Below the pieces are notes generated by a model, which was not told where the DNA came from, did no database searches, and saw only the letters and a list, made by a program, of their open reading frames with translations. From positions 73,906,742 through 73,970,741 of the forward strand of contig OX457026.1 in the NCBI GenBank assembly GCA_949752745.1: a stretch of DNA of 64,000 bases. Reading direction: 5' to 3'. The stretch comes from Protula sp. h YS-2021. Taxonomy: Eukaryota; Annelida; Polychaeta; Sabellida; Serpulidae. Within the stretch, counting starts at the first letter, position 1. Each line of letters begins with the position of its first letter. Positions 1 to 64,000 of the stretch are shown piece by piece. A program made the position numbers and the translations under genes.

Positions 1-3
1 CAC

Positions 4-504
4 GTGTGGCTGTCACTGCTTGAAAATCCAGTTTTAAGCCACAATAAACCAGCAATAGAGCGGCGATTTAAACAAGCAATTAGCGCAGAGCATCTGACGG
101 CTTACAAACTACATCCGAAATATTTGGGAGAAAAGTTGACAAATGAGCAAAATGATATTGCGTGTCAATTTATCATAAACAAATGTGAAGAAAACACTGA
201 AACGCTGATTGCCTTTGAGGCCAAAACTGCACCATTCCCTGGGCATTATTTCACGGATACGGCAAGACAAGTTAACCCAATAACTTGGTGGAAAGGCGCT
301 GCAAATAGCAGCATTTCTGCACACTTTATTACTACAGTTATTGACCTGTTATCTGCGCCATGTTCATCAGCTTCAATCGAAAGAGTATTTTCGAACTTTG
401 GTGCTATTCATTCTAAAGTCAGAAACAGATTGGGCAACGACAAAGCATCAAAATTAGTGTTCTGTTATCGCATGCTCCGAGGAGCAAAAGAAGTGGATTA
501 TTAA
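4..504 (+). CDS. hAT transposase, C-terminal dimerisation region (partial)
   Basis: The last 166 residues of a hAT transposase, open from the window edge to a TAA at 502-504. The region shows the family's C-terminal dimerisation signature: NPITWW, then SASIERVFSNFG, then KVRNRLGNDKASKLVFCYRML. In hAT transposases this segment mediates multimerisation and carries part of the split catalytic core. No frameshift is seen in the visible part, so this copy may be young. The upstream DDE residues and BED zinc finger lie outside the window, so activity cannot be judged. It belongs to the mobile element, not to the host E-protein gene. Confidence 0.85.
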   Translation: MWLSLLENPVLSHNKPAIERRFKQAISAEHLTAYKLHPKYLGEKLTNEQNDIACQFIINKCEENTETLIAFEAKTAPFPGHYFTDTARQVNPITWWKGAANSSISAHFITTVIDLLSAPCSSASIERVFSNFGAIHSKVRNRLGNDKASKLVFCYRMLRGAKEVDY

Positions 505-688
505 ATGCACCCGTCACATTTTAGTAGAATGTTTAGATTTGTATAAAGACTGTTAGCTAGACAATTTTTGTGTTACAATATTTTTATAATCGCGTTGTTT
601 GTGGATATGAACTGTAGATATAAAATATGGATGTAAACTTACAAGTAGATCGGATAGATACCCAAAGGTGTTGTTGTAAGTTGTTGTT

Positions 689-812
689 AAGGGGGTTTCT
701 ACCCTATTTCTACCATTTCTACCGGGTAAAAACCCTTTTTCCCGGGTTATTACCCTAGTTTTTACCCACGGTAGGGGAAAAAGGGTTTCTACCTGGTAGA
801 AACCCAACCCTG
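689..812. repeat. Subterminal palindromic repeats and right terminus of hAT element
   Basis: Repeated GGGTTTCTACC / GGTAAAAACCC units occur in both orientations. The segment ends in the putative terminal inverted repeat whose reverse complement begins CAGGGTTGGGTTTCTACC. Confidence 0.7.
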
Positions 813-1770
813 ACAGAAACATGATTTATATTCATGTGCATTTTATTGTCTATATACCAAGAATTTACTGCGTTTTATATAAGCAAGGTTTGTTTCGACC
901 GCCTCTGCCACCGTTATATATTTGTTCCGGGTATAATATTTCCCTTAAGTCATTAAAACCCCATGAATATCACTCAATTACTGTCTTGCTTGTATAATTT
1001 TGCTCACTGTACACACTTTTTTCTGTCATTTCTTTATACGTTATCGAGACACTACATTCTTACTTGCCCCCCCCAAAAGCGGCTCCATATGGGAGGAAGG
1101 ATCTGACGGAGATATATACAGAGTAAATTTAAGGAACAGCGACTCGGAACTACGTACGTACGAGTACCATAAATATAAAACGCACAATACAGATTCTGTC
1201 AACTGAATGCATTTTAAATTCAAAATTACACCATATATGACACCGTCTTTAAGACGCTAAGGCATGATCTGTCTTCGCTTACCAGTCGTATTGCCAATAG
1301 CTAAAGGTTTAAGATTTTACACAAAATTATTCGCACTTTTCCCTCCATGTTGTTTTCATCCGGGAGCTTGTAGCTACGAATGGTTATCTGAATTAATATC
1401 AGCCCGAATTTCTTATTAGCACCCCTCAAGTCCAAAGAGGATGACATCAACGGGCGCAAGACCCCAAATATTACCATGCCCTAATTAATAAATTTTGTTT
1501 CTAAAATTAACAAAAAATGCACAATATTTTTTTAAAATATATATTAGATATACAATAAAAGAAATTGAAAAAAATTGTATGCTAAAAAAAATTGCATTTT
1601 AAGTCGTATTCTCATCGGACCATATTTAAACTACGCAAAAACAATATAGAAATTGGGATAGAAATATTCATTTTTATCTACAGACAGTGAGTATTCTGGG
1701 GAATACAAGAGTTACAACGTAAGTATTATGATTACAACAAGTATTATAAACTAAACAATGAGCGATATTA
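813..1770. other. AT-rich unique-looking spacer
   Basis: No supported gene. Open frames are short (68 residues or fewer) and resemble nothing I recognise. 1480-1620 is especially AT-rich. Confidence 0.5.
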
Positions 1771-3260
1771 ACAGGTTTATTACGTTCACAAAAGTTGGAC
1801 ATATATGAACAAAAGATACGCACAAAAACCTTGCCATTCAGGGTATTTTCCTGTATTTCTCATGCAATAAAAGCAATTAGTAATTACATAGAGTACTATT
1901 TGATTACATAGAGTACTATGAAATATACCGAAAACAAAACACTTAAAAATTAAGAGAGTTAACGTGTCCACAAATGTCGCATTTCTATTTGACGGTACGG
2001 TACGCGCTGAAAAAGCTCCGTAAAACAACGGAAAAATTATCAAGCACCTTAAGTACCCGGAAAACATCATCAAGTACCTCTAGTTCCCGGGAAAATACCC
2101 GAAAATTTCCACCCAAGATATGTTCACAAATGCTAACAAATTAGGCACTCATTACGTACCTTAAGTACCCATAAAAAACCGGAAAATCATCAAGTGCCTT
2201 AAGTACCCGAAAACATCATTAGATACCTCAAGTACTCAAAAAAAAAAAACAAATTGCCGGAAATCACCCAAGACATATTCACAAATGTCAATTTTCTAAA
2301 AAGACGTCCACAAAAGTACATTTTTAAAGCTAACAAATTAGGTACTCATTACGAACCTCAAGTACCCAAAAAACACCGGAAAAATCATCAAGTACCTTAA
2401 GTACCCATAAAACATCAAAAGATACTTCAAGTACCCTAAAAACTGGAAAATACTCCTCGGAAATTATTACCCAAGACATGCTCACAAATGCCAATTTTCC
2501 AAGCTAACACATTAGGTACTCATTTCGTACCTTAAGTACCCATGAAACATCGGAAAAATCATCAAGTACCTAAAGTACCCAGAAAACTTCATAAAGTACC
2601 TCCAGTACCCGAAAAATACCCTTAAAACTTGAAAATACCATTTCCACCCAAGACATGTTCAGAAATGCTAACAAATTAGGCACTATTTACGTATTTTAAG
2701 TATCCATAAAAACAACAGAAAAATCATCAAGTACCTCAAGTACCCTAAAAACTTGAAACTACCCGGGAATTATCACCCAAGACGTGCTTACAAATGCCAA
2801 TTTTCTAAGCTAAGAAATTAGGCTCTCATTACGTACCTTAAGTAGCCATAAAACACACCAAAAAATCATCAAGTACCCAAAGTACCCGGAAAACATCATT
2901 AAATACCTCTTGTACCCGGAAAAATATCCGGAAAACGGAAATATACCAAGAAATTACCACCCAAGACATGTCCACAAATGTCCACAATTTTCTAAGCTTA
3001 CAAATTTGGTACTCATTACGTACCTTAAGTACCCATGAAAACACCGAAAACATCATCAAGTACCTAAAGTACCCGGAAAACATCATTGGGTACCTTAAGT
3101 ACCAGGATAAATACCCAGAAAAGTGGAAAATGCGGAATTTACTCAGTATGTTCTTTTAAGTACCCAACGTACTCAATACAATTTGGTTTGTACTTTTACA
3201 CACCTAGAGTACTTACAAAATACCAATAATACTGTCAAGTATTGCAAATCCATAAACAAA
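1771..3260. repeat. Complex satellite/minisatellite array
   Basis: About 1.5 kb of degenerate tandem repeats. A landmark resembling AAATTAGGCACTCATTACGTACC recurs near 2142, 2336, 2509, 2670, 2815 and 3000, giving higher-order units of roughly 145-195 bp. Each unit contains shorter CATCAAGTACCTNAAGTACCC-type subrepeats of about 30 bp. Stops in all frames and strong divergence indicate a non-coding array. Confidence 0.8.
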
Positions 3261-3479
3261 ACGAATTCAAAAGGCCAAAAGTAAAATTTATGCAGAATTA
3301 CTTGTATTATCGCTCGCTAGACAAAAAAATCTCGAGATCCAAAATTAGCTAAAGCTAAAGGCAGTACATACCAAATATAACTGTTTTCACAAACATATAT
3401 CAATTTTTGCTTAAATTCTCTTAAAATTACAATGCTACGACAAAGCTTAAAAGCTACCATGGTTCGAAAGTAAATCATC

Positions 3480-5275
3480 TGTTTGTGTTATTTTGCGCAT
3501 GCGCACTCAAGTTATTTTGCCCGTTCCTATCATCCCCCAAGCCTGGTAATATTTCCGACCTTCAGGCCCCTCACATCATCACGGACAAGACCAAACAAAT
3601 GGAACGGTGGGTCGAACACTATCTCGAACTCTACTCAGACAAGACTGAAGTTGCACAGGCAGCAACCAACGACATAACACAACTCCCAGCCATGACTGAG
3701 GTCGATACCGAGCCAGCCGTTAACGATCTGAGCAAAGCGCTTGATCTTCTGCACAGTGGCAAGGCTCCAGGAAACGACGGTATACCGGCTGAGATACTCC
3801 GGTATGCAAAAGTGCTGCAAAACTAGTCTACTACCGATCCTCCATAACCTCCTCCTTGAGTGCTGGAGAGAAGGCTCACTGCCGTAGGATTTGCGTGACG
3901 ACAATATCCACACATTGTATAAAAACAAAGGAGACAAAGGCGACAACTATAGAGGCATTTCGTTACTCAGCATTACAAGCAAACTGTACGCAAGAATGGT
4001 CCTGTGGAGGCTACAGAAGCTGGCCTAAAGGGTATATCCCGAAGCGCAATGTGGTTTTCGATCGGTCAACGCTCGATATGATATTCTCAATGAGACAGCT
4101 GAGGGAGAAATGCCAAGAGCAGCAGAAACCGCTGTACATAGCATTCGTCGACCTGACAAAATTGTTTGACACCGTGAGTAGGTCTGGCTTATACGCCATC
4201 CTCGAGAAAATTGGCTGCCCTCCACGCCTAGTCAGTCTAGTCAAATTCTTCCATGAAGACATGAGAAGTACTGTTAACTTTGACGGCTCAACGTCTACCA
4301 GCTTTGAGATAAAAAGAGGTATGAAGCAAGAGTGGGTTTAGCAGCCACACTAGTATGCATCTTTTTCTCTTTGTTACTTAGCTATGTTTTCCAAGGATTT
4401 GAGGATGACATTCACTTATACACTCGATCCGACGGGAAGTTGTTCAACCTGCGTCGTCTACAAGCCAAAGCAAGACGGCGCAAAATGTCTATCAAAGAAC
4501 TGCTGTTTGCTGAAGATGCTGCATTAGTAGCTCACAGTCCGGCAAAGCTGCAGGCCCTAATAGATAAGCTACAAAATGCTTGTGAAACATTTTCCCTCAC
4601 AATCAGTGCGAAGAAAACTGTCAGAATCGGCAAGGGAGCGACAACCTTCGGCAGACTCACTAAACGTGCATTGAAGAACCCGAAACTCACAATCAAGACA
4701 AAGGTGACCACCTACCAGGCATACATTCTCAGTACGCTTCTATACGGCAGCGAAGCATGAATCAGTTACACCTACCAGGAACAGAAACTAAATAGTTTCC
4801 ATCTCCGCTGCCTGGGCCGACTGTTTGGCATCAGTTGGAAAGACAAAATCTTAAGCCAAGAAGTTCTTAAACGAGCTAACCTTCCAACTGTATCTGGGCT
4901 TATTAAGCAGCACCGTCTACGCTGGCTCGGTCATGTTCGTCACATGCAAGACGGCAGGATTCCAAAAGATCTGCTGTACGGGGAGATTGCTGATGCGAAA
5001 CGTCCCACTGGCCTCCCCAAACTCCGCTTCAAAGACGTATGCAAGCGTTACCTCCAAGCCATGGGCGTGCCAACTGGCAAGTGGGAGACCAGCGCCGGGG
5101 ATCGCGTTACCTGGCGCTCAACAGTTCGTGAGGGTGTCAAACTCCACGAGAGAAGATGGTTCGACCAATTGGCATGGAAACGAGAGAAGAGAAGATGCAA
5201 AAGCCTCCCACTGAATTCTGCAGATGTCCGTTGTCTCACGTAGACGGACGGATGCCGACGACATTATCAGGCAAT
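3480..5275 (+). pseudogene. Degenerate LINE (non-LTR retrotransposon) reverse transcriptase
   Basis: Reverse-transcriptase blocks appear in order across several frames. They include SGKAPGNDGIPAEI (about 3756-3800), the DNYRGISLL block near 3940-3970, and YIAFVDLTKLFDTVSR (about 4132-4180). The catalytic block near 4500 reads FAEDAALVAHS where the family has Y/F-A-D-D. A C-terminal region carries RLRWLGHVRHMQDGRIPKDL (about 4915-4975). Multiple stops and frameshifts, plus an internal deletion around 4620-4640, make it non-functional. The C-terminal layout suits the Jockey/CR1/RTE-like LINE spectrum, but the clade is unresolved. The 3' end is cut by the gypsy element inserted after 5275. Confidence 0.85.
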
Positions 5276-5280
5276 GGAGG

Positions 5281-5395
5281 TGTTGTGTATACAATTAGCC
5301 AGCGCGAGACTTCCGGTTGTAAATAAAACATATGGCGGCAACTTAGCGTCTGTTTAGTTTCATGAAGTGTACGTAACCACCTCACATACAGAACA
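5281..5395 (+). repeat. 5' LTR of gypsy element
   Basis: 115 bp, TG...CA termini. It shares GCGAGACTTCC, TTGTAAATAAAACATATG, TCATGAAGTGT and CGTAACCACCTC with the 3' copy. The core contains an AATAAA polyadenylation-like motif. It is about 19 bp longer than the 3' LTR because of an insertion after AACATATG. Confidence 0.85.
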
Positions 5396-5521
5396 AATGA
5401 TGACGAGCAAATTGTGTTGCGGTGTACCAAGGAGGTTATGAAGATCTGGTGGAGAAGTAAGACGCAGGGGATAGTGCCGAAGATGAAAACGTGAGTGTTT
5501 GCTAAAGTTGACTGCTGAATT

Positions 5522-6920
5522 ATGGCATTACTGATAGGACGACTGGAACCCTCTGACGAGACTGCTGGTCACAGGGAACTCTACAAACAGAGGCTAAAGC
5601 AGTATTTAATTGCTAACGACGTGGCCGAGGAAAAAAGTTTCTGTGACTCTTAGTCTGATTGGCGGAAAAACCTATTCCTTGCTACATAGCATGTGTTCAC
5701 CGGACAAGCCATCGACAAAGACGTTCGAGCAAATTAGTGCAGGAGCATCTCAGTCCCAAGCCCAACGTGATAGCAGAGAGATACCGGTGTAATGAAACGT
5801 TTTGACCCCCAAACAAATCGACCCCCCGGTCGATATGTTTTAAAACAAACAGACCCCCCGGTCGATTTGTTTTAGGAAAGTCAGCCATAACAAACAGACC
5901 TCCCCTATAATAAAATGACCCCCTCCAAAAAATCATGTTTAAATATAAAATGGAAGTAAAAAAGGTGCATATGGTTTTTAAATACTATTTTAAGTATTTT
6001 CTACCTCTTGATGTAGTAAATTATTATTCTGAGCCACTGAAATGCCATTACTGAGCTTGGACAGATTTTTGGGTGACTGTATGTTAGTGGTGTTGAAAGT
6101 GTTTTCGTGTTTGAAAATGTAGATGTTAGTTGGTAAATAAATTTTTATTCATGTATATAGTTTTATTTCAATTAAAGAAAGTAATAAGGTGGCCATATGT
6201 GAAAAGAAAAAAATAAATCAACAAAAAATAAGAGGGTTAAAACATTTCAGGGGGGGTCTGTTTGTTTTAAAACAAATCGACCGGGGGGTCTGTTTGTTTT
6301 AAAAGAAATCGACCGGGGGGTCGGTTTATTTTGGGGGTCAAAACGTTTCCTTGCACCGGTTCTACAAGCGTCAACAACAGACGGGTGAGTCGGTGACAGG
6401 ATACGTGGGTGTCCTGCAGAAGTTGTGAATTCGGCTAGCGTCTGGCAGAACATCTCAGAGATCAACTGGTATATGTAGTATAAAGAACGAAAATGTCCTG
6501 AAAAGATTGTTATCGGAGAAGAATTTGACCTACCAGAAGGATAAGGAGATGTTGCAGATAACAGCTGGAAATCGTTGCTTCAGGTGTGGTAGGAATGGCC
6601 ATGGTCCGGAGGATTGCCGTTTTAAGGACAAGAAATGTAACAACTGCGGGTAGGAAAGGTTACATTAAGAGAAGATGCAAGATGAAGAAATCCGGTAAGT
6701 CATCTTCTGAAGGCAAAAAGACCGGAATAGACCAGTTTAAGAAGCGAAAACCAAAGAAGAAAGTTTTCTATGTTGACGACGATAAAGTGACCACTGCGGG
6801 TGAGGAATCTAATGGTGACAGCACTTCCTGTTCAGATTTCGGCTATACGGAAGTTGTTTTCCATGTAAACAACACTAGCGAGAAGAAATGTGCATCTGTT
6901 ACGATCAGTCCTAAATAATA
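5522..6920 (+). pseudogene. Gypsy gag pseudogene with zinc knuckles
   Basis: The ATG at 5522 opens a frame resembling gypsy Gag N-termini (IGRLEPSDE ... QYLIANDVAEEK). A frameshift near 5635 moves the reading into TLSLIGGKTYSLLHSM ... SPDKPS. The MITE at 5789-6354 interrupts it, and gag resumes with QTGESVTGYVGVLQKL. The nucleocapsid has one intact CCHC knuckle, CFRCGRNGHGPEDC (about 6576-6617). A second knuckle is broken by a stop and has its His replaced by Tyr. Gag would form the particle and bind RNA; this copy cannot. Confidence 0.8.
5789..6354. mobile_element. Foldback/MITE-like element inserted in gag
   Basis: 566 bp bounded by inverted repeats: left end GTAATGAAACGTTTTGACCC, right end (reverse complement) GCAAGGAAACGTTTTGACCC. 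Candidate 6-bp target duplications ACCGGT lie at 5783-5788 and 6355-6360. Both arms carry repeated blocks of GACCCCCCGGTCGATTTGTT type separated by TTTTAAAACAAA, so the arms could form a hairpin of about 100 bp. The centre is AT-rich and non-coding. Removing it rejoins gag-like sequence, which supports insertion. The superfamily is not assigned. Confidence 0.8.
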
Positions 6921-6959
6921 TCGAAAAGGGATTATCAGCGCCATATTGGTAAATTACGG

Positions 6960-9950
6960 TTGCGAAGAACAAACGTTGTTTTAAAAACCTATACTGGAGA
7001 ATGTGTAAGGCCAGAGGGATACGTGAATGTTCTGGTGGAACGCAAATATAAGGGACAGCGTTTGCGGCTGTATATTCTTCACGAGGGAGGTCCACCTTTG
7101 TTCGGTAGAGACTGGCTCCGATACATCAAGTTTAACTGGCACGAAAGCCCATACGGATGACTCAAAGTAAGAAGAAATTAGACCATCTTCTCAAAAAGTA
7201 CAGTGAGTGTTTCGGCAAAGATTTAGATGAGCTGAAGGGAATAACTGCGAAGTTGCACCTTAAGGAAGGAGCTACCCCTAAATTTTGCAAACACAGACAG
7301 GTCCCATTTGCAATGGAGGACTAGGTCGACAGGGAATTGGACAACATGTTGAGTAAAGGAATCCTTTCACCTGTAGAATGGAATGAGTGGGCTGCACACA
7401 TTGTCCCAATTCTGAAGAAAGACGGTTCTGTGAGGATATGTGGCGGTTTTAAGGTCACTGTCAATCCAGAGCTCAACGTTGACTCGTACCCATTGCCTAC
7501 GACTGAGAGCATGTTAGCAACATCGGCAGGTGGAGAGGAATTTTCAAAGATAGACCTCAAAACGGCGTATCTTCAAATGGTAGTGAACGAGGAATCGAGA
7601 ACATACTGACTATCAACATCAAGAAAGGACTCTTTTTATCAACCGCCTGGCGTATGGTATTTCCCCAGCTGCATCCATCTGGCAACGCGCAATTGAACAA
7701 GTTTTAAAAGGTATCAAAAACGTGCAGTGTATTGTGGACGATATGATAATAACCGGTTCAGACGATGACGATCACCTATGTACCCTCGAGAAAGTCTTTC
7801 AGCGATTAATAGAATACGGCCTCAAAGTCAACCCCAACAAATGTGAATTTTTCAAAGGTTCTATTGAATTTTGTGCTCATATCGTCGACAAAAACGGAAT
7901 TCACAAGACCGATTAAAAAATCAAGGCAGTTACAGATGCGCCAGCTTAAAGGAATGTTTCTGAATTACGAAGCTGGGTCGCCCTGGTGAACTACTACCGC
8001 CGCTTCCTACCAAAACTGTCTACAATACTACATCCATTGCACCAGTTGCTCCACAAAAATCAGAAATGGCTATAGACAGACTCATCCGAAACGGCCTTCA
8101 AGAAAACGAAAGATCTCATCACATCTGATCTCGTTTTAGCTTATTATGATCCAAAATTGCCGCTTCGACTGCACTGTGACGCGTCATCAAAAGGTATTTC
8201 TGGTGTTATTTCACATAAGTACCCAGATGAAAGCGACCGCCTGATTAGTTTTGCATCCCGAACACTGTCAAAAGCTGAACAAAATTATTCTCAAATCGAT
8301 CGAGAGGCCCTCAGCATTGTTTGGAGCATCGAGAAATTCAATATGTACCTGTTTGTCCGAAAATTTACTCCGGTTACCGACTGCAAAGTTTTGGTTCTAT
8401 CTTCAATCCCAAGAAAGGCATTTCAACAACTACAGGTGTGCATATGCAGGGGTACGCCATTTTCCTTACTGGCTATAAATTATGAAATTAAATACAGAAA
8501 GACAAGTATACACGCCTGCGCTGACGGTTTAAGTAGACAACCCCTTCTGGTAAGCCAGAAAAAATTATCAGAAGAAAGAGCAATATTCTACGCTGCCCTA
8601 CTCGACAACTTCCGATTTCATTCAAGTAAAATGCCCAGGCAACATCAAAAGACCAGATATTATCACGAGTTTACAAGCTTACAAGAAGTGGCTGACCCGC
8701 AAAAGTTGAAGAAAATCTTTCCCTTATCATTCAGAATTATCCATTGCTGATTGGAAAGAGATTCCGGAAAAGTTCCACATATGGTGAAAATAAAAAATGT
8801 CTAGACCGTACATTTGGTGGCCCAATATCGACAGAGATATCGAAACGCAAGCAAAAATATGCCCAATTTGCCTAGAGATAAGCAAAACTCCAGCAAGAGC
8901 TACAGTTCACATCTGGAAATGGCCAAGTCATCCATGGAAAAGGATCCACATTGATTTTGCAGGACCTTTCCAAGGCCATATCTTCATCATAATAGTCGAC
9001 GCACACTCCAGATGGCCAGAGGTACGGATCATGGAAAAATCACTGCCCCGGAAACTGTTAAAGTACTTCAAGAACTGTTTAGCGCCTATGGAATTCGTGA
9101 TGTTATCTGTATAGGCAATGGTAACCACATTCTATTCAGAAGCGTTCCAGATATTTCTGAAACTCCATGGAATTATTCACAAAACTACGAGCCCTTTTAA
9201 ACCCACGTGAAACGGTTTAGCAGAGCGTACGGTTCAGAGTCTCAAATCTAGTCTCAAATCGATGAAACACGAACCTCGTTCCATGAACGAGAAAGGGGCC
9301 AAATTTCTACTGATGTATCGCTCAACTAAAATGCAACTACCAATGAGACCCCGGCATCGTTATTCATAGAATGTGAAATCAAAACAAGGCTGGATTTGGC
9401 AAAAGCCAATTTACGTGACATCGTTTACAGAAATGTTAACACCAAAGACGAATTTCAACGTCGTTCTTTTAGTATGGGTGATGAAGCGCTTGTGAGGGAC
9501 TATGGCCAAAGCACGAAAAATGGACATTTGCAGTTATTTCGCAAAAAATCGGAACGTTAATGGATGAAGGTTTGGTTGACAAGTCAATCTGGCGAAGACA
9601 CAAATCCGTCGTTCACAACACCCGGTTGAAGAAAAACCAATAAACAGCGATAATACCCCTCAACCATCAACCGTTTTACCCAAGCCCACTGAATCTAACC
9701 TGACAGTTGACCGTAAAGCTATTCCGTGTAGCATAGCGCCACCTACATCAGGTGAAACCACGACGTTAAAAGAGAAACCCGTTGTTTCTAGCCGAAAATC
9801 TGTACAGTTAAAATTTTAGGGCCTTCTGCCAATGTTTCACACACCGTTTCACCTGTTAAAGCAAAAACTGAAATTTCTAGTGTCGGTAGTCCCGTATCAC
9901 GATCAGGACGTTCTGTAAGATCGCCAAAAAAGTACGGTTTCGAGGACTAA
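6960..9950 (+). pseudogene. Gypsy pol pseudogene (protease, RT, RNase H, integrase)
   Basis: Blocks in order are as follows. The protease C-terminus is GGPPLFGRDWLRYIKFNW (about 7084-7137); the catalytic D-T/S-G is not found. Reverse transcriptase includes LSPVEWNEWAAHIVPILKKD (about 7364-7423) and the catalytic block CIVDDMIITGS (about 7724-7756). RNase H includes LHCDASSKGISGVIS (about 8167-8211). Integrase has the HHCC remnant CPICLEISKTPARA (about 8860-8900) and the core IDFAGPFQG, with the downstream DNG degraded to GNG. A basic C-terminal tail ends SPKKYGFED then TAA at 9948-9950. Numerous stops and frameshifts make it inactive. Confidence 0.85.
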
Positions 9951-10617
9951 CTTTTATTTAAATATGACGAAGTTAAGATATTTTGCTATATTTAATGATT
10001 ATTTATTTATTCTAAGTCAATATTAACGTTTTATGATTTTTAATGTTGTACAGGTGCTGATTTGATAGCTGGTTGCAGTTAAGTTAAAGTGCTGATAACG
10101 TTGCTGTAATTTTGAGAATTTTTGCAGTTAATCATCATTTCAGCTGCCGTGATTGTGTACGGTAAATATATGAAAAAGAGAACTTTGGATTTATCTTTTG
10201 CGTTTAAATGCGTATAACATATCTGAACTAAGTTGGAATTTTAAAGCTATGGTTTAGATATCACTGAAGTAATTATTTTCCTTATTGGTTGTCTCTTATA
10301 ATTACTTTGAGTTTAATTTCAATGTCTGTAAAGTAATTCTTAAAGTCACACTCATGGATCAAGTTTATAATCAGAGAACATCGAATCGCAGTAATAGCAA
10401 AAATACAGCGTAAAAAAAATTCTAAAAAGTAAAAATTCCGCAGTTTTCAGGTAATTTAATTGACATATTCTGCTTAGTAAACTTGTAGATTTTGTATCTC
10501 TTTGTTTGATAATCAGATAGTGTTACAGTGTTCAACTGAATGCTGGTAGAAAAATAGCAGATAAAGCACAGTTAAGCAGTAGTCTAGACAGTACGTCTTG
10601 TATTAGTACACGGGTAA

Positions 10618-10713
10618 TGTTGTGTAAACGTGTAAGCAGTGCGAGACTTCCTTTTGTAAATAAAACATATGTATCATGAAGTGTTTCCACGTAACCACCT
10701 CCCATACAGAACA
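10618..10713 (+). repeat. 3' LTR of gypsy element
   Basis: 96 bp, TG...CA termini, aligned to 5281-5395. It is followed directly by the target duplication GGAGG (10714-10718). Confidence 0.85.
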
Positions 10714-10718
10714 GGAGG

Positions 10719-13512
10719 CATTAATAAATAAACTGAGATCCATGGCTTAGAACTAAATTAACCAAACCATATGACATATATTTGTTAAAAAATATCAAAT
10801 CATTAGAAGACAAACATTAAATTTGTCAAATAGTTCTGTAGTTTCAGAGAATGTAAATATCGAAATACATATTTATCTTTAATTAAAGAAAGATATCACT
10901 CTCTATATGTGATCAGTAGTTATGTGAATTCTGATGTCTACTGAAAACCTAGCAAATAGATACCCTACTTAATGCAATAAACGGGCCTTTAAATTAAGAA
11001 AATACTAAAAAACAACAAAACGACCTCACATAGTACTAATTCAATAAATTCAATTGCTATTAAAGAATACAGCTATTTAGAGTAACATGCGCTAGTCAAA
11101 TTTAATATAAAATTGCCTCAACAAATCAAATCAGTTGCTATTTTACACTGTTCTTTAGTCATAAAAAGTTTCGAAAACCATATAAAGTGCCAGTATAGGA
11201 TACTTGAGATCCTCAGAGTATAAGAATTATAGGTCCATCAACTTACACATATATACCAGATTATTCTTAAAATAAAAAGTTTAAATTTATCTAGTTCAGC
11301 GAAGCAGTCACCTTAAAAACCCTTTTTTTCCTATACTCAAACCGCAGTTCTAAAGAATGTATTTTAAATCCTTTTTGTTAAATAGGCCAATGAAAATACT
11401 TAAATTATATTGATTCAAATGAACAAAAAAATCCAAATTACCACAGCTAGATAGGAATAATAGATTAGTGTTCGAGTAATGTTATTTTTTATTGTGTTTT
11501 TCAGGCAATTCTGTATTTTTTAGTAGTTAGTATTTGTATTATCTAAGAAAATCATTTGGAATCCCTATGGTTCTGATGAGTTTAGAAATGTGGAAATCCT
11601 AGATTTTTATTTGCAATTTGTTACAAAAAAGCAATTAACCTTTCTCAGTAGATTTTTTGTAATAACTATTGCTTACAAATGAAAGTTAACAATGCATCAG
11701 ATTCATATATTAACATAGCAAGGAAGAACTAGCAAAAATCGGTTTTATGTTCTACAACCCAATCATTGATGAACAACTAGATATATCACTACTAAACAGT
11801 CAGGCAAAATTCGTTCCTTTCTTGTCTTATTATAAAGGACAAATTGAAACCGACAAATCCATGTTCTGGCGTCACTTGTCGTTGACATACTGGGGTTACC
11901 ACCACAGACACAGTGTCATTAGCAGTCATATAGCCACTGTGGACCTTTACAAAAAGTTGCATAATTATTTTTAAGGAAAAAGAATGCCACAATTCATGCT
12001 GCATTCTTTCCGTCAACTGATCTCAATATTATGCAAAGATGCTGCTCTGCTGGTAAAACAAGTTCTCTTTCGGATCAACCAAAATGTAAAGCGATGAAAG
12101 TGTGAATAAAACAGACTAGATAACGTCATCAAATGGTTGTTAATCGTTGCAGCATAGAAGAACATATTACTTGTTGCTTTACCAAGATACTGTTGTTTGA
12201 TAGCACCTTATAAGTATAAATCTGTACTTACTGTTTTTACTAAGTTTTGGAAACTTAATGATCGGTGGCATATCGTATTTTTATATGGCTGTGGCGCCGT
12301 ATGTAATAATATCATAGTGACAAGAAAAGGACAGGCTGTTCAGGAATAAATTCTTTTCAGTGATTTGACTTCGCTCATGCCAGAGAAGTTACGACAACGT
12401 GTATATTGTTCAGAGTCAGCTTTTAGGCAAAAATATTAAACCTGTACAGTTTAGGGAAAAACTTTTCTATGAATTACATTTTTCTTTTGTTTCTGTTATT
12501 TTTTCTTCTTTATTTAGTTATTTATTTGTTTTTGTTTTTTCATTATACGATCGAAAGCAGAGTTAAGGTGTATAACAAATCCATTACTGTTAAGTTGAAA
12601 ATCTGATCATGCAAAATTTCCACCACCTATCCAGTTTTTCAGCGTATTCGAGAGAGAGACAAACAACATATGTATAATATTGATAATAATACATTGCTGA
12701 AGTGAAATAGTAGATTCTAGCGACAAATTATTTTTTTTAACTATCTTTATTATCAATATCACTACTTTAATGTTTCAGAACGGACCAAGCTTTAGTAAAT
12801 AAGGCTTGATTACTGCATTGAGGGTCATATTGGGACTGTATAGGGAATATGTAATCCAAATATATAATGACAAAAATGTCAACATAAAATTTTTCTAATT
12901 TGAATTGAATTTTAAGAAACAGTTACATTTTCATCCAACATTCCAGAATTCAATGTTGTGCACTCAATTCTTGATGCCAACACATGCTTAAGATAATGGT
13001 AAGAGTAATTGTAATCTTCTCTTTGTCTATTTTGTTTATTGATACATGGTCTAGCCTTGGTGTTGAAAGATGTTAGTATGGCTGCAATGATCAGTAATAC
13101 CTCTGTTCTCTAATAAGTAAACAATACGTTATAATTATTAAACCCTTTTAAAGCATTCAAAATATAATAATAAATATGGTGTGAAATGTAGTAATTATAA
13201 TTATTTATAATAAATTGTATGTATATAATTGAATAACGTCAATAACACTAATTTCATAAATGCAATAAATAGGTTTCTTCATGTAACAGATTCTGGTACG
13301 GTATCTCCTACTGCATTTTATCATTCAATAAACATTAACTATTTTAAATTAAACTTTGTTTTAATTGTTAATGAAATACCCCGTTGTGAGTCAGAACGGC
13401 TTACAGAGGAGAGTAATATTTTGATAGCACTAGTAATGTTGCACAAATTTAGTTTAAAGCTTTAGAAAGCTCTAAATTGCAAGCCTGCTAACGATTGGTG
13501 TATTATTTTTGT
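10719..13512. other. AT-rich intergenic DNA
   Basis: No gene is supported. Open frames are under 80 residues, AT-driven and without recognisable motifs. Simple A/T tracts are frequent. The right-hand part of the interrupted LINE may continue just after 10718, but no coding similarity is visible there. Confidence 0.5.
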
Positions 13513-13518
13513 ATTGAG

Positions 13519-13860
13519 AGTAGTATAGTGTACTTATGTACTCTATATTTGACCTATGTTCTCGGTTAATGAGGCGTGAGACATCTCCTGTGACGTCATA
13601 TGTGACGTCATAGTCGAGGTCATTTCCTCCTATTGTTCTAGGTCCTGAATAGGTCAACAATCAGAATCGATGCTTCTAATTTGACTCCTCTTTTATGCAA
13701 ACAGAATGAACCAGAGAAGAGATGGCGTCATAACAGTTCTCCGGTTCAAACATCTGTTGTTCTTCGTCTAATGTGACGTCATAGTCAAGGCCATTCTAGT
13801 GCGACTCATCCTTTATGGAAACACTTGATGTTATTGGTAAAAATTTCCCCACAAATCTAG
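13519..13860 (+). repeat. Left terminal inverted repeat of Polinton
   Basis: Pairs with 18070-18462. Shared landmarks include AATGAGGCGTGAGACAT, TGTGACGTCAT, CCTCCTATTGTTCTA, GAATGAACCAGAGA, GTCTAATGTGACGTCATAG and TAGTGCGACTC. Indels make the two arms unequal (342 against 393 bp). Confidence 0.9.
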
Positions 13861-13924
13861 TTTTAGACCATTATGTATATTTTGGCATGTCACTTCAATA
13901 GATCAAGGTTTCTATACATTAAAA

Positions 13925-14410
13925 GGAAATGATTGTTTATAAACCAACATAATATGCATAAATTAAAATACTTATATACTTAAAGTTTTCTTTTGAGGAG
14001 TAAATAAATGTTTATATAACAAAAGAAGTCTGTTTATAAAATAGCAAAGTGCGTTTATATACTTAAAATTTCTTTGAAGAGTAGAAATTAAGGTTGATAC
14101 AAAAACAAGGTATATTTAGATAAAACTATTTTATTAGTGAAAGTTTTTCTTTGAAGTGAAGAATTTACTATTTAGATAATAACAAAGTATGCTTTCCTCA
14201 AAATATTTAATAACTTCAAGTTTTCTTTTGAAGACAGGAAATTAGTGACACAAAAACAAAGTATATTTACATTAAAATAATTACATAAAACTTTCTTTTG
14301 AAGGCAGGAAATAACTATTTGCGTAATAATAAAGATTCTTTAAATTAAAGTAACTTAAAATATTTTCACTTAACGTTTTCCTTTCAAATCTGGAAATTGA
14401 AGTTTGCATA
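13925..14410. repeat. Degenerate tandem repeat inside Polinton
   Basis: Five or six copies of a unit of about 60-80 bp centred on AGTTTTCTTTTGAAGGCAGG followed by AT-rich sequence with ATAACAAAGTATG-like ends. Confidence 0.65.
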
Positions 14411-14524
14411 AAACGTTAAGCAACATGGGCGAGAACAATAACAGTTTGAGCCCTTAAACGTGTGCTAGACATAAAATTAAGTTAAAATGTGTAAAATACT
14501 ACTGCCATCTATGATTTATTTATA

Positions 14525-14835
14525 AGATCCAGATTGATCCAGATTGCTTAACTTTCATTAAAATATAGCTTTGTGACCATTCTTTCAATTTCTTTTAACG
14601 AGCAGATCTCAAAAATGTAATTTTCTGCAAAATTCAGATTGATCCAGACTGCTAAATTTTATTAAAACATAGTCGTGTGACCACTTGTTGAACTTGTCTC
14701 AAAGACTAGAGCTTAAAAATATAACATTAGCAAGGTCCGGATTGATCCAGACTGATACAGACTGCTCAAATCACATTAAACATAGTCACGTAACCACTCG
14801 TCTTGTTCAGTCATGTTTAAATATATCATTTTCTG
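14525..14835. repeat. About 110-bp tandem repeat inside Polinton
   Basis: Three units start at CAGATTGATCCAGACTGCT-like motifs near 14530, 14635 and 14738. Each is followed by ATTAAAACATAGTCGTGTGACCA-like sequence and a TTTTCTGC-containing end. Confidence 0.7.
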
Positions 14836-15289
14836 CGAAACACAGAAAAAGCAAGACATATATTGAACAATTTTATTGATACGCTTCATAGACAGCGCTT
14901 ACATCAATAATAATATTACATTTGTCCACAAACTGCGCGATGATATTGAAACCGATAAAAATATTTATATTTATTAGCATAATGGACTCGTGTGTGTCAT
15001 TGGAAGACTCTCAAACAGTTTAATATTTCCATTTTTGGATATTTACTCAAACAGCAACAGTACGAGCAAGGGCAGTAAGAGTAGGGGAGACAGTATTATG
15101 CCGGCTTCACATCGTCGTCGTCATCGTCATCATCGTCGCCGTATATATATGTAGCTTCAAGGACTTTTTTATCACTTGAAAAGTGGCCGTGGAACCGAAA
15201 GGATGCACCAATGCGAAATTTGTTCAAAATCTTAAAATTGACCAGAAGGTCTTAAAATATACTTAAAGTATACACACACTTCATGAGGC

Positions 15290-15930
15290 AAACGTGTAGG
15301 AGAATCGGCGGTAAAGAGAAAAAGCAAATATCAACGAATCCCATTGTTTTTCAAAATCCACTTACTATGAGTTTATCTGGACCTACAGGGAGCGGAAAAA
15401 CATGGTTGGTGAAGATATTCTAGAACACAATATGATACAGCCAAAACCAGATGGTGTTTTATATTTGTATAAACACTAGCAACTGCTCTGTGAGAAAATG
15501 AAAGACACAATTCCAAACATAGAATTTATTTAGGGGATTCCTTCAGATTTAGACACAGATGCGTTTTTGATGTCAAAAAATTCTAGATGATATGATGTTT
15601 CCCATTGCTGTTGACCCTAAAATTGTCGATTTGTTTACAGAAAGCAGCCTCCATAAGTCTTTGAGGGATGATCAACCTCACACAACGCTTATTTCTTCTT
15701 GACAAGAATCCAGTGACTCAGAGACGTAATACCCAACACATGATCATTTTCAAGTCACCATTGAGTTAGGATCAAGTATGAACACTTGGTATGTTTATGT
15801 TTCTCGGACGCCTAGATCAATTTTTGTGAGATTATAATAAAGCGACAGGATATCTTGTGATAGACGCCAAACGAAATACAGCAGAAAAAGAACAGTTTAA
15901 GACTGACATTTTAAAAAATTTAATATTAGT
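15290..15930 (+). pseudogene. Polinton packaging ATPase (A32/FtsK-like) pseudogene
   Basis: A Walker A motif, GPTGSGKT, is encoded at 15379-15402. A Walker B-like block, ILDDMM, follows near 15585. Next come LFTESS, typical of the segment after Walker B in Maverick/adintovirus ATPases, and a C-terminal GYLVIDAKRNTAEKEQF block (about 15849-15900). Stops and frameshifts (for example just after the Walker A segment and near 15700) break it. The intact family pumps viral or transposon DNA into capsids. Assignment rests on motif order. Confidence 0.8.
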
Positions 15931-16138
15931 CCCCCATCGTCTTGCCCACAAGAAGATCTTTTTTACTGCATCAACTGTAAATTCAGCAACAATGATGAGA
16001 TCATGTTCGACAATCATATCTGTGATGAAACAAGCGATAAATGCGATTCAAATGCGCATGGGTGTCAGATAGAAAACGCTATAAAAACACCTATCACAGA
16101 AACTTTAGACCAGTCTTCTATTGAACGTCGGAGTCAAC

Positions 16139-16672
16139 ATGGCGGAAAATAAGACACATGCTTGTATAGAATGTGGCTCGTTATACACCAACCAAGCAGC
16201 TTTGTGTAAATATATTAAGCATTGTGGAGAGGGTGACGATGACAGCAGTTCTGAGAGTGAGTCAGAAACAGACTCTGTTTGGCATGATATGGTCCAAAAC
16301 GTATATGATGACCAAGACGGCAAATTTCAACAACAGATTTTAGAATACGAAGAACAAGGTCTTAAAGATGAAAGAGCAAGTAATGTCCTTCGACCACCTG
16401 ACAAGCGTCGACTACAACAACTGTTTATGGGGCTATTTAAATATACCAACGTCTAGAACAAAGTGAACATTATTAAGACATTTTAGAACACTTATAGTAA
16501 TTTTTGATGAAAAACATTACGATTATTCAAAGACACTAAAGGCCCCTATAAGAAAAAAAAACAATGCATTCTTTGAAGAGATGAGGAGGCGGGTGATGAT
16601 AGCAGTGACGAAGAAAGTGACGTGGATGAGGATAGTGAGGCGGAACAGAGTGAAAGAGATGAAGAACAATAG
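16139..16672 (+). pseudogene. Polinton zinc-finger/acidic protein, frameshifted
   Basis: The ATG at 16139 follows TCAAC. The N-terminus has a C2H2-like motif CIECGSLYTNQAALC...KHC in which the first zinc-binding His appears replaced by Tyr. A Ser/Glu/Asp-rich stretch and a helical segment follow, and the first frame stops at 16454. The family sequence seems to continue through frameshifts to an acidic tail (DDSSDEESDVDEDSEAEQ) ending in TAG at 16670-16672. Position after the ATPase and composition match proteins common in molluscan Polintons. The function is unknown to me, possibly DNA binding. Confidence 0.6.
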
Positions 16673-16860
16673 ACTTATCCCCGTAAACCCACAATGGTCA
16701 TTGGCGTGGTGTTAACTCACCCCTAAACCTACAATGGTCACTGGCGTGGTGTTAATTCACACATAAAAAACATATCACGAACTCACCCGTACACATACAA
16801 TGGTCACTGGCGTGTTGTTAACTCACCCGTAAACCACATGTTAGGGAAAACCACATGTTA
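16673..16860. repeat. About 55-65 bp tandem repeat after the zinc-finger gene
   Basis: Three to four copies of ACAATGGTCACTGGCGTG followed by GTGTTAACTCACCCGTAAAC, then a duplicated CCACATGTTAGGGAAAA. Confidence 0.8.
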
Positions 16861-16968
16861 GGGAAAAAAATGTCGCAATTCATTCTATCTTTGTAATCAT
16901 ATACATTTGTATGATTTTGTAAATAATAAAAATAAAAAACGTTACATTTTATGTTTTACTCCTTTATT

Positions 16969-17280
16969 CTACATAGCAGTTACAATTTTCATAAATGTCA
17001 ACACACAGCCGATACTTTCACTCTTAAAACAAGACTTAAGTTCCAAATATTGAAACAGTCTGTAGTAGGACTCCACCAGTTTAAACACCTTCATATTTTC
17101 ACATTCCTTTAAGCTACTCATAGTTTTGGTGACATCTTTCTCGTTGATAACATAGCACAGCGACATGGTATTGGTATCCACCACAGCCTTCCATAGCTCC
17201 GTTTGTTTAATTTCTGCAGCAGTATGGATGAACCAGTTCATTGACTTATTCAGTTCGTCAAGTACTTCGCACAAGCACAT
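16969..17280 (-). pseudogene. Polinton minus-strand protein, C-terminal piece
   Basis: A 103-residue open frame lies directly downstream of the PC4-like frame, in another phase. It is probably the frameshifted C-terminal continuation of that protein. It contains ELNKSMNWFIHTAAEI and ends at 16969. No domain recognised. An A/T-rich region with TTTATT signals (minus-strand AATAAA) follows at 16915-16945. Confidence 0.45.
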
Positions 17281-17719
17281 GCATTTTTAGCTGTGTCAAA
17301 ATTCGCCATGACCTCATCTTCCCAGTCCTGCATGTATTCATGGCCATAAGCGCTAGTTGACCAGGTGCATCTTCAAAACAGTCAAAACAGTTCTTGTTTA
17401 AGTATTCCTTTATTTCGTTGGTTATCAGATATGTGTGAAGTAGCAGGGCTACATTTTGTCCGCTCATCATAGTGGCGATTCTTTTGTTGACGATTTGTCC
17501 GTCCTTTCGAGCAGCCTCTTCCAAGTAATACCACTCACGTTCACCGCATGTGCATTGAATTTGCTGATTAAGCACTTCATCGATTAGTGGCAACAGAAAC
17601 ACCAAAGTTTTCCATTCAGCTTCGTTGAAGTTGATGTGCCATGTCTTGCCATTTTGTTGTGTTTCCTGTTGTAGCGAAACATAAGTTTGACCTTTAAACT
17701 CGCTCACTTTTACCGACAT
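17258..17719 (-). CDS. PC4-like single-strand DNA-binding protein of Polinton, frame-truncated
   Basis: The ATG at 17719 opens SVKVSEFKGQTYVSLQQ ... GKTWHINFNEAEWKTLV. This matches the PC4/p15 coactivator core: a lysine-rich strand, FKG-x-YV, then a long helix beginning EAEW. The second half has a CXXC pair (NCFDC) and a PGQ motif, seen in PC4-containing proteins of Polintons in my recollection. The frame runs out near 17280, where another frame reads better, so a frameshift is likely. Host PC4 binds single-stranded DNA and modulates transcription; the role here is inferred only. Confidence 0.6.
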   Translation of the reverse strand: MSVKVSEFKGQTYVSLQQETQQNGKTWHINFNEAEWKTLVFLLPLIDEVLNQQIQCTCGEREWYYLEEAARKDGQIVNKRIATMMSGQNVALLLHTYLITNEIKEYLNKNCFDCFEDAPGQLALMAMNTCRTGKMRSWRILTQLKMHVLVRST

Positions 17720-17824
17720 GGCGCTGGTAAGTGTAACACCCCATTCACTACCATCTTGGAAAGTTGGTAACAGCCCTGGTAGGTTATTTTTAAAACATGT
17801 TCACGTCTTTTCACCAAACACTAT

Positions 17825-17941
17825 CTACTTGTCCTTTCGAGAAATACTAATTGACGATCCATAATCTCCTACTTTGACTTTTACCGACAGGTTTTCACCA
17901 AGTGAAACTGAGTCTTTGCTTTCCACTTCTGCTCTTTTCAT
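17825..17941 (-). pseudogene. Truncated upstream PC4-like copy
   Basis: The ATG at 17941 starts KRAEVESKDS then VSLGENLSVKVKVGDYGSSI, the same strand pattern as the N-terminal PC4 core at 17719. The frame stops at 17825. It may be the true N-terminus separated by a frameshift, or a partial duplication. Confidence 0.5.
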
Positions 17942-17973
17942 CTGTAATGAACATTGATACCCCAAAAAGTGGG

Positions 17974-17983
17974 AATTTATATA
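17974..17983 (-). promoter_or_regulatory. TATA box for the PC4-like gene
   Basis: TATATAAATT on the minus strand, 33 nt upstream of the ATG at 17941 and inside the Polinton. The spacing leaves almost no 5' UTR. Confidence 0.5.
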
Positions 17984-18069
17984 CACATCGTAGCACTGAC
18001 TCAGGATATATCTCATCCAATCAGAGTTGGGCATTTCTGACATGGAAAAAATACATAACACTCTAAAAT

Positions 18070-18462
18070 AGATTTGGGGGGAAATTCCTATTTATAACAA
18101 AGCAGGAGTCGCACTAGGAATGATCTTGACTATGACGTCACATTAGACTGAGAATAGATTCGGTACCGGAGCATTGTCTTTCATTGTAAGCCAAGTTTTT
18201 ACGCCATCTCCTCTCTGGTTCATTCAGTTGGCATAAAAGATGCATCAAAGCAATAATCTCGTTTCTGATTGGCTCGCTTTGTTTACAAAAAGAATGGGTT
18301 AAAGTAGGAGCCTCTTCTCTCTCTGGCTGACCTATTTATGACGTAGAACAATAGGAGGAATGAGCTATGACGTCACATGTGACGTCACAATATATGTCTC
18401 ACGCCTCATTTACCGGGAACGATAGGGGTCGAATATTTACCACGCAAGTACACTCTACTACT
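18070..18462 (-). repeat. Right terminal inverted repeat of Polinton
   Basis: Reverse-complement partner of 13519-13860, with the same TGACGTCA pairs and GAGGCGTGAGACAT block. It ends at 18462 before the TSD-like ATCGAG. Confidence 0.9.
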
Positions 18463-18468
18463 ATCGAG

Positions 18469-19569
18469 GGTATACAAACAGACATGTTACAGCCAGGTTA
18501 AGATGTATTTATCAAGTTTATAACCAAAGTATTTTTCCTTTTTGTTAACCTCTGTTTTCTTGGCGCGTCCCATGCATTTTATACTTACAAATCACTGTAA
18601 ATAGAAGAAATTCTTTTCATGACCATTAAATCACTCTGGGTACTATGTGGAAAAGTAGAGTTAATGGGTTAAAAAACTTAAACATGATAAACCTGGCTTG
18701 GTGTTTAATAAAAAATGGTGTTTAAAGTAAGTCTAACCGGTACAATTAAAATTAAAACCTCACAATAAAAGGCATGTAGGACTTCGGTTATATTCCTTAT
18801 TCCAATATTGGGAACCGATGATCTCTAGGTGGTCAGCTATGAAGTTATTCTTTGCAGACCACCAAATTGGGAGGGCACGCCAAGATCAATCTCTTGATTA
18901 AATTATATAAACACAATAATAATTATTGAAACTGCACTTGTCGATTAATCTTTTTTTTTTTTTGCCTGGGTGCCCCTCTTGTAGTAAAGCTTGTTATTAA
19001 TCACTGTAATGCCGAGTAAAATTTACTGTTTATTGCAAATGGTAAGTTTACCCATTACCTGTTTAGTTATATGTGTTAAACAAAAAATGTTTAGGGATAT
19101 GGGTACGAGCTGAAACAAGGAAATTGATTCTGAAAAAATACAAGTCACTTCGGGACCGCCTGTGCAAACTTTCTAACAAATTATAACCGGATCACAACAA
19201 ACTGAATAGAGATTCAGCTTTGAAATGATGGGAATATTTTTCACGACGAAAATTTCAGTATCAGTGAATCTCAATATAAACAATAACTTATCCTTTTTAT
19301 ATACCAAACGTGTCTTTGAAGTTATGAAATGATTGAATTTTAGCTGTAGGAGTTAAAACGGTCAAATTTGCTTATATGTTCTACCGTTTACAAAAAGACA
19401 ACAATTCACAAACAAGAATATATAGGAAAATTGTGACCAGTGAAGATCTAGTGGATCAAGTATCGAAAGGATTGCAGGGTCGACAAAAAGTGGGGGCAGC
19501 ATTTTAAAAACTTGTTGCTGAAAATATTTCATTTGCCTAATCTCTGCCGGATCCCCCCACCCCCCCCCC

Positions 19570-19605
<36 letters not shown>

Positions 19606-19915
19606 CGGAAGTTCTAACCTTGGACTACACCTAAAAATTGAAAGTAATCTCATACATTTTTGCAAAAGAACTATTTAAAAAAAAGATCCCTAAGACTTTC
19701 TATTGGAATGAGGCCAATTTATGGAGGTGCGACAAAAAGGCAATTTTCAAAGAAAAGTCACATGAAAGACGTTATTCTAAAATTTAGAATTAGACTGGCC
19801 AGTGTTTTTGTTAAAACAAAAACGGATATGTCTGCCACCCCCCCCCCCCCCCCAATCAGTCACGTGGAGAAAATTCCTTGCTTAAAAGTACAACATTGGC
19901 GAGCCTAAAAAATTT
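18469..19915. other. Intergenic DNA with A- and C-tracts
   Basis: No gene is supported. A poly-C/poly-A junction lies at about 19555-19601 and a C-tract at about 19839-19853. Short A-rich frames here are low-complexity. Confidence 0.5.
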
Positions 19916-20390
19916 TAAAAATCGCCAAAAATACATTCTTACAGAATATAAAGAAAAACTTCGCAGTAAGCATTTGCACTATATGTGCGTTCTTTTTGAT
20001 ACGTTTCAGCCTAATCCAACAAACTGTTTCGGAGATATCGCAACAATATGGCCAAAAAAAAAAAAGAAAAATCAAAAATTAAAAAAAAATCGGCAAAAAT
20101 ACATTTTTTACAGAAAATAAAGAAAAACTTCGCAGTAAATATTTGCACTATATGCGGGTTCTTCTTGCCACGTTTCAGCCTAATCAAACTAACCTTTTCG
20201 GAGATCGCAACAATATGGCCAAAAAAAAAACCAGAAAAATAAAAAATATCGCCAAAAATACATTTTCAAAGGAAATTAAGAAAAACTTTGCAGTATACAT
20301 TTGCGCTATATGTGTGTTATTCTTGCGACGTCTGAGCCTTATCCAACGAACTGTTTTGGAGATATAGCCTGCCAAAGTGAAAAAAAATGC
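19916..20390. repeat. About 160-bp tandem repeat, three copies
   Basis: Copies start near 19918, 20088 and 20247 with ATCGCCAAAAATACATT. They continue through AAGAAAAACTTCGCAGTA, TTTGCACTATATG and GTTTCAGCCTAATCC, and end GCAACAATATGGCC plus an A-tract. Confidence 0.85.
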
Positions 20391-21399
20391 ATGACCCCCC
20401 CCCCCCCATGTTAAAAAATTTGCCTAAAATAGGATTTTGGAAGGAACGAAAAAAAAAATAACACGGGCATCATCTAGACATATACCCCAATACGTATGTA
20501 TGTTTTGAGAAAAATCGACTCATTAATTGCATAAGAACTCACTGCGGACAGCCGGACAGACACACCAAATGCTATATATGCCTCCCTAAGGGGAAAACAT
20601 ATAATAAATCCAAACTGAAGCGGGCAAACGCTTTTAGGAAAACGCCTCATGAACAAACTTAAAATACCGCCCATTGGCCATTTGTTTTTTGAGTCGCCAT
20701 AAAAGCGTTATCTCAACAGATGACCAAATAGGGAACATTCATACAAGATTTGAAAGGAATCCCGTCAAAATTCTTGGAGAAGACGCATTTTGAAAATCGG
20801 TTAATAAAAAAATTTTAAATGGTGCCATTTAGCCAATTTTAGGTGACGCACCTTAAAGGCAACTTTTGAAGACGGAAGAATCTAGGGAATATTGACACAA
20901 AATTTGAAAGGAATCTGATCAATATTGACGCAAAAGAAGAATTTTTGGAAAGTTTAGACAGGCGACAGATCCCCCCGCTTCCCGACACTGATGTTGCAAG
21001 ACCAGCCCAACGAAGGGGTCTAAACTTCAGCACCGCTGGAGTAGCTTTGTACAAAGTTTTGAGATGTAAGGTAACAAGTATGTCAGTGAAACTGACTAAG
21101 TTCCCCGCAGGCGTACAACTCCATGATTTCATTTTTCGGCGGCCGACAAAACCTATAGCCAGGTGCACAAATACAACATATATTCTTTCCTTATGCATGA
21201 TTTAAATGGAATCCCTCGAGCAGTTTCTGAGATGTATCGCACAACAGACATGATATCCGAAATGTTGACAGACGGATCAACACATGGACGGACTCGGAAT
21301 TCAAGTCCCACGCTTCGCGGCGGCGGGGGACTAAAAAACTGAATGAAGTCTTGCACTTACTAAGGATATTTTCTAGTGTTTACGATGTGATTTTTAAAA
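20391..21399. other. Repeat-derived intergenic DNA
   Basis: Fragments of ATTTGAAAGGAATCC-type sequence occur near 20750 and 20905. A GACAGACGGATC/GGACGGACTC tail lies at about 21266-21297. This looks like diverged copies of dispersed repeats that end in GACGG-like tandems. No gene. Confidence 0.45.
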
Positions 21400-22110
21400 C
21401 TCCAATATCGATTTAAATTTAAAACACAATGATCTTCTGTCCAGTTGGTGCATTTTCCTTGGACGAACCTGGCCCATTTACAATGCCGATCTGTGTTTGT
21501 TCCCATAGAAGCTACATACCAAGTTTCACTAAAATCCCTGCAGTTGTTCTTGAGATATCGTGTTAACAATAGTCAATCAAGAGCTGAAATTTTCTAAGTC
21601 CAGCTGGTCTATTTTCCTTTGATGAACCTGGCCCATTTACAATACCGATCTGTGTTTGTTCCCATAGAAGCTACATGCCAAGTTTCATGAAAATGGCTGC
21701 AGGAGTTTTTAAGTTATCGTGTTAACAAGGTCACACAATAGTCAATCAAGAGCTGATATTTTCTAAGTCCAGCTGGTCCATTTTCCTTGGACGACCCTTG
21801 CCCATTTACAATACCGATCTGTGTTTGTTCCCATAGAAGCTACAAACCAAGTTTCATGAAAATCCTTGCTGGAGTTTTTAAGTTATCGTGTTAACAAGGT
21901 CACACAATAGTCAATCAAGAGCTGAAATTTTCTAAGTCCAGCTGGTCCATTTTCCTTGGACGAACCTGGCCCATCTGTGTTTGTTCCCATGGAAGCTACA
22001 TGCCAAGTTTCATGAAAATCCTTGCAGGAGTTTTCAAGTTTTCGTGTTAACAAGCTCTTGATGACAGACCGACAGACCGACCGACCGACCGACCGACACG
22101 CGGCCGATCG
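21400..22110. repeat. About 165-bp tandem repeat ending in a GACC microsatellite
   Basis: Units begin GTCCAGCTGGTCCATTTTCC at about 21439, 21599, 21767 and 21936 (spacings 160, 168, 169). Each contains ACCGATCTGTGTTTGTTCCC, GAAGCTACAT and AAGTTTCATGAAAATCC. The array ends in (GACC)n at about 22066-22098. This structure is familiar from dispersed repeats of lophotrochozoan genomes. Confidence 0.85.
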
Positions 22111-22199
22111 CATATATTCCATACGCATAAAAAATGCATCAAGTGCTTAGAGCACCTGAAATAGGATGACAGTGCTTTAAGATGAAATAAAAACAACAA

Positions 22200-22440
22200 C
22201 ATTTACCATGAGACACGGTCTTTTTCAAAGTCCAACTGAGCCAATGTCCTTGGGCGGATATTGCTCATATACAATACCAATCTTTATTAGTCCATATACT
22301 AGCTGTATCTGAAATATCTTAGCAATTGCCAAAGAACTGCAGGCTAGAGAGTGTTCACAAGCCAAATGTTAACGGACGGACAGACAAACGGATGGACACG
22401 GCCATAGCAACAGCCCTTAGCCATTTTATGGCCGAGGCCT
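22200..22440. repeat. Diverged single copy related to the 165-bp repeat
   Basis: AAAGTCCAACTGAGCCAATGTCCTTGG, ATACAATACCAATC and a GGACGGACAGACAAACGG tail show the same order as the array at 21400-22110. Confidence 0.65.
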
Positions 22441-24621
22441 AAAAATGGATAAAATATCAAAGAGATCATATTTTTGGGGATTAAAACCTTTTATAAAACC
22501 GTTATGGTCTTGAAGCTGACTACATGGAAATCACACGGAAATCAAGCTACATCCACACGTTCTAATTTGTCAGATTAGAAAGTGTTGAATAAAATACTTA
22601 GCAGCTTTAAAATTAAGGTGTGAAGAAGTCCAGAATCGAAGTTGTAATTTTACAGTTCCATTGTTTCGCCAATTCTTACCATGTCATAAAAAAGCAGTAG
22701 CCTAATAGTGTGCAGCAACAGAGGCATCCACATGAAATTTAAAGACGATACAAACGGAAAATTTAAGGAGAGAAGGGTTTTGCGCCAAAAATGTTTACAC
22801 CATCAGGGAGCAGCAGTACTTTGGAAGGTTGTTTTTAATGCACACATATACACGAAAATATACATGTGGACGAGACAGAACCCAAACTTGTCGCATTCGA
22901 CCAGCCCGACATAAACGATGGTCTAGAAAGCCAAACCGAAGACACTACGCCTCGCTTTAAATACTTTACAACACTGCACAAGGTGCTTTTCAGTCTCAAT
23001 TGTTGAGTAAACAGAAAATAATAAAAGAAATACTTTTCAATGGCACATGGTTATTTTTTTATTACTAAGTAAATGCTTTATTTACACAAAATTGGCCTTT
23101 CGACATGCGGCAGTATAAGGGTAAATAATATCAACTGTATATAATTTAATACACAAATAATATTAACATGATGTCTTCACAATATTTCCTATGTTTAATA
23201 GAAAAGAAATTTCAGAACTAAAATATGCAATCTCTGTTGCTAGACGCTTCAACCAAAACACAAATGAGAACATTTTATATATGCTGCATCTAAATAAATA
23301 ATAACATAAAACGGAAAAATTGATGTCTACTGTTTGTTTAATGACTGATCTTAGTTTGAGTGATGTCGGTCACAAGGTTGTTGTTTAATTTCAGATTTAC
23401 AACTTTTTTTTCGAAAAGTATCATTTTTGGCGAATCATTTTCAAATCCTGACGGGGGTATTTTCAAATCTATGTGTACTTTCAAAACAAATATGGTGCGG
23501 TAAAATAAACACCTGTGCAGCAGCAGCAATATGAATAATTACACTGCTGTAAACTTAGTATTATAATATTGTCAACTATGTAGGGCATTCAAGTTTATGT
23601 ATAATCAAGCATACAGTACTATAATTTTGTACAATACTTGACATTTGATTTAAATATTTGATCGCGAAAATATTTCAATGGAAATTTCAAACCACAGTAT
23701 CATAAACAATTTCAAAAACCTCTACAAGACTGTTAAAAAAAATTAAAACTGAAAAGATATATGCAATCACTTTGTTCACCTAACTAAGCACTTGAAACAA
23801 AGCTATTGTTTCTTCGTTTCTTAATGACAAATGCTAGACGTAATTTATCCTTGATCAATGATACACTCACTCCATGTGTCAAGCAGCCAGTGCACTTCAT
23901 TCACATATCACATTTCCACCAGCATCAACGAACTCTTCATTGTTTAAATAAGCCTCCCCCCTCACCCAAAAAAAAAAAAAAATAAATAAATAAAACGTTG
24001 GCATATACGGAAGAGAACACTAAAGAATACTATCTGTTTCTACTCCCGAAAAAAAATATTTCTTGGCATTCGAGGACATATCTTTTCTAATACGTTTATA
24101 GTTTCAAACATTAAAACAACGATATCAGCAATTAAATAATTAAATTGAACACAGCGACAAGTTAAGAAGTATGACGCACATTTGCTAAGAATAAAACCGG
24201 GTCACACTAAATTTCTTAAGAACGATAAAACTGACTCCCAAGCGGAAAGCGTTTTCAAACAAACTACAGTGTACTTTGACTTGCACGAACAATGCGTTTC
24301 TTTTTCCTTAAATCAACACACATAAATAATAAATTAAATATCTAAGCACAAATATGTTCCTATTGCATATCTGAAAGACGCTTTTAAATAAACACTCAAG
24401 AACTATAAATAAATCCGGAGATTGTAGCTCTGTAATGGTAACGAAATACTTCAGTAACGATTTTAGGCCACAGACGTAAGTGGTCGGCTGAGTCGTAATT
24501 TCTCGGTTTTCGATGCTTTACTATGCCCAATAATGCACGCGGTTCTCGATAAAATCATATTTTGTGCCACTTTAAAGTGCCTTCTCAGTTTAGAAGGGGA
24601 ACGTCTGACATACAACAACAA

Positions 24622-24662
<41 letters not shown>

Positions 24663-25380
24663 TCCAAGCTGCAAAATGAATTTTCACGCAAAAACAGCGA
24701 CAGCCCTTAATTCGTTCGTTATCAGGATGGTAGTTAAAACGGGTATATACAATATGCGCTCTGCAAGCCTTTCTTGATAATAATAACAGGACGAAAACAC
24801 TGTTGAAAACCCCGAATAGTGTTAACTCCTCATCAAAAAGGATGGCAAGGTCAATGGTCAAATCTTTTCATTTAAAATCAGACGCTAATTGAAGTGCCGA
24901 TGTAACATGTTCATTTTCACGAAAATACGCGTTGCAATTACGTAGTTTCAATTACTTTTTTTTTTTTTTTCATGTTCACACGATTATCTACGGCAAGAAG
25001 GAAGTTCCCAGTCTCGGTAATAGTCATTCGAGAAGCCCACACCTCGACACTCCCCCCCTCCTCCCGCTTTCCCCCCCCCCCCCGCTCTCTCTCTCTTTCT
25101 CTCTCTCTCGATCGATGGCTGCGCGGGGACAGGAAATGGACACATTGCCGGATATGGTTGGCTGGTTTAAATGGTGACCGCGAATACTCAACCCTGAGTA
25201 TCGACATGAAGGGTACTGGAGAAAAATTTACATGAAGCTTTTGGCACTCGAAAAAGCAACAGATGTCAACAGATGAATTTTCTTTGGCATTTAAGATAAA
25301 AAACAAACGCAAATCTCAGTTTTCTTTGCGTCGGACCAAGACCCCCCTCCCTCACTGTGTTATATTTCAAGAAAGATCTT
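22441..25380. other. AT-rich 3' flank of the E-protein gene
   Basis: No supported coding sequence. It holds a poly-A tract (about 24625-24655), C-tracts and a CT-rich microsatellite (about 25060-25110). Part may be 3' UTR of the E-protein gene. Confidence 0.4.
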
Positions 25381-25393
25381 AGATGCATTTTTT

Positions 25394-25399
25394 TTTATT
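25394..25399 (-). terminator. Candidate polyadenylation signal for the long-tail isoform
   Basis: AATAAA on the minus strand about 600 nt after the stop of exon 9b. It is the first obvious hexamer I noticed there, and no transcript evidence is available. Confidence 0.3.
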
Positions 25400-25999
25400 A
25401 ACTCCCACTCACCCTCCCTACATCATGCTATATAAAGCCCTTACTTCGCGACAGATTTTTTGTGTCTGAGGTTGAACTCTTCAGAAGAGACTGGAATGCC
25501 TCGCTGTGAACACCACACATAATAAAGAGATGATAAACCATACAGAGATCATTTCTATTTAAATAAAAACACAAACACTGGGGAAAAAACACCGTCGATT
25601 TTTGTTAACACAGGATATTTTTTGTTTTACACTGAATACCATATTATCTGCCAAGCTATAAACAAAGCAAAAGTTAACAACACGGACTCAAAAATATATT
25701 CCTGCTATTTGTAATTTTATGAATAGATGAAAAAAGAAACGATATTTTTGCTAGTTTGAAACATTAAGCCTAAACCTAAAACCACTGTGTCATAAACGAC
25801 TTGCTGAAATCGTTCACTATACCTAACAAAGCACGCGTACTCTACATAATGATAAATTAAGTCTTAATAACTATACATGATATCAATAAACTTAACAAAA
25901 CGTTCTGTTTCTTGTTTTTTTTTTCTTTTGCTGCCTCGTTCTGATGTGAAAGAGGAGCTCAGTCTTGTATGTACACATTTGCATCACTGTATATACAAT

Positions 26000-26781
26000 T
26001 TATACGCTCACTGTGACATCATTTCCCTCCTCCGGTGTCGCATCATTTTTTTCCTCGTGGGCAACGAGTGCGTTAGTTTGGGGAGACTGGGGTACCCTAG
26101 TTTCCGGATCTGTGGCCACACCTTGTTTTGTAGTGTTATTCATCACACTGGGCTCATTATGCATTGTCTCAGCCGCTGGCTGAGGTGGGTTATCCACCGG
26201 CTGAGAGTTTGTGCAGAGTTCCAAAGGCGTAGTTTGATCCGAGTGGTGTGATGTCTTGTGCTCTGAGCTAGCGGTACTGTCAGCTGTACTGTACGTTACT
26301 CTAGGGTACTCCTCGTTGCCACTGTTCACATACGGGTCGGTGTTGGAGGGAGGCTGAGCGGCCACCACCTGGGTCGTGTACATGGTCTCCCCGGGCGCCT
26401 GCGGTATGGCCGCATACGTGACGCCGTCCGGATACGACACGAGCGGGTAGGTGTACGTATCGCTGTACGGCGGCGGTGCGCCACCCGCCATGTAGGGCTG
26501 GGCACCGGCAGCCGGATATGCATACTGATACATGGTGGCATTTGAAACAACGGGACCGGTTCCATTCTCATCCACGCGCTGCAAACCAGGGTCCAAAACT
26601 GCCTGCGCATGCGCGTTAACTGTTTGTGCATTTACGACCTGTGCAAGCATGGGCGGAGCTACCTGAGTAGTCACGTGACCGGGATTATCCAATGAAGTTT
26701 GTTCACTGCCAGGGGAGACAAGAGTGTACGAGGAGTAGGTGGAAGGGCTGGTTCGCCTATTTCGCGAACGGCTCACAGAAC
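26000..26781 (-). CDS. Exon 9b: alternative terminal exon encoding a 259-residue tail
   Basis: The acceptor ...GTGTCTTAG precedes 26781. The exon starts GT TCT GTG, so it needs an upstream exon ending in phase 1, exactly what every HLH exon provides. The frame then runs 259 codons to TAA at 26000-26002. The tail starts [18 protein letters not shown] and continues with a Pro/Tyr/Ala-rich stretch ([20 protein letters not shown]). It ends in a Ser/Thr/Glu-rich segment. No known domain is seen. Direct splicing from an HLH exon would replace the conserved post-b[21 protein letters not shown] segment. A weaker alternative is splicing from a cryptic donor at the end of exon 9a (C|GTAAAT), also in phase. 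Length, phase and composition argue for real coding sequence; use is untested. Confidence 0.65.
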
Positions 26782-29700
26782 CTAAGACACAGCAAATAAA
26801 ATATTTGCCTTCTCAAATCAGAACACTTTTTGCACTACGGTTTATTTTTTTAGCATCTATCAAAGATGATGCATATCCATTTGATTGTAAGCTTGTCTAT
26901 GATCTAAGTGGTCAGGTGCCTGAAAACAGTTCAAATTTAACAAAACACTTATTACTCATTATTCAAATTCCATTTGTTAAAGGAACTTTTGTTTATAGTT
27001 AATTGGTATATTTTCGACGAAATAAATAAAAGTACTTGTCCTACCTTCCCTCACAGGCATATGGGGTCCACGCAACTGTTAATAACAGTAAAAGAGCTAA
27101 CATTTAGTACACTAGCCTTGCTTATTCTTCAATTTGAAGAAAAAAGTCCACGATAACCAAACCAGGGGAAAACTGTCACCCAAAAAACAATCAGTGCAGC
27201 ACTGTGCGAACTGACACCATGGCGAGCGCACAAGCTCACTGGGTACCGTCACAAGCATTGGAGAGGATCAACAAAGACACGGTGGTAACTTGCAAGAACT
27301 GCTGAGGCGCCATCAAAGAATCTTTTCAACACAACAGGCGTTTTATAAAGTAACTAAAATCTGCTGAAAGAGGCATGCATTTTTGCATTCGTTATATGTA
27401 TCTGACTTCACTGCAAGTTTCCAATGCAACTATTGGACAAGGAAAACTCAAAGGCAAGAAAGTGCACTCTCTCTCTTTTTTATTTTATTTTTTTTTTATT
27501 TTAATCGCAGAAACACGTCCAAAATAAAATATAAGAAAGAAAAATCTCCTCACATTCTGGTATAAGTTACAAGAATTGGGTAGAGCAGAGCAGCCTTGTT
27601 TTGAAAATATGGTAAGCCAACACCGTACATAACAAACATTCAGAAGAATAATAACTATAAACCGTTTGCGAGAAAAAAAGGAACAATGTGGTTTTCCCGT
27701 CACATATCAAATATAGAGGAAAAGGTTGGAAAGAACAAACACAAGGTGTAAATGCGAAGTGCAACCCACTGCCTGAGGGAAGGTGAGAAAAAAAGTACAA
27801 GATATGTGAACATTAATGATTATACAAATATGCCATGTTATAAATTGCTGGTTGTTCTACGTATTTTAACAATACTGGTAATGTGTCAAGCAACGCATTG
27901 CTGACTTCCGGTAAAATGGACGTTTACTCAATTTTCAGTTTCAAGGTTTATTTTACACTCTTGTTCAGATTTTTTGTTCAAAAGTAACTTTTATAATGCA
28001 AATACAACTAAATTTCACCAGCAGGGGTGGCATTTCTCCATTGGCCCTGCTCACCGACAGACTTACTTTAATTTTTACGGCAGCAGTTTAATTTTTTTTA
28101 ATTTACTTCTATTGCTATTTGTACTTGTATTTTATTTACGACATGAGGTCGTATTTACCGAGTTTTGAGCAAGATCTGCAGCATTTGGTGTGTGGCCCAG
28201 ATGGTGGCCAGGTAGCTCTTCCGTCTTCTCCTCTTCTCGCCGTTTTAAGCACGCCGCTTTTGGATTTAAGTTTCTCTCTACAATTAACAGTGAATGAAAA
28301 GTTACTATATGGGGACTATCACTGCCACATACTGACTTCATACCATTTTCCCAGATCATTCTTACTTATTTTCTATCGACCAGACCCTTACACAGTTATA
28401 AGCAAGAGGCTAACGATATATTCCAGTTTCAGAGCTGTTGTATTTCACTTCCATGTGTAACAAAGACTGAATGTGCGCAAACAGCAAAATGCTTTTTTCA
28501 AGCCGTTTCTATATTATACATGAGCAAGAATCAAAGGCATTGTTTTTCGCTTCTTCGATTTTTTTTTCGCAGACTTTCTTTTTACTGAATGTAAAAATCA
28601 TGCCAAAAGAACGAAACAAGAAATCGAGGGATGAGTATTTTTATATCCATGCAAAAAATTTAATAAAGTATCAATCGAAAGAAGTGTAGTACGCGTTGAC
28701 ATGCTGACGGGGAGATTGGGACAAAATCTAGGAAACATCTAAACAGCATTAGTAAATTTTAAACAGTTTAATATTTCATCTGCTAACTTATTTTCAACAA
28801 AATTGTCGAAGAGAAATTAGTAAAAGATAGGATGTTTCCAAAAAAAAAGCCACTTACCTCGATTTCACAGGGTTATTGCATCGATACACATAAAAGTAGC
28901 TGCTGTAGCCACAAAACGCGTGGTGTCAACGCACCTTTAAAATGCATTGAAATATTCCACTCACCTCCTTCCGCCATCCTCTAACGTACACTGGTATGCG
29001 GCGTGACTAATTAACATTACAAATTTCCCATAAACTGAGCGAGTCACCTTTTCGTTTCCAAGACCTGCCTTTGACTTCAGTAACGTTTGCAAGCTCAATT
29101 TCCTTACATTTTCCCACCATCAGGCCAAGCCCATTCTCTCCTCTCCCACTTCATGTTGTCTCCCCCACCCTGTCCCCTGAATCTCTACAACACTTCCTCA
29201 CCTGTCCCCTCCACAAAGTGATTGCTTCCGGTTTCGATTGCATCTTCCAAAATGGCGTCCTATCACGCCAGCGACCTACCTCTGACTCGTGTTTCCAGGT
29301 CAGTAATGACCTGGACCGCCTGTTGTAGCACGGTGAGCTTGGTTTGTGCCCGGTCACTACCCGCATGCATGGACACCATACGCCCTAGCTCCTTAAACGC
29401 TTCGTTGATATCTCGCACACGTATTCTGAATAATGCAAACCCGCTTTATATTATAGGCACAAGCAATTGGTTTAGTAATGGCGAGGCATGTTAGGCTGAA
29501 AGATGAGGCTGTTGTGAGCAATGACTAGAATGTAGTCGAGTTCATACGAGGTTACGACTGGCACTTCCGGCCTCAACGCCACACCTGCAAAATGGTCGTA
29601 GCGACCAAACAGAAAGCTTCGCCACAAACTGTGCATGTATTAGTTGCCTGTAGTTGGACAGTTCAAGGCCTTTGATCCGATCGTGTGCGAAATATCAACA

Positions 29701-32700
29701 GAGGCTTTTTAAGGGGGGGGGGTTACCTTTGGCATCACCATGACAAGTTGGAAAGGACGCGCGTATGACGTACGGTCGCGTCGACATCAGTGGTTCTTCG
29801 TTTACTTAAACACCAAAACGACGTCATCCACCATTTGTGAAGCACCCGCCACATAGCTCTTTTATTTTAAATACATCGCTGTTTCTTATCACTCTTTCCG
29901 CCCCTGCATTCACATGTTTTGAGGTTCAAGGGTAAAACGCATGCATGTAAGAGCTGACACATACATTATGTACGGTTTGCACACACCTCTGATCTGTGAC
30001 TCTAGGTCGGTGATGACTTGGACGGCCTGCTGTAGTATGGTCAGTTTAGTCTGGGGCTTGTCATTGCCCATGTGTAGGGTGCACATACGCCCCAGCTCCT
30101 GTATTGCCTCATTGATATCTCGCACACGAACTCTAGAGGGACAGGCAGAGAAATATCCAACAAACCAAAATAAAAAAAAACATAACATTCAGAGCTCAAG
30201 TCCACACTGGTATATAGGTAACGTACACATACCAGCAACAGTTGTCTAGAACAGAAGATTTCGCATATCACATGCACATTTCATGCGTGTTTACTCTCCG
30301 CGCTGCGTGCGCTTTTCCTGGCGCATGCGCAGTGTAGAGGTCGTGTGTGAGGCATCAGCAAGGGTAGCGCACTTGCTCTCTTTTTTTTCGGTCCCAAGAG
30401 TGATGACGTCACTTTTCCCGAAAAGTGATGACGTCATACCTACCAGCTTTGCTTACCTGTAGTCTCGTTACCGAGCGTACAATTTTGATGCAAGAAAATA
30501 CCGGTACGTGTGTACTACTCGAAAAAGGTTTCCATTGCAAATGCGCTTCAAAGGACCGCATAGGAAATACATACCCCTGACTTGGCTCTCTAACTCCGTG
30601 ATGACACTAACGGCCTGCTGGAGAATAGTGAGCTTGGTTTGGGGCTTGTCATTGCACATGTGCAACGTGCACATACGGCCCAATTCCTTAAAAGCCTCGT
30701 TGATGTCTCGCACACGAACTCTACACAGGCGAAAAGGCGGCAAAGAGTCAAACACTGTGGGCTCTATAACGACTATTCGGCCTCCTTTCAATTGTTAGTC
30801 GAGTGAACTTTCAAATTGTACCAGTTAAGAGACATTTGCAACATTCGCGACAGCACACTAAGCTTAAAAATACCAAAACCATTAAAACATTGATGTTTAA
30901 TCAGAAAAATATCAGACTTGAATCAGACTTCAAAGGATCCTCCAGCGCGACTGTTTTTTCATTTCATTCATCTTGTTTTACTTTATATTTTTATTTTTAA
31001 TCACCACAAATGTCGCAAATGTTCCAGCACAATTGTATTTTTTCCTGGCTCCTAAAAGTGCAATATTCCTGCACAAAAGACCCTCTAACTGGCACAGGAC
31101 GTTGAGCGCTAAATGAATAACGGACATTTTATTCGGTCGCTTGCAGAAAAAACTATACTCCTTGTACAGCGTGACTGAAAGAAAAAAATCAAGATATTTA
31201 AAAGAATCAAACAACAACATGCAAACAAAAACATATGTTTGTAAATGGAATACGTACAGCTTTGCATGCAGAGAAAGCTCAACGCGAGCATGCATACAGC
31301 TACCTTAATAATAAAACGAGTTATTTGGTGATAAAATGGGGAGCTAAAATAAAGGGGTAGGCAAAACTACGAAGGTAGAGGAATACACTTCTGGAATCAG
31401 TCCTTGGTCCGCGGACTTCTTTTTTACCTCGGACTTGTTGTTCTAACTGAGTAATAACGCCTACGGCTTGCTGGAGGATCATGAGCTTGGTCATTGGCTG
31501 GCCATTGCCAGTATGCAAGGAGAGCATGTGCCCTAGTTCTTTGAACGCTTCGTTTATATCTCGTACGCGTAGTCTACACAATAGTTAAATAAAAGATATC
31601 AGAGAGATACATATACAGATATACAAGAGCGACGATCACGCGACCAAAGACAAAGTGTGCAACAGAAAGGCGTTGTGCACAACTAACAGAACCAACGGAC
31701 ACAGAACTTAACGACATCGAGTTTAACTGAAATAGTAACACTTCTCATGTCTTATCTGGTGAAAAATCATACATCATTTGAAGAAAACTTGTGCTAAAAA
31801 GGTATTGTTATTTAACACAGTGTTTTTTTTTTATTTAATCCACCTTTACCATATTTTCCAACGATATTTTGTTGACACATGAAATCTTTCACTGATTTAT
31901 TTTTTATGCGACATAACAGAAGCACTGTTTTTTCTCTTTTAATTGCAAGGTTTTCATAATCAACTGTTACCAGTAAATACACCACAACACCGAAAAGACA
32001 ATGATAATTTTTCAAAGACAATTCCCAAAGACAGCAGAGACGTAGCTATCGCAATATCTTCGCCACATTACAAGCACTCCTCCACTTCCGACCCTTTCCT
32101 TCCTCTGCACACAACAGTTGCTACAGATGTTCACCCCTTTTCTCACAAGACGTTACGCCAAAAAAAAAAACGTTTAAATTTTATAGATAATATTTTTTTT
32201 TGAATAAAGACCAAACTTGAAACAATGGTTATGTGCTATAAAACTAACCATAAAATAAATAAAATTTATAAAAATTTCAGGACGTTTTGGTCTTGTCATG
32301 AATCCCACGATTTCAGGAACGCTACAGCCTATGGGATCCTGAATTTAAACTTCATTCAATAAAATTTTTAAGCCACTATTGTGAGCATAAGTCTGAACAT
32401 CTGCAGCAAACTTCGGAGAGCTGCATTCCTTGGAATGTTTACCAAAACAATTTTTCTCGGATGAAATTCACAACCACAACCTAACCCCGCAAAACACAGC
32501 CACCATTTTCAAAACACCATGTATTGATGACTTAATTGTGTAGCGCGTGCAGCAATGCCGAGTCAAAAGAGAAAGTACCTTGCTTCCATTTCGAAATAAA
32601 AAAGAATATTGTTTCAAAAGTATACTGGTAATAAAAGGCTTGGCCTTCAAATTAAAATCTGCAGAAATACTTTATTAAAAATTTAGACATATCTGGAGCA

Positions 32701-35700
32701 ATGAAGCTTTTCTCTTTCGGTGTTGCTACACACAAGAAAACACTGCATCACTGACTGACATGAAAAGGGTTACCGGACACTTGCAATCACCTGTGTTAGG
32801 AACTGTGAAGGGCAATAATCAGCACATTGTGTGAACAAAATGGGCCAACGCAGTGTGCTCGTCATCCCACCTCCCTCCCAACAAAAAAAAAACAACAACA
32901 ACTTTCTTCATAAAAATTTCAAGCTGCGTATTTCAAAAGTTTGTAGATCAATCGTTATTTCAAGGACGAAGTCATGTTTCCGTTTTTATCTCTTCTTTTT
33001 ATGTTATCATTTTTGTTTGTGCTAAGCAGTCTGTATATGATTTTTCCCATTGATTTAGCACATATTATCGACGCATACTGAATTTCTGGCCAAGAAAACC
33101 TGCATAAAACACGGATATGAACACACGACAAGGAGAAGGCAACAATCGCAGAGATACAGTCTGCCCATGTTATTTTCCATTCCTTCAACGTTTTTAAATG
33201 ACAAAGACACCAGTTGAACCCCAATAACACACAAAGGTGAGTGAGAAGAAGGGAAAAACACCTATGGACAGTAAATGGCACACCACTGCGCAAAGTTCTG
33301 ACCTTTCCCTGGTGTTATTAGCATGACGCCGGACTTTCTCGCGCTCTTTTTTTTCCTCCGCCGTTTCATTGGGATTAGACTCCTCACCCGCGTCCCCATC
33401 CACCGAGGACTGGCCTGTTGAAAGTCTGCAAATGCAAAATGGCAGCTTGGAATTCGAAGCAATACGGGGCCTACCTTTCGCGAGCGTTATTGGCTTGCCG
33501 CCGCACTTTTTCGCGCTCCGCCTTCGCCTCGGGCTCCTCGTTGTCATGTGATTCGTCCGTGACGTCACTTTTGGCATCTTGTGAGCCGACCGACGACCTG
33601 GAAGAGCCGCACAACACGCAGTCACGTGACACGTGTCTCCCAGAGCAAGTCTACGCCGTTAGACTAGCTGCCTAAGCTGAAACCTAGGCTTTCAAACCGA
33701 GCTACCTAAGTCTTCACAAAGAATACCTAGGCTGCCAGGCAGAGGTACTTACGATGTCACGTGATCTAACAGAGCTGGGCTTCACAATGCGAGGTCCCCA
33801 AAGGCTGAGACCGGTGAGTTCGGTTATTACGTACATCTCTTTTCAATAACATTTTTATGAGTATATCTTCTAACTTACGTTTCTAATTCCACAAATAAAA
33901 CAGTACATGATCCTTTTAAACGTCATCATTTTCCTTAAGATGTTAATTAATCACGAGAACAATTCTTTATAAACGAATGCTACAGGGAAAAATTTTCCAA
34001 CAGTTAAAATTCAAAAGTTCACTTGACTATTTATACAGTTTACTGTCATCCAGTACGAGGTAAGAAAATTTTGAAGAAAAAATGTACATGTAACCAAGAA
34101 CTGACATTCATCCATCCGCAAAAGGACGTTTAAAAATACCACTCGGTCTGTCAAATTTCATACAGTGCTGAAAAAAAGAAGAAACAGACGAGTAAAAAAT
34201 ACCTGGATTTTTTGGCAGGAGGTTGGGAGGAGACGGATGCTCCTGACGGGATTTCAGGCTTGTACGTTTCTGACGTCGACGACTCCGCTCCATCTTTGTC
34301 TTTTTCCACCTTAATGTTGCGCTGCTCTGATCGCATCACATCTTTGCTCAGTAAACCCGGTCTGTTCTCATCTCCTATTTGTGTGTGGCTACTTGAACCC
34401 TGAAATGCACAGCGAAGCAAGAAATATGTTCATTTTGATACAGCTTTTAATGATAACCCACACGAAAAACTGAAATAACAAGGATTGTTTCCGCGCTCAC
34501 TCGCGTCGGTTTGTTTATGACAATCACTTACATAATACCGAGAGGAAACCTTCTGGTAGGAAGCGAACTTCCTTCTGACCTTCTGACCTCTTCAATTGTC
34601 TGGATACAATTCGCAATAGACATATTTACATGGAGTTAACATTCATCCTCATTTCCCTTAAAAAGGTTATGATGCTTTTAAACATTCGTTTCAGGGCGCT
34701 GATTTAAACAAGTTCGGTCCACTAGTTCAGACTCTGACCCAAACGATGTGATACTTGATTTGGGAAATAAATTCTAACAAAAAATTCGGAATGTATGTTT
34801 CCCAGTTTCTATAAAAAGATTTCGAAAACAGCCAAAAGGAAGAGAAAGTGAAAAAAATCAACCCGGAGTGCACAGAAGGCAAGACAATACAATGAATATC
34901 AGATGAAAATCCCTTAATTGGTAAGAAAATCACTGCCAAGTAAGTACCAGGACGCACCATGTACCGCAATGTTTTCAAGTTGTCAGAAGTATGTAGCTCT
35001 AATTTGCCGTAATTTGTTGGCATGTGGCTGATTGGAAAGTATCTAAGTTCACTTCGAAACACAAACATGCTAATTTACAAAAGAGCTCTGTACACAAACA
35101 GCCTCTTTTTTGTGCATTGTTGAATCGAAGAAGAAAAGGAACCGGTGTTTGAAAAGAAAACAGCCCAAGAAACCGTTCTTTTGTTTTAAATTAAATCCTC
35201 AAACACAGACAAAACCAAGAGGTCATCAGCTACAATATATACTGGATCCAATTTTCATTCCCAATACATTTGTTCCAGGCGCTTGCAGATTCCTGGGTAA
35301 CGCACAAAAAACAAATAAGAATGCAAAACATAAAACCCAAAACACGCGCTTAACGGTTCAGGTCGAGTTATCGATATACCACAGGGAGAGAATACAAGAA
35401 GGAATTTTAAGTAAGCGAAATTTTAAAAATAACGTACGTCACAGTTTTGTACACTACCTTGCAATACTCTCAAAACAAAACAGAAATTTCGGGTCATATC
35501 TTACAAGTTCACTTTTACTATTTTTTAAACTATTTTTTGCTGAAGCGCCACCCCCCCCCCCCCCAAAAAAAAACACTGGATAAACTTTTCACTGCGAGCA
35601 CATAGGAGGTTCACGATTTCTGCAGCAATTGCACGTCTACTTTTCTTTTCTTTTTTTTCTTTTTGACCTAAGACATTTGAATGAAATACCCACTAATCGT

Positions 35701-38700
35701 GAATCACACTGCAGTGGAGCCGTAAATGCGATCGCAACTGAAAGACCAGCAAGCTATATAACCCAAAAAACACGTGATTACTCCGTAAATCCATAGAGTG
35801 GCTATCAAACCGTCCCGCCGCATGGCAGCCTGACGAGACAGAAGGGCAGAGGTTGCGGCACATGAATGACATATCAAACACGGTGTTGTGTCCACAGGCG
35901 TGGCCACAAGAAGCCTCTACACACCCTTTATCCTGACACTTCATCAAAAACTTGTTTTGTTTTGTTTTCAAGTTGTAATTGAGGTCCCCGACAGAGAGAT
36001 CTAAATAGAATTAAATCACCCACCGCCAATATTACTGGGCAAAAGAGGAAAGAAAACAAAGACTGCAGCTATTTGTGGCATCGACTTGTTGACGTAAACA
36101 ACGAAGTGATGCACAGAAAGATCCAAATACAATGGCTAACCGAAACGATAGAAATCTCTCAATTACGACTGAGAAAACGTGCGCCCGAGAAAAAAAGCCA
36201 AGCCAACTTTCGGCACTACCATCTTCATGATACATCGACGCATTAAGCAAGGAAGCCCGCGGTGAAAATATTACGGCGATTAGTCTTCATAGCGCCCGGG
36301 ACGAGTTGGGGAGTGTCAGAGCATGGCATCACACATCGCAAGGCGTACGGCATCGCTACGCTTCACCTCTCCTCTGAATGCCTACAACCGCTAAAACGCC
36401 CACGAATATTCCTCCCTCATACACAACCCTACGTCATTGTTTTCTTAGCCACTCAAGAAGATGGGGAAATAAGACCAGGTTCACAAGACTGAAGACGTCA
36501 TTTTTCACGGTGTGATTCGAATTTCTACAACTTCGTTTGCTGCTCCGTCGGTTACAACAGCTAAGATCTCGTGTAACACATCACTTACAGCTATTCACTG
36601 CCAATCATTTACGAATCCCGCAAATACTTGCCTTGCGTCTAATCCCAAGACACCGATTCAGTTTCAGACACAGATTAAGACTCACACTGGACACAGAGCA
36701 AGAGGCAACCGCTGTGCAACAACCAATGTTTACTTGAATTTCCAATGTTATAATCCCCATTACATTTTTCAATCTCAAGTTACCCCTGGCTGATTGGTTC
36801 ATACTGATTGATCATTTACATCAGAAATAAAGGCTGCTCATCCAGTTGTTGACGAAGGGTGACCACACCTACCTGGCTAACCGCCTCTGCCGTTTTCGCA
36901 TACTGTGGGAACTGGACTGTACCGTTTGCCTGACCGTATGCCGGCACAGCCGCGGCATTATTGTATCCATTCTGCATGGCAGGCTGGTTCTGATCCAGAT
37001 AGAACGGGTATCCATGGTACCAGTCATACCACAACGACTGCGAGTAGTTATTGTCGCAGAAATAATTGCCTTTATTCCACTGTTCCATGATGTGTGCACA
37101 GTACAACTGTCCGCGTACAACTAACACGGTGTACTGGCTAGGTATCCGCCTTTATCCTTACAGTCTTTATAATTGACACATACAAACAACACGGTATCTC
37201 AAACTCTCTTACCGGTTTTCCCCCCTTTATTATTGCCACATTTTGGCAGCCTTGCTATAGCGAAAAGAAAGAATACTAGATCTTAAGATGGCATATGTTT
37301 TTGCTTTGTGGTTTCAATTTGGGAGCCTGCTAAGTTGAGAATTGTCACTGACCCAAGTCAACAATACCGTAGCTGCCGGGAGATTGCCATTGGCTGGAGC
37401 TCGCTGTTTACAGCTGTTCCCATCCATTGTTATACATCACGGCAAGAATTTACAGTCTCCACTTGGCGATTGTGTGCAAAGCAGTTTAATGTTGCGTATG
37501 CATTTACCAGACATCCTTGCTATGTTTTTGCGGAAGCCAGATTCAACGGCCAGACAGAGTTCACACAAGATGTCCAAGACAATGATAACTTTTGAAAGTA
37601 ACCAACTTTTGAAAGAGGCAATATCTTAAACACTTTTTTTCTAATATCGAAGGAAACACTTTATAATAGAAGCAAACAGATTCGATTTTCCCTAACTTAA
37701 GAGGAAATACCAATTTCCTTTAAGGAACGCGCATTCTTACGTCAAACCTGTCATCCAGTTTTGCTATGTTAATTACGTTTTGGCTGCTATGGCAACACCC
37801 ATGTGGCTGGCATTAGCACAACTTCAAGGAGCGCTGGGAAGATCTCCACTGTTTATTTACATGCGTCCGCAACAACACACCCTGATTGGCTTTCCCAACG
37901 GCTTCAATTTCACGTAGTTTATGTGGGAAGGCAAACAATAAACGAAGAGAAAGTGAGCGGGTGGGGTGGGGGGTGGGGGGGGGGGGGGTTCGTGCGGTGT
38001 GGTAGAACCACTTCCCGGTCCCTTTACACCAGACGCGCCAATCCGATGACATACAACCTCATTCCGACGGCTCATCAGCGAAAACCAGCTGCCTAATTAA
38101 GTGATTAAGCTTATCCCCCCTACCCATCTAAAAATACGCTTACTGTGGATATTACCAACAAAAACATCTGGCAATACTCAAAACTGTGGGATTTGCTGAG
38201 CAGAATTAAAAGAGCACAAAGTCAGGCAGCCATGCCTTGGAATTCTGCGAGATTTCAATCAAGAGATAGCTCGGTACAACGCTTTCATCTTTTTATTCAA
38301 TTAGGCAATATCTGTCTGCTCTTGTTGCGATCGCATCACTTTATGTTTTCACCGTCTTGTGGTAGCATCGTATAGTACTTTCATTTCAGCAGCTTGCCTG
38401 AGAGAAGGCGGTAAAGGGAATGAGGCAACACGAGCAGGACCGGACACAAGTTCATATATATCAATCATTTACGTCCCTTCATTTTTGCAAAGAACCTAAA
38501 TGTATACTTGAAGCTTCACCGTAATTTTAATACACTCGTACACGTTTTTTTTAACTTTCAGAGGAAACAAGTACTAAACCACAAAGAAGTGCCCTAAATG
38601 CGGAATAACGTGAATCTCAAGATTTCTGGTACCCCGACTCGTGCCCAATCGGCTCAGATAAAACACATGACACTACAGTTAATATAAGGATCTTTTAAAC

Positions 38701-41700
38701 AAGGCAACTGTCGTGAAAATTATCTGAGTTTTCAGAACTTTTCAAGTAATGTCAGTTCAACCTGTCAAAAATCGCCAAAACAATAAAATAACATCGGTCG
38801 TTACATAATTGAGATGCAGCTTTCAAGAAGCCAGTCTCACGTTGGGAGGAATCAACGTCAAAATTTACTCATATGTAGCATTTGTTTACATGTAGCAAGT
38901 GTCTATGGTTAGTGGATTTCTATTGCAGGCAATTAAAGGGCAAAAATAACCTCTGCACAAGTTGTTGTGGCCTTGTATTTAAATAATACAGACATGAAAT
39001 GTAAGGTAATCGCGCTTTCTAAGTGAGTATATCAAAATATTGAACACAGATTGTGCATATATCACGTTCAGCCTTAGGTGTAAATACAGGCATAATTCTT
39101 TTAAGTGGTACGGCTAGGTATACAGCAGAAACAGCTATTTACACAGAACCCCCCGCCAGTAAAAACATGGGTCGCATAACTCACGTAAACCAGCAACATG
39201 TGTGGTTTTTAAACCTCCACACCCAAGGCTTAAACTACTCAATCCGCTGTTTGAAATCACAACAGAGTGAGATGGGGGAATATTTCCCTGTCCATAAGGC
39301 ACGCTCAGAGATGACTTACGCTGTGTCACTCAGCCGTGGGCTAAATCCGCACAATCCTAATGTGACCTCGGCATAGGCGCAGAGGCTAGACCCGACGAAG
39401 GCGATATACTAGACATGCGCGGTTAAGAACAACGTCCTCATGGAATGCGCGGTGACCGCCCTGTGCATTTTTAAGAAGGCGTACAACAGCAGTTCAAAAA
39501 CAAGATGAGATTTTGTTTGTTTGCGGTTGTCTCCTACACGATAATTGTTTTCTGATTATGTATTACGGCAGAACCAGTATTTAAAGGAAAACTTGAGCTG
39601 CTGATGCTAAATAAGGTTTTATTTTTGAGCTCACCACATAAAGCAAGGAACTTAGTTTCTGACAGACCACCTGCGAATTGGTAACAACTTCAAAGTAAAG
39701 AAACGTAGAAAACTTCAGCCCAGAAAAGGTTAAAGTACTACAGGAGCTGTGCCAGCAAACAGTTCTGCTCGCGATGACCAGAGTTTAAGAAAATATGAAG
39801 TTCCCTTTAAATAGCAGAGCGACTTCCTAATATTTAAACTCATGAAAGGCTAGGCGACATTGAACTCAATACAACTACACACACAACGTTCAAAGTCCTT
39901 AAATCTCTGAACTTGTGCTTCCGCTCTTTAGTTTTTTTTTCCCATTTTCTTCTTTCTTTTTAAATTTCAAAGTTAAATTTGAATAGTTGTTTCCTCAAGT
40001 TAAAAGGGAATTCACTTGCTGTTACAATAAAGTACTAATCAATCAGTGCAAATGCGAGATTCTAAATGGATTTTAAAGAAAGTTAGCCTGTGCGTGCAGA
40101 TTTATTTTTAAATCACACTTCTGTTCGTGCACTTACCATATGTGGATGCTCTAAGACGTTCACTACAGGCAACTGCATGCCCATGGGGGCGGGATAGCCG
40201 GCGCCCTGGGCGTTGGGCGGCATGAGGCCCGTGGAATGTGGTAAGTGGTGCATGGGTGCGGGAACCTGCCCACCGGCTGCCATGCCGCCCGCCTCCCCAG
40301 CGTGCGTCCGTAAAACATGGATCGCGTCTTCTATTCTCTCCTCCATTTTACTTTGCTGAAACAAAAAATTGCAGTCAACATTTGCAAAAGATTTCTTTTC
40401 AGGAGAAAATTTTGAAATACGAACAGCACACGTCCTTATTAGGCACCATCAGTTGACTTTCTTATTAAAACCAATTACGTGCGATACGTCTTTTTAAGAC
40501 GATTTCAATCTTTGTCAGGAATTTAGAAAACTGAAAAACAATCAGCCAATATTTATTTTGCTCACACTTTGATAGGTCTTCACTTAAAACTGATTTTCTT
40601 AGTTGTAAACTAAACTACCGTGGGTTTCACGAATCAAATTCAGTTAGCCACCATCCCTCTTACCCACTTATTTGCCCCAAAATTTAATTGGTTAATTTAA
40701 TACATCAGCAATTTGTTATAAAGCACACAGACCAAAACCAGGAAAGCTGGACAGAATCGCACCACGAGATTTTGACACAAAGATAAAATTTAGTTAGTGT
40801 GTTTTTTTACCGACAATAAATATTAATTCTGACAAATCATAACATGTTGACATCAAGGTCAACATTCTCGTAATTGGTCAATATTATCTTCATACTGAAT
40901 CGAAATAAGTCAATATCTGCTTTGTTACACAGCTTAAACAGCTCTTTGGTTACAAAATATCTGTAGTATCTATCGACATTTGCATTCCGGTCAACATTGT
41001 AAAAATATTGACTGGGGAATCAGATTACACAATTTGCGCATGTCATGTAACAATACTTCCTGTTCACTTCAATATCATTATGTGCTAAGTATTTAATATG
41101 TTTTTTTTTTATTCATCGAACACAAGTGAAAGCAGTTTCTTCTCTAATCCCTGCTGGCTCCTATTTTTTTCTACTGGCGTTACTTTCTCACCAGATATCT
41201 GATTACATTTTGTATAATTTGGATATTTGTAACAGGACACAACGACAACGACGACTGATGTCAATTTAAAAAGTCCCTTCTCCCGAACACAAAGCCGTGA
41301 TTTGAAAGGAAATAAAGGGTACGTAAAGCGAGAAATTTGCCGTTTATTTTGCTTATCAATTTGTTGTTGCTCAACGGTTTACTTTTAATACCTCTATGTG
41401 TTTGTGTAATATATCTGTGGTTCGGTCCAAGACTTTTTCCATACAGCCCTGTTGTTGCATAACAGTTACTCATTCAACCATTTATTATTATTTTTCATTT
41501 CTTTCAATTTTTTATTATTTCCATACTAAAACTTTGATTACACAACTTAATAGATGTACTCTGAGTGTTTTGCAGATCTACTTAAGGTTACAATGGAGGC
41601 TATGAAATCCAGACGGCATTAGGATTTTTTTAAGATTTCAGAAAAAGACATTTTTCCAAAATGTGTTCATTTCAGAGCCGGGTTCAGAAAGATGAAGTGT

Positions 41701-44700
41701 TATATCAACTAGGCTACAGAGTTGTTAGTTATGATCCCCTGGTTCACAATCTATCTACACCGCAATCAGCCTTTTTTTTTTTTTTGTTATCTATTTACAC
41801 GTTACCTTTGGGTATCGCCCCTAAAAGACAAACAAGATATGTTCCATCAAGTTCAGTTCTTAAATGACGTGTTGTTGTACAACAAAGCGATGAAGTTTTA
41901 CCACACACAAAAGTGTCCGAACCACCAAACATATCTAAAATTTCCATATAGAAATGCTGGAGGACTCATAGAAGATTGAGATTAAGATTCGAGTATAATA
42001 TTTGCTACAGATCGCCTCTGCACCAGGTTAAGGACTCACCAAGGACACGAGATGACTTTGGAACTGAGACGAGGTAGAGCTGCCCGTATTCGGCCATTGA
42101 CTCGTGCCTACGCAACAGAACATAAAACAATGAGAATAATGGCATAAAGTATGCTATCACTTTTTTTAAAAAGAAAGTCAGATTATTATTGCCTTTTCTG
42201 ATCTCCAACCCCCCCCACCCCACCCACCTACAAGTTTGTAATCTCGACACCTTTGATTTCAATAGTGCTAAATCAGGCAGCGTCCAAAAATATATAAACC
42301 AGGGAACTGCCACAGGGTACTTCAGAAGTGGAAAGGTCTGTGAGGTCATCAGGAGAGAAGCCCCGTGGGACGGTGAAATGAAGGCTGAAATAATAACAAC
42401 ATGACGTGCGGGACTGTGAAATCAACATCAACAGATCTATTGCAGAGTTGTCACATCCCCTCGTCCACTCCCCTCCCCCCACGCCCCCCCCCCCCCCCCC
42501 CGCTGCCCTTCACCCAATCTTATGTTTACATTATAAAAGATCCTTTACTTATGTGCAATCAAGAAAACAACGTATGCTTCCAGTTAATTAGACAAGTAAG
42601 GCAAGTTGCTGTTTGGATTAGCAGCCGGTATGGCACGGGGCCGGTGGGTGAGGCTAATTCTGATATAACCCCCGGTCACTACATAAACTAATTACGCCTT
42701 TATGCCAATCATTTGTCGCCGCGAACATTTTCAAGCAGGTCTTTAGACGTCACAATACAAACCAATCACATCAACCATTATCGGCATTTTAAAATACTCC
42801 GAGATGAAAAAAATCACCACATTTCCATTTGAGACCTCTTGTTGTTCGCGCGCGCACCAAACGGCAAAATTTGAAATCCGCTCAACACTACCTGATATGG
42901 GTGGTGACGATGAAACTGGGGTGGAGGGATTTGAGCCATAACTGCCGGTACTACTTCCGGGACCGCCGTGTTCAGGTGTTGGATAAATCTGTAACGAGAC
43001 AAATAAGACACACTTCTAATCAATAAGTCTACATTTCTTTGGCAAATAACTACACGGAAGCCAGTTTACAAAAACAAATAACAATAATAAAAAACAAAAA
43101 CCAGCAGATAAATAAATAATCCATGATATACAAAAAATCAAATTTTGAAGAAGAAGTGAAGTGGCGTTGGGTATTATTCAAACGGTAAATCATTGGTTTC
43201 ATTAAGTAAACGGCAACTATATGGTTTTTCACTTACCCAATAGTTATAGGGATACGGTGTTGAGTAACAAGGATAGAAATGATTAATTGTATCGTTTTGA
43301 CCATACATTTTATCCGATACAAACAGCCTTCCTTTTTCCCGAAAAAAAAAAACACTTCGGGCCACAACACTTCTCTAGCGAAAGAAGTTTTTTATTTTAT
43401 CCTTAATTTAGCTCAAGAGGAATCTTTTCTTTGATTGCGACTAAATTGCCTTCTATTTCTCCTTGAAATCCAGTATGCCACATTTTATTTAGGCATGTTT
43501 ATGGGCTTTTCAACCTGGATGTCCATGTTTCACTGGATAAAATATTTTGTCGGTATCTACGCAAACAATACAGTTTAGCAGCAAAAACCCATTGCTATTA
43601 ATTACTGTGGACGAAAAGAGAACCGAAGGTGCAAACACTGGTGAGGAGAAAAAAGTAAAGGTGAAGAAGAATCGGTGTACAGGTGAAAATGTACACTTGT
43701 TGCGAGAGAACCGACGCTCAAAGCTTGGCGGGTCTTGTGCCAGTCCTTAACGTTACAGTATGCTCTACGTCATAGAAATATTCAGCTCTGTGCAACAAAA
43801 AGATCATCACGACTTCCCACTGCTGCTTAACGTATTTATTTTCCTCTCTCCCCTTGTTCATAACACCTGTTGCAGGTATGTTCCATATAAATACATAGTG
43901 ATATGTAAACGCAAAGCGAACTTATCCTTTCACCAGTAGCACTGTGCTGGCTGATTTAAATCTTGAACTCGTGCATTGAGTCACAGACATGGCTCTTTCC
44001 TCACAGCGTTAAATAAATAGCCGTAAAACCAGAATCTTGAGCTCTCTTTAAATTTGATAGGACTATAAGATTTTGACGATTTAATCTCTACGCTAAGGTT
44101 AAATGTTCGGAGAAAAGTTACAGCTGCAACATGTATTGCCTGGTTTGATATTTCAATGGGTTGTGAGTGCACCACTTAATTTCGTTTTTTTCCCTCTTTT
44201 CAACTGATGGCAATTTTATCAACAAAATAATAGATTTTCTCATCTAAACTTCTTTGTTATTTTCTAATAGTGAAATCTGATCAAAGTACAACGTTTGGTC
44301 TTTGTACCGGGAGAAGGTAGTAAGGTTCACCAAACTGGGAGTTTTCAGCAGAAAAATTCAAAATCTACACATCTCGCCGTAAATTCTTGATCTGTAACTG
44401 GATAGAGAGAGTTTCAACATGCTCCTGTGCCATCCATTGCCAGATCTATTCCACGACCCACAAAACATGTAATCATTATATTAAAGGAAAGCATCCGAAT
44501 AAAATGACGGGTCACAGAATATTGAATTTAATTGCTCATCAGTTTAGCGATCCATAACGTTTTCTAAAACTCATTTACCAAAGCACACATCCATCTTCAT
44601 TTCATAAGAACTTACTTGAACTCCCGTTTTTACTTCACTCAATTTCCGCCTACATTTTTTTCATGCTTTGATTTTTCACATTTTCCTGTGTATATTATTA

Positions 44701-47700
44701 CTACAATGTATCAAAAGTCAGCTCTACTTCTTACCAGTAAAAATCAAGCGGAAATGCGTATAGTGACACTATCTAAATTGGTAATTGCCCGTGCCAATTA
44801 TTTTCAACGCTAGGCTTCGGTTTTCGATTTCGAAAAACAATATTTTTTCCCCTTTATGCTTCTTTAAGTAGCGACGCGTCAGTTAAAAGTTCCATTTCAC
44901 AGTAGTCAAGTAACACGCTACATCACTGACTGTTCATATTTTGACTTTTTTGACAGAAAAAAGTTTGACTTTTTTCACCTTTGCTTTAAAAAATCCTCAC
45001 AGAGAAATACATCATTCACAAAGGCACTGGCCAGATATTCGGGAACCTATTCGGGTTAAAAGGAGAAAAATTTACATTCAAAGTGTTCACAGTTTCTACA
45101 CAAAATATACAAGATTTTTTTTCGGGGAAAGAATGACAGCACAGCTGTGGAGTACAGCTGGCAGCTTTTATTTCTATCTTACTACGAGCTCATCACGCCT
45201 TTCATTCACAACTAAATATTTTCCATCTCTCAGTTTGTATTTCTTTCTCTTGCAAGAGACTAAACACTATCGGAATTTTAATCAAAATAATACGGTATTT
45301 TGTTTGTGTGTTTTCCTTGCCATTCACTGTTGATTTTGTTGAGGAAATAAAGAGATAAATAAAGAGATGAGCGCAGATATTGTTATCTTTTCTTCCTTTC
45401 CTTGTAACCGTTAAATAAACACATCTGTAGCTTATTTTCATTGCATTATTTTTATTGCAAATTCCATTAGCACCTTCAGATTAAAATTAATCAAACTTTC
45501 CTTTCAAAAAACAGGTTCTCCTTTGAAGAACAAAAACCCTAAATTTTCCAAACGACCGAAGGTGAAGGGTCAATCTTTGTATCGCGGAAGGGGCTCCGGT
45601 AAACGGCGCGCTATATTCACTATCACCAAACACGGCGATCGTCCTAAAAAAACAGGCCTCATTTGAAATGCATCTTGTCGAATCTGGATTAGCTCTGGTG
45701 GAAGCTGGATGAATGACGGTGATTGAGAAAACCACACGGTATAGCCTTCGCGTCCATACAATGGAAATAAAACAGCGAAACACTCAAGAAACAGTTGCGC
45801 TCGTTCATCAGTTTCTGTCTCACTGAATGCTTATTGCACGAAAAAATCTCAATGCACCTTAGCTGTATGTAAGGACTCCATTCCCAAACGCAATTCTCTT
45901 TTCTTTGTAACGTTGCAAATTTGGAGGAAAATCATTGAAATGAAGTTGATCATTGAAAGAAACTTCTGACGTATTTTATTAGATAACTTCAACAGATACA
46001 TGTGCCCTTTTTATATTTATTAATCTGTTAATTTTGCACAACAAAATTGCTAGTTAATCATCAAAAATGATACTAAACAGATAAGGCACTGATATGATGG
46101 GAAGGGCCCTAGCCCCAGGTGGCAGCACTGAGCCTGTTTTGATGTCATTCCCTAGGAGCCTTGTTCCCGGAGTGGGCGCCCCAGTGTTGTGGCATCTACC
46201 CGACAGGGGGCGCAATTTACAGTCAAGATTTGACATCTCTATCATTCCTCCGAGGTGCAGTCACTTTAGATTAATCTTGCCTTAATGACTGCCAGACTCG
46301 CATCGTACTTTAAATATTAGCACCATAAGGCGAAATTTGAAAGCTAAACAAAGCCACTATATCCACCATTAAAAAAAAGACAACAAACCAACAGGCAACG
46401 TTTGCTTCAAAATGTCAGCACTGCTATTCTTAGGCGACCTTCACGTTTTTCACTTAAAACTCTCCTTCTAAATTTGAACTCCTTCCTTTGATCAGAACGC
46501 TAGCATGACCACAAATACAAGAGGTTAATTTTAACAAAGAACAGTGGATTCCAGGCAACAATTTTTTCACTCTCATCCGCGGAAGCTTTGTCCGGGGCTT
46601 GGCGTCGAAGTTTTCAAACACAAAAGCTCGTTGATTCTAAACAATTTGTTGAATCTTCTTTGAGCGACTCCGCACACGTGTGTCTTTTTACAATATTTTA
46701 TTTTGTAGTTTCAAAACCTCATGTTCACTTCTCTGTTTACCAAAAAGACTAATAAACCACACCAGCGGGTGGAATGATTCGAAAAATCTACCCGCAGCCT
46801 GTAACACGAGCCTTAATGGCGAGTGTGAATAAAGGGCATGGCTGCGTGAGGGCTTTCGAATCAGCCCAAACGCGAGTATGGCTTTATTCTTATTTCATGA
46901 TTTCTTGTACAGTTATAATGTCTGTCAATTTTTTTGTTTTTTTTTTCTGTAATGTTTTCGTCTGTCACTTATGTTGTTATGAGGATTTTAAATGCACATT
47001 TTCAGTAGTGTATAGCGTGACGTTTTTCAATACTAGAGCAGGAAATACACTGCGTATCTACTGACCATATACAGAGCAAAAATACTACCGTTTCATTGGC
47101 TATCACGAATTATGTCAAACAATCTGTTTTGGGCTGAACTTACTTTAACATAAAAATGTTTATTAATTTTTACTGTGAAGTGCGCGAATGTAAGCAAGGC
47201 TCAATGTCTCCACCACAGCGTAAATAAAATGGAATGCAAATTTAAATTTTGAAAGACAAAATTTATGGTAATGTGAAAATAAAGAAATTCCCTTATGGAT
47301 TATGGAAAGGTGTGTTCACAAGGCGAAGTGGCAAGACTTCATACAGTATATACCTTTTGCATAAGGTATCTATGATAATATGTTGATCATTTTGCTGCAA
47401 AGCTCGATTTGGTCAGTGGTGACTTGTTTAAGTGCAACAAGCAACAGCTGTGCCGTAATAACTGAGCAATTAAAATCACGGCGTTGCCAAAATATTTGCA
47501 ACAGGTGTACGTACTAAATACGACACTACATCGCGATTACATACTTGCCCAGTAGGCAGCCGAAATCGCTAAGAATTTGATGCAGAAGTGTTGGTGGTAC
47601 AGAAGGGAAATATTTGACGTTTTACAAAGGAAATTAAAAGCAACGGGTGATTTGAGCACTCTGTTACTGAGACAAACAGTACAAGACAAACACTGCATTT

Positions 47701-50480
47701 TCCGCTTCTTTCAGTTCCCGACTTCAAGTTCTCCCGCATAAATTTTCAAGGTACTCCGGCATTGGTTAATCGACCATAGTGGTTGAGTATTTCAGCTTCG
47801 GAAGTCCAAGGGTCGCAATTCTTAATGCGACTTNNNNNNNNNNNNNNNNNNNNNNNNNNNNNNNNNNNNNNNNNNNNNNNNNNNNNNNNNNNNNNNNNNN
47901 NNNNNNNNNNNNNNNNNNNNNNNNNNNNNNNNNNNNNNNNNNNNNNNNNNNNNNNNNNNNNNNNNNNNNNNNNNNNNNNNNNNNNNNNNNNNNNNNNNNN
48001 NNNNNNNNNNNNNNNNNNNNNNNNNNNNNNNNNAAAGAAAACCGGATATCCGATGGGGCTGCGAAACGACCGGAGTACTGCAGACAGTAAGACCGGGTGG
48101 ATTGTGAGAAGTCGTACTTACCTGTGTACGAGGGGTACTCGGGTACATGCCGGGTACTGCCGGTTTCGGTGAAGAATACTGTGATGGATCGCGATTGAAT
48201 TCGTCGGGACTTGGCGAATACACCTGCGAACAGAAGCGTCACATCAGTATCATTCTGTGTACTGGTCTTCGTGGAATTTCAAGACGGAAGATACATAAAG
48301 AACACTATGCATGGATCGAAACTTTCTGTGCATTGTATTACTTGCTAAATAATGAAATAACTTCCAGGTGCGCTTCGCTAATTTCACGGGGCAGATTATC
48401 GAAACTGATCTACCACATTAAAAGTTACTGATACACTGTGTCGTAAAAGTCACATTTCTACACCTGACTTCTTTGGTGTATTCATAACACGGACTTGTGA
48501 GTCAGAATCAGTACACCAATCACGCACAAGTTTTATTTTCAAGCATCCGAACACGATTAAATACCGAATACTGGAATAGAACTCAGAGTATACTAAATAG
48601 ACTAAAAGTAATAACTACCACTAATACTAATATTATTAAATATTCCACGTGATCTTTGCCCCATACGTCATTAATGCGCATTTTCATTCTGTAATATTTC
48701 CATCAATGATTCTTACATAGACTGAGTAATAGGGTTATGCCTACCACGTACACTCGGGATCTGAAATTTCTCAAACGTTAAATTCTCATTTACTAACATG
48801 CGACCCACTTCAAAAATATTCAAACTGATGTTGCTTGAACCCGCTAACCAGATATGATTCCAAGTCATTTTAACCAGTCAGATATTGAGTGAGAATGGAT
48901 GGTGCTTCCAACTAGCCAGGGGTTGCCAGCGGGTATGAAGCTGAAATATTCGGCTCATAATGAACGGCGCTTTGATGAGCTTTCCCGTCACTATTACTAC
49001 ACTGTTCTATTCATCACCTTTAAGTAAAGTTGAATTTTTTCCTACGCTATCTCCGAGGCCACTATGTATCTTTCCTTGAAAACACTCTTTTTCAAGTCAA
49101 CAAGTTCCAAGTAGTATTCTTGAGCCAAGATAAATAGATGACGTTTGAAAGTTTTTTTCTTTACTTTTTCTTCCTTTAAAATTTTTATTCGTTCTTCAGT
49201 ATAACTGTATCCGTCGGGATAAAAGCCGTGAAGTCGCGAGCCTCTTATGGAGTGGCTAGACGAATGACTGACAACCAACTCTGTTAAATTCGTGTCCATA
49301 TATATATACATGTTTTAGCCCTTGAAAAATGTTAAAAAAGTACTTACCCCGCCTAATTTTCTAGCCTGTAGGTAATAAAGAGGCGACACGTAAGGATACG
49401 TACAGAACATCCCGACCACGTAATCAGCACTAGTAGTATAAAGTTCGTTTAAACACTCAGTCCTTTAAGACATACGCAGAGGGGGAACAGTAAGGTAGGA
49501 AAAGTTTTCACACTACTTAATCTTTCATTTTGTCATATCCATTGTAGAATATAACTGCCGTAGAAATTCTGTTTTTTTAATTTTAACATTCTTCCCAATG
49601 CCACATTCTTCTGCTGGAGTTATCCACTGGGGGGTAAGAGGTTCAAGGACATATCTGACATAGCACATTACTTAATCCACTCTTATCAATGGTAAAATTT
49701 ATGTCCACATTTCCACTAAGCAGCCTTTGCGATGAGGACAGCATGTCGTGAGAAACAGGCACAGCAGCTTCGCCGACCTCTATACAGTTCTTATCAGTTT
49801 ATCCTGAAGCATTTCAGCCTTTAGGCACCACAGTACACGCCTTTCATATATTACGTTCCTCCACAAAAAAGTATCCAATAATTTTAATGATGAAGTGCTG
49901 TTCAGTTGTACGGCAGAGTAGACCTTATCGAGCGAGCCTATCTCTACAATAACAACGTGCTGCAGTTATTAGCTATCTTTTTACAAATGAATCTTCGTGC
50001 AGATCATTCCTCCACTATCTGTTTAGATTAGGAATAAATCCCACAACATGGATTCCCTTGGTCAACATGGCATCGGCGGGATCACATGCACAGATCCAGA
50101 CCACGCCTACACGTCGTAACTGCACTGAGCTGCCCATCAAATGACCACAATTTTTCACCCTTTGAGGCTGATCATTGTAACGCCGAATTTGATTGGTCCA
50201 TAACCAGAATGAGGCGACAGCAACACATCAACACGTTTGACGTTTAAAATGTACTCAAAGCTCCTGCCGGCACAATACTCTCAAGTACACTGGCCTCAAA
50301 TGTTACTCCGAGTATTGATTTTAAAAGCAAGGATCTTACTGTTGTTGTTTCCACACCGCGAATGCCCTGTTACTTGGCACGACTGAGTAACTTCAAACTG
50401 CCAATTTAGTGACGTTCTTGTCTCAGCTTCTACGTAACCTACGTCTATTGCCTGATGACGACAGGGTCCAGTATATATAT

Positions 50481-50526
<46 letters not shown>

Positions 50527-53500
50527 CGCCTATGCACCTCAACTCTCAGAAATAAAAGTCAATGTGTTTTCTTTTCGTATCAATATTTACATGTTTTAGC
50601 GCTTCGCAATTCTGCCCAATTTTTTCCCCCAACACCACAAAAAGCTTACCATGTTACTTTTGGGAGCAGGATGAATACAAAATTGCAACTGAGTGAGCTC
50701 TCACTGTGTTTAATGTACATGCAAAATTTAGTGGTGATCGGAAGCGTCCTCCTGGACAATCGGGACAATCCGAAAGACTACGAGCAGCAATGTTAAACAC
50801 CAAGGCGGACAGATACGGACGGACGGTGTACGGACGGACGGTGTAATAACTGCTGATGAAGCCTACTGGAATAGCGGATAGTCTGTGTGGGTGTTTGGGG
50901 GAGAGAGGGAACAGACGCACATAAACGAAAGAAAAGCTCTTGGGTAGGTCGAGATGAAAAAGTTAAGATGCACTTACAGGTATCATCTAAATGAGTTTGA
51001 GTTATGACTACCTTTTGGCAATCTGGTGCAAGGATGTTTAGTCCATCAAGTGTTTGAAGTAGAAGAAACATTAACATTTCTTGCATTACTCATATTAATT
51101 AACTGTATGTGTTGTGCTCTGACTTCGTACAATTACTCAAACTGTTGTGACTGCTGTTGTTACAAAGAAACGAACTGTATTTTGCCTTTTTTTCCACACC
51201 GCATTATTTTTGCAACGGAACTTCTAGTATTTCCCCATAGACACAGTGTTGGTTTTTATGGGTGTGTTTGGGGGAAAGGTGGCATGAAAAATCGTTTCCT
51301 TTTTCCAAAAGTGGACCATTAAATCATCAAATCTGTTAAACAATAGAGAGACATGCGCAATGCGTATTCGTGTGAATTCACCACTTTTCTCCGTATCGCC
51401 GACTTTCGCCTACCCGCAAACCTGTTTATCACCAATCAGCGGATGCAATCACACGTCACAACTGCAAACGACTTCTCCTTCAACGACCCTCTTATAATCC
51501 AGTCCGCGATGCCAGGCCGCGACCCCAGCGACGGCACGCTTTGAATCCAGGATACCCGAGAGGCTACAGGATACACCCAACCGCCTGACCCCCCACCCCC
51601 TTCCGGATTGGATTTCTCCTTGGAATGGAATAGTGTTGCATAGACTTATAATTTCATTTCAGCTATACGTTAGAGTAGGTGTAACCCGACGGTGATATTA
51701 GGGCTATTGCCACAGCGAACGTGTGCATGAAATTCTATTATTTATAGGGATGATACCATGAAAGAGGCGCTGCATAAAAATTTTGGCAAAGGTGTATGTT
51801 GCGTTATCAATCGTATTTTACAAGAAAGTGATAGTATAATTTCCACGCTACTTTCCCGCTAATGCTTTCCGCATGTGCCTAGCACTCATCGTCTCAATAT
51901 CTAGCTTACTCCTATCGCCACGGTACGTCGTCGATCACGGAAAAACTATATTGCTTATTTACCGCTAGCCATCACTCAAGAGAAACCAAATATTTCTAAC
52001 TATGTCAGATTGATGCTTCTTTGATCAGTGAAACTCCAGTTTTGGCGATGATACATGTGCTTACATTATTCCTCAAATCAATGACTTCAGTTTCGAGACT
52101 TTCTCGTGCTACTCCAAACAATTACGTCCACCATCAACGTCTTTCAGGCAAAAGAGAGAGTTTGCTCCGTCAACTGAGCATCCCTTTGTCTTGGCATTAA
52201 AGTAAAACCTCCCGCATTACATTATGAAGAAAAATTGCTGCCCAGTTTCCCTCTCGGTTATTTCTTGAATCGACTATGATTAGAATGAATGCGTTGTTTA
52301 AGAGGCACCCAGCACTGTTGCACATTAAACAAATCCAGTCATCCATTGAAGTAATCGCCAGATGAAAGATACGAAAGCGCGCTGGGGCTTTCCCATGAAC
52401 TCCGAAACACCCCTCCCCCCCCCCCCCCCCCCCCCCCACTCTCCCCAGACCCAACGACACCGGGAAAACTCCCAGCGTGTCATCTCTCACAAGGAACGCA
52501 CAGTCAGAACTCCTTTCTTAAAGGCTAAAATATCCTCTTAATTCATCACTCACATTCTGTTCGTTCTTCAAACGAGGATATAATATTTACCCGCTTAGTC
52601 CCCATCGAGGAACCCCCCCCCCCCCCCCACGCACACACCCACAAAATGAAGGTCAATCTTGTTGTGCCTGAGGTTTATTGCTTGCTGTCTAAGAATACAC
52701 AAAAATACAATCGAATGACACAAGGAACGCACAGTCAGAACTCCTTTCTTAAAGGCTAAATTATTTCTTGTTAAAAGCTTCTCGCTGCACAGTAAAGCAG
52801 TTCATAAACAGAAGGCTAACTGTTTTAGCGAGGAAGTTTCAAAACTTCATAACCGTTGAAGCAAACGCTTTTAACATGTTTCGATCAACGCTATTTTAGC
52901 AACGAATAACCGAAAATGGACACTAATGCAGAGGACAAGAAATACTTGTTTGTCGGTAAAACTGACAAGTCATATTTTTAGTAACCCTGCAAGTTTGGGG
53001 ACAAACAAGATTATTATCTTTTTTTTTTTTTGACAAGCAGCTTGAAGTGCTCAGTGCTTCACTGTACGAGCACGCTATGGAACAACAACGGTGTCGGGCT
53101 GTCGCCTTCTGTCCGGACAGCGTCGTTTTCATGTTCGCTTCCGCATGTACCAATATCAATTTGCAGAGAAATCGGAGTTGTTTGCACAGAAAATTAACTA
53201 AGAGGCGGCATCACGCCCGGATTTCTGCAAATTAATCCACCTGGAAGATATCACGATGTAGCTTCATTCAAAGCTCCCAGTGCTACTCACTGATAGGTAT
53301 GTTTATCTCCTGGGAATCCTAATGCCAAATACTGAGAGACGCGATCAACAAATCAACTTAACATTGAAAGCTACAAATTTACACAAATTTATACAATCCC
53401 CTGAAATATTTCACTCAGTTTTTCACCAGGGTAATAGCTGCTATACATACAAACAAAAGTCAAGTCATTTTTCCACCAATAAGAGTGTTAAAACGTGATA

Positions 53501-55808
53501 ATAAACAATGGTAGTGAGTTGAAATGCAATAGTCTACTCTCCAGAGTTTACCAGCGTAATTTTTTCGCTCTTACTCAAGTGACGCTAAAAGCATGGAAAT
53601 TAGTTTAGATATCTCTTAGTGACTATATGAGAAGCGTGAAGTGTTTATACATTTACCGAGCAGCTTAATGTCTTAATTGTGTATCTGTAAGTGTGGGCTG
53701 TACCCAGAAATGAAACCTGTCAGCACACATCATGAACAAAGAAGGTTTCTTTTATTTTTTTTTTCAAACACGAAACATTGGCCGCAAAACGATCCAATCG
53801 TCTCGTCAACGTACTCATTTACTATTTTCACTCTTTTTATCGACATTCGTTGCAAGCGCTGTCAATCGAATTTGCAAGTAGATTTTGAAAACAATACAGG
53901 AAACTGTAAGTTCAAAAATTCAATATTCACACAACGCAACACAATTATTCACAACACATATTTTCACACTTTATTTAGTCAACCCACAGGAAACATCATC
54001 CCAAAAAACTCTTGTTCATTCGATTTAAAAAAAAAAATAAATGTTCGAAGTGTGAACTATAAGGAATTCTGTGATGTCAGGCAAATCAGCTGATCGCTGT
54101 AAACAGACAAGACTGAGAACCATAACGGCTGATCTAACAGCACAATCTGCTACGTTTCACGACGTCTGCGTTGCAAAACACAGCTGCCCAAGACTACTCT
54201 GGGGCCTGCTAACCCACTGGCCTACTTTTCTGCCGAGGCTGACCATCTGGCTCGCGCCCGCCCACACCTCCCAAAAGAAGCACCTGTAGAACAACTGCTA
54301 ACGTGCTCTAGATCAAATACGTGTTAGCTTCTGAGGCTGGGTTATGCCTGAAACACGGCCTGCACTGCACCTGCCTCCCACCCCTTCCCCCCCTCCTTCA
54401 ACTATAAATTGCTATTTCCCTTTACGCAGTAGATCGCAAAAAATGCTTGGTTGCTGTCCATAACGGTAAAAGACCACGTGACTACCTACTGCAAAATGAT
54501 TCACGTGATGGGTCGCGCGGACTGCGGTTTTTTTTAACGGAGGAGTGTGTGTGTGGGGGGGGGGGGTGAAGTCTGCGTAATTGATACATATCTCAGGTGT
54601 TTCCCGAGGGTGAGCGACCTGATGTTTATCGATGAAATAACACAGCAACGTGTTACATGTGGCAAGGGCCATAGCGTGCTCGGTACATGTACGAGATATT
54701 GAGTTAGCGAGTATGGAACATATGGACTTGAGTTAACATGTTTGATTCTTAATGATGAGGGCCCTTTCCAAACAACTGTGCCATGTAACATATGTGAAAT
54801 ATAAATACACATTTTCTTCTAATCTATTCACGATATGATCAACACATGCTATATTTCTGAGCAACACTTTGCATCCCCAACCATTTACGTCAAAGATATA
54901 GCCGATTCAACACATAAAAATGATAACAAAAATCACATCGAAAGGATTTAATATACAGTAATCGAGATCCAATACTAAACCAATGGAGTAAGTTAACCAT
55001 GCAAAAGGTAAGTCGCACTGAAATTCAACCTTGCTTTAACACACATCACCCTTTGTTACTTCCAAGCGCTTACCTGTTCTGGATTTTCGCGCGCCGACTT
55101 TGAAGGCACAATTTCCGAGAGTCGTATTAGTTTCGGAGGCACTCCTGACATTTTTCCGACCGCACTTATAAACTACTGCACCAGCACTTAAATACCCGAT
55201 GCTTTGGCATGTTAAATAGCATCTTATTTTCTATTATAAAGCTATAAGTCATTTTGCTCCATTTAGACTGCTTTTAGAGCAAAATCAATAGAAAGGTAAA
55301 GCTTCCAATGAGTCGTAAATTTAGCCATTTTTTACACTCAACGCAGAGGCTCTTCAAACCCCGTCCCCAATCGATACTCTATTGGTGCAGATTCACCGCA
55401 AGTCAGAAACGTCAAAACGCAACGCTCCATCGCTAAAAAAGGCATGCTTTGAATTTCTATCACCAATGCCACAGACAGAAAGTTTTGAGCCGGAGAAAAG
55501 GGTCGCAAGCGTTGTTCATTTATTGGCAAAGAGAGAGATCCTTTCTATAAGCCATATTCAAGCTTTCTATAGTTTAAGTTGAAAATCGATACATTTTAAA
55601 GGTAGGATATATTGAGTAAATTAAGGGAATGAGTTAAAAGGAATGGCAACAGCTGTTGCAAATCGATTTCAGCACTCTCTTGTGTGACTGTTCTCATATA
55701 AATTGCACACTGCCATTTAACTGTTTTTGTTTTTCAATGCTTGTGAATTTCTATGGAAACGCCATGACATCTGCACAGATCTATTGTTTTTCTACTTGTC
55801 AAAAGCAC

Positions 55809-55879
<71 letters not shown>

Positions 55880-58800
55880 GTATATATACATATATTCGGT
55901 GCATATAAATTTCAACATGAAATCGTAAATAAATTTCATAATTTGCTTCTGCTAATTTAGCGATTTACCACTGAAGGTTAAGTAAAATCATAGATTTCAT
56001 GTAGGAGCCACTAGTCTACGCCGCTAAACACATTTCACTGGTGAAGCTTTAAACAAGCATTAAACTTAGACCATCATAAGAGTATCAGTTGGTGAACATT
56101 TCTAAGTAAGTGAGCGTCACCGCTCTGTAACTTTTACTGCGTTGCGTGATGCAGCTGGACCCAAGACGTCACTTCGGTTTACTGCGGCAACGAGTGTTCC
56201 TAGTTACATAATGCACTCGTCCATGCCCGTAGCTCTCTATTCCCAATTGCAAGGGTCTTTTGTAAAAAGTGTATTCCAATTTATCTTTTGAGCTAGAAAT
56301 GATTTTCTTCATAGCACTAACACAAAACCTACCAGAATCTGTCAGTCGTACGGCTTGCTTAAGAGCCATGTGGAATACGAAACCTCACTTGTATAAAATC
56401 CGAAACCCACACAAAGAAAGCCGGGGAAAGTTGTAAAGGTATCCGGGACAAAGCTGTTTAGAAAATAGTACCGGTTCTTTGCTGCAAAGAAATAAGAGAA
56501 TTGCTAACAATCTTTCAACAATGCTAAGCAACAGGCTACGACAACCATCATAGAGTACTTGAGCTCTTTTGATTCAAAGGTGAAACTAGCTTCACACAAT
56601 AAAATGAAAAAGAGTGGATCGTGTGACAACAGAATACACAGCTCATCCAGCCATTTCATCTTTCTTACAGGATGCATTAATTTCTTTCAGGACGCTGACG
56701 TTGCAATTAAGACAGTATCTATTTGTTGCGTGTGGAAAAACTATGGTGACAGGCCACAGTTAATTATCAATACTCCTAATATCAATTTCCTGAAACCCCT
56801 CAATGTCGTATCTCGAAAACTTCACCCGCACAGCCGGAATTCGAATTGCAATATTTTACTTTGAATACATTTTTGATATTTTAATCTATTTATTTTTCTT
56901 CTCCGGGACAGATTTTTCTTGGGCGTTTCGTTCCCTTCACTTGGTTGGTCTTTTATCAGAAAACAAAAACACTATCGGCAGCTACAATCTACACTTTTGC
57001 TGCGTATCTGGCCATTGCATCTGCAACTGCCAAAAGCTTGCATGCTGTGAAGTTTACCTAAGGTAATTAACCAAACAATGCCACTTAATGTACCCTGAAA
57101 AATAAATCTACGCTTCTCTCATCGTTTAGCTATTTTAACGGGTAATGCAAATTGACAGTTCATACGCAAAGCCTGGGTAGGATTTAGCTATGAGGAGTTT
57201 TTGAGAGAAAAACACATACACACCCACACAAAATTTTGTCTAATTTTCTCTGGTTGCACAGAAAAAAAATCGAATCTATTCCGAATGAGCGTGACGCACC
57301 CCCCCCCCCACCCCCCCGCGTGACAGCTGAAAACGTCAATAAAGATATCTGACAGTGGGGAAATATTGCATAAAATTGTGAAATTTAATACGCCAAACTA
57401 TTCGATTGGAAGACTGGATCAATGCACAAATCATGAATATAACTGGACAAATAATCAGACTTCCTTTGTTTCATTCCACAGCCACGGGAGAATTGAAAAC
57501 GACACCGACAGTCTCGCAAGGCTTGGGATTGAAACTGTGTTTACTCATCGAGCACAATAAAAGAGCTACTCGCTAACATTCATTGAGATTAAGGAGTGTT
57601 ATCAATACAATATTGATGTGCTGCTAGATTTTTTGAACTGTAATCGTGAAAACAACGTTTTTATGCTTTTCAGGAAAATAAATGACTGTTTACGATATAC
57701 ACGCGATAAATAAAACGCAACAACATCTTACGAATTTGAACAAATAAAACTTGTTTCTAAAACATTTAGCGATTTCGCTGAAAGATCCTTTAATGGCTCT
57801 AAAGCTGATTTTCCCTCCAACCTTTTATCGTTCTAAAAACAAAGATAAGAAAATCAGATGCAATGGAAATATTATTTACAAGGCCTTTTACGCATTCCTT
57901 AAGTTCTTCCGAATTAATTGCTCATTTGGGTTGTTCACTTTAGGTGGCTTTTTGTTCACAATCCCATTTTCTTATGTGTGTCAATGGGTCAAAACGTGCT
58001 AAGAAGATTACATTAAGACTATTTGCTCTTTTGGTAGATTTACAGGGAATTAAAGCCAAGTAAAAACAAAACCTTTTTTCAGCATCTCCCCTTTCACAGT
58101 GTGTTTAAACCTGTGCACCAGTAGACAATGAATACTCTTGCCGAATAGTTGATCAAAATACGACTGCACAAAACCAAAATTGATTTAATATTTTCTTTAT
58201 ACAATTTCTTTTTGATGTGACAACACAAAAAGTCAAAAGTCACGTACTTTGCGAGCGTAGTTTTGTAGCATTTTAATAATTTTAGAGGCCAATGTTTCGT
58301 CTGAATTACAATAAGAGAAACTTTTCGATCACCCTATCTGAATTTGCTAGATGAAAATTTAAAAACACCAATGCTCCATGCATTCTGTTATCGTTCGTAG
58401 AAGAATTCACAGTTATCCAAACATGGGCTGGCTGACTTCCCTCAAAAAGCATATTTTTCTGAAGAAAAAGAAAAAAAGGAACATTTCCTTCAAAATAAAT
58501 AATTAAAAGGGTCTCAAAACACACTGCCCGTACATTCCATGAATTTTAAATCCACGAATTACCGTGTCAGCTTAACATCACCACCATTTCATCCCATGCT
58601 CTATAAATATATTCTTTAACTTCCTATCACGTTTCAAACCTGAAATTGCAAACTATAACGTCGCTCAAACCTCGAAATATGACCTTGTCTTCAGCAAGGG
58701 CCACCTGCCTATTGGTGTCCATTTCCGTTGTTTTATTTGCACAGAAAATTTATTACAAGGTTTTATTATTTTTGCTTGTTCATATTTCAAGATGCACTCA

Positions 58801-60768
58801 GGCCTTTGTTAGAAGCTATGGTTTTTTAGCACGCGATTAGGTCCGCTTCATGCCCCGTGTTGTCTCCTCAGTACCCTACACAATGGGGCGGCACGCAGAC
58901 CGATCCACTCCCATAAAATGTACCAAGTTTGGCCAGTTTTGAATTGCAGGAGGGAGGGGGGGGGGCGGTTGTGCGTAAAATGCAGTACGGATCACTTGGA
59001 AGACAAATAATTATGCTGGGCAGCAAAACTTCGGGGCAGGAAAAAATGTTCATTAACAAGAGGTGCTGATTATTGTGAAATTTGTGAAGGGCTTGTAAGG
59101 TCTTCACAAAGGTACACGTAAGTGTTTGTGTTCTGTATAGCTCTGTGGGTCCATTATATTTTGGTTTAAGCAATCACACTCTTTATTATTTAGTGCGATT
59201 TATTTTTAGTAATTTAGAAAAAAAAAGTTTCTCGTCACCAGTTTGTGTTGATAAAACAAATCAATTTCAAAACCAAGAGCAAAAGGGTTTGCTATGTTGC
59301 CCGCCCCCCCCCCGTCCCACCTTTTGGGTATAAAATTCAAACAAGCCGAAGATAATAATGTTAACTGGCACAGATGGAGTAACTTGCGAACGGAATACAC
59401 GATTAGGAAGGCAACCGCCAAACAGTACTTTTTATCATTTAAAATACAGGGGATTGAATGTTACGAGGATATAATCATTTATCGGGCGGTGACACGAGCG
59501 CAAAGTCCTAGGGCACAAGACTCGAGTGGAGTCGAGACACACTTTTATAAAACATACACACAAAAAATACACCCTAACAAAAGCACGGCCATCTGTCGCG
59601 TTCTTGCCGCTGACATTTTAATCGCTTACGCTAAGGAATATAGGCCTTATAGTCTCTTCAGACACCATTTTCAAAGATAATTTGGCAGAAGAAAAATGCA
59701 CGCTGTGATACTTTAAAATATACGCCATATAATATATCATGAAGAGGTTTTGCCATTGGTTGTATCCTATCATGTTATTTTGATTCAAATTTCAAATAAT
59801 TCTACAATTTAGAAAAAAAGAAGAACTGTTTAGCAGACGAAACAGTCGCCGACTAACCAAGTCCTGCAATTTATTTCAAGTTGCATATCGTCTCATTAAA
59901 TTTCTGGTGGCGGATACAGTTTATCTGCATGGTATTTAGAGAGTCAACGTCCAAACCATCTCGGAGCTTCACTTAGTGTTGTTTTTCTTTCCACACAATT
60001 ACGGTTGCAATCAACTTGAGTATTCAGAAAAGAAGCTGTAATTGCAATTAAATAGATTTTTCCTTGATTACATGTCCATTTTGGAGTATTCTCTCTTCTT
60101 TCTCTCTCCCTCCCTCCAACATGTTATCGACTAATATTCTTTGCGATTATAGTTATCTGGACTCTTGACTCAAATATCCCGTTCACCTCATAACTTATCA
60201 TCTTAGGTGATAATTGTGTAGCAATAAACCGCAATTCCCACACTCTCCGGAGATAAGGAAATAATGAAGAGCTGAATAATCAAATTTTTAAATTGTTTTG
60301 CATAAATGACGCCTTTGCAAAACTCCTGCAATCTCCAATACCTACCTGCCATGACCCATGAAATCACTAACGGGTCACCCCAATAAGTGCCTGGCCTACA
60401 ATTCCAGATGCCCCTCCACTCCAACAATTTCAGATCCCTAATTTTTTTGACATCAGCGTTTCTCTACATTATACTTTCCCACTGCCCCCCCCCCCCCCCC
60501 ACAAGGGGCACAAAGGTGCTCCGGCAAAACTTCACAACTCGTTTTATACAGCCCACACTAAACGCTACTAAAAGCGCGCAAAAACATTAACAACACCTGA
60601 ATAACAAACCAAGAAGGGCGAACAACATTTTTAAATCGTAAATGCTGGGAATATTTTTTTCAAAGACTTATTCCATACCTGGTAGGATTGTATTGGTTGC
60701 AACTCCGCGTAGTCCATCATGATGCTTCCCGGCCCGTAGTGTCCCTCGATGCCTCGCATTTTATACAT
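26000..60768 (-). CDS. E-protein transcription factor gene (class I bHLH; TCF4/TCF12/daughterless family)
   Basis: The coding exons, read right to left, are as follows. Alternative starts: 60679-60768, 55074-55151, 49348-49410, 43237-43308 and 36873-37088. Shared: 48122-48223, 42892-42988, 42040-42107, 40137-40355 and 34203-34399. Basic region, one of 33475-33597 or 33303-33425. HLH, one of 31428-31573, 30575-30720, 29987-30132 or 29280-29425. Last exon 28132-28277 or 26000-26781. All junctions are GT/AG and phases agree. Family marks are [52 protein letters not shown] and [19 protein letters not shown]-proteins bind CANNTG E-boxes as homodimers or with tissue-specific bHLH partners and are inhibited by Id proteins. 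The N-terminal LDFS activation domain (AD1) is not seen; its exons may lie beyond 64 kb. Confidence 0.95.
28131..28136 (-). terminator. AATAAA overlapping the exon 9a stop codon
   Basis: The minus strand reads AAATAAAATAC at the stop, so a polyadenylation hexamer overlaps TAA. It could allow an extremely short 3' UTR or be chance in AT-rich DNA. Confidence 0.25.
28132..28277 (-). CDS. Exon 9a: canonical E-protein C-terminus
   Basis: The acceptor TTAATTGTAG precedes 28277. The exon begins AG AGA AAC, completing the codon split by the HLH exons to give [20 protein letters not shown]. This is the near-invariant segment right after helix 2 in vertebrate E-proteins. A short tail ([18 protein letters not shown] ... 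CRK) follows and stops at 28132, similar in length to the vertebrate C-terminus. This is the strongest single marker that the gene is an E-protein. It is one of two terminal exons that fit the same phase. Confidence 0.93.
29280..29425 (-). CDS. Exon 8d: alternative HLH exon, fourth copy
   Basis: The acceptor GCATTATTCAG and donor GTAGGTCGC bound 146 bp with entry phase 2 and exit phase 1. It encodes [17 protein letters not shown], then [15 protein letters not shown], then [17 protein letters not shown]. By hand count 35 of 49 residues match exon 8b. Helix 1 has Val where 8b/8c have Cys, as in vertebrate TCF4. The loop SDRAQTKL resembles the E47 pattern. All hydrophobic core positions are kept, so it should fold. 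It lies closest to the terminal exons, with a 1,002-nt intron to 9a. Confidence 0.9.
29987..30132 (-). CDS. Exon 8c: alternative HLH exon, third copy
   Basis: The acceptor CTGTCCCTCTAG and donor GTGTGTGC bound 146 bp in the same phases as the other copies. It encodes [31 protein letters not shown] and [17 protein letters not shown]. It is closest to 8b, with 43 of 49 residues identical by hand count, and shares the first 15 nt, indicating the most recent duplication. The unusual change is helix 1 NEAFKELG to NEAIQELG: Phe to Ile at a core position and Lys to Gln beside it. It retains the helix-1 Cys (RMCTLH). No stop or splice damage. Confidence 0.92.
30404..30436. promoter_or_regulatory. Paired TGACGTCA sites forming a hairpin, between exons 8b and 8c
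   Basis: TGACGTCA at 30404-30411 and 30429-30436. With the intervening CTTTTCCCGAAAAG they could form a stem in DNA or pre-mRNA. Either CRE-like protein sites or an intronic RNA structure are possible; function unproven. Confidence 0.35.
30575..30720 (-). CDS. Exon 8b: alternative HLH exon, second copy (most canonical)
   Basis: The acceptor TCGCCTGTGTAG and donor GTATGTAT bound 146 bp, entry phase 2, exit phase 1. It encodes [31 protein letters not shown] and [17 protein letters not shown]. It is the copy closest to vertebrate E2A in helix 1 and loop (GRMC, DKPQTKL). Helix 1 has the Cys that in vertebrate E2A has been reported to form an intermolecular disulfide in homodimers. A second Cys three residues on (HMCND) is unusual. 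Introns of 707 nt (to 8a) and 442 nt (to 8c) flank it. Confidence 0.94.
31428..31573 (-). CDS. Exon 8a: alternative HLH exon, first copy (divergent loop)
   Basis: The acceptor AACTATTGTGTAG and donor GTAAAAAAG bound 146 bp in the same phases. It encodes [31 protein letters not shown] and [17 protein letters not shown]. By hand count 36 of 49 residues match 8b. The LRVRD start and EQQVR end are the vertebrate-like forms. The loop is odd: the family D-K-x-Q-T-K-L becomes G-Q-P-M-T-K-L, losing an acidic and a basic residue. Helix 1 has Leu in place of Cys/Val. A 1,729-nt intron separates it from exon 7b. Confidence 0.92.
33303..33425 (-). CDS. Exon 7b: alternative basic-region exon, second copy
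   Basis: The acceptor TTGCATTTGCAG and donor GTCAGAAC bound 123 bp, phase 2 in and out. It encodes [20 protein letters not shown], an acidic linker, then [17 protein letters not shown], the DNA-contacting basic region. Compared with 7a, [10 protein letters not shown] becomes [10 protein letters not shown]: a Gln-to-His and an Ala-to-Thr change next to the invariant Glu that reads the CA half of the E-box in bHLH structures. The final Arg codon is completed by the first base of whichever HLH exon follows. Only 49 nt separate it from 7a. Confidence 0.9.
33475..33597 (-). CDS. Exon 7a: alternative basic-region exon, first copy
   Basis: The acceptor GGCTCTTCCAG and donor GTAGGCCCC bound 123 bp, phase 2 in and out, identical in length to 7b. 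It encodes [20 protein letters not shown], an acidic linker, then [18 protein letters not shown]. This is the standard E-protein basic region except that the usual KERR reads KVRR. The NNARER|V/L/I-R-V-R-D junction with exon 8 is where an intron splits the bHLH. In vertebrate E2A, as I recall, the alternative E12/E47 exons carry the whole bHLH instead. Confidence 0.94.
33623..33763. promoter_or_regulatory. Three CACGTG E-boxes in the intron next to exon 7a
   Basis: CACGTG at 33623-33628, 33630-33635 and 33758-33763. Three exact palindromic E-boxes within 141 bp is more than expected in this AT-rich DNA. They could be bHLH-binding sites, even autoregulatory, but no direct evidence exists. Confidence 0.3.
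34203..34399 (-). CDS. Exon 6: acidic/Ser-rich linker before the bHLH
   Basis: The acceptor TGTGCATTTCAG and donor GTATTTTTT bound 197 bp, phase 0 in and phase 2 out. It encodes [20 protein letters not shown] ... [18 protein letters not shown] ... SSQPPAKKS. This corresponds to the vertebrate GSSEIKSDDEGDE-type region upstream of the basic domain. IKVEKD fits a sumoylation-type psi-K-x-E consensus, and PPAKKSR could serve as a nuclear localisation signal. It is shared by all isoforms, being downstream of every start exon found. Confidence 0.88.
36873..37088 (-). CDS. Exon 1e: candidate internal alternative first exon (short isoform)
   Basis: The ATG at 37088 opens 72 codons ending AEAVSQ at a CAG|GTAGGTG donor, phase 0, compatible with exon 6. 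The peptide is extraordinarily aromatic ([18 protein letters not shown]), then Asn/Gln/Ala-rich. It lies between exons 5 and 6, so a transcript starting here would lack exons 2-5, giving a short bHLH isoform like those of vertebrate TCF4/TCF12. No clear acceptor precedes the ATG, so I prefer a first exon over an internal cassette. Some acceptor-like AGs exist upstream, so a cassette is not excluded. Confidence 0.65.
37089..40136. other. Intron 5 and upstream region of exon 1e
   Basis: No coding exon recognised. CCAAT-box-like ATTGG motifs (for example about 37388 and 37882) and a G-tract (about 37969-37988) lie upstream of exon 1e. If 1e is a first exon, its promoter should be here. Confidence 0.4.
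40137..40355 (-). CDS. Exon 5: AIHVLR region
   Basis: The acceptor TTTTGTTTCAG and donor GTAAGTGC bound 219 bp, phase 0 both ends, 73 codons. It begins [20 protein letters not shown], matching the conserved [20 protein letters not shown] segment of vertebrate E-proteins, part of the second activation region. A Gly/Pro/Met-rich linker follows ([20 protein letters not shown] ... [16 protein letters not shown]). The linker aligns only loosely with vertebrate sequence. Confidence 0.93.
42040..42107 (-). CDS. Exon 4: TSQW linker exon
   Basis: 68 bp, acceptor TTCTGTTGCGTAG, donor GTGAGTCC, phase 1 in and 0 out. It encodes (G)[20 protein letters not shown] then SL, corresponding to the vertebrate segment between SNPSTPVGSPP and LHSLQSR. 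The join [21 protein letters not shown] reproduces the family order, which fixes the frame. Confidence 0.85.
42892..42988 (-). CDS. Exon 3: SNPSTPV exon
   Basis: 97 bp, acceptor GTCTCGTTACAG, donor GTAGTGTT, phase 0 in and 1 out. It encodes [20 protein letters not shown] followed by [12 protein letters not shown]. The SNPSTPVxSPP core is a family signature. IYPTPEH matches the vertebrate IYSPDH start. Its phase-0 entry accepts exon 2-type upstream exons or the alternative start exon 1d. Confidence 0.92.
43237..43308 (-). CDS. Exon 1d: candidate alternative first exon
   Basis: The ATG at 43308 starts a 24-codon segment [24 protein letters not shown] ending at a strong TGG|GTAAGT donor, phase 0, 248 nt upstream of exon 3. 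The Tyr/Pro-rich short start resembles alternative starts of vertebrate TCF4/TCF12 (M-Y-C-A-Y-P type). A transcript from here would skip exon 2. Transcript evidence is absent. Confidence 0.6.
43309..47833. other. Intron region between exons 2 and 1d
   Basis: No exon recognised. A GC-richer patch at 46090-46260 is open on both strands but matches nothing I know. Coding segments found here in vertebrate relatives may be in the adjacent gap or too diverged to see. Confidence 0.35.
47834..48033. other. Assembly gap (200 N)
   Basis: Exactly 200 N, probably a placeholder of unknown true length. It borders exon 2 on its downstream side in the gene. Vertebrate relatives have several coding segments between the exon 2 and exon 3 regions, so coding sequence is probably missing here. 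Confidence 0.95.
48034..48077 (-). CDS. Possible exon 2 extension or next exon cut by the gap
   Basis: Downstream of exon 2 the frame stays open into the gap in two ways. Read-through from exon 2 gives [20 protein letters not shown] and onward. Alternatively, a 44-nt GT...AG segment (48078-48121; donor GTAAGTAC, acceptor ACTGTCTGCAG) can be removed, giving [14 protein letters not shown]. High GC compared with the flanks supports coding. A 44-nt intron would be very small. Confidence 0.4.
48122..48223 (-). CDS. Exon 2: YSPS...[12 protein letters not shown] exon
   Basis: The acceptor CTTCTGTTCGCAG and donor GTAAGTACG bound 102 bp, phase 0 both ends. It encodes [20 protein letters not shown] followed by [14 protein letters not shown]. 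This matches the vertebrate TCF4/TCF12 segment V-Y-x-P-S-x...DFNR...YPS-S/P-KP. In vertebrates this exon directly follows the short TCF4-A type start, as it would here with exon 1c. Confidence 0.93.
49348..49410 (-). CDS. Exon 1c: alternative first exon of TCF4-A type
   Basis: The ATG at 49410 begins 21 codons, [21 protein letters not shown], ending at a GG|GTAAGT donor in phase 0. M-F-C-T-Y-P ... L-Y-Y is close to the vertebrate TCF4-A/TCF12 short start (M-Y-C-A-Y-P ... L-M-Y-Y). Both precede the VYxPS exon. This suggests an alternative promoter kept since the bilaterian ancestor. Isoforms from here would lack the AD1 activation domain. Confidence 0.75.
50471..50524. repeat. (TA)n(CA)n(TA)n microsatellite
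   Basis: A TATATATAT then ACACACAC then ATATAT tract in the intron upstream of exon 1c. Confidence 0.95.
52488..52760. repeat. 42-bp direct repeat pair
   Basis: CACAAGGAACGCACAGTCAG... is identical for 42 bp at 52488-52529 and 52719-52760. Each copy follows a long C-tract (about 52408-52438 and 52613-52629). Confidence 0.9.
55074..55151 (-). CDS. Exon 1b: candidate alternative first exon
   Basis: The ATG at 55151 (context GGAAAAATGTC, in-frame stop a few codons upstream) opens 26 codons, [26 protein letters not shown], ending CAG|GTAAGCGC in phase 0. Phase matches exon 2. The peptide resembles no E-protein N-terminus I recognise. The donor quality, upstream in-frame stop and local GC rise support a start exon. 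Confidence 0.6.
55152..60678. other. Intron between exons 1a and 1b
   Basis: No exon supported. AT-rich, with a (TA)n tract and several C-tracts. Open frames up to 128 residues (for example plus strand 59294-59680) lack motifs and are taken as chance. Confidence 0.4.
55810..55896. repeat. (TA)n microsatellite
   Basis: About 65 bp of pure TA followed by TACATATG-type variants, in the intron between exons 1a and 1b. Short Tyr-Ile frames here are artefacts. Confidence 0.97.
60679..60768 (-). CDS. Exon 1a: candidate first exon (most upstream in window)
   Basis: The ATG at 60768, with a second in-frame ATG at 60759, encodes [30 protein letters not shown]. It ends at CAG|GTATGG in phase 0. An in-frame stop lies eight codons upstream. 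The phase fits exon 2. It lacks the LSDLLDF motif of AD1, so it is either another alternative start or the local form of the N-terminus. Further exons may lie beyond 64 kb. Confidence 0.6.

Positions 60769-64000
<3,232 letters not shown>

Follow-up and report, generated by a model that had tools for sequence, protein, structure and literature searches.

The window analyzed here, a stretch of 64,000 nucleotides, carries on its minus strand what is very probably an E-protein gene (class I bHLH, daughterless/TCF3-4-12 type) of a likely lophotrochozoan, with tandem exons for the basic region (two) and for the HLH (four), one of each being predicted per transcript. The gene spans more than 22 kb here. 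Its features are listed below in transcript order, which the names 8a to 8d also follow; the HLH array occupies 29280-31573.

48122..48223, minus strand: upstream E-protein exon
42892..42988, minus strand: upstream E-protein exon, beginning YPTPEHGG
40137..40355, minus strand: upstream E-protein exon
36873..37088, minus strand: candidate alternative first coding exon with ATG; ends in phase 0, fits exon 6; no Pfam family
34203..34399, minus strand: exon 6, ends in phase 2
33475..33597, minus strand: basic-region exon 7a, 123 nt, phase 2-2
33426..33474, minus strand: 7a-7b intron, 49 nt, predicted too short for splicing out
33303..33425, minus strand: basic-region exon 7b, 123 nt, phase 2-2
31428..31573, minus strand: HLH exon 8a, QP[LM]TK[LV]M class, without helix-1 Cys
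30575..30720, minus strand: HLH exon 8b, helix-1 Cys present
29987..30132, minus strand: HLH exon 8c, helix-1 Cys present
29280..29425, minus strand: HLH exon 8d, without helix-1 Cys
28132..28277, minus strand: C-terminal exon 9a, with stop; AATAAA from 28136
26000..26781, minus strand: exon 9b, a candidate for a second, alternative C-terminal exon, with a fitting phase; a Pfam scan of 161 residues gave no family

The assignment to the E proteins made in the original prediction is borne out by structure matches and Pfam scores. Among solved structures, the best match of the 7a-8b-9a piece is TCF3 (E 7e-30), and the top 8 of the 10 matches are TCF3/TCF4 chains, one being a Max-E47 chimera. HLH (PF00010) was found at 41.7-50.3 bits, above the cut-off of 20.7 bits, in all four products scanned of the eight possible (7a-8a, 7b-8b, 7a-8c, and 7a-8d). 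Exon 9a contains the 18-residue C-terminal segment after helix 2 that is typical of E proteins, with the same letters in relatives, and an exon with a conserved 12-residue segment is present. A DKELSDLLDF-type N-terminal region, present in relatives P0034 and P0040, was not seen by eye in minus-strand open stretches of at least 45 aa; the gene may start beyond position 64000. The gene offers 2 basic × 4 HLH × 2 candidate C-terminal exons, and each of the eight 7x-8x-9a joins reads through as a single open frame. The forms predicted from this one gene would contact DNA and choose partners in different ways.

Exon choice and the reading frame

Where a single exon 7 had been proposed, there are two alternative basic-region exons, 7a and 7b, 49 nt apart. 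They are identical at 21 of 40 residues and differ in the basic segment (ANNARER vs ANNTRER). Excerpts of PMC7969005 propose a donor-to-branch-point threshold of about 50 nt for vertebrates; by that measure the 7a-7b intron, at 49 nt in all, falls short. The two exons are thus predicted to be mutually exclusive, because a donor and a branch point could not both be used within so short an intron. Joined together, 7a and 7b stay in frame, and 37 insect models combine two basic segments with a single HLH in one product; double inclusion of basic exons may therefore be real somewhere.

Each of the HLH exons is exactly 146 nt long (one base, 48 codons, and one base), is preceded by AG and followed by GT, contains no stop, and shares the same phases, as had been claimed on first inspection. 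The four match PF00010 individually (31.2-33.9 bits) and were also recovered independently as one repeat family. A profile search of the 863-Mb genome gave at least 52 HLH matches, with all four copies at one place; a tblastn search of the 64-kb window with the four exons, looking for a fifth or decayed copy, returned only 8a-8d at E < 0.4. Identity to 8b over the 48 codons is 35 for 8a, 42 for 8c, and 34 for 8d. Including the shared leading Arg, these values become 36, 43, and 35 of 49, in agreement with an earlier hand count of 35-43 of 49. Mutually exclusive exons are typically homologous neighbours that match in length and phase, and we find this arrangement both in 8a-8d and in 7a/7b.

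The frame is lost in the adjacent pairs 8a+8b, 8b+8c, and 8c+8d, in the triples 8a-8c and 8b-8d, and when no HLH exon is included. The original prediction that two copies or none shift the frame therefore holds for adjacent pairs and zero inclusion, and the same is true of triples. When all four are joined, the frame is regained at the end, but there are internal stops. These combinations were translated; non-adjacent pairs follow from the same length arithmetic only. Joined to 9a, 8a+8b meets a stop some 15 nt short of the last junction, so decay of this product is not assured. From sequence we infer that 8a-8d are used one at a time. Steric exclusion among them was rejected, as their introns (8a-8b, 707 nt; 8b-8c, 442 nt; 8c-8d, 561 nt) are too long.

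Divergence and relatives of the HLH exons

Pairwise comparison of the four copies gives 33-53 differences over 146 bases, of which 22-31 per pair fall at third codon positions and 2-9 at second positions. Across the six pairs, pS is 0.61-0.92 vs a pN of 0.09-0.20; dN between copies is 0.10-0.23, and synonymous sites are near saturation. The flanking introns no longer align (10-26 of 60 bases shared). In neutral simulations from 8b, the share of runs that kept at least 33 of 48 residues unchanged was 68% at K 0.15 and 1% at K 0.3; at K 0.5 and at K 0.8, 0 of 5000 runs did so. The near-saturated synonymous sites, low dN, and non-aligning flanking introns point to 8a-8d being old, selected duplicates.

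Exon 8a has QPLTKLM in place of KPQTKL. This HLH class is present in annelids, a nemertean, molluscs, and flatworms; among 296 proteins collected, 20 have the 8a-type motif, and 4 of those 20 have both motifs in one model. Exon 8a and 15 other motif-bearing rows form one clade (support 100/98; 99/99 after removal of the defining columns 25-31) in a tree of 48 columns that gives no order for 8b, 8c, and 8d and no root, and whose bootstrap is not settled. At none of positions 15, 24, 25, 27, and 31 does the class share a residue with the 41 remaining rows. Three relatives have cDNA-sized records: P0134 (CDS 2091 nt, contigs up to 2392 nt), P0133 (CDS 2058 nt, contig 3028 nt), and P0127 (CDS 1929 nt, contigs up to 3398 nt). 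These are likely spliced mRNA, since the contigs are short against a gene of the size found here. Judged from these sequences, the array is not just a local oddity, and the 8a class is common to annelids, the nemertean, molluscs, and flatworms. An early remark that fly daughterless is not known for alternative HLH exons undersells the arthropods; doubled HLH or basic segments also occur in crustacean and insect gene models.

It is unlikely that use is limited to 8b, perhaps together with 8c, and that the rest are decaying duplicates that are open by chance. Exons 8b and 8c are indeed nearest the canonical class, and 8d has no clear orthologue, its best match being 79% to an unnamed protein. 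Decay is, however, at odds with the few replacement changes in all six near-saturated pairs, with the intact splice sites and phases of all four copies, and with the 8a-type HLH in several phyla and in the cDNA-sized contigs of relatives.

We consider it very unlikely that the extra HLH exons are chiefly a brake, whereby double inclusion would give frame-shifted, decay-prone RNA that sets the E-protein level, with product diversity secondary. The broken frame in the three pairs and two triples tested is what such a brake would use. Yet the protein sequence of a poison exon need not be conserved, whereas replacement changes here are few and the 8a class is set apart at the five positions above; moreover, the 8a+8b product stops too close to the last junction for sure decay.

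Candidate splicing signals

Returning to a regulated choice among selected copies, we find the following candidate signals in and around the array.

31218..31294, minus strand: three UGCAUG, putative Rbfox-type, starting 134, 158, and 205 nt downstream of 8a
30271..30276, minus strand: putative UGCAUG, 144 nt upstream of 8c
29940..29945, minus strand: putative UGCAUG, 42 nt downstream of 8c
29140..29179, minus strand: G-rich 40-mer, 101 nt downstream of 8d, with predicted pairing to tracts before 8b, before 8c, and in intron 8c-8d

The motif and pairing tests were picked after inspection of the sequence; motifs for PTB, Nova, CELF, STAR, and hnRNP H were counted only. The introns of the array, 1710 nt in total, contain UGCAUG 5 times against a Markov mean of 0.79, and 1 of 2000 simulations reached that count. 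Including one inside exon 8d, the array has 6, a number reached by 4 of 1236 array-sized windows, all four of which overlap the array. GCAUGC, which overlaps UGCAUG, outranks it. The site upstream of 8c and the one inside 8d fit a simple rule poorly. G-runs lie 71-115 nt after 8d.

Docking/selector pairing with intron 8d-9a beat all 12 shuffles on both the worst-of-three and the summed scores, and, in two further rounds, all of 40 and all of 24 shuffles. With intron 7b-8a, 7 of 12 shuffles were better on the worst-of-three score, and all 12 were beaten on the summed score. RNA pairing is a lead only, because polypyrimidine tracts pair with purine-rich sequence anyway, the shuffles lose local composition, and the two candidate introns and the window for this test were chosen by us. 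The Dscam-style likeness first suggested stands as far as frame guarding is concerned, which the sequence bears out, while docking/selector pairing is just a weak lead.

We propose that 7a and 7b would exclude each other via the 49-nt intron, and that 8a-8d would be kept single by regulated choice plus a frame guard. Regulated choice would be needed because the frame by itself cannot pick a copy. The Rbfox-type UGCAUG sites would likely favour 8a, perhaps 8c.

Known systems and partner choice

According to excerpts of PMC12324280 (a preprint) and PMC12585103, E12 and E47 of TCF3/E2A arise from mutually exclusive exons (18a/18b) with different dimer properties. As there, the gene here has homologous exons that exchange the dimerisation segment of an E protein, with exclusive use predicted. 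The family, the place in the protein, and mutually exclusive exons known from those excerpts all favour ordinary E12/E47-type splicing with nothing beyond vertebrate E2A. We nevertheless regard that reading as still less probable than a brake: each of the 27 vertebrate double models in the collection has two units that join a basic region to an HLH, whereas here the two basic and four HLH exons are separate sets. That the array is an assembly artefact or collapsed paralogues can practically be dismissed, since the N run in the window (200 bases, 47834-48033) lies 16 kb away, the copies differ as given above and sit in unrelated introns, the genome-wide HLH scan places all four at one locus, and double-HLH models also occur in other species.

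Dscam-type arrays consist of mutually exclusive homologous exons of equal phase, with more than two alternatives. The present array resembles them in having more than two such exons, with use of a single one predicted, and differs in its four members and in affecting a transcription-factor domain, as well as in the status of RNA pairing. Insect daughterless models likewise double the basic region, and NNV or NNA precedes RE there; they differ in that the 37 described above have a single HLH, and one beetle model (P0009) has two basic segments and two HLHs. In vertebrate COE/EBF genes, an exon for part of the HLH motif was tandemly duplicated and its inclusion became mandatory, according to excerpts of PMC2394523. 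The tandem duplication is alike; the mandatory inclusion in vertebrates, the other, atypical HLH family, and the lack of a four-member array in those excerpts are not.

The choice of basic exon would tune DNA contact, and the choice of HLH exon would tune the dimer partner. In E2A, Cys570 of helix 1 stabilises homodimers (PMC7328008, in excerpt). Exons 8b and 8c, which keep the helix-1 Cys, would favour stable homodimers, while 8a and 8d would move the pool toward heterodimers formed with the bHLH factors of a tissue. Exon 8a has also lost charged residues near the loop (R15, D24, and K25). These dimer effects are suggested by alignment and by general background.

Most tissue-specific bHLH factors have E proteins as their common partner. 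There are three E-protein genes in humans and one in the fly (daughterless), as given in excerpts of PMC4736037. A full-text literature search found no report of the present arrangement; the E12/E47 exon pair was known already, and what sets this gene apart is the separation of the basic and HLH choices, the latter being four-way. We tentatively suggest, as a possibility somewhat less likely than not, that a choice between dimerisation interfaces, made by splicing, came down to lophotrochozoans from an ancient origin for their universal bHLH partner, and was widened here to four interfaces and two DNA-contact regions. Cells might then rewire their proneural/myogenic bHLH network as a whole through the splicing of a single hub gene, where vertebrates express different E-protein genes. 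An HLH class kept across lophotrochozoans and flatworms, with four members and a choice of DNA contact in this gene, would allow a direct test of whether hub splicing sets partner choice in development.

Two tandem exon sets in one E-protein gene

The E-protein gene lies on the minus strand of the window, within contig C3 of an 863-Mb genome in 218 contigs.

Exons found in the E-protein gene (partial list; window coordinates)
48122-48223, minus, upstream E-protein exon
42892-42988, minus, YPTPEHGG exon
40137-40355, minus, upstream E-protein exon
34203-34399, minus, exon 6
33475-33597, minus, basic exon 7a
33303-33425, minus, basic exon 7b
31428-31573, minus, HLH exon 8a
30575-30720, minus, HLH exon 8b
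29987-30132, minus, HLH exon 8c
29280-29425, minus, HLH exon 8d
28132-28277, minus, C-terminal exon 9a
26000-26781, minus, C-terminal exon 9b (candidate)

We find four HLH exons of 146 nt, each comprising a lead base, 48 codons, and a trailing base, preceded by AG and followed by GT. The original prediction placed four exons of this length and of matching phase here, and the exon borders agree with it; its estimate of identity to exon 8b is likewise borne out. Between copies, 32-42 of 48 amino acids and 93-113 of 146 nucleotides are identical. When joined to 9a, all eight combinations of 7a or 7b with a single HLH exon keep an open frame. The frame is lost with any of the three neighbouring pairs of HLH exons, with two triples, or with none. 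All four together restore the frame, but with internal stops.

The original prediction also named an exon 7, which is not single: basic-region exons 7a and 7b form a second tandem set, each 123 nt long, running from phase 2 to phase 2, and they agree at 21 of 40 residues. Since this length is divisible by three, the frame is no guard against double use. The 49-nt intron between them would provide that guard; a donor-to-branch-point limit of about 50 nt has been proposed in vertebrates (PMC7969005). No YTNAY occurs in the entire 49 nt. Six collected E-protein models from insects and Solemya (P0087, P0039, P0042, P0050, P0088, and P0101) have two basic segments each, which differ at the residue before RE (Val versus Ala; compare NNT/NNA here).

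An ATG-initiated open stretch (36873-37088) ends in a phase-0 donor that matches exon 6; it is a possible alternative first exon, which would yield a short E protein lacking the upstream region. Candidate exon 9b is phase-compatible and would encode a long alternative C-terminus rich in Tyr, Pro, and Thr; a scan of 161 of its residues gave no Pfam family. A run of 200 N (47834-48033) lies between the 48122-48223 exon and the next exon found. Elsewhere in the window, open frames at 3425-5243 and 8076-8750 (both plus strand) resemble, by eye, retroelement reverse-transcriptase and RNase H parts, and a long trinucleotide repeat at about 62700-63010 reads as poly-Asn/Thr (plus strand) or poly-Val/Leu/Cys (minus strand).

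HLH classes and segment layouts across animals

Three protein searches (E <= 1e-8) gave 6083, 4586, and 641 matches, and the best 120 of each yielded 296 proteins. The 8a motif, QP[LM]TK[LV]M, is present in at least 20 proteins (20 of 296 among the matches listed; these are ranked by score, and a group absent from them need not lack the motif). Carriers among the matches listed are annelids (Lamellibrachia, Ridgeia, and Dimorphilus), a nemertean (Tubulanus), molluscs (Magallana, Mytilus, Solemya, two species of Haliotis, Nucella, and Babylonia), flatworms (Taenia, Schistosoma rodhaini, Macrostomum, and Cichlidogyrus), and five further sequences. One Magallana model has two 8a-type HLHs. Four of the 20 (Lamellibrachia, Taenia, Macrostomum, and Cichlidogyrus) combine this motif with KPQTKL in one gene model, as expected of a predictor joining alternative exons. 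Three compact 8a-class records, P0134 (CDS 2091 nt, contigs of at most 2392 nt), P0133 (CDS 2058 nt, contig 3028 nt), and P0127 (CDS 1929 nt, contigs of at most 3398 nt), are read as spliced cDNA, although their sources are not labelled as such.

In a tree of 60 HLH segments (four from the window and 56 from 46 hand-picked proteins), 8a and 15 other motif-bearing rows form one side of a branch with support of 100/98, or 99/99 with columns 25-31 removed. Exons 8b and 8c pair (98/76) and therefore resemble a younger duplicate, while 8d pairs with one collected protein (94/82) on a long branch; support for the deeper order is limited by the small number of columns (48). Comparing the 15 other 8a-class rows with the rest (41 rows) shows no overlap in residues at positions 15 (R/K to Q/H/S/E), 24 (D/E to S/G/T), 25 (K/R to Q), 27 (Q/V to L; M in 8a itself), and 31 (to M). 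Few residues are common to both sets at position 17 (mostly C to V/I; L in 8a itself). Charge is lost in 8a at positions 15, 24, and 25; alignment with E47 suggests that these fall where helix 1 ends, in the loop, and where helix 2 begins.

We counted basic and HLH segments by our own pattern in the 296 proteins, with names taken from the matches listed. Two or more HLHs occur in 38 models, accompanied by two basic segments in 28 (27 vertebrate and one beetle), by one in eight (Lamellibrachia, Taenia, Homarus, Darwinula, Macrostomum, Magallana, Amphibalanus, and Cyprideis), and by none in two. Two basic segments with a single HLH occur in a further 38 models, of which 37 are from insects (including many isoforms from shared species) and one is from the bivalve Solemya; about half or less of this set was inspected by eye. 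By these counts, the vertebrate models therefore repeat basic region and HLH as one unit, whereas models from the other animals double each separately. The Protula gene has both sets, two basic and four HLH. Searching titles and the starts of abstracts in the open-access literature, we found no report of a choice between HLH exons in E proteins of lophotrochozoans, nor of an E-protein array with three or more members.

Another collected sequence, P0098 (a contig of 4658 bases), has two different HLH segments, one with an unusual loop (HTGASSSTFTKL), and may be a further tandem HLH array. On contig C2, close to its start, three equally scoring HLH matches (70938-71054, 77139-77255, and 83336-83452) are spaced about 6.2 kb apart, a pattern resembling a tandemly repeated bHLH gene.

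Age and constraint of the copies

Nei-Gojobori counts put the HLH copies at pS 0.61-0.92 and pN 0.09-0.20, and the 7a/7b pair at pS 0.84 and pN 0.34. The flanking introns share just 10-26 of 60 positions on each side; the duplications are therefore old, and the exons alone have been constrained. In neutral simulations from 8b, 68% of runs at K 0.15 kept at least 33 of 48 residues identical, against 1% at K 0.3 and none of 5000 at K 0.5 or 0.8.

Candidate splice control and predicted dimer effect

The choice of HLH exon may involve UGCAUG (Rbfox-type) sites in the array introns. UGCAUG occurs five times in their 1710 nt (Markov mean 0.79; as high in 1 of 2000 simulations), ranking second, behind the overlapping GCAUGC, among hexamers with at least four occurrences. 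Three sites follow 8a at 134-205 nt, and two flank 8c, one 42 nt after it and the other 144 nt before it. A sixth falls within exon 8d, and the array-sized windows on both strands that reach six (4 of 1236) all overlap the array. Inclusion of human GFPT1 exon 9 is raised by Rbfox via UGCAUG in the following intron (PMC10514471).

G-runs lie 71-115 nt after 8d. The human TCF3 18a/18b choice is reported to need PTBP1 as well as hnRNPH1, the latter at a G-rich stretch of exon 18b (PMC12585103, PMC12324280). The predicted pairing of a G-rich 40-mer after 8d with tracts immediately upstream of 8b and of 8c and within the 8c-8d intron is stronger than in every one of 40 and of 24 shuffles; the same pairing score was not passed in the other candidate intron. 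We treat this pairing as a lead only.

The helix-1 Cys is present in 8b and 8c, and is replaced by Leu in 8a and Val in 8d. Its counterpart in E2A, Cys570, is reported to stabilise homodimers through a disulphide (PMC7328008, citing Benezra 1994). We thus predict a preference for stable homodimers in forms with 8b or 8c, and for heterodimers in forms with 8a or 8d.
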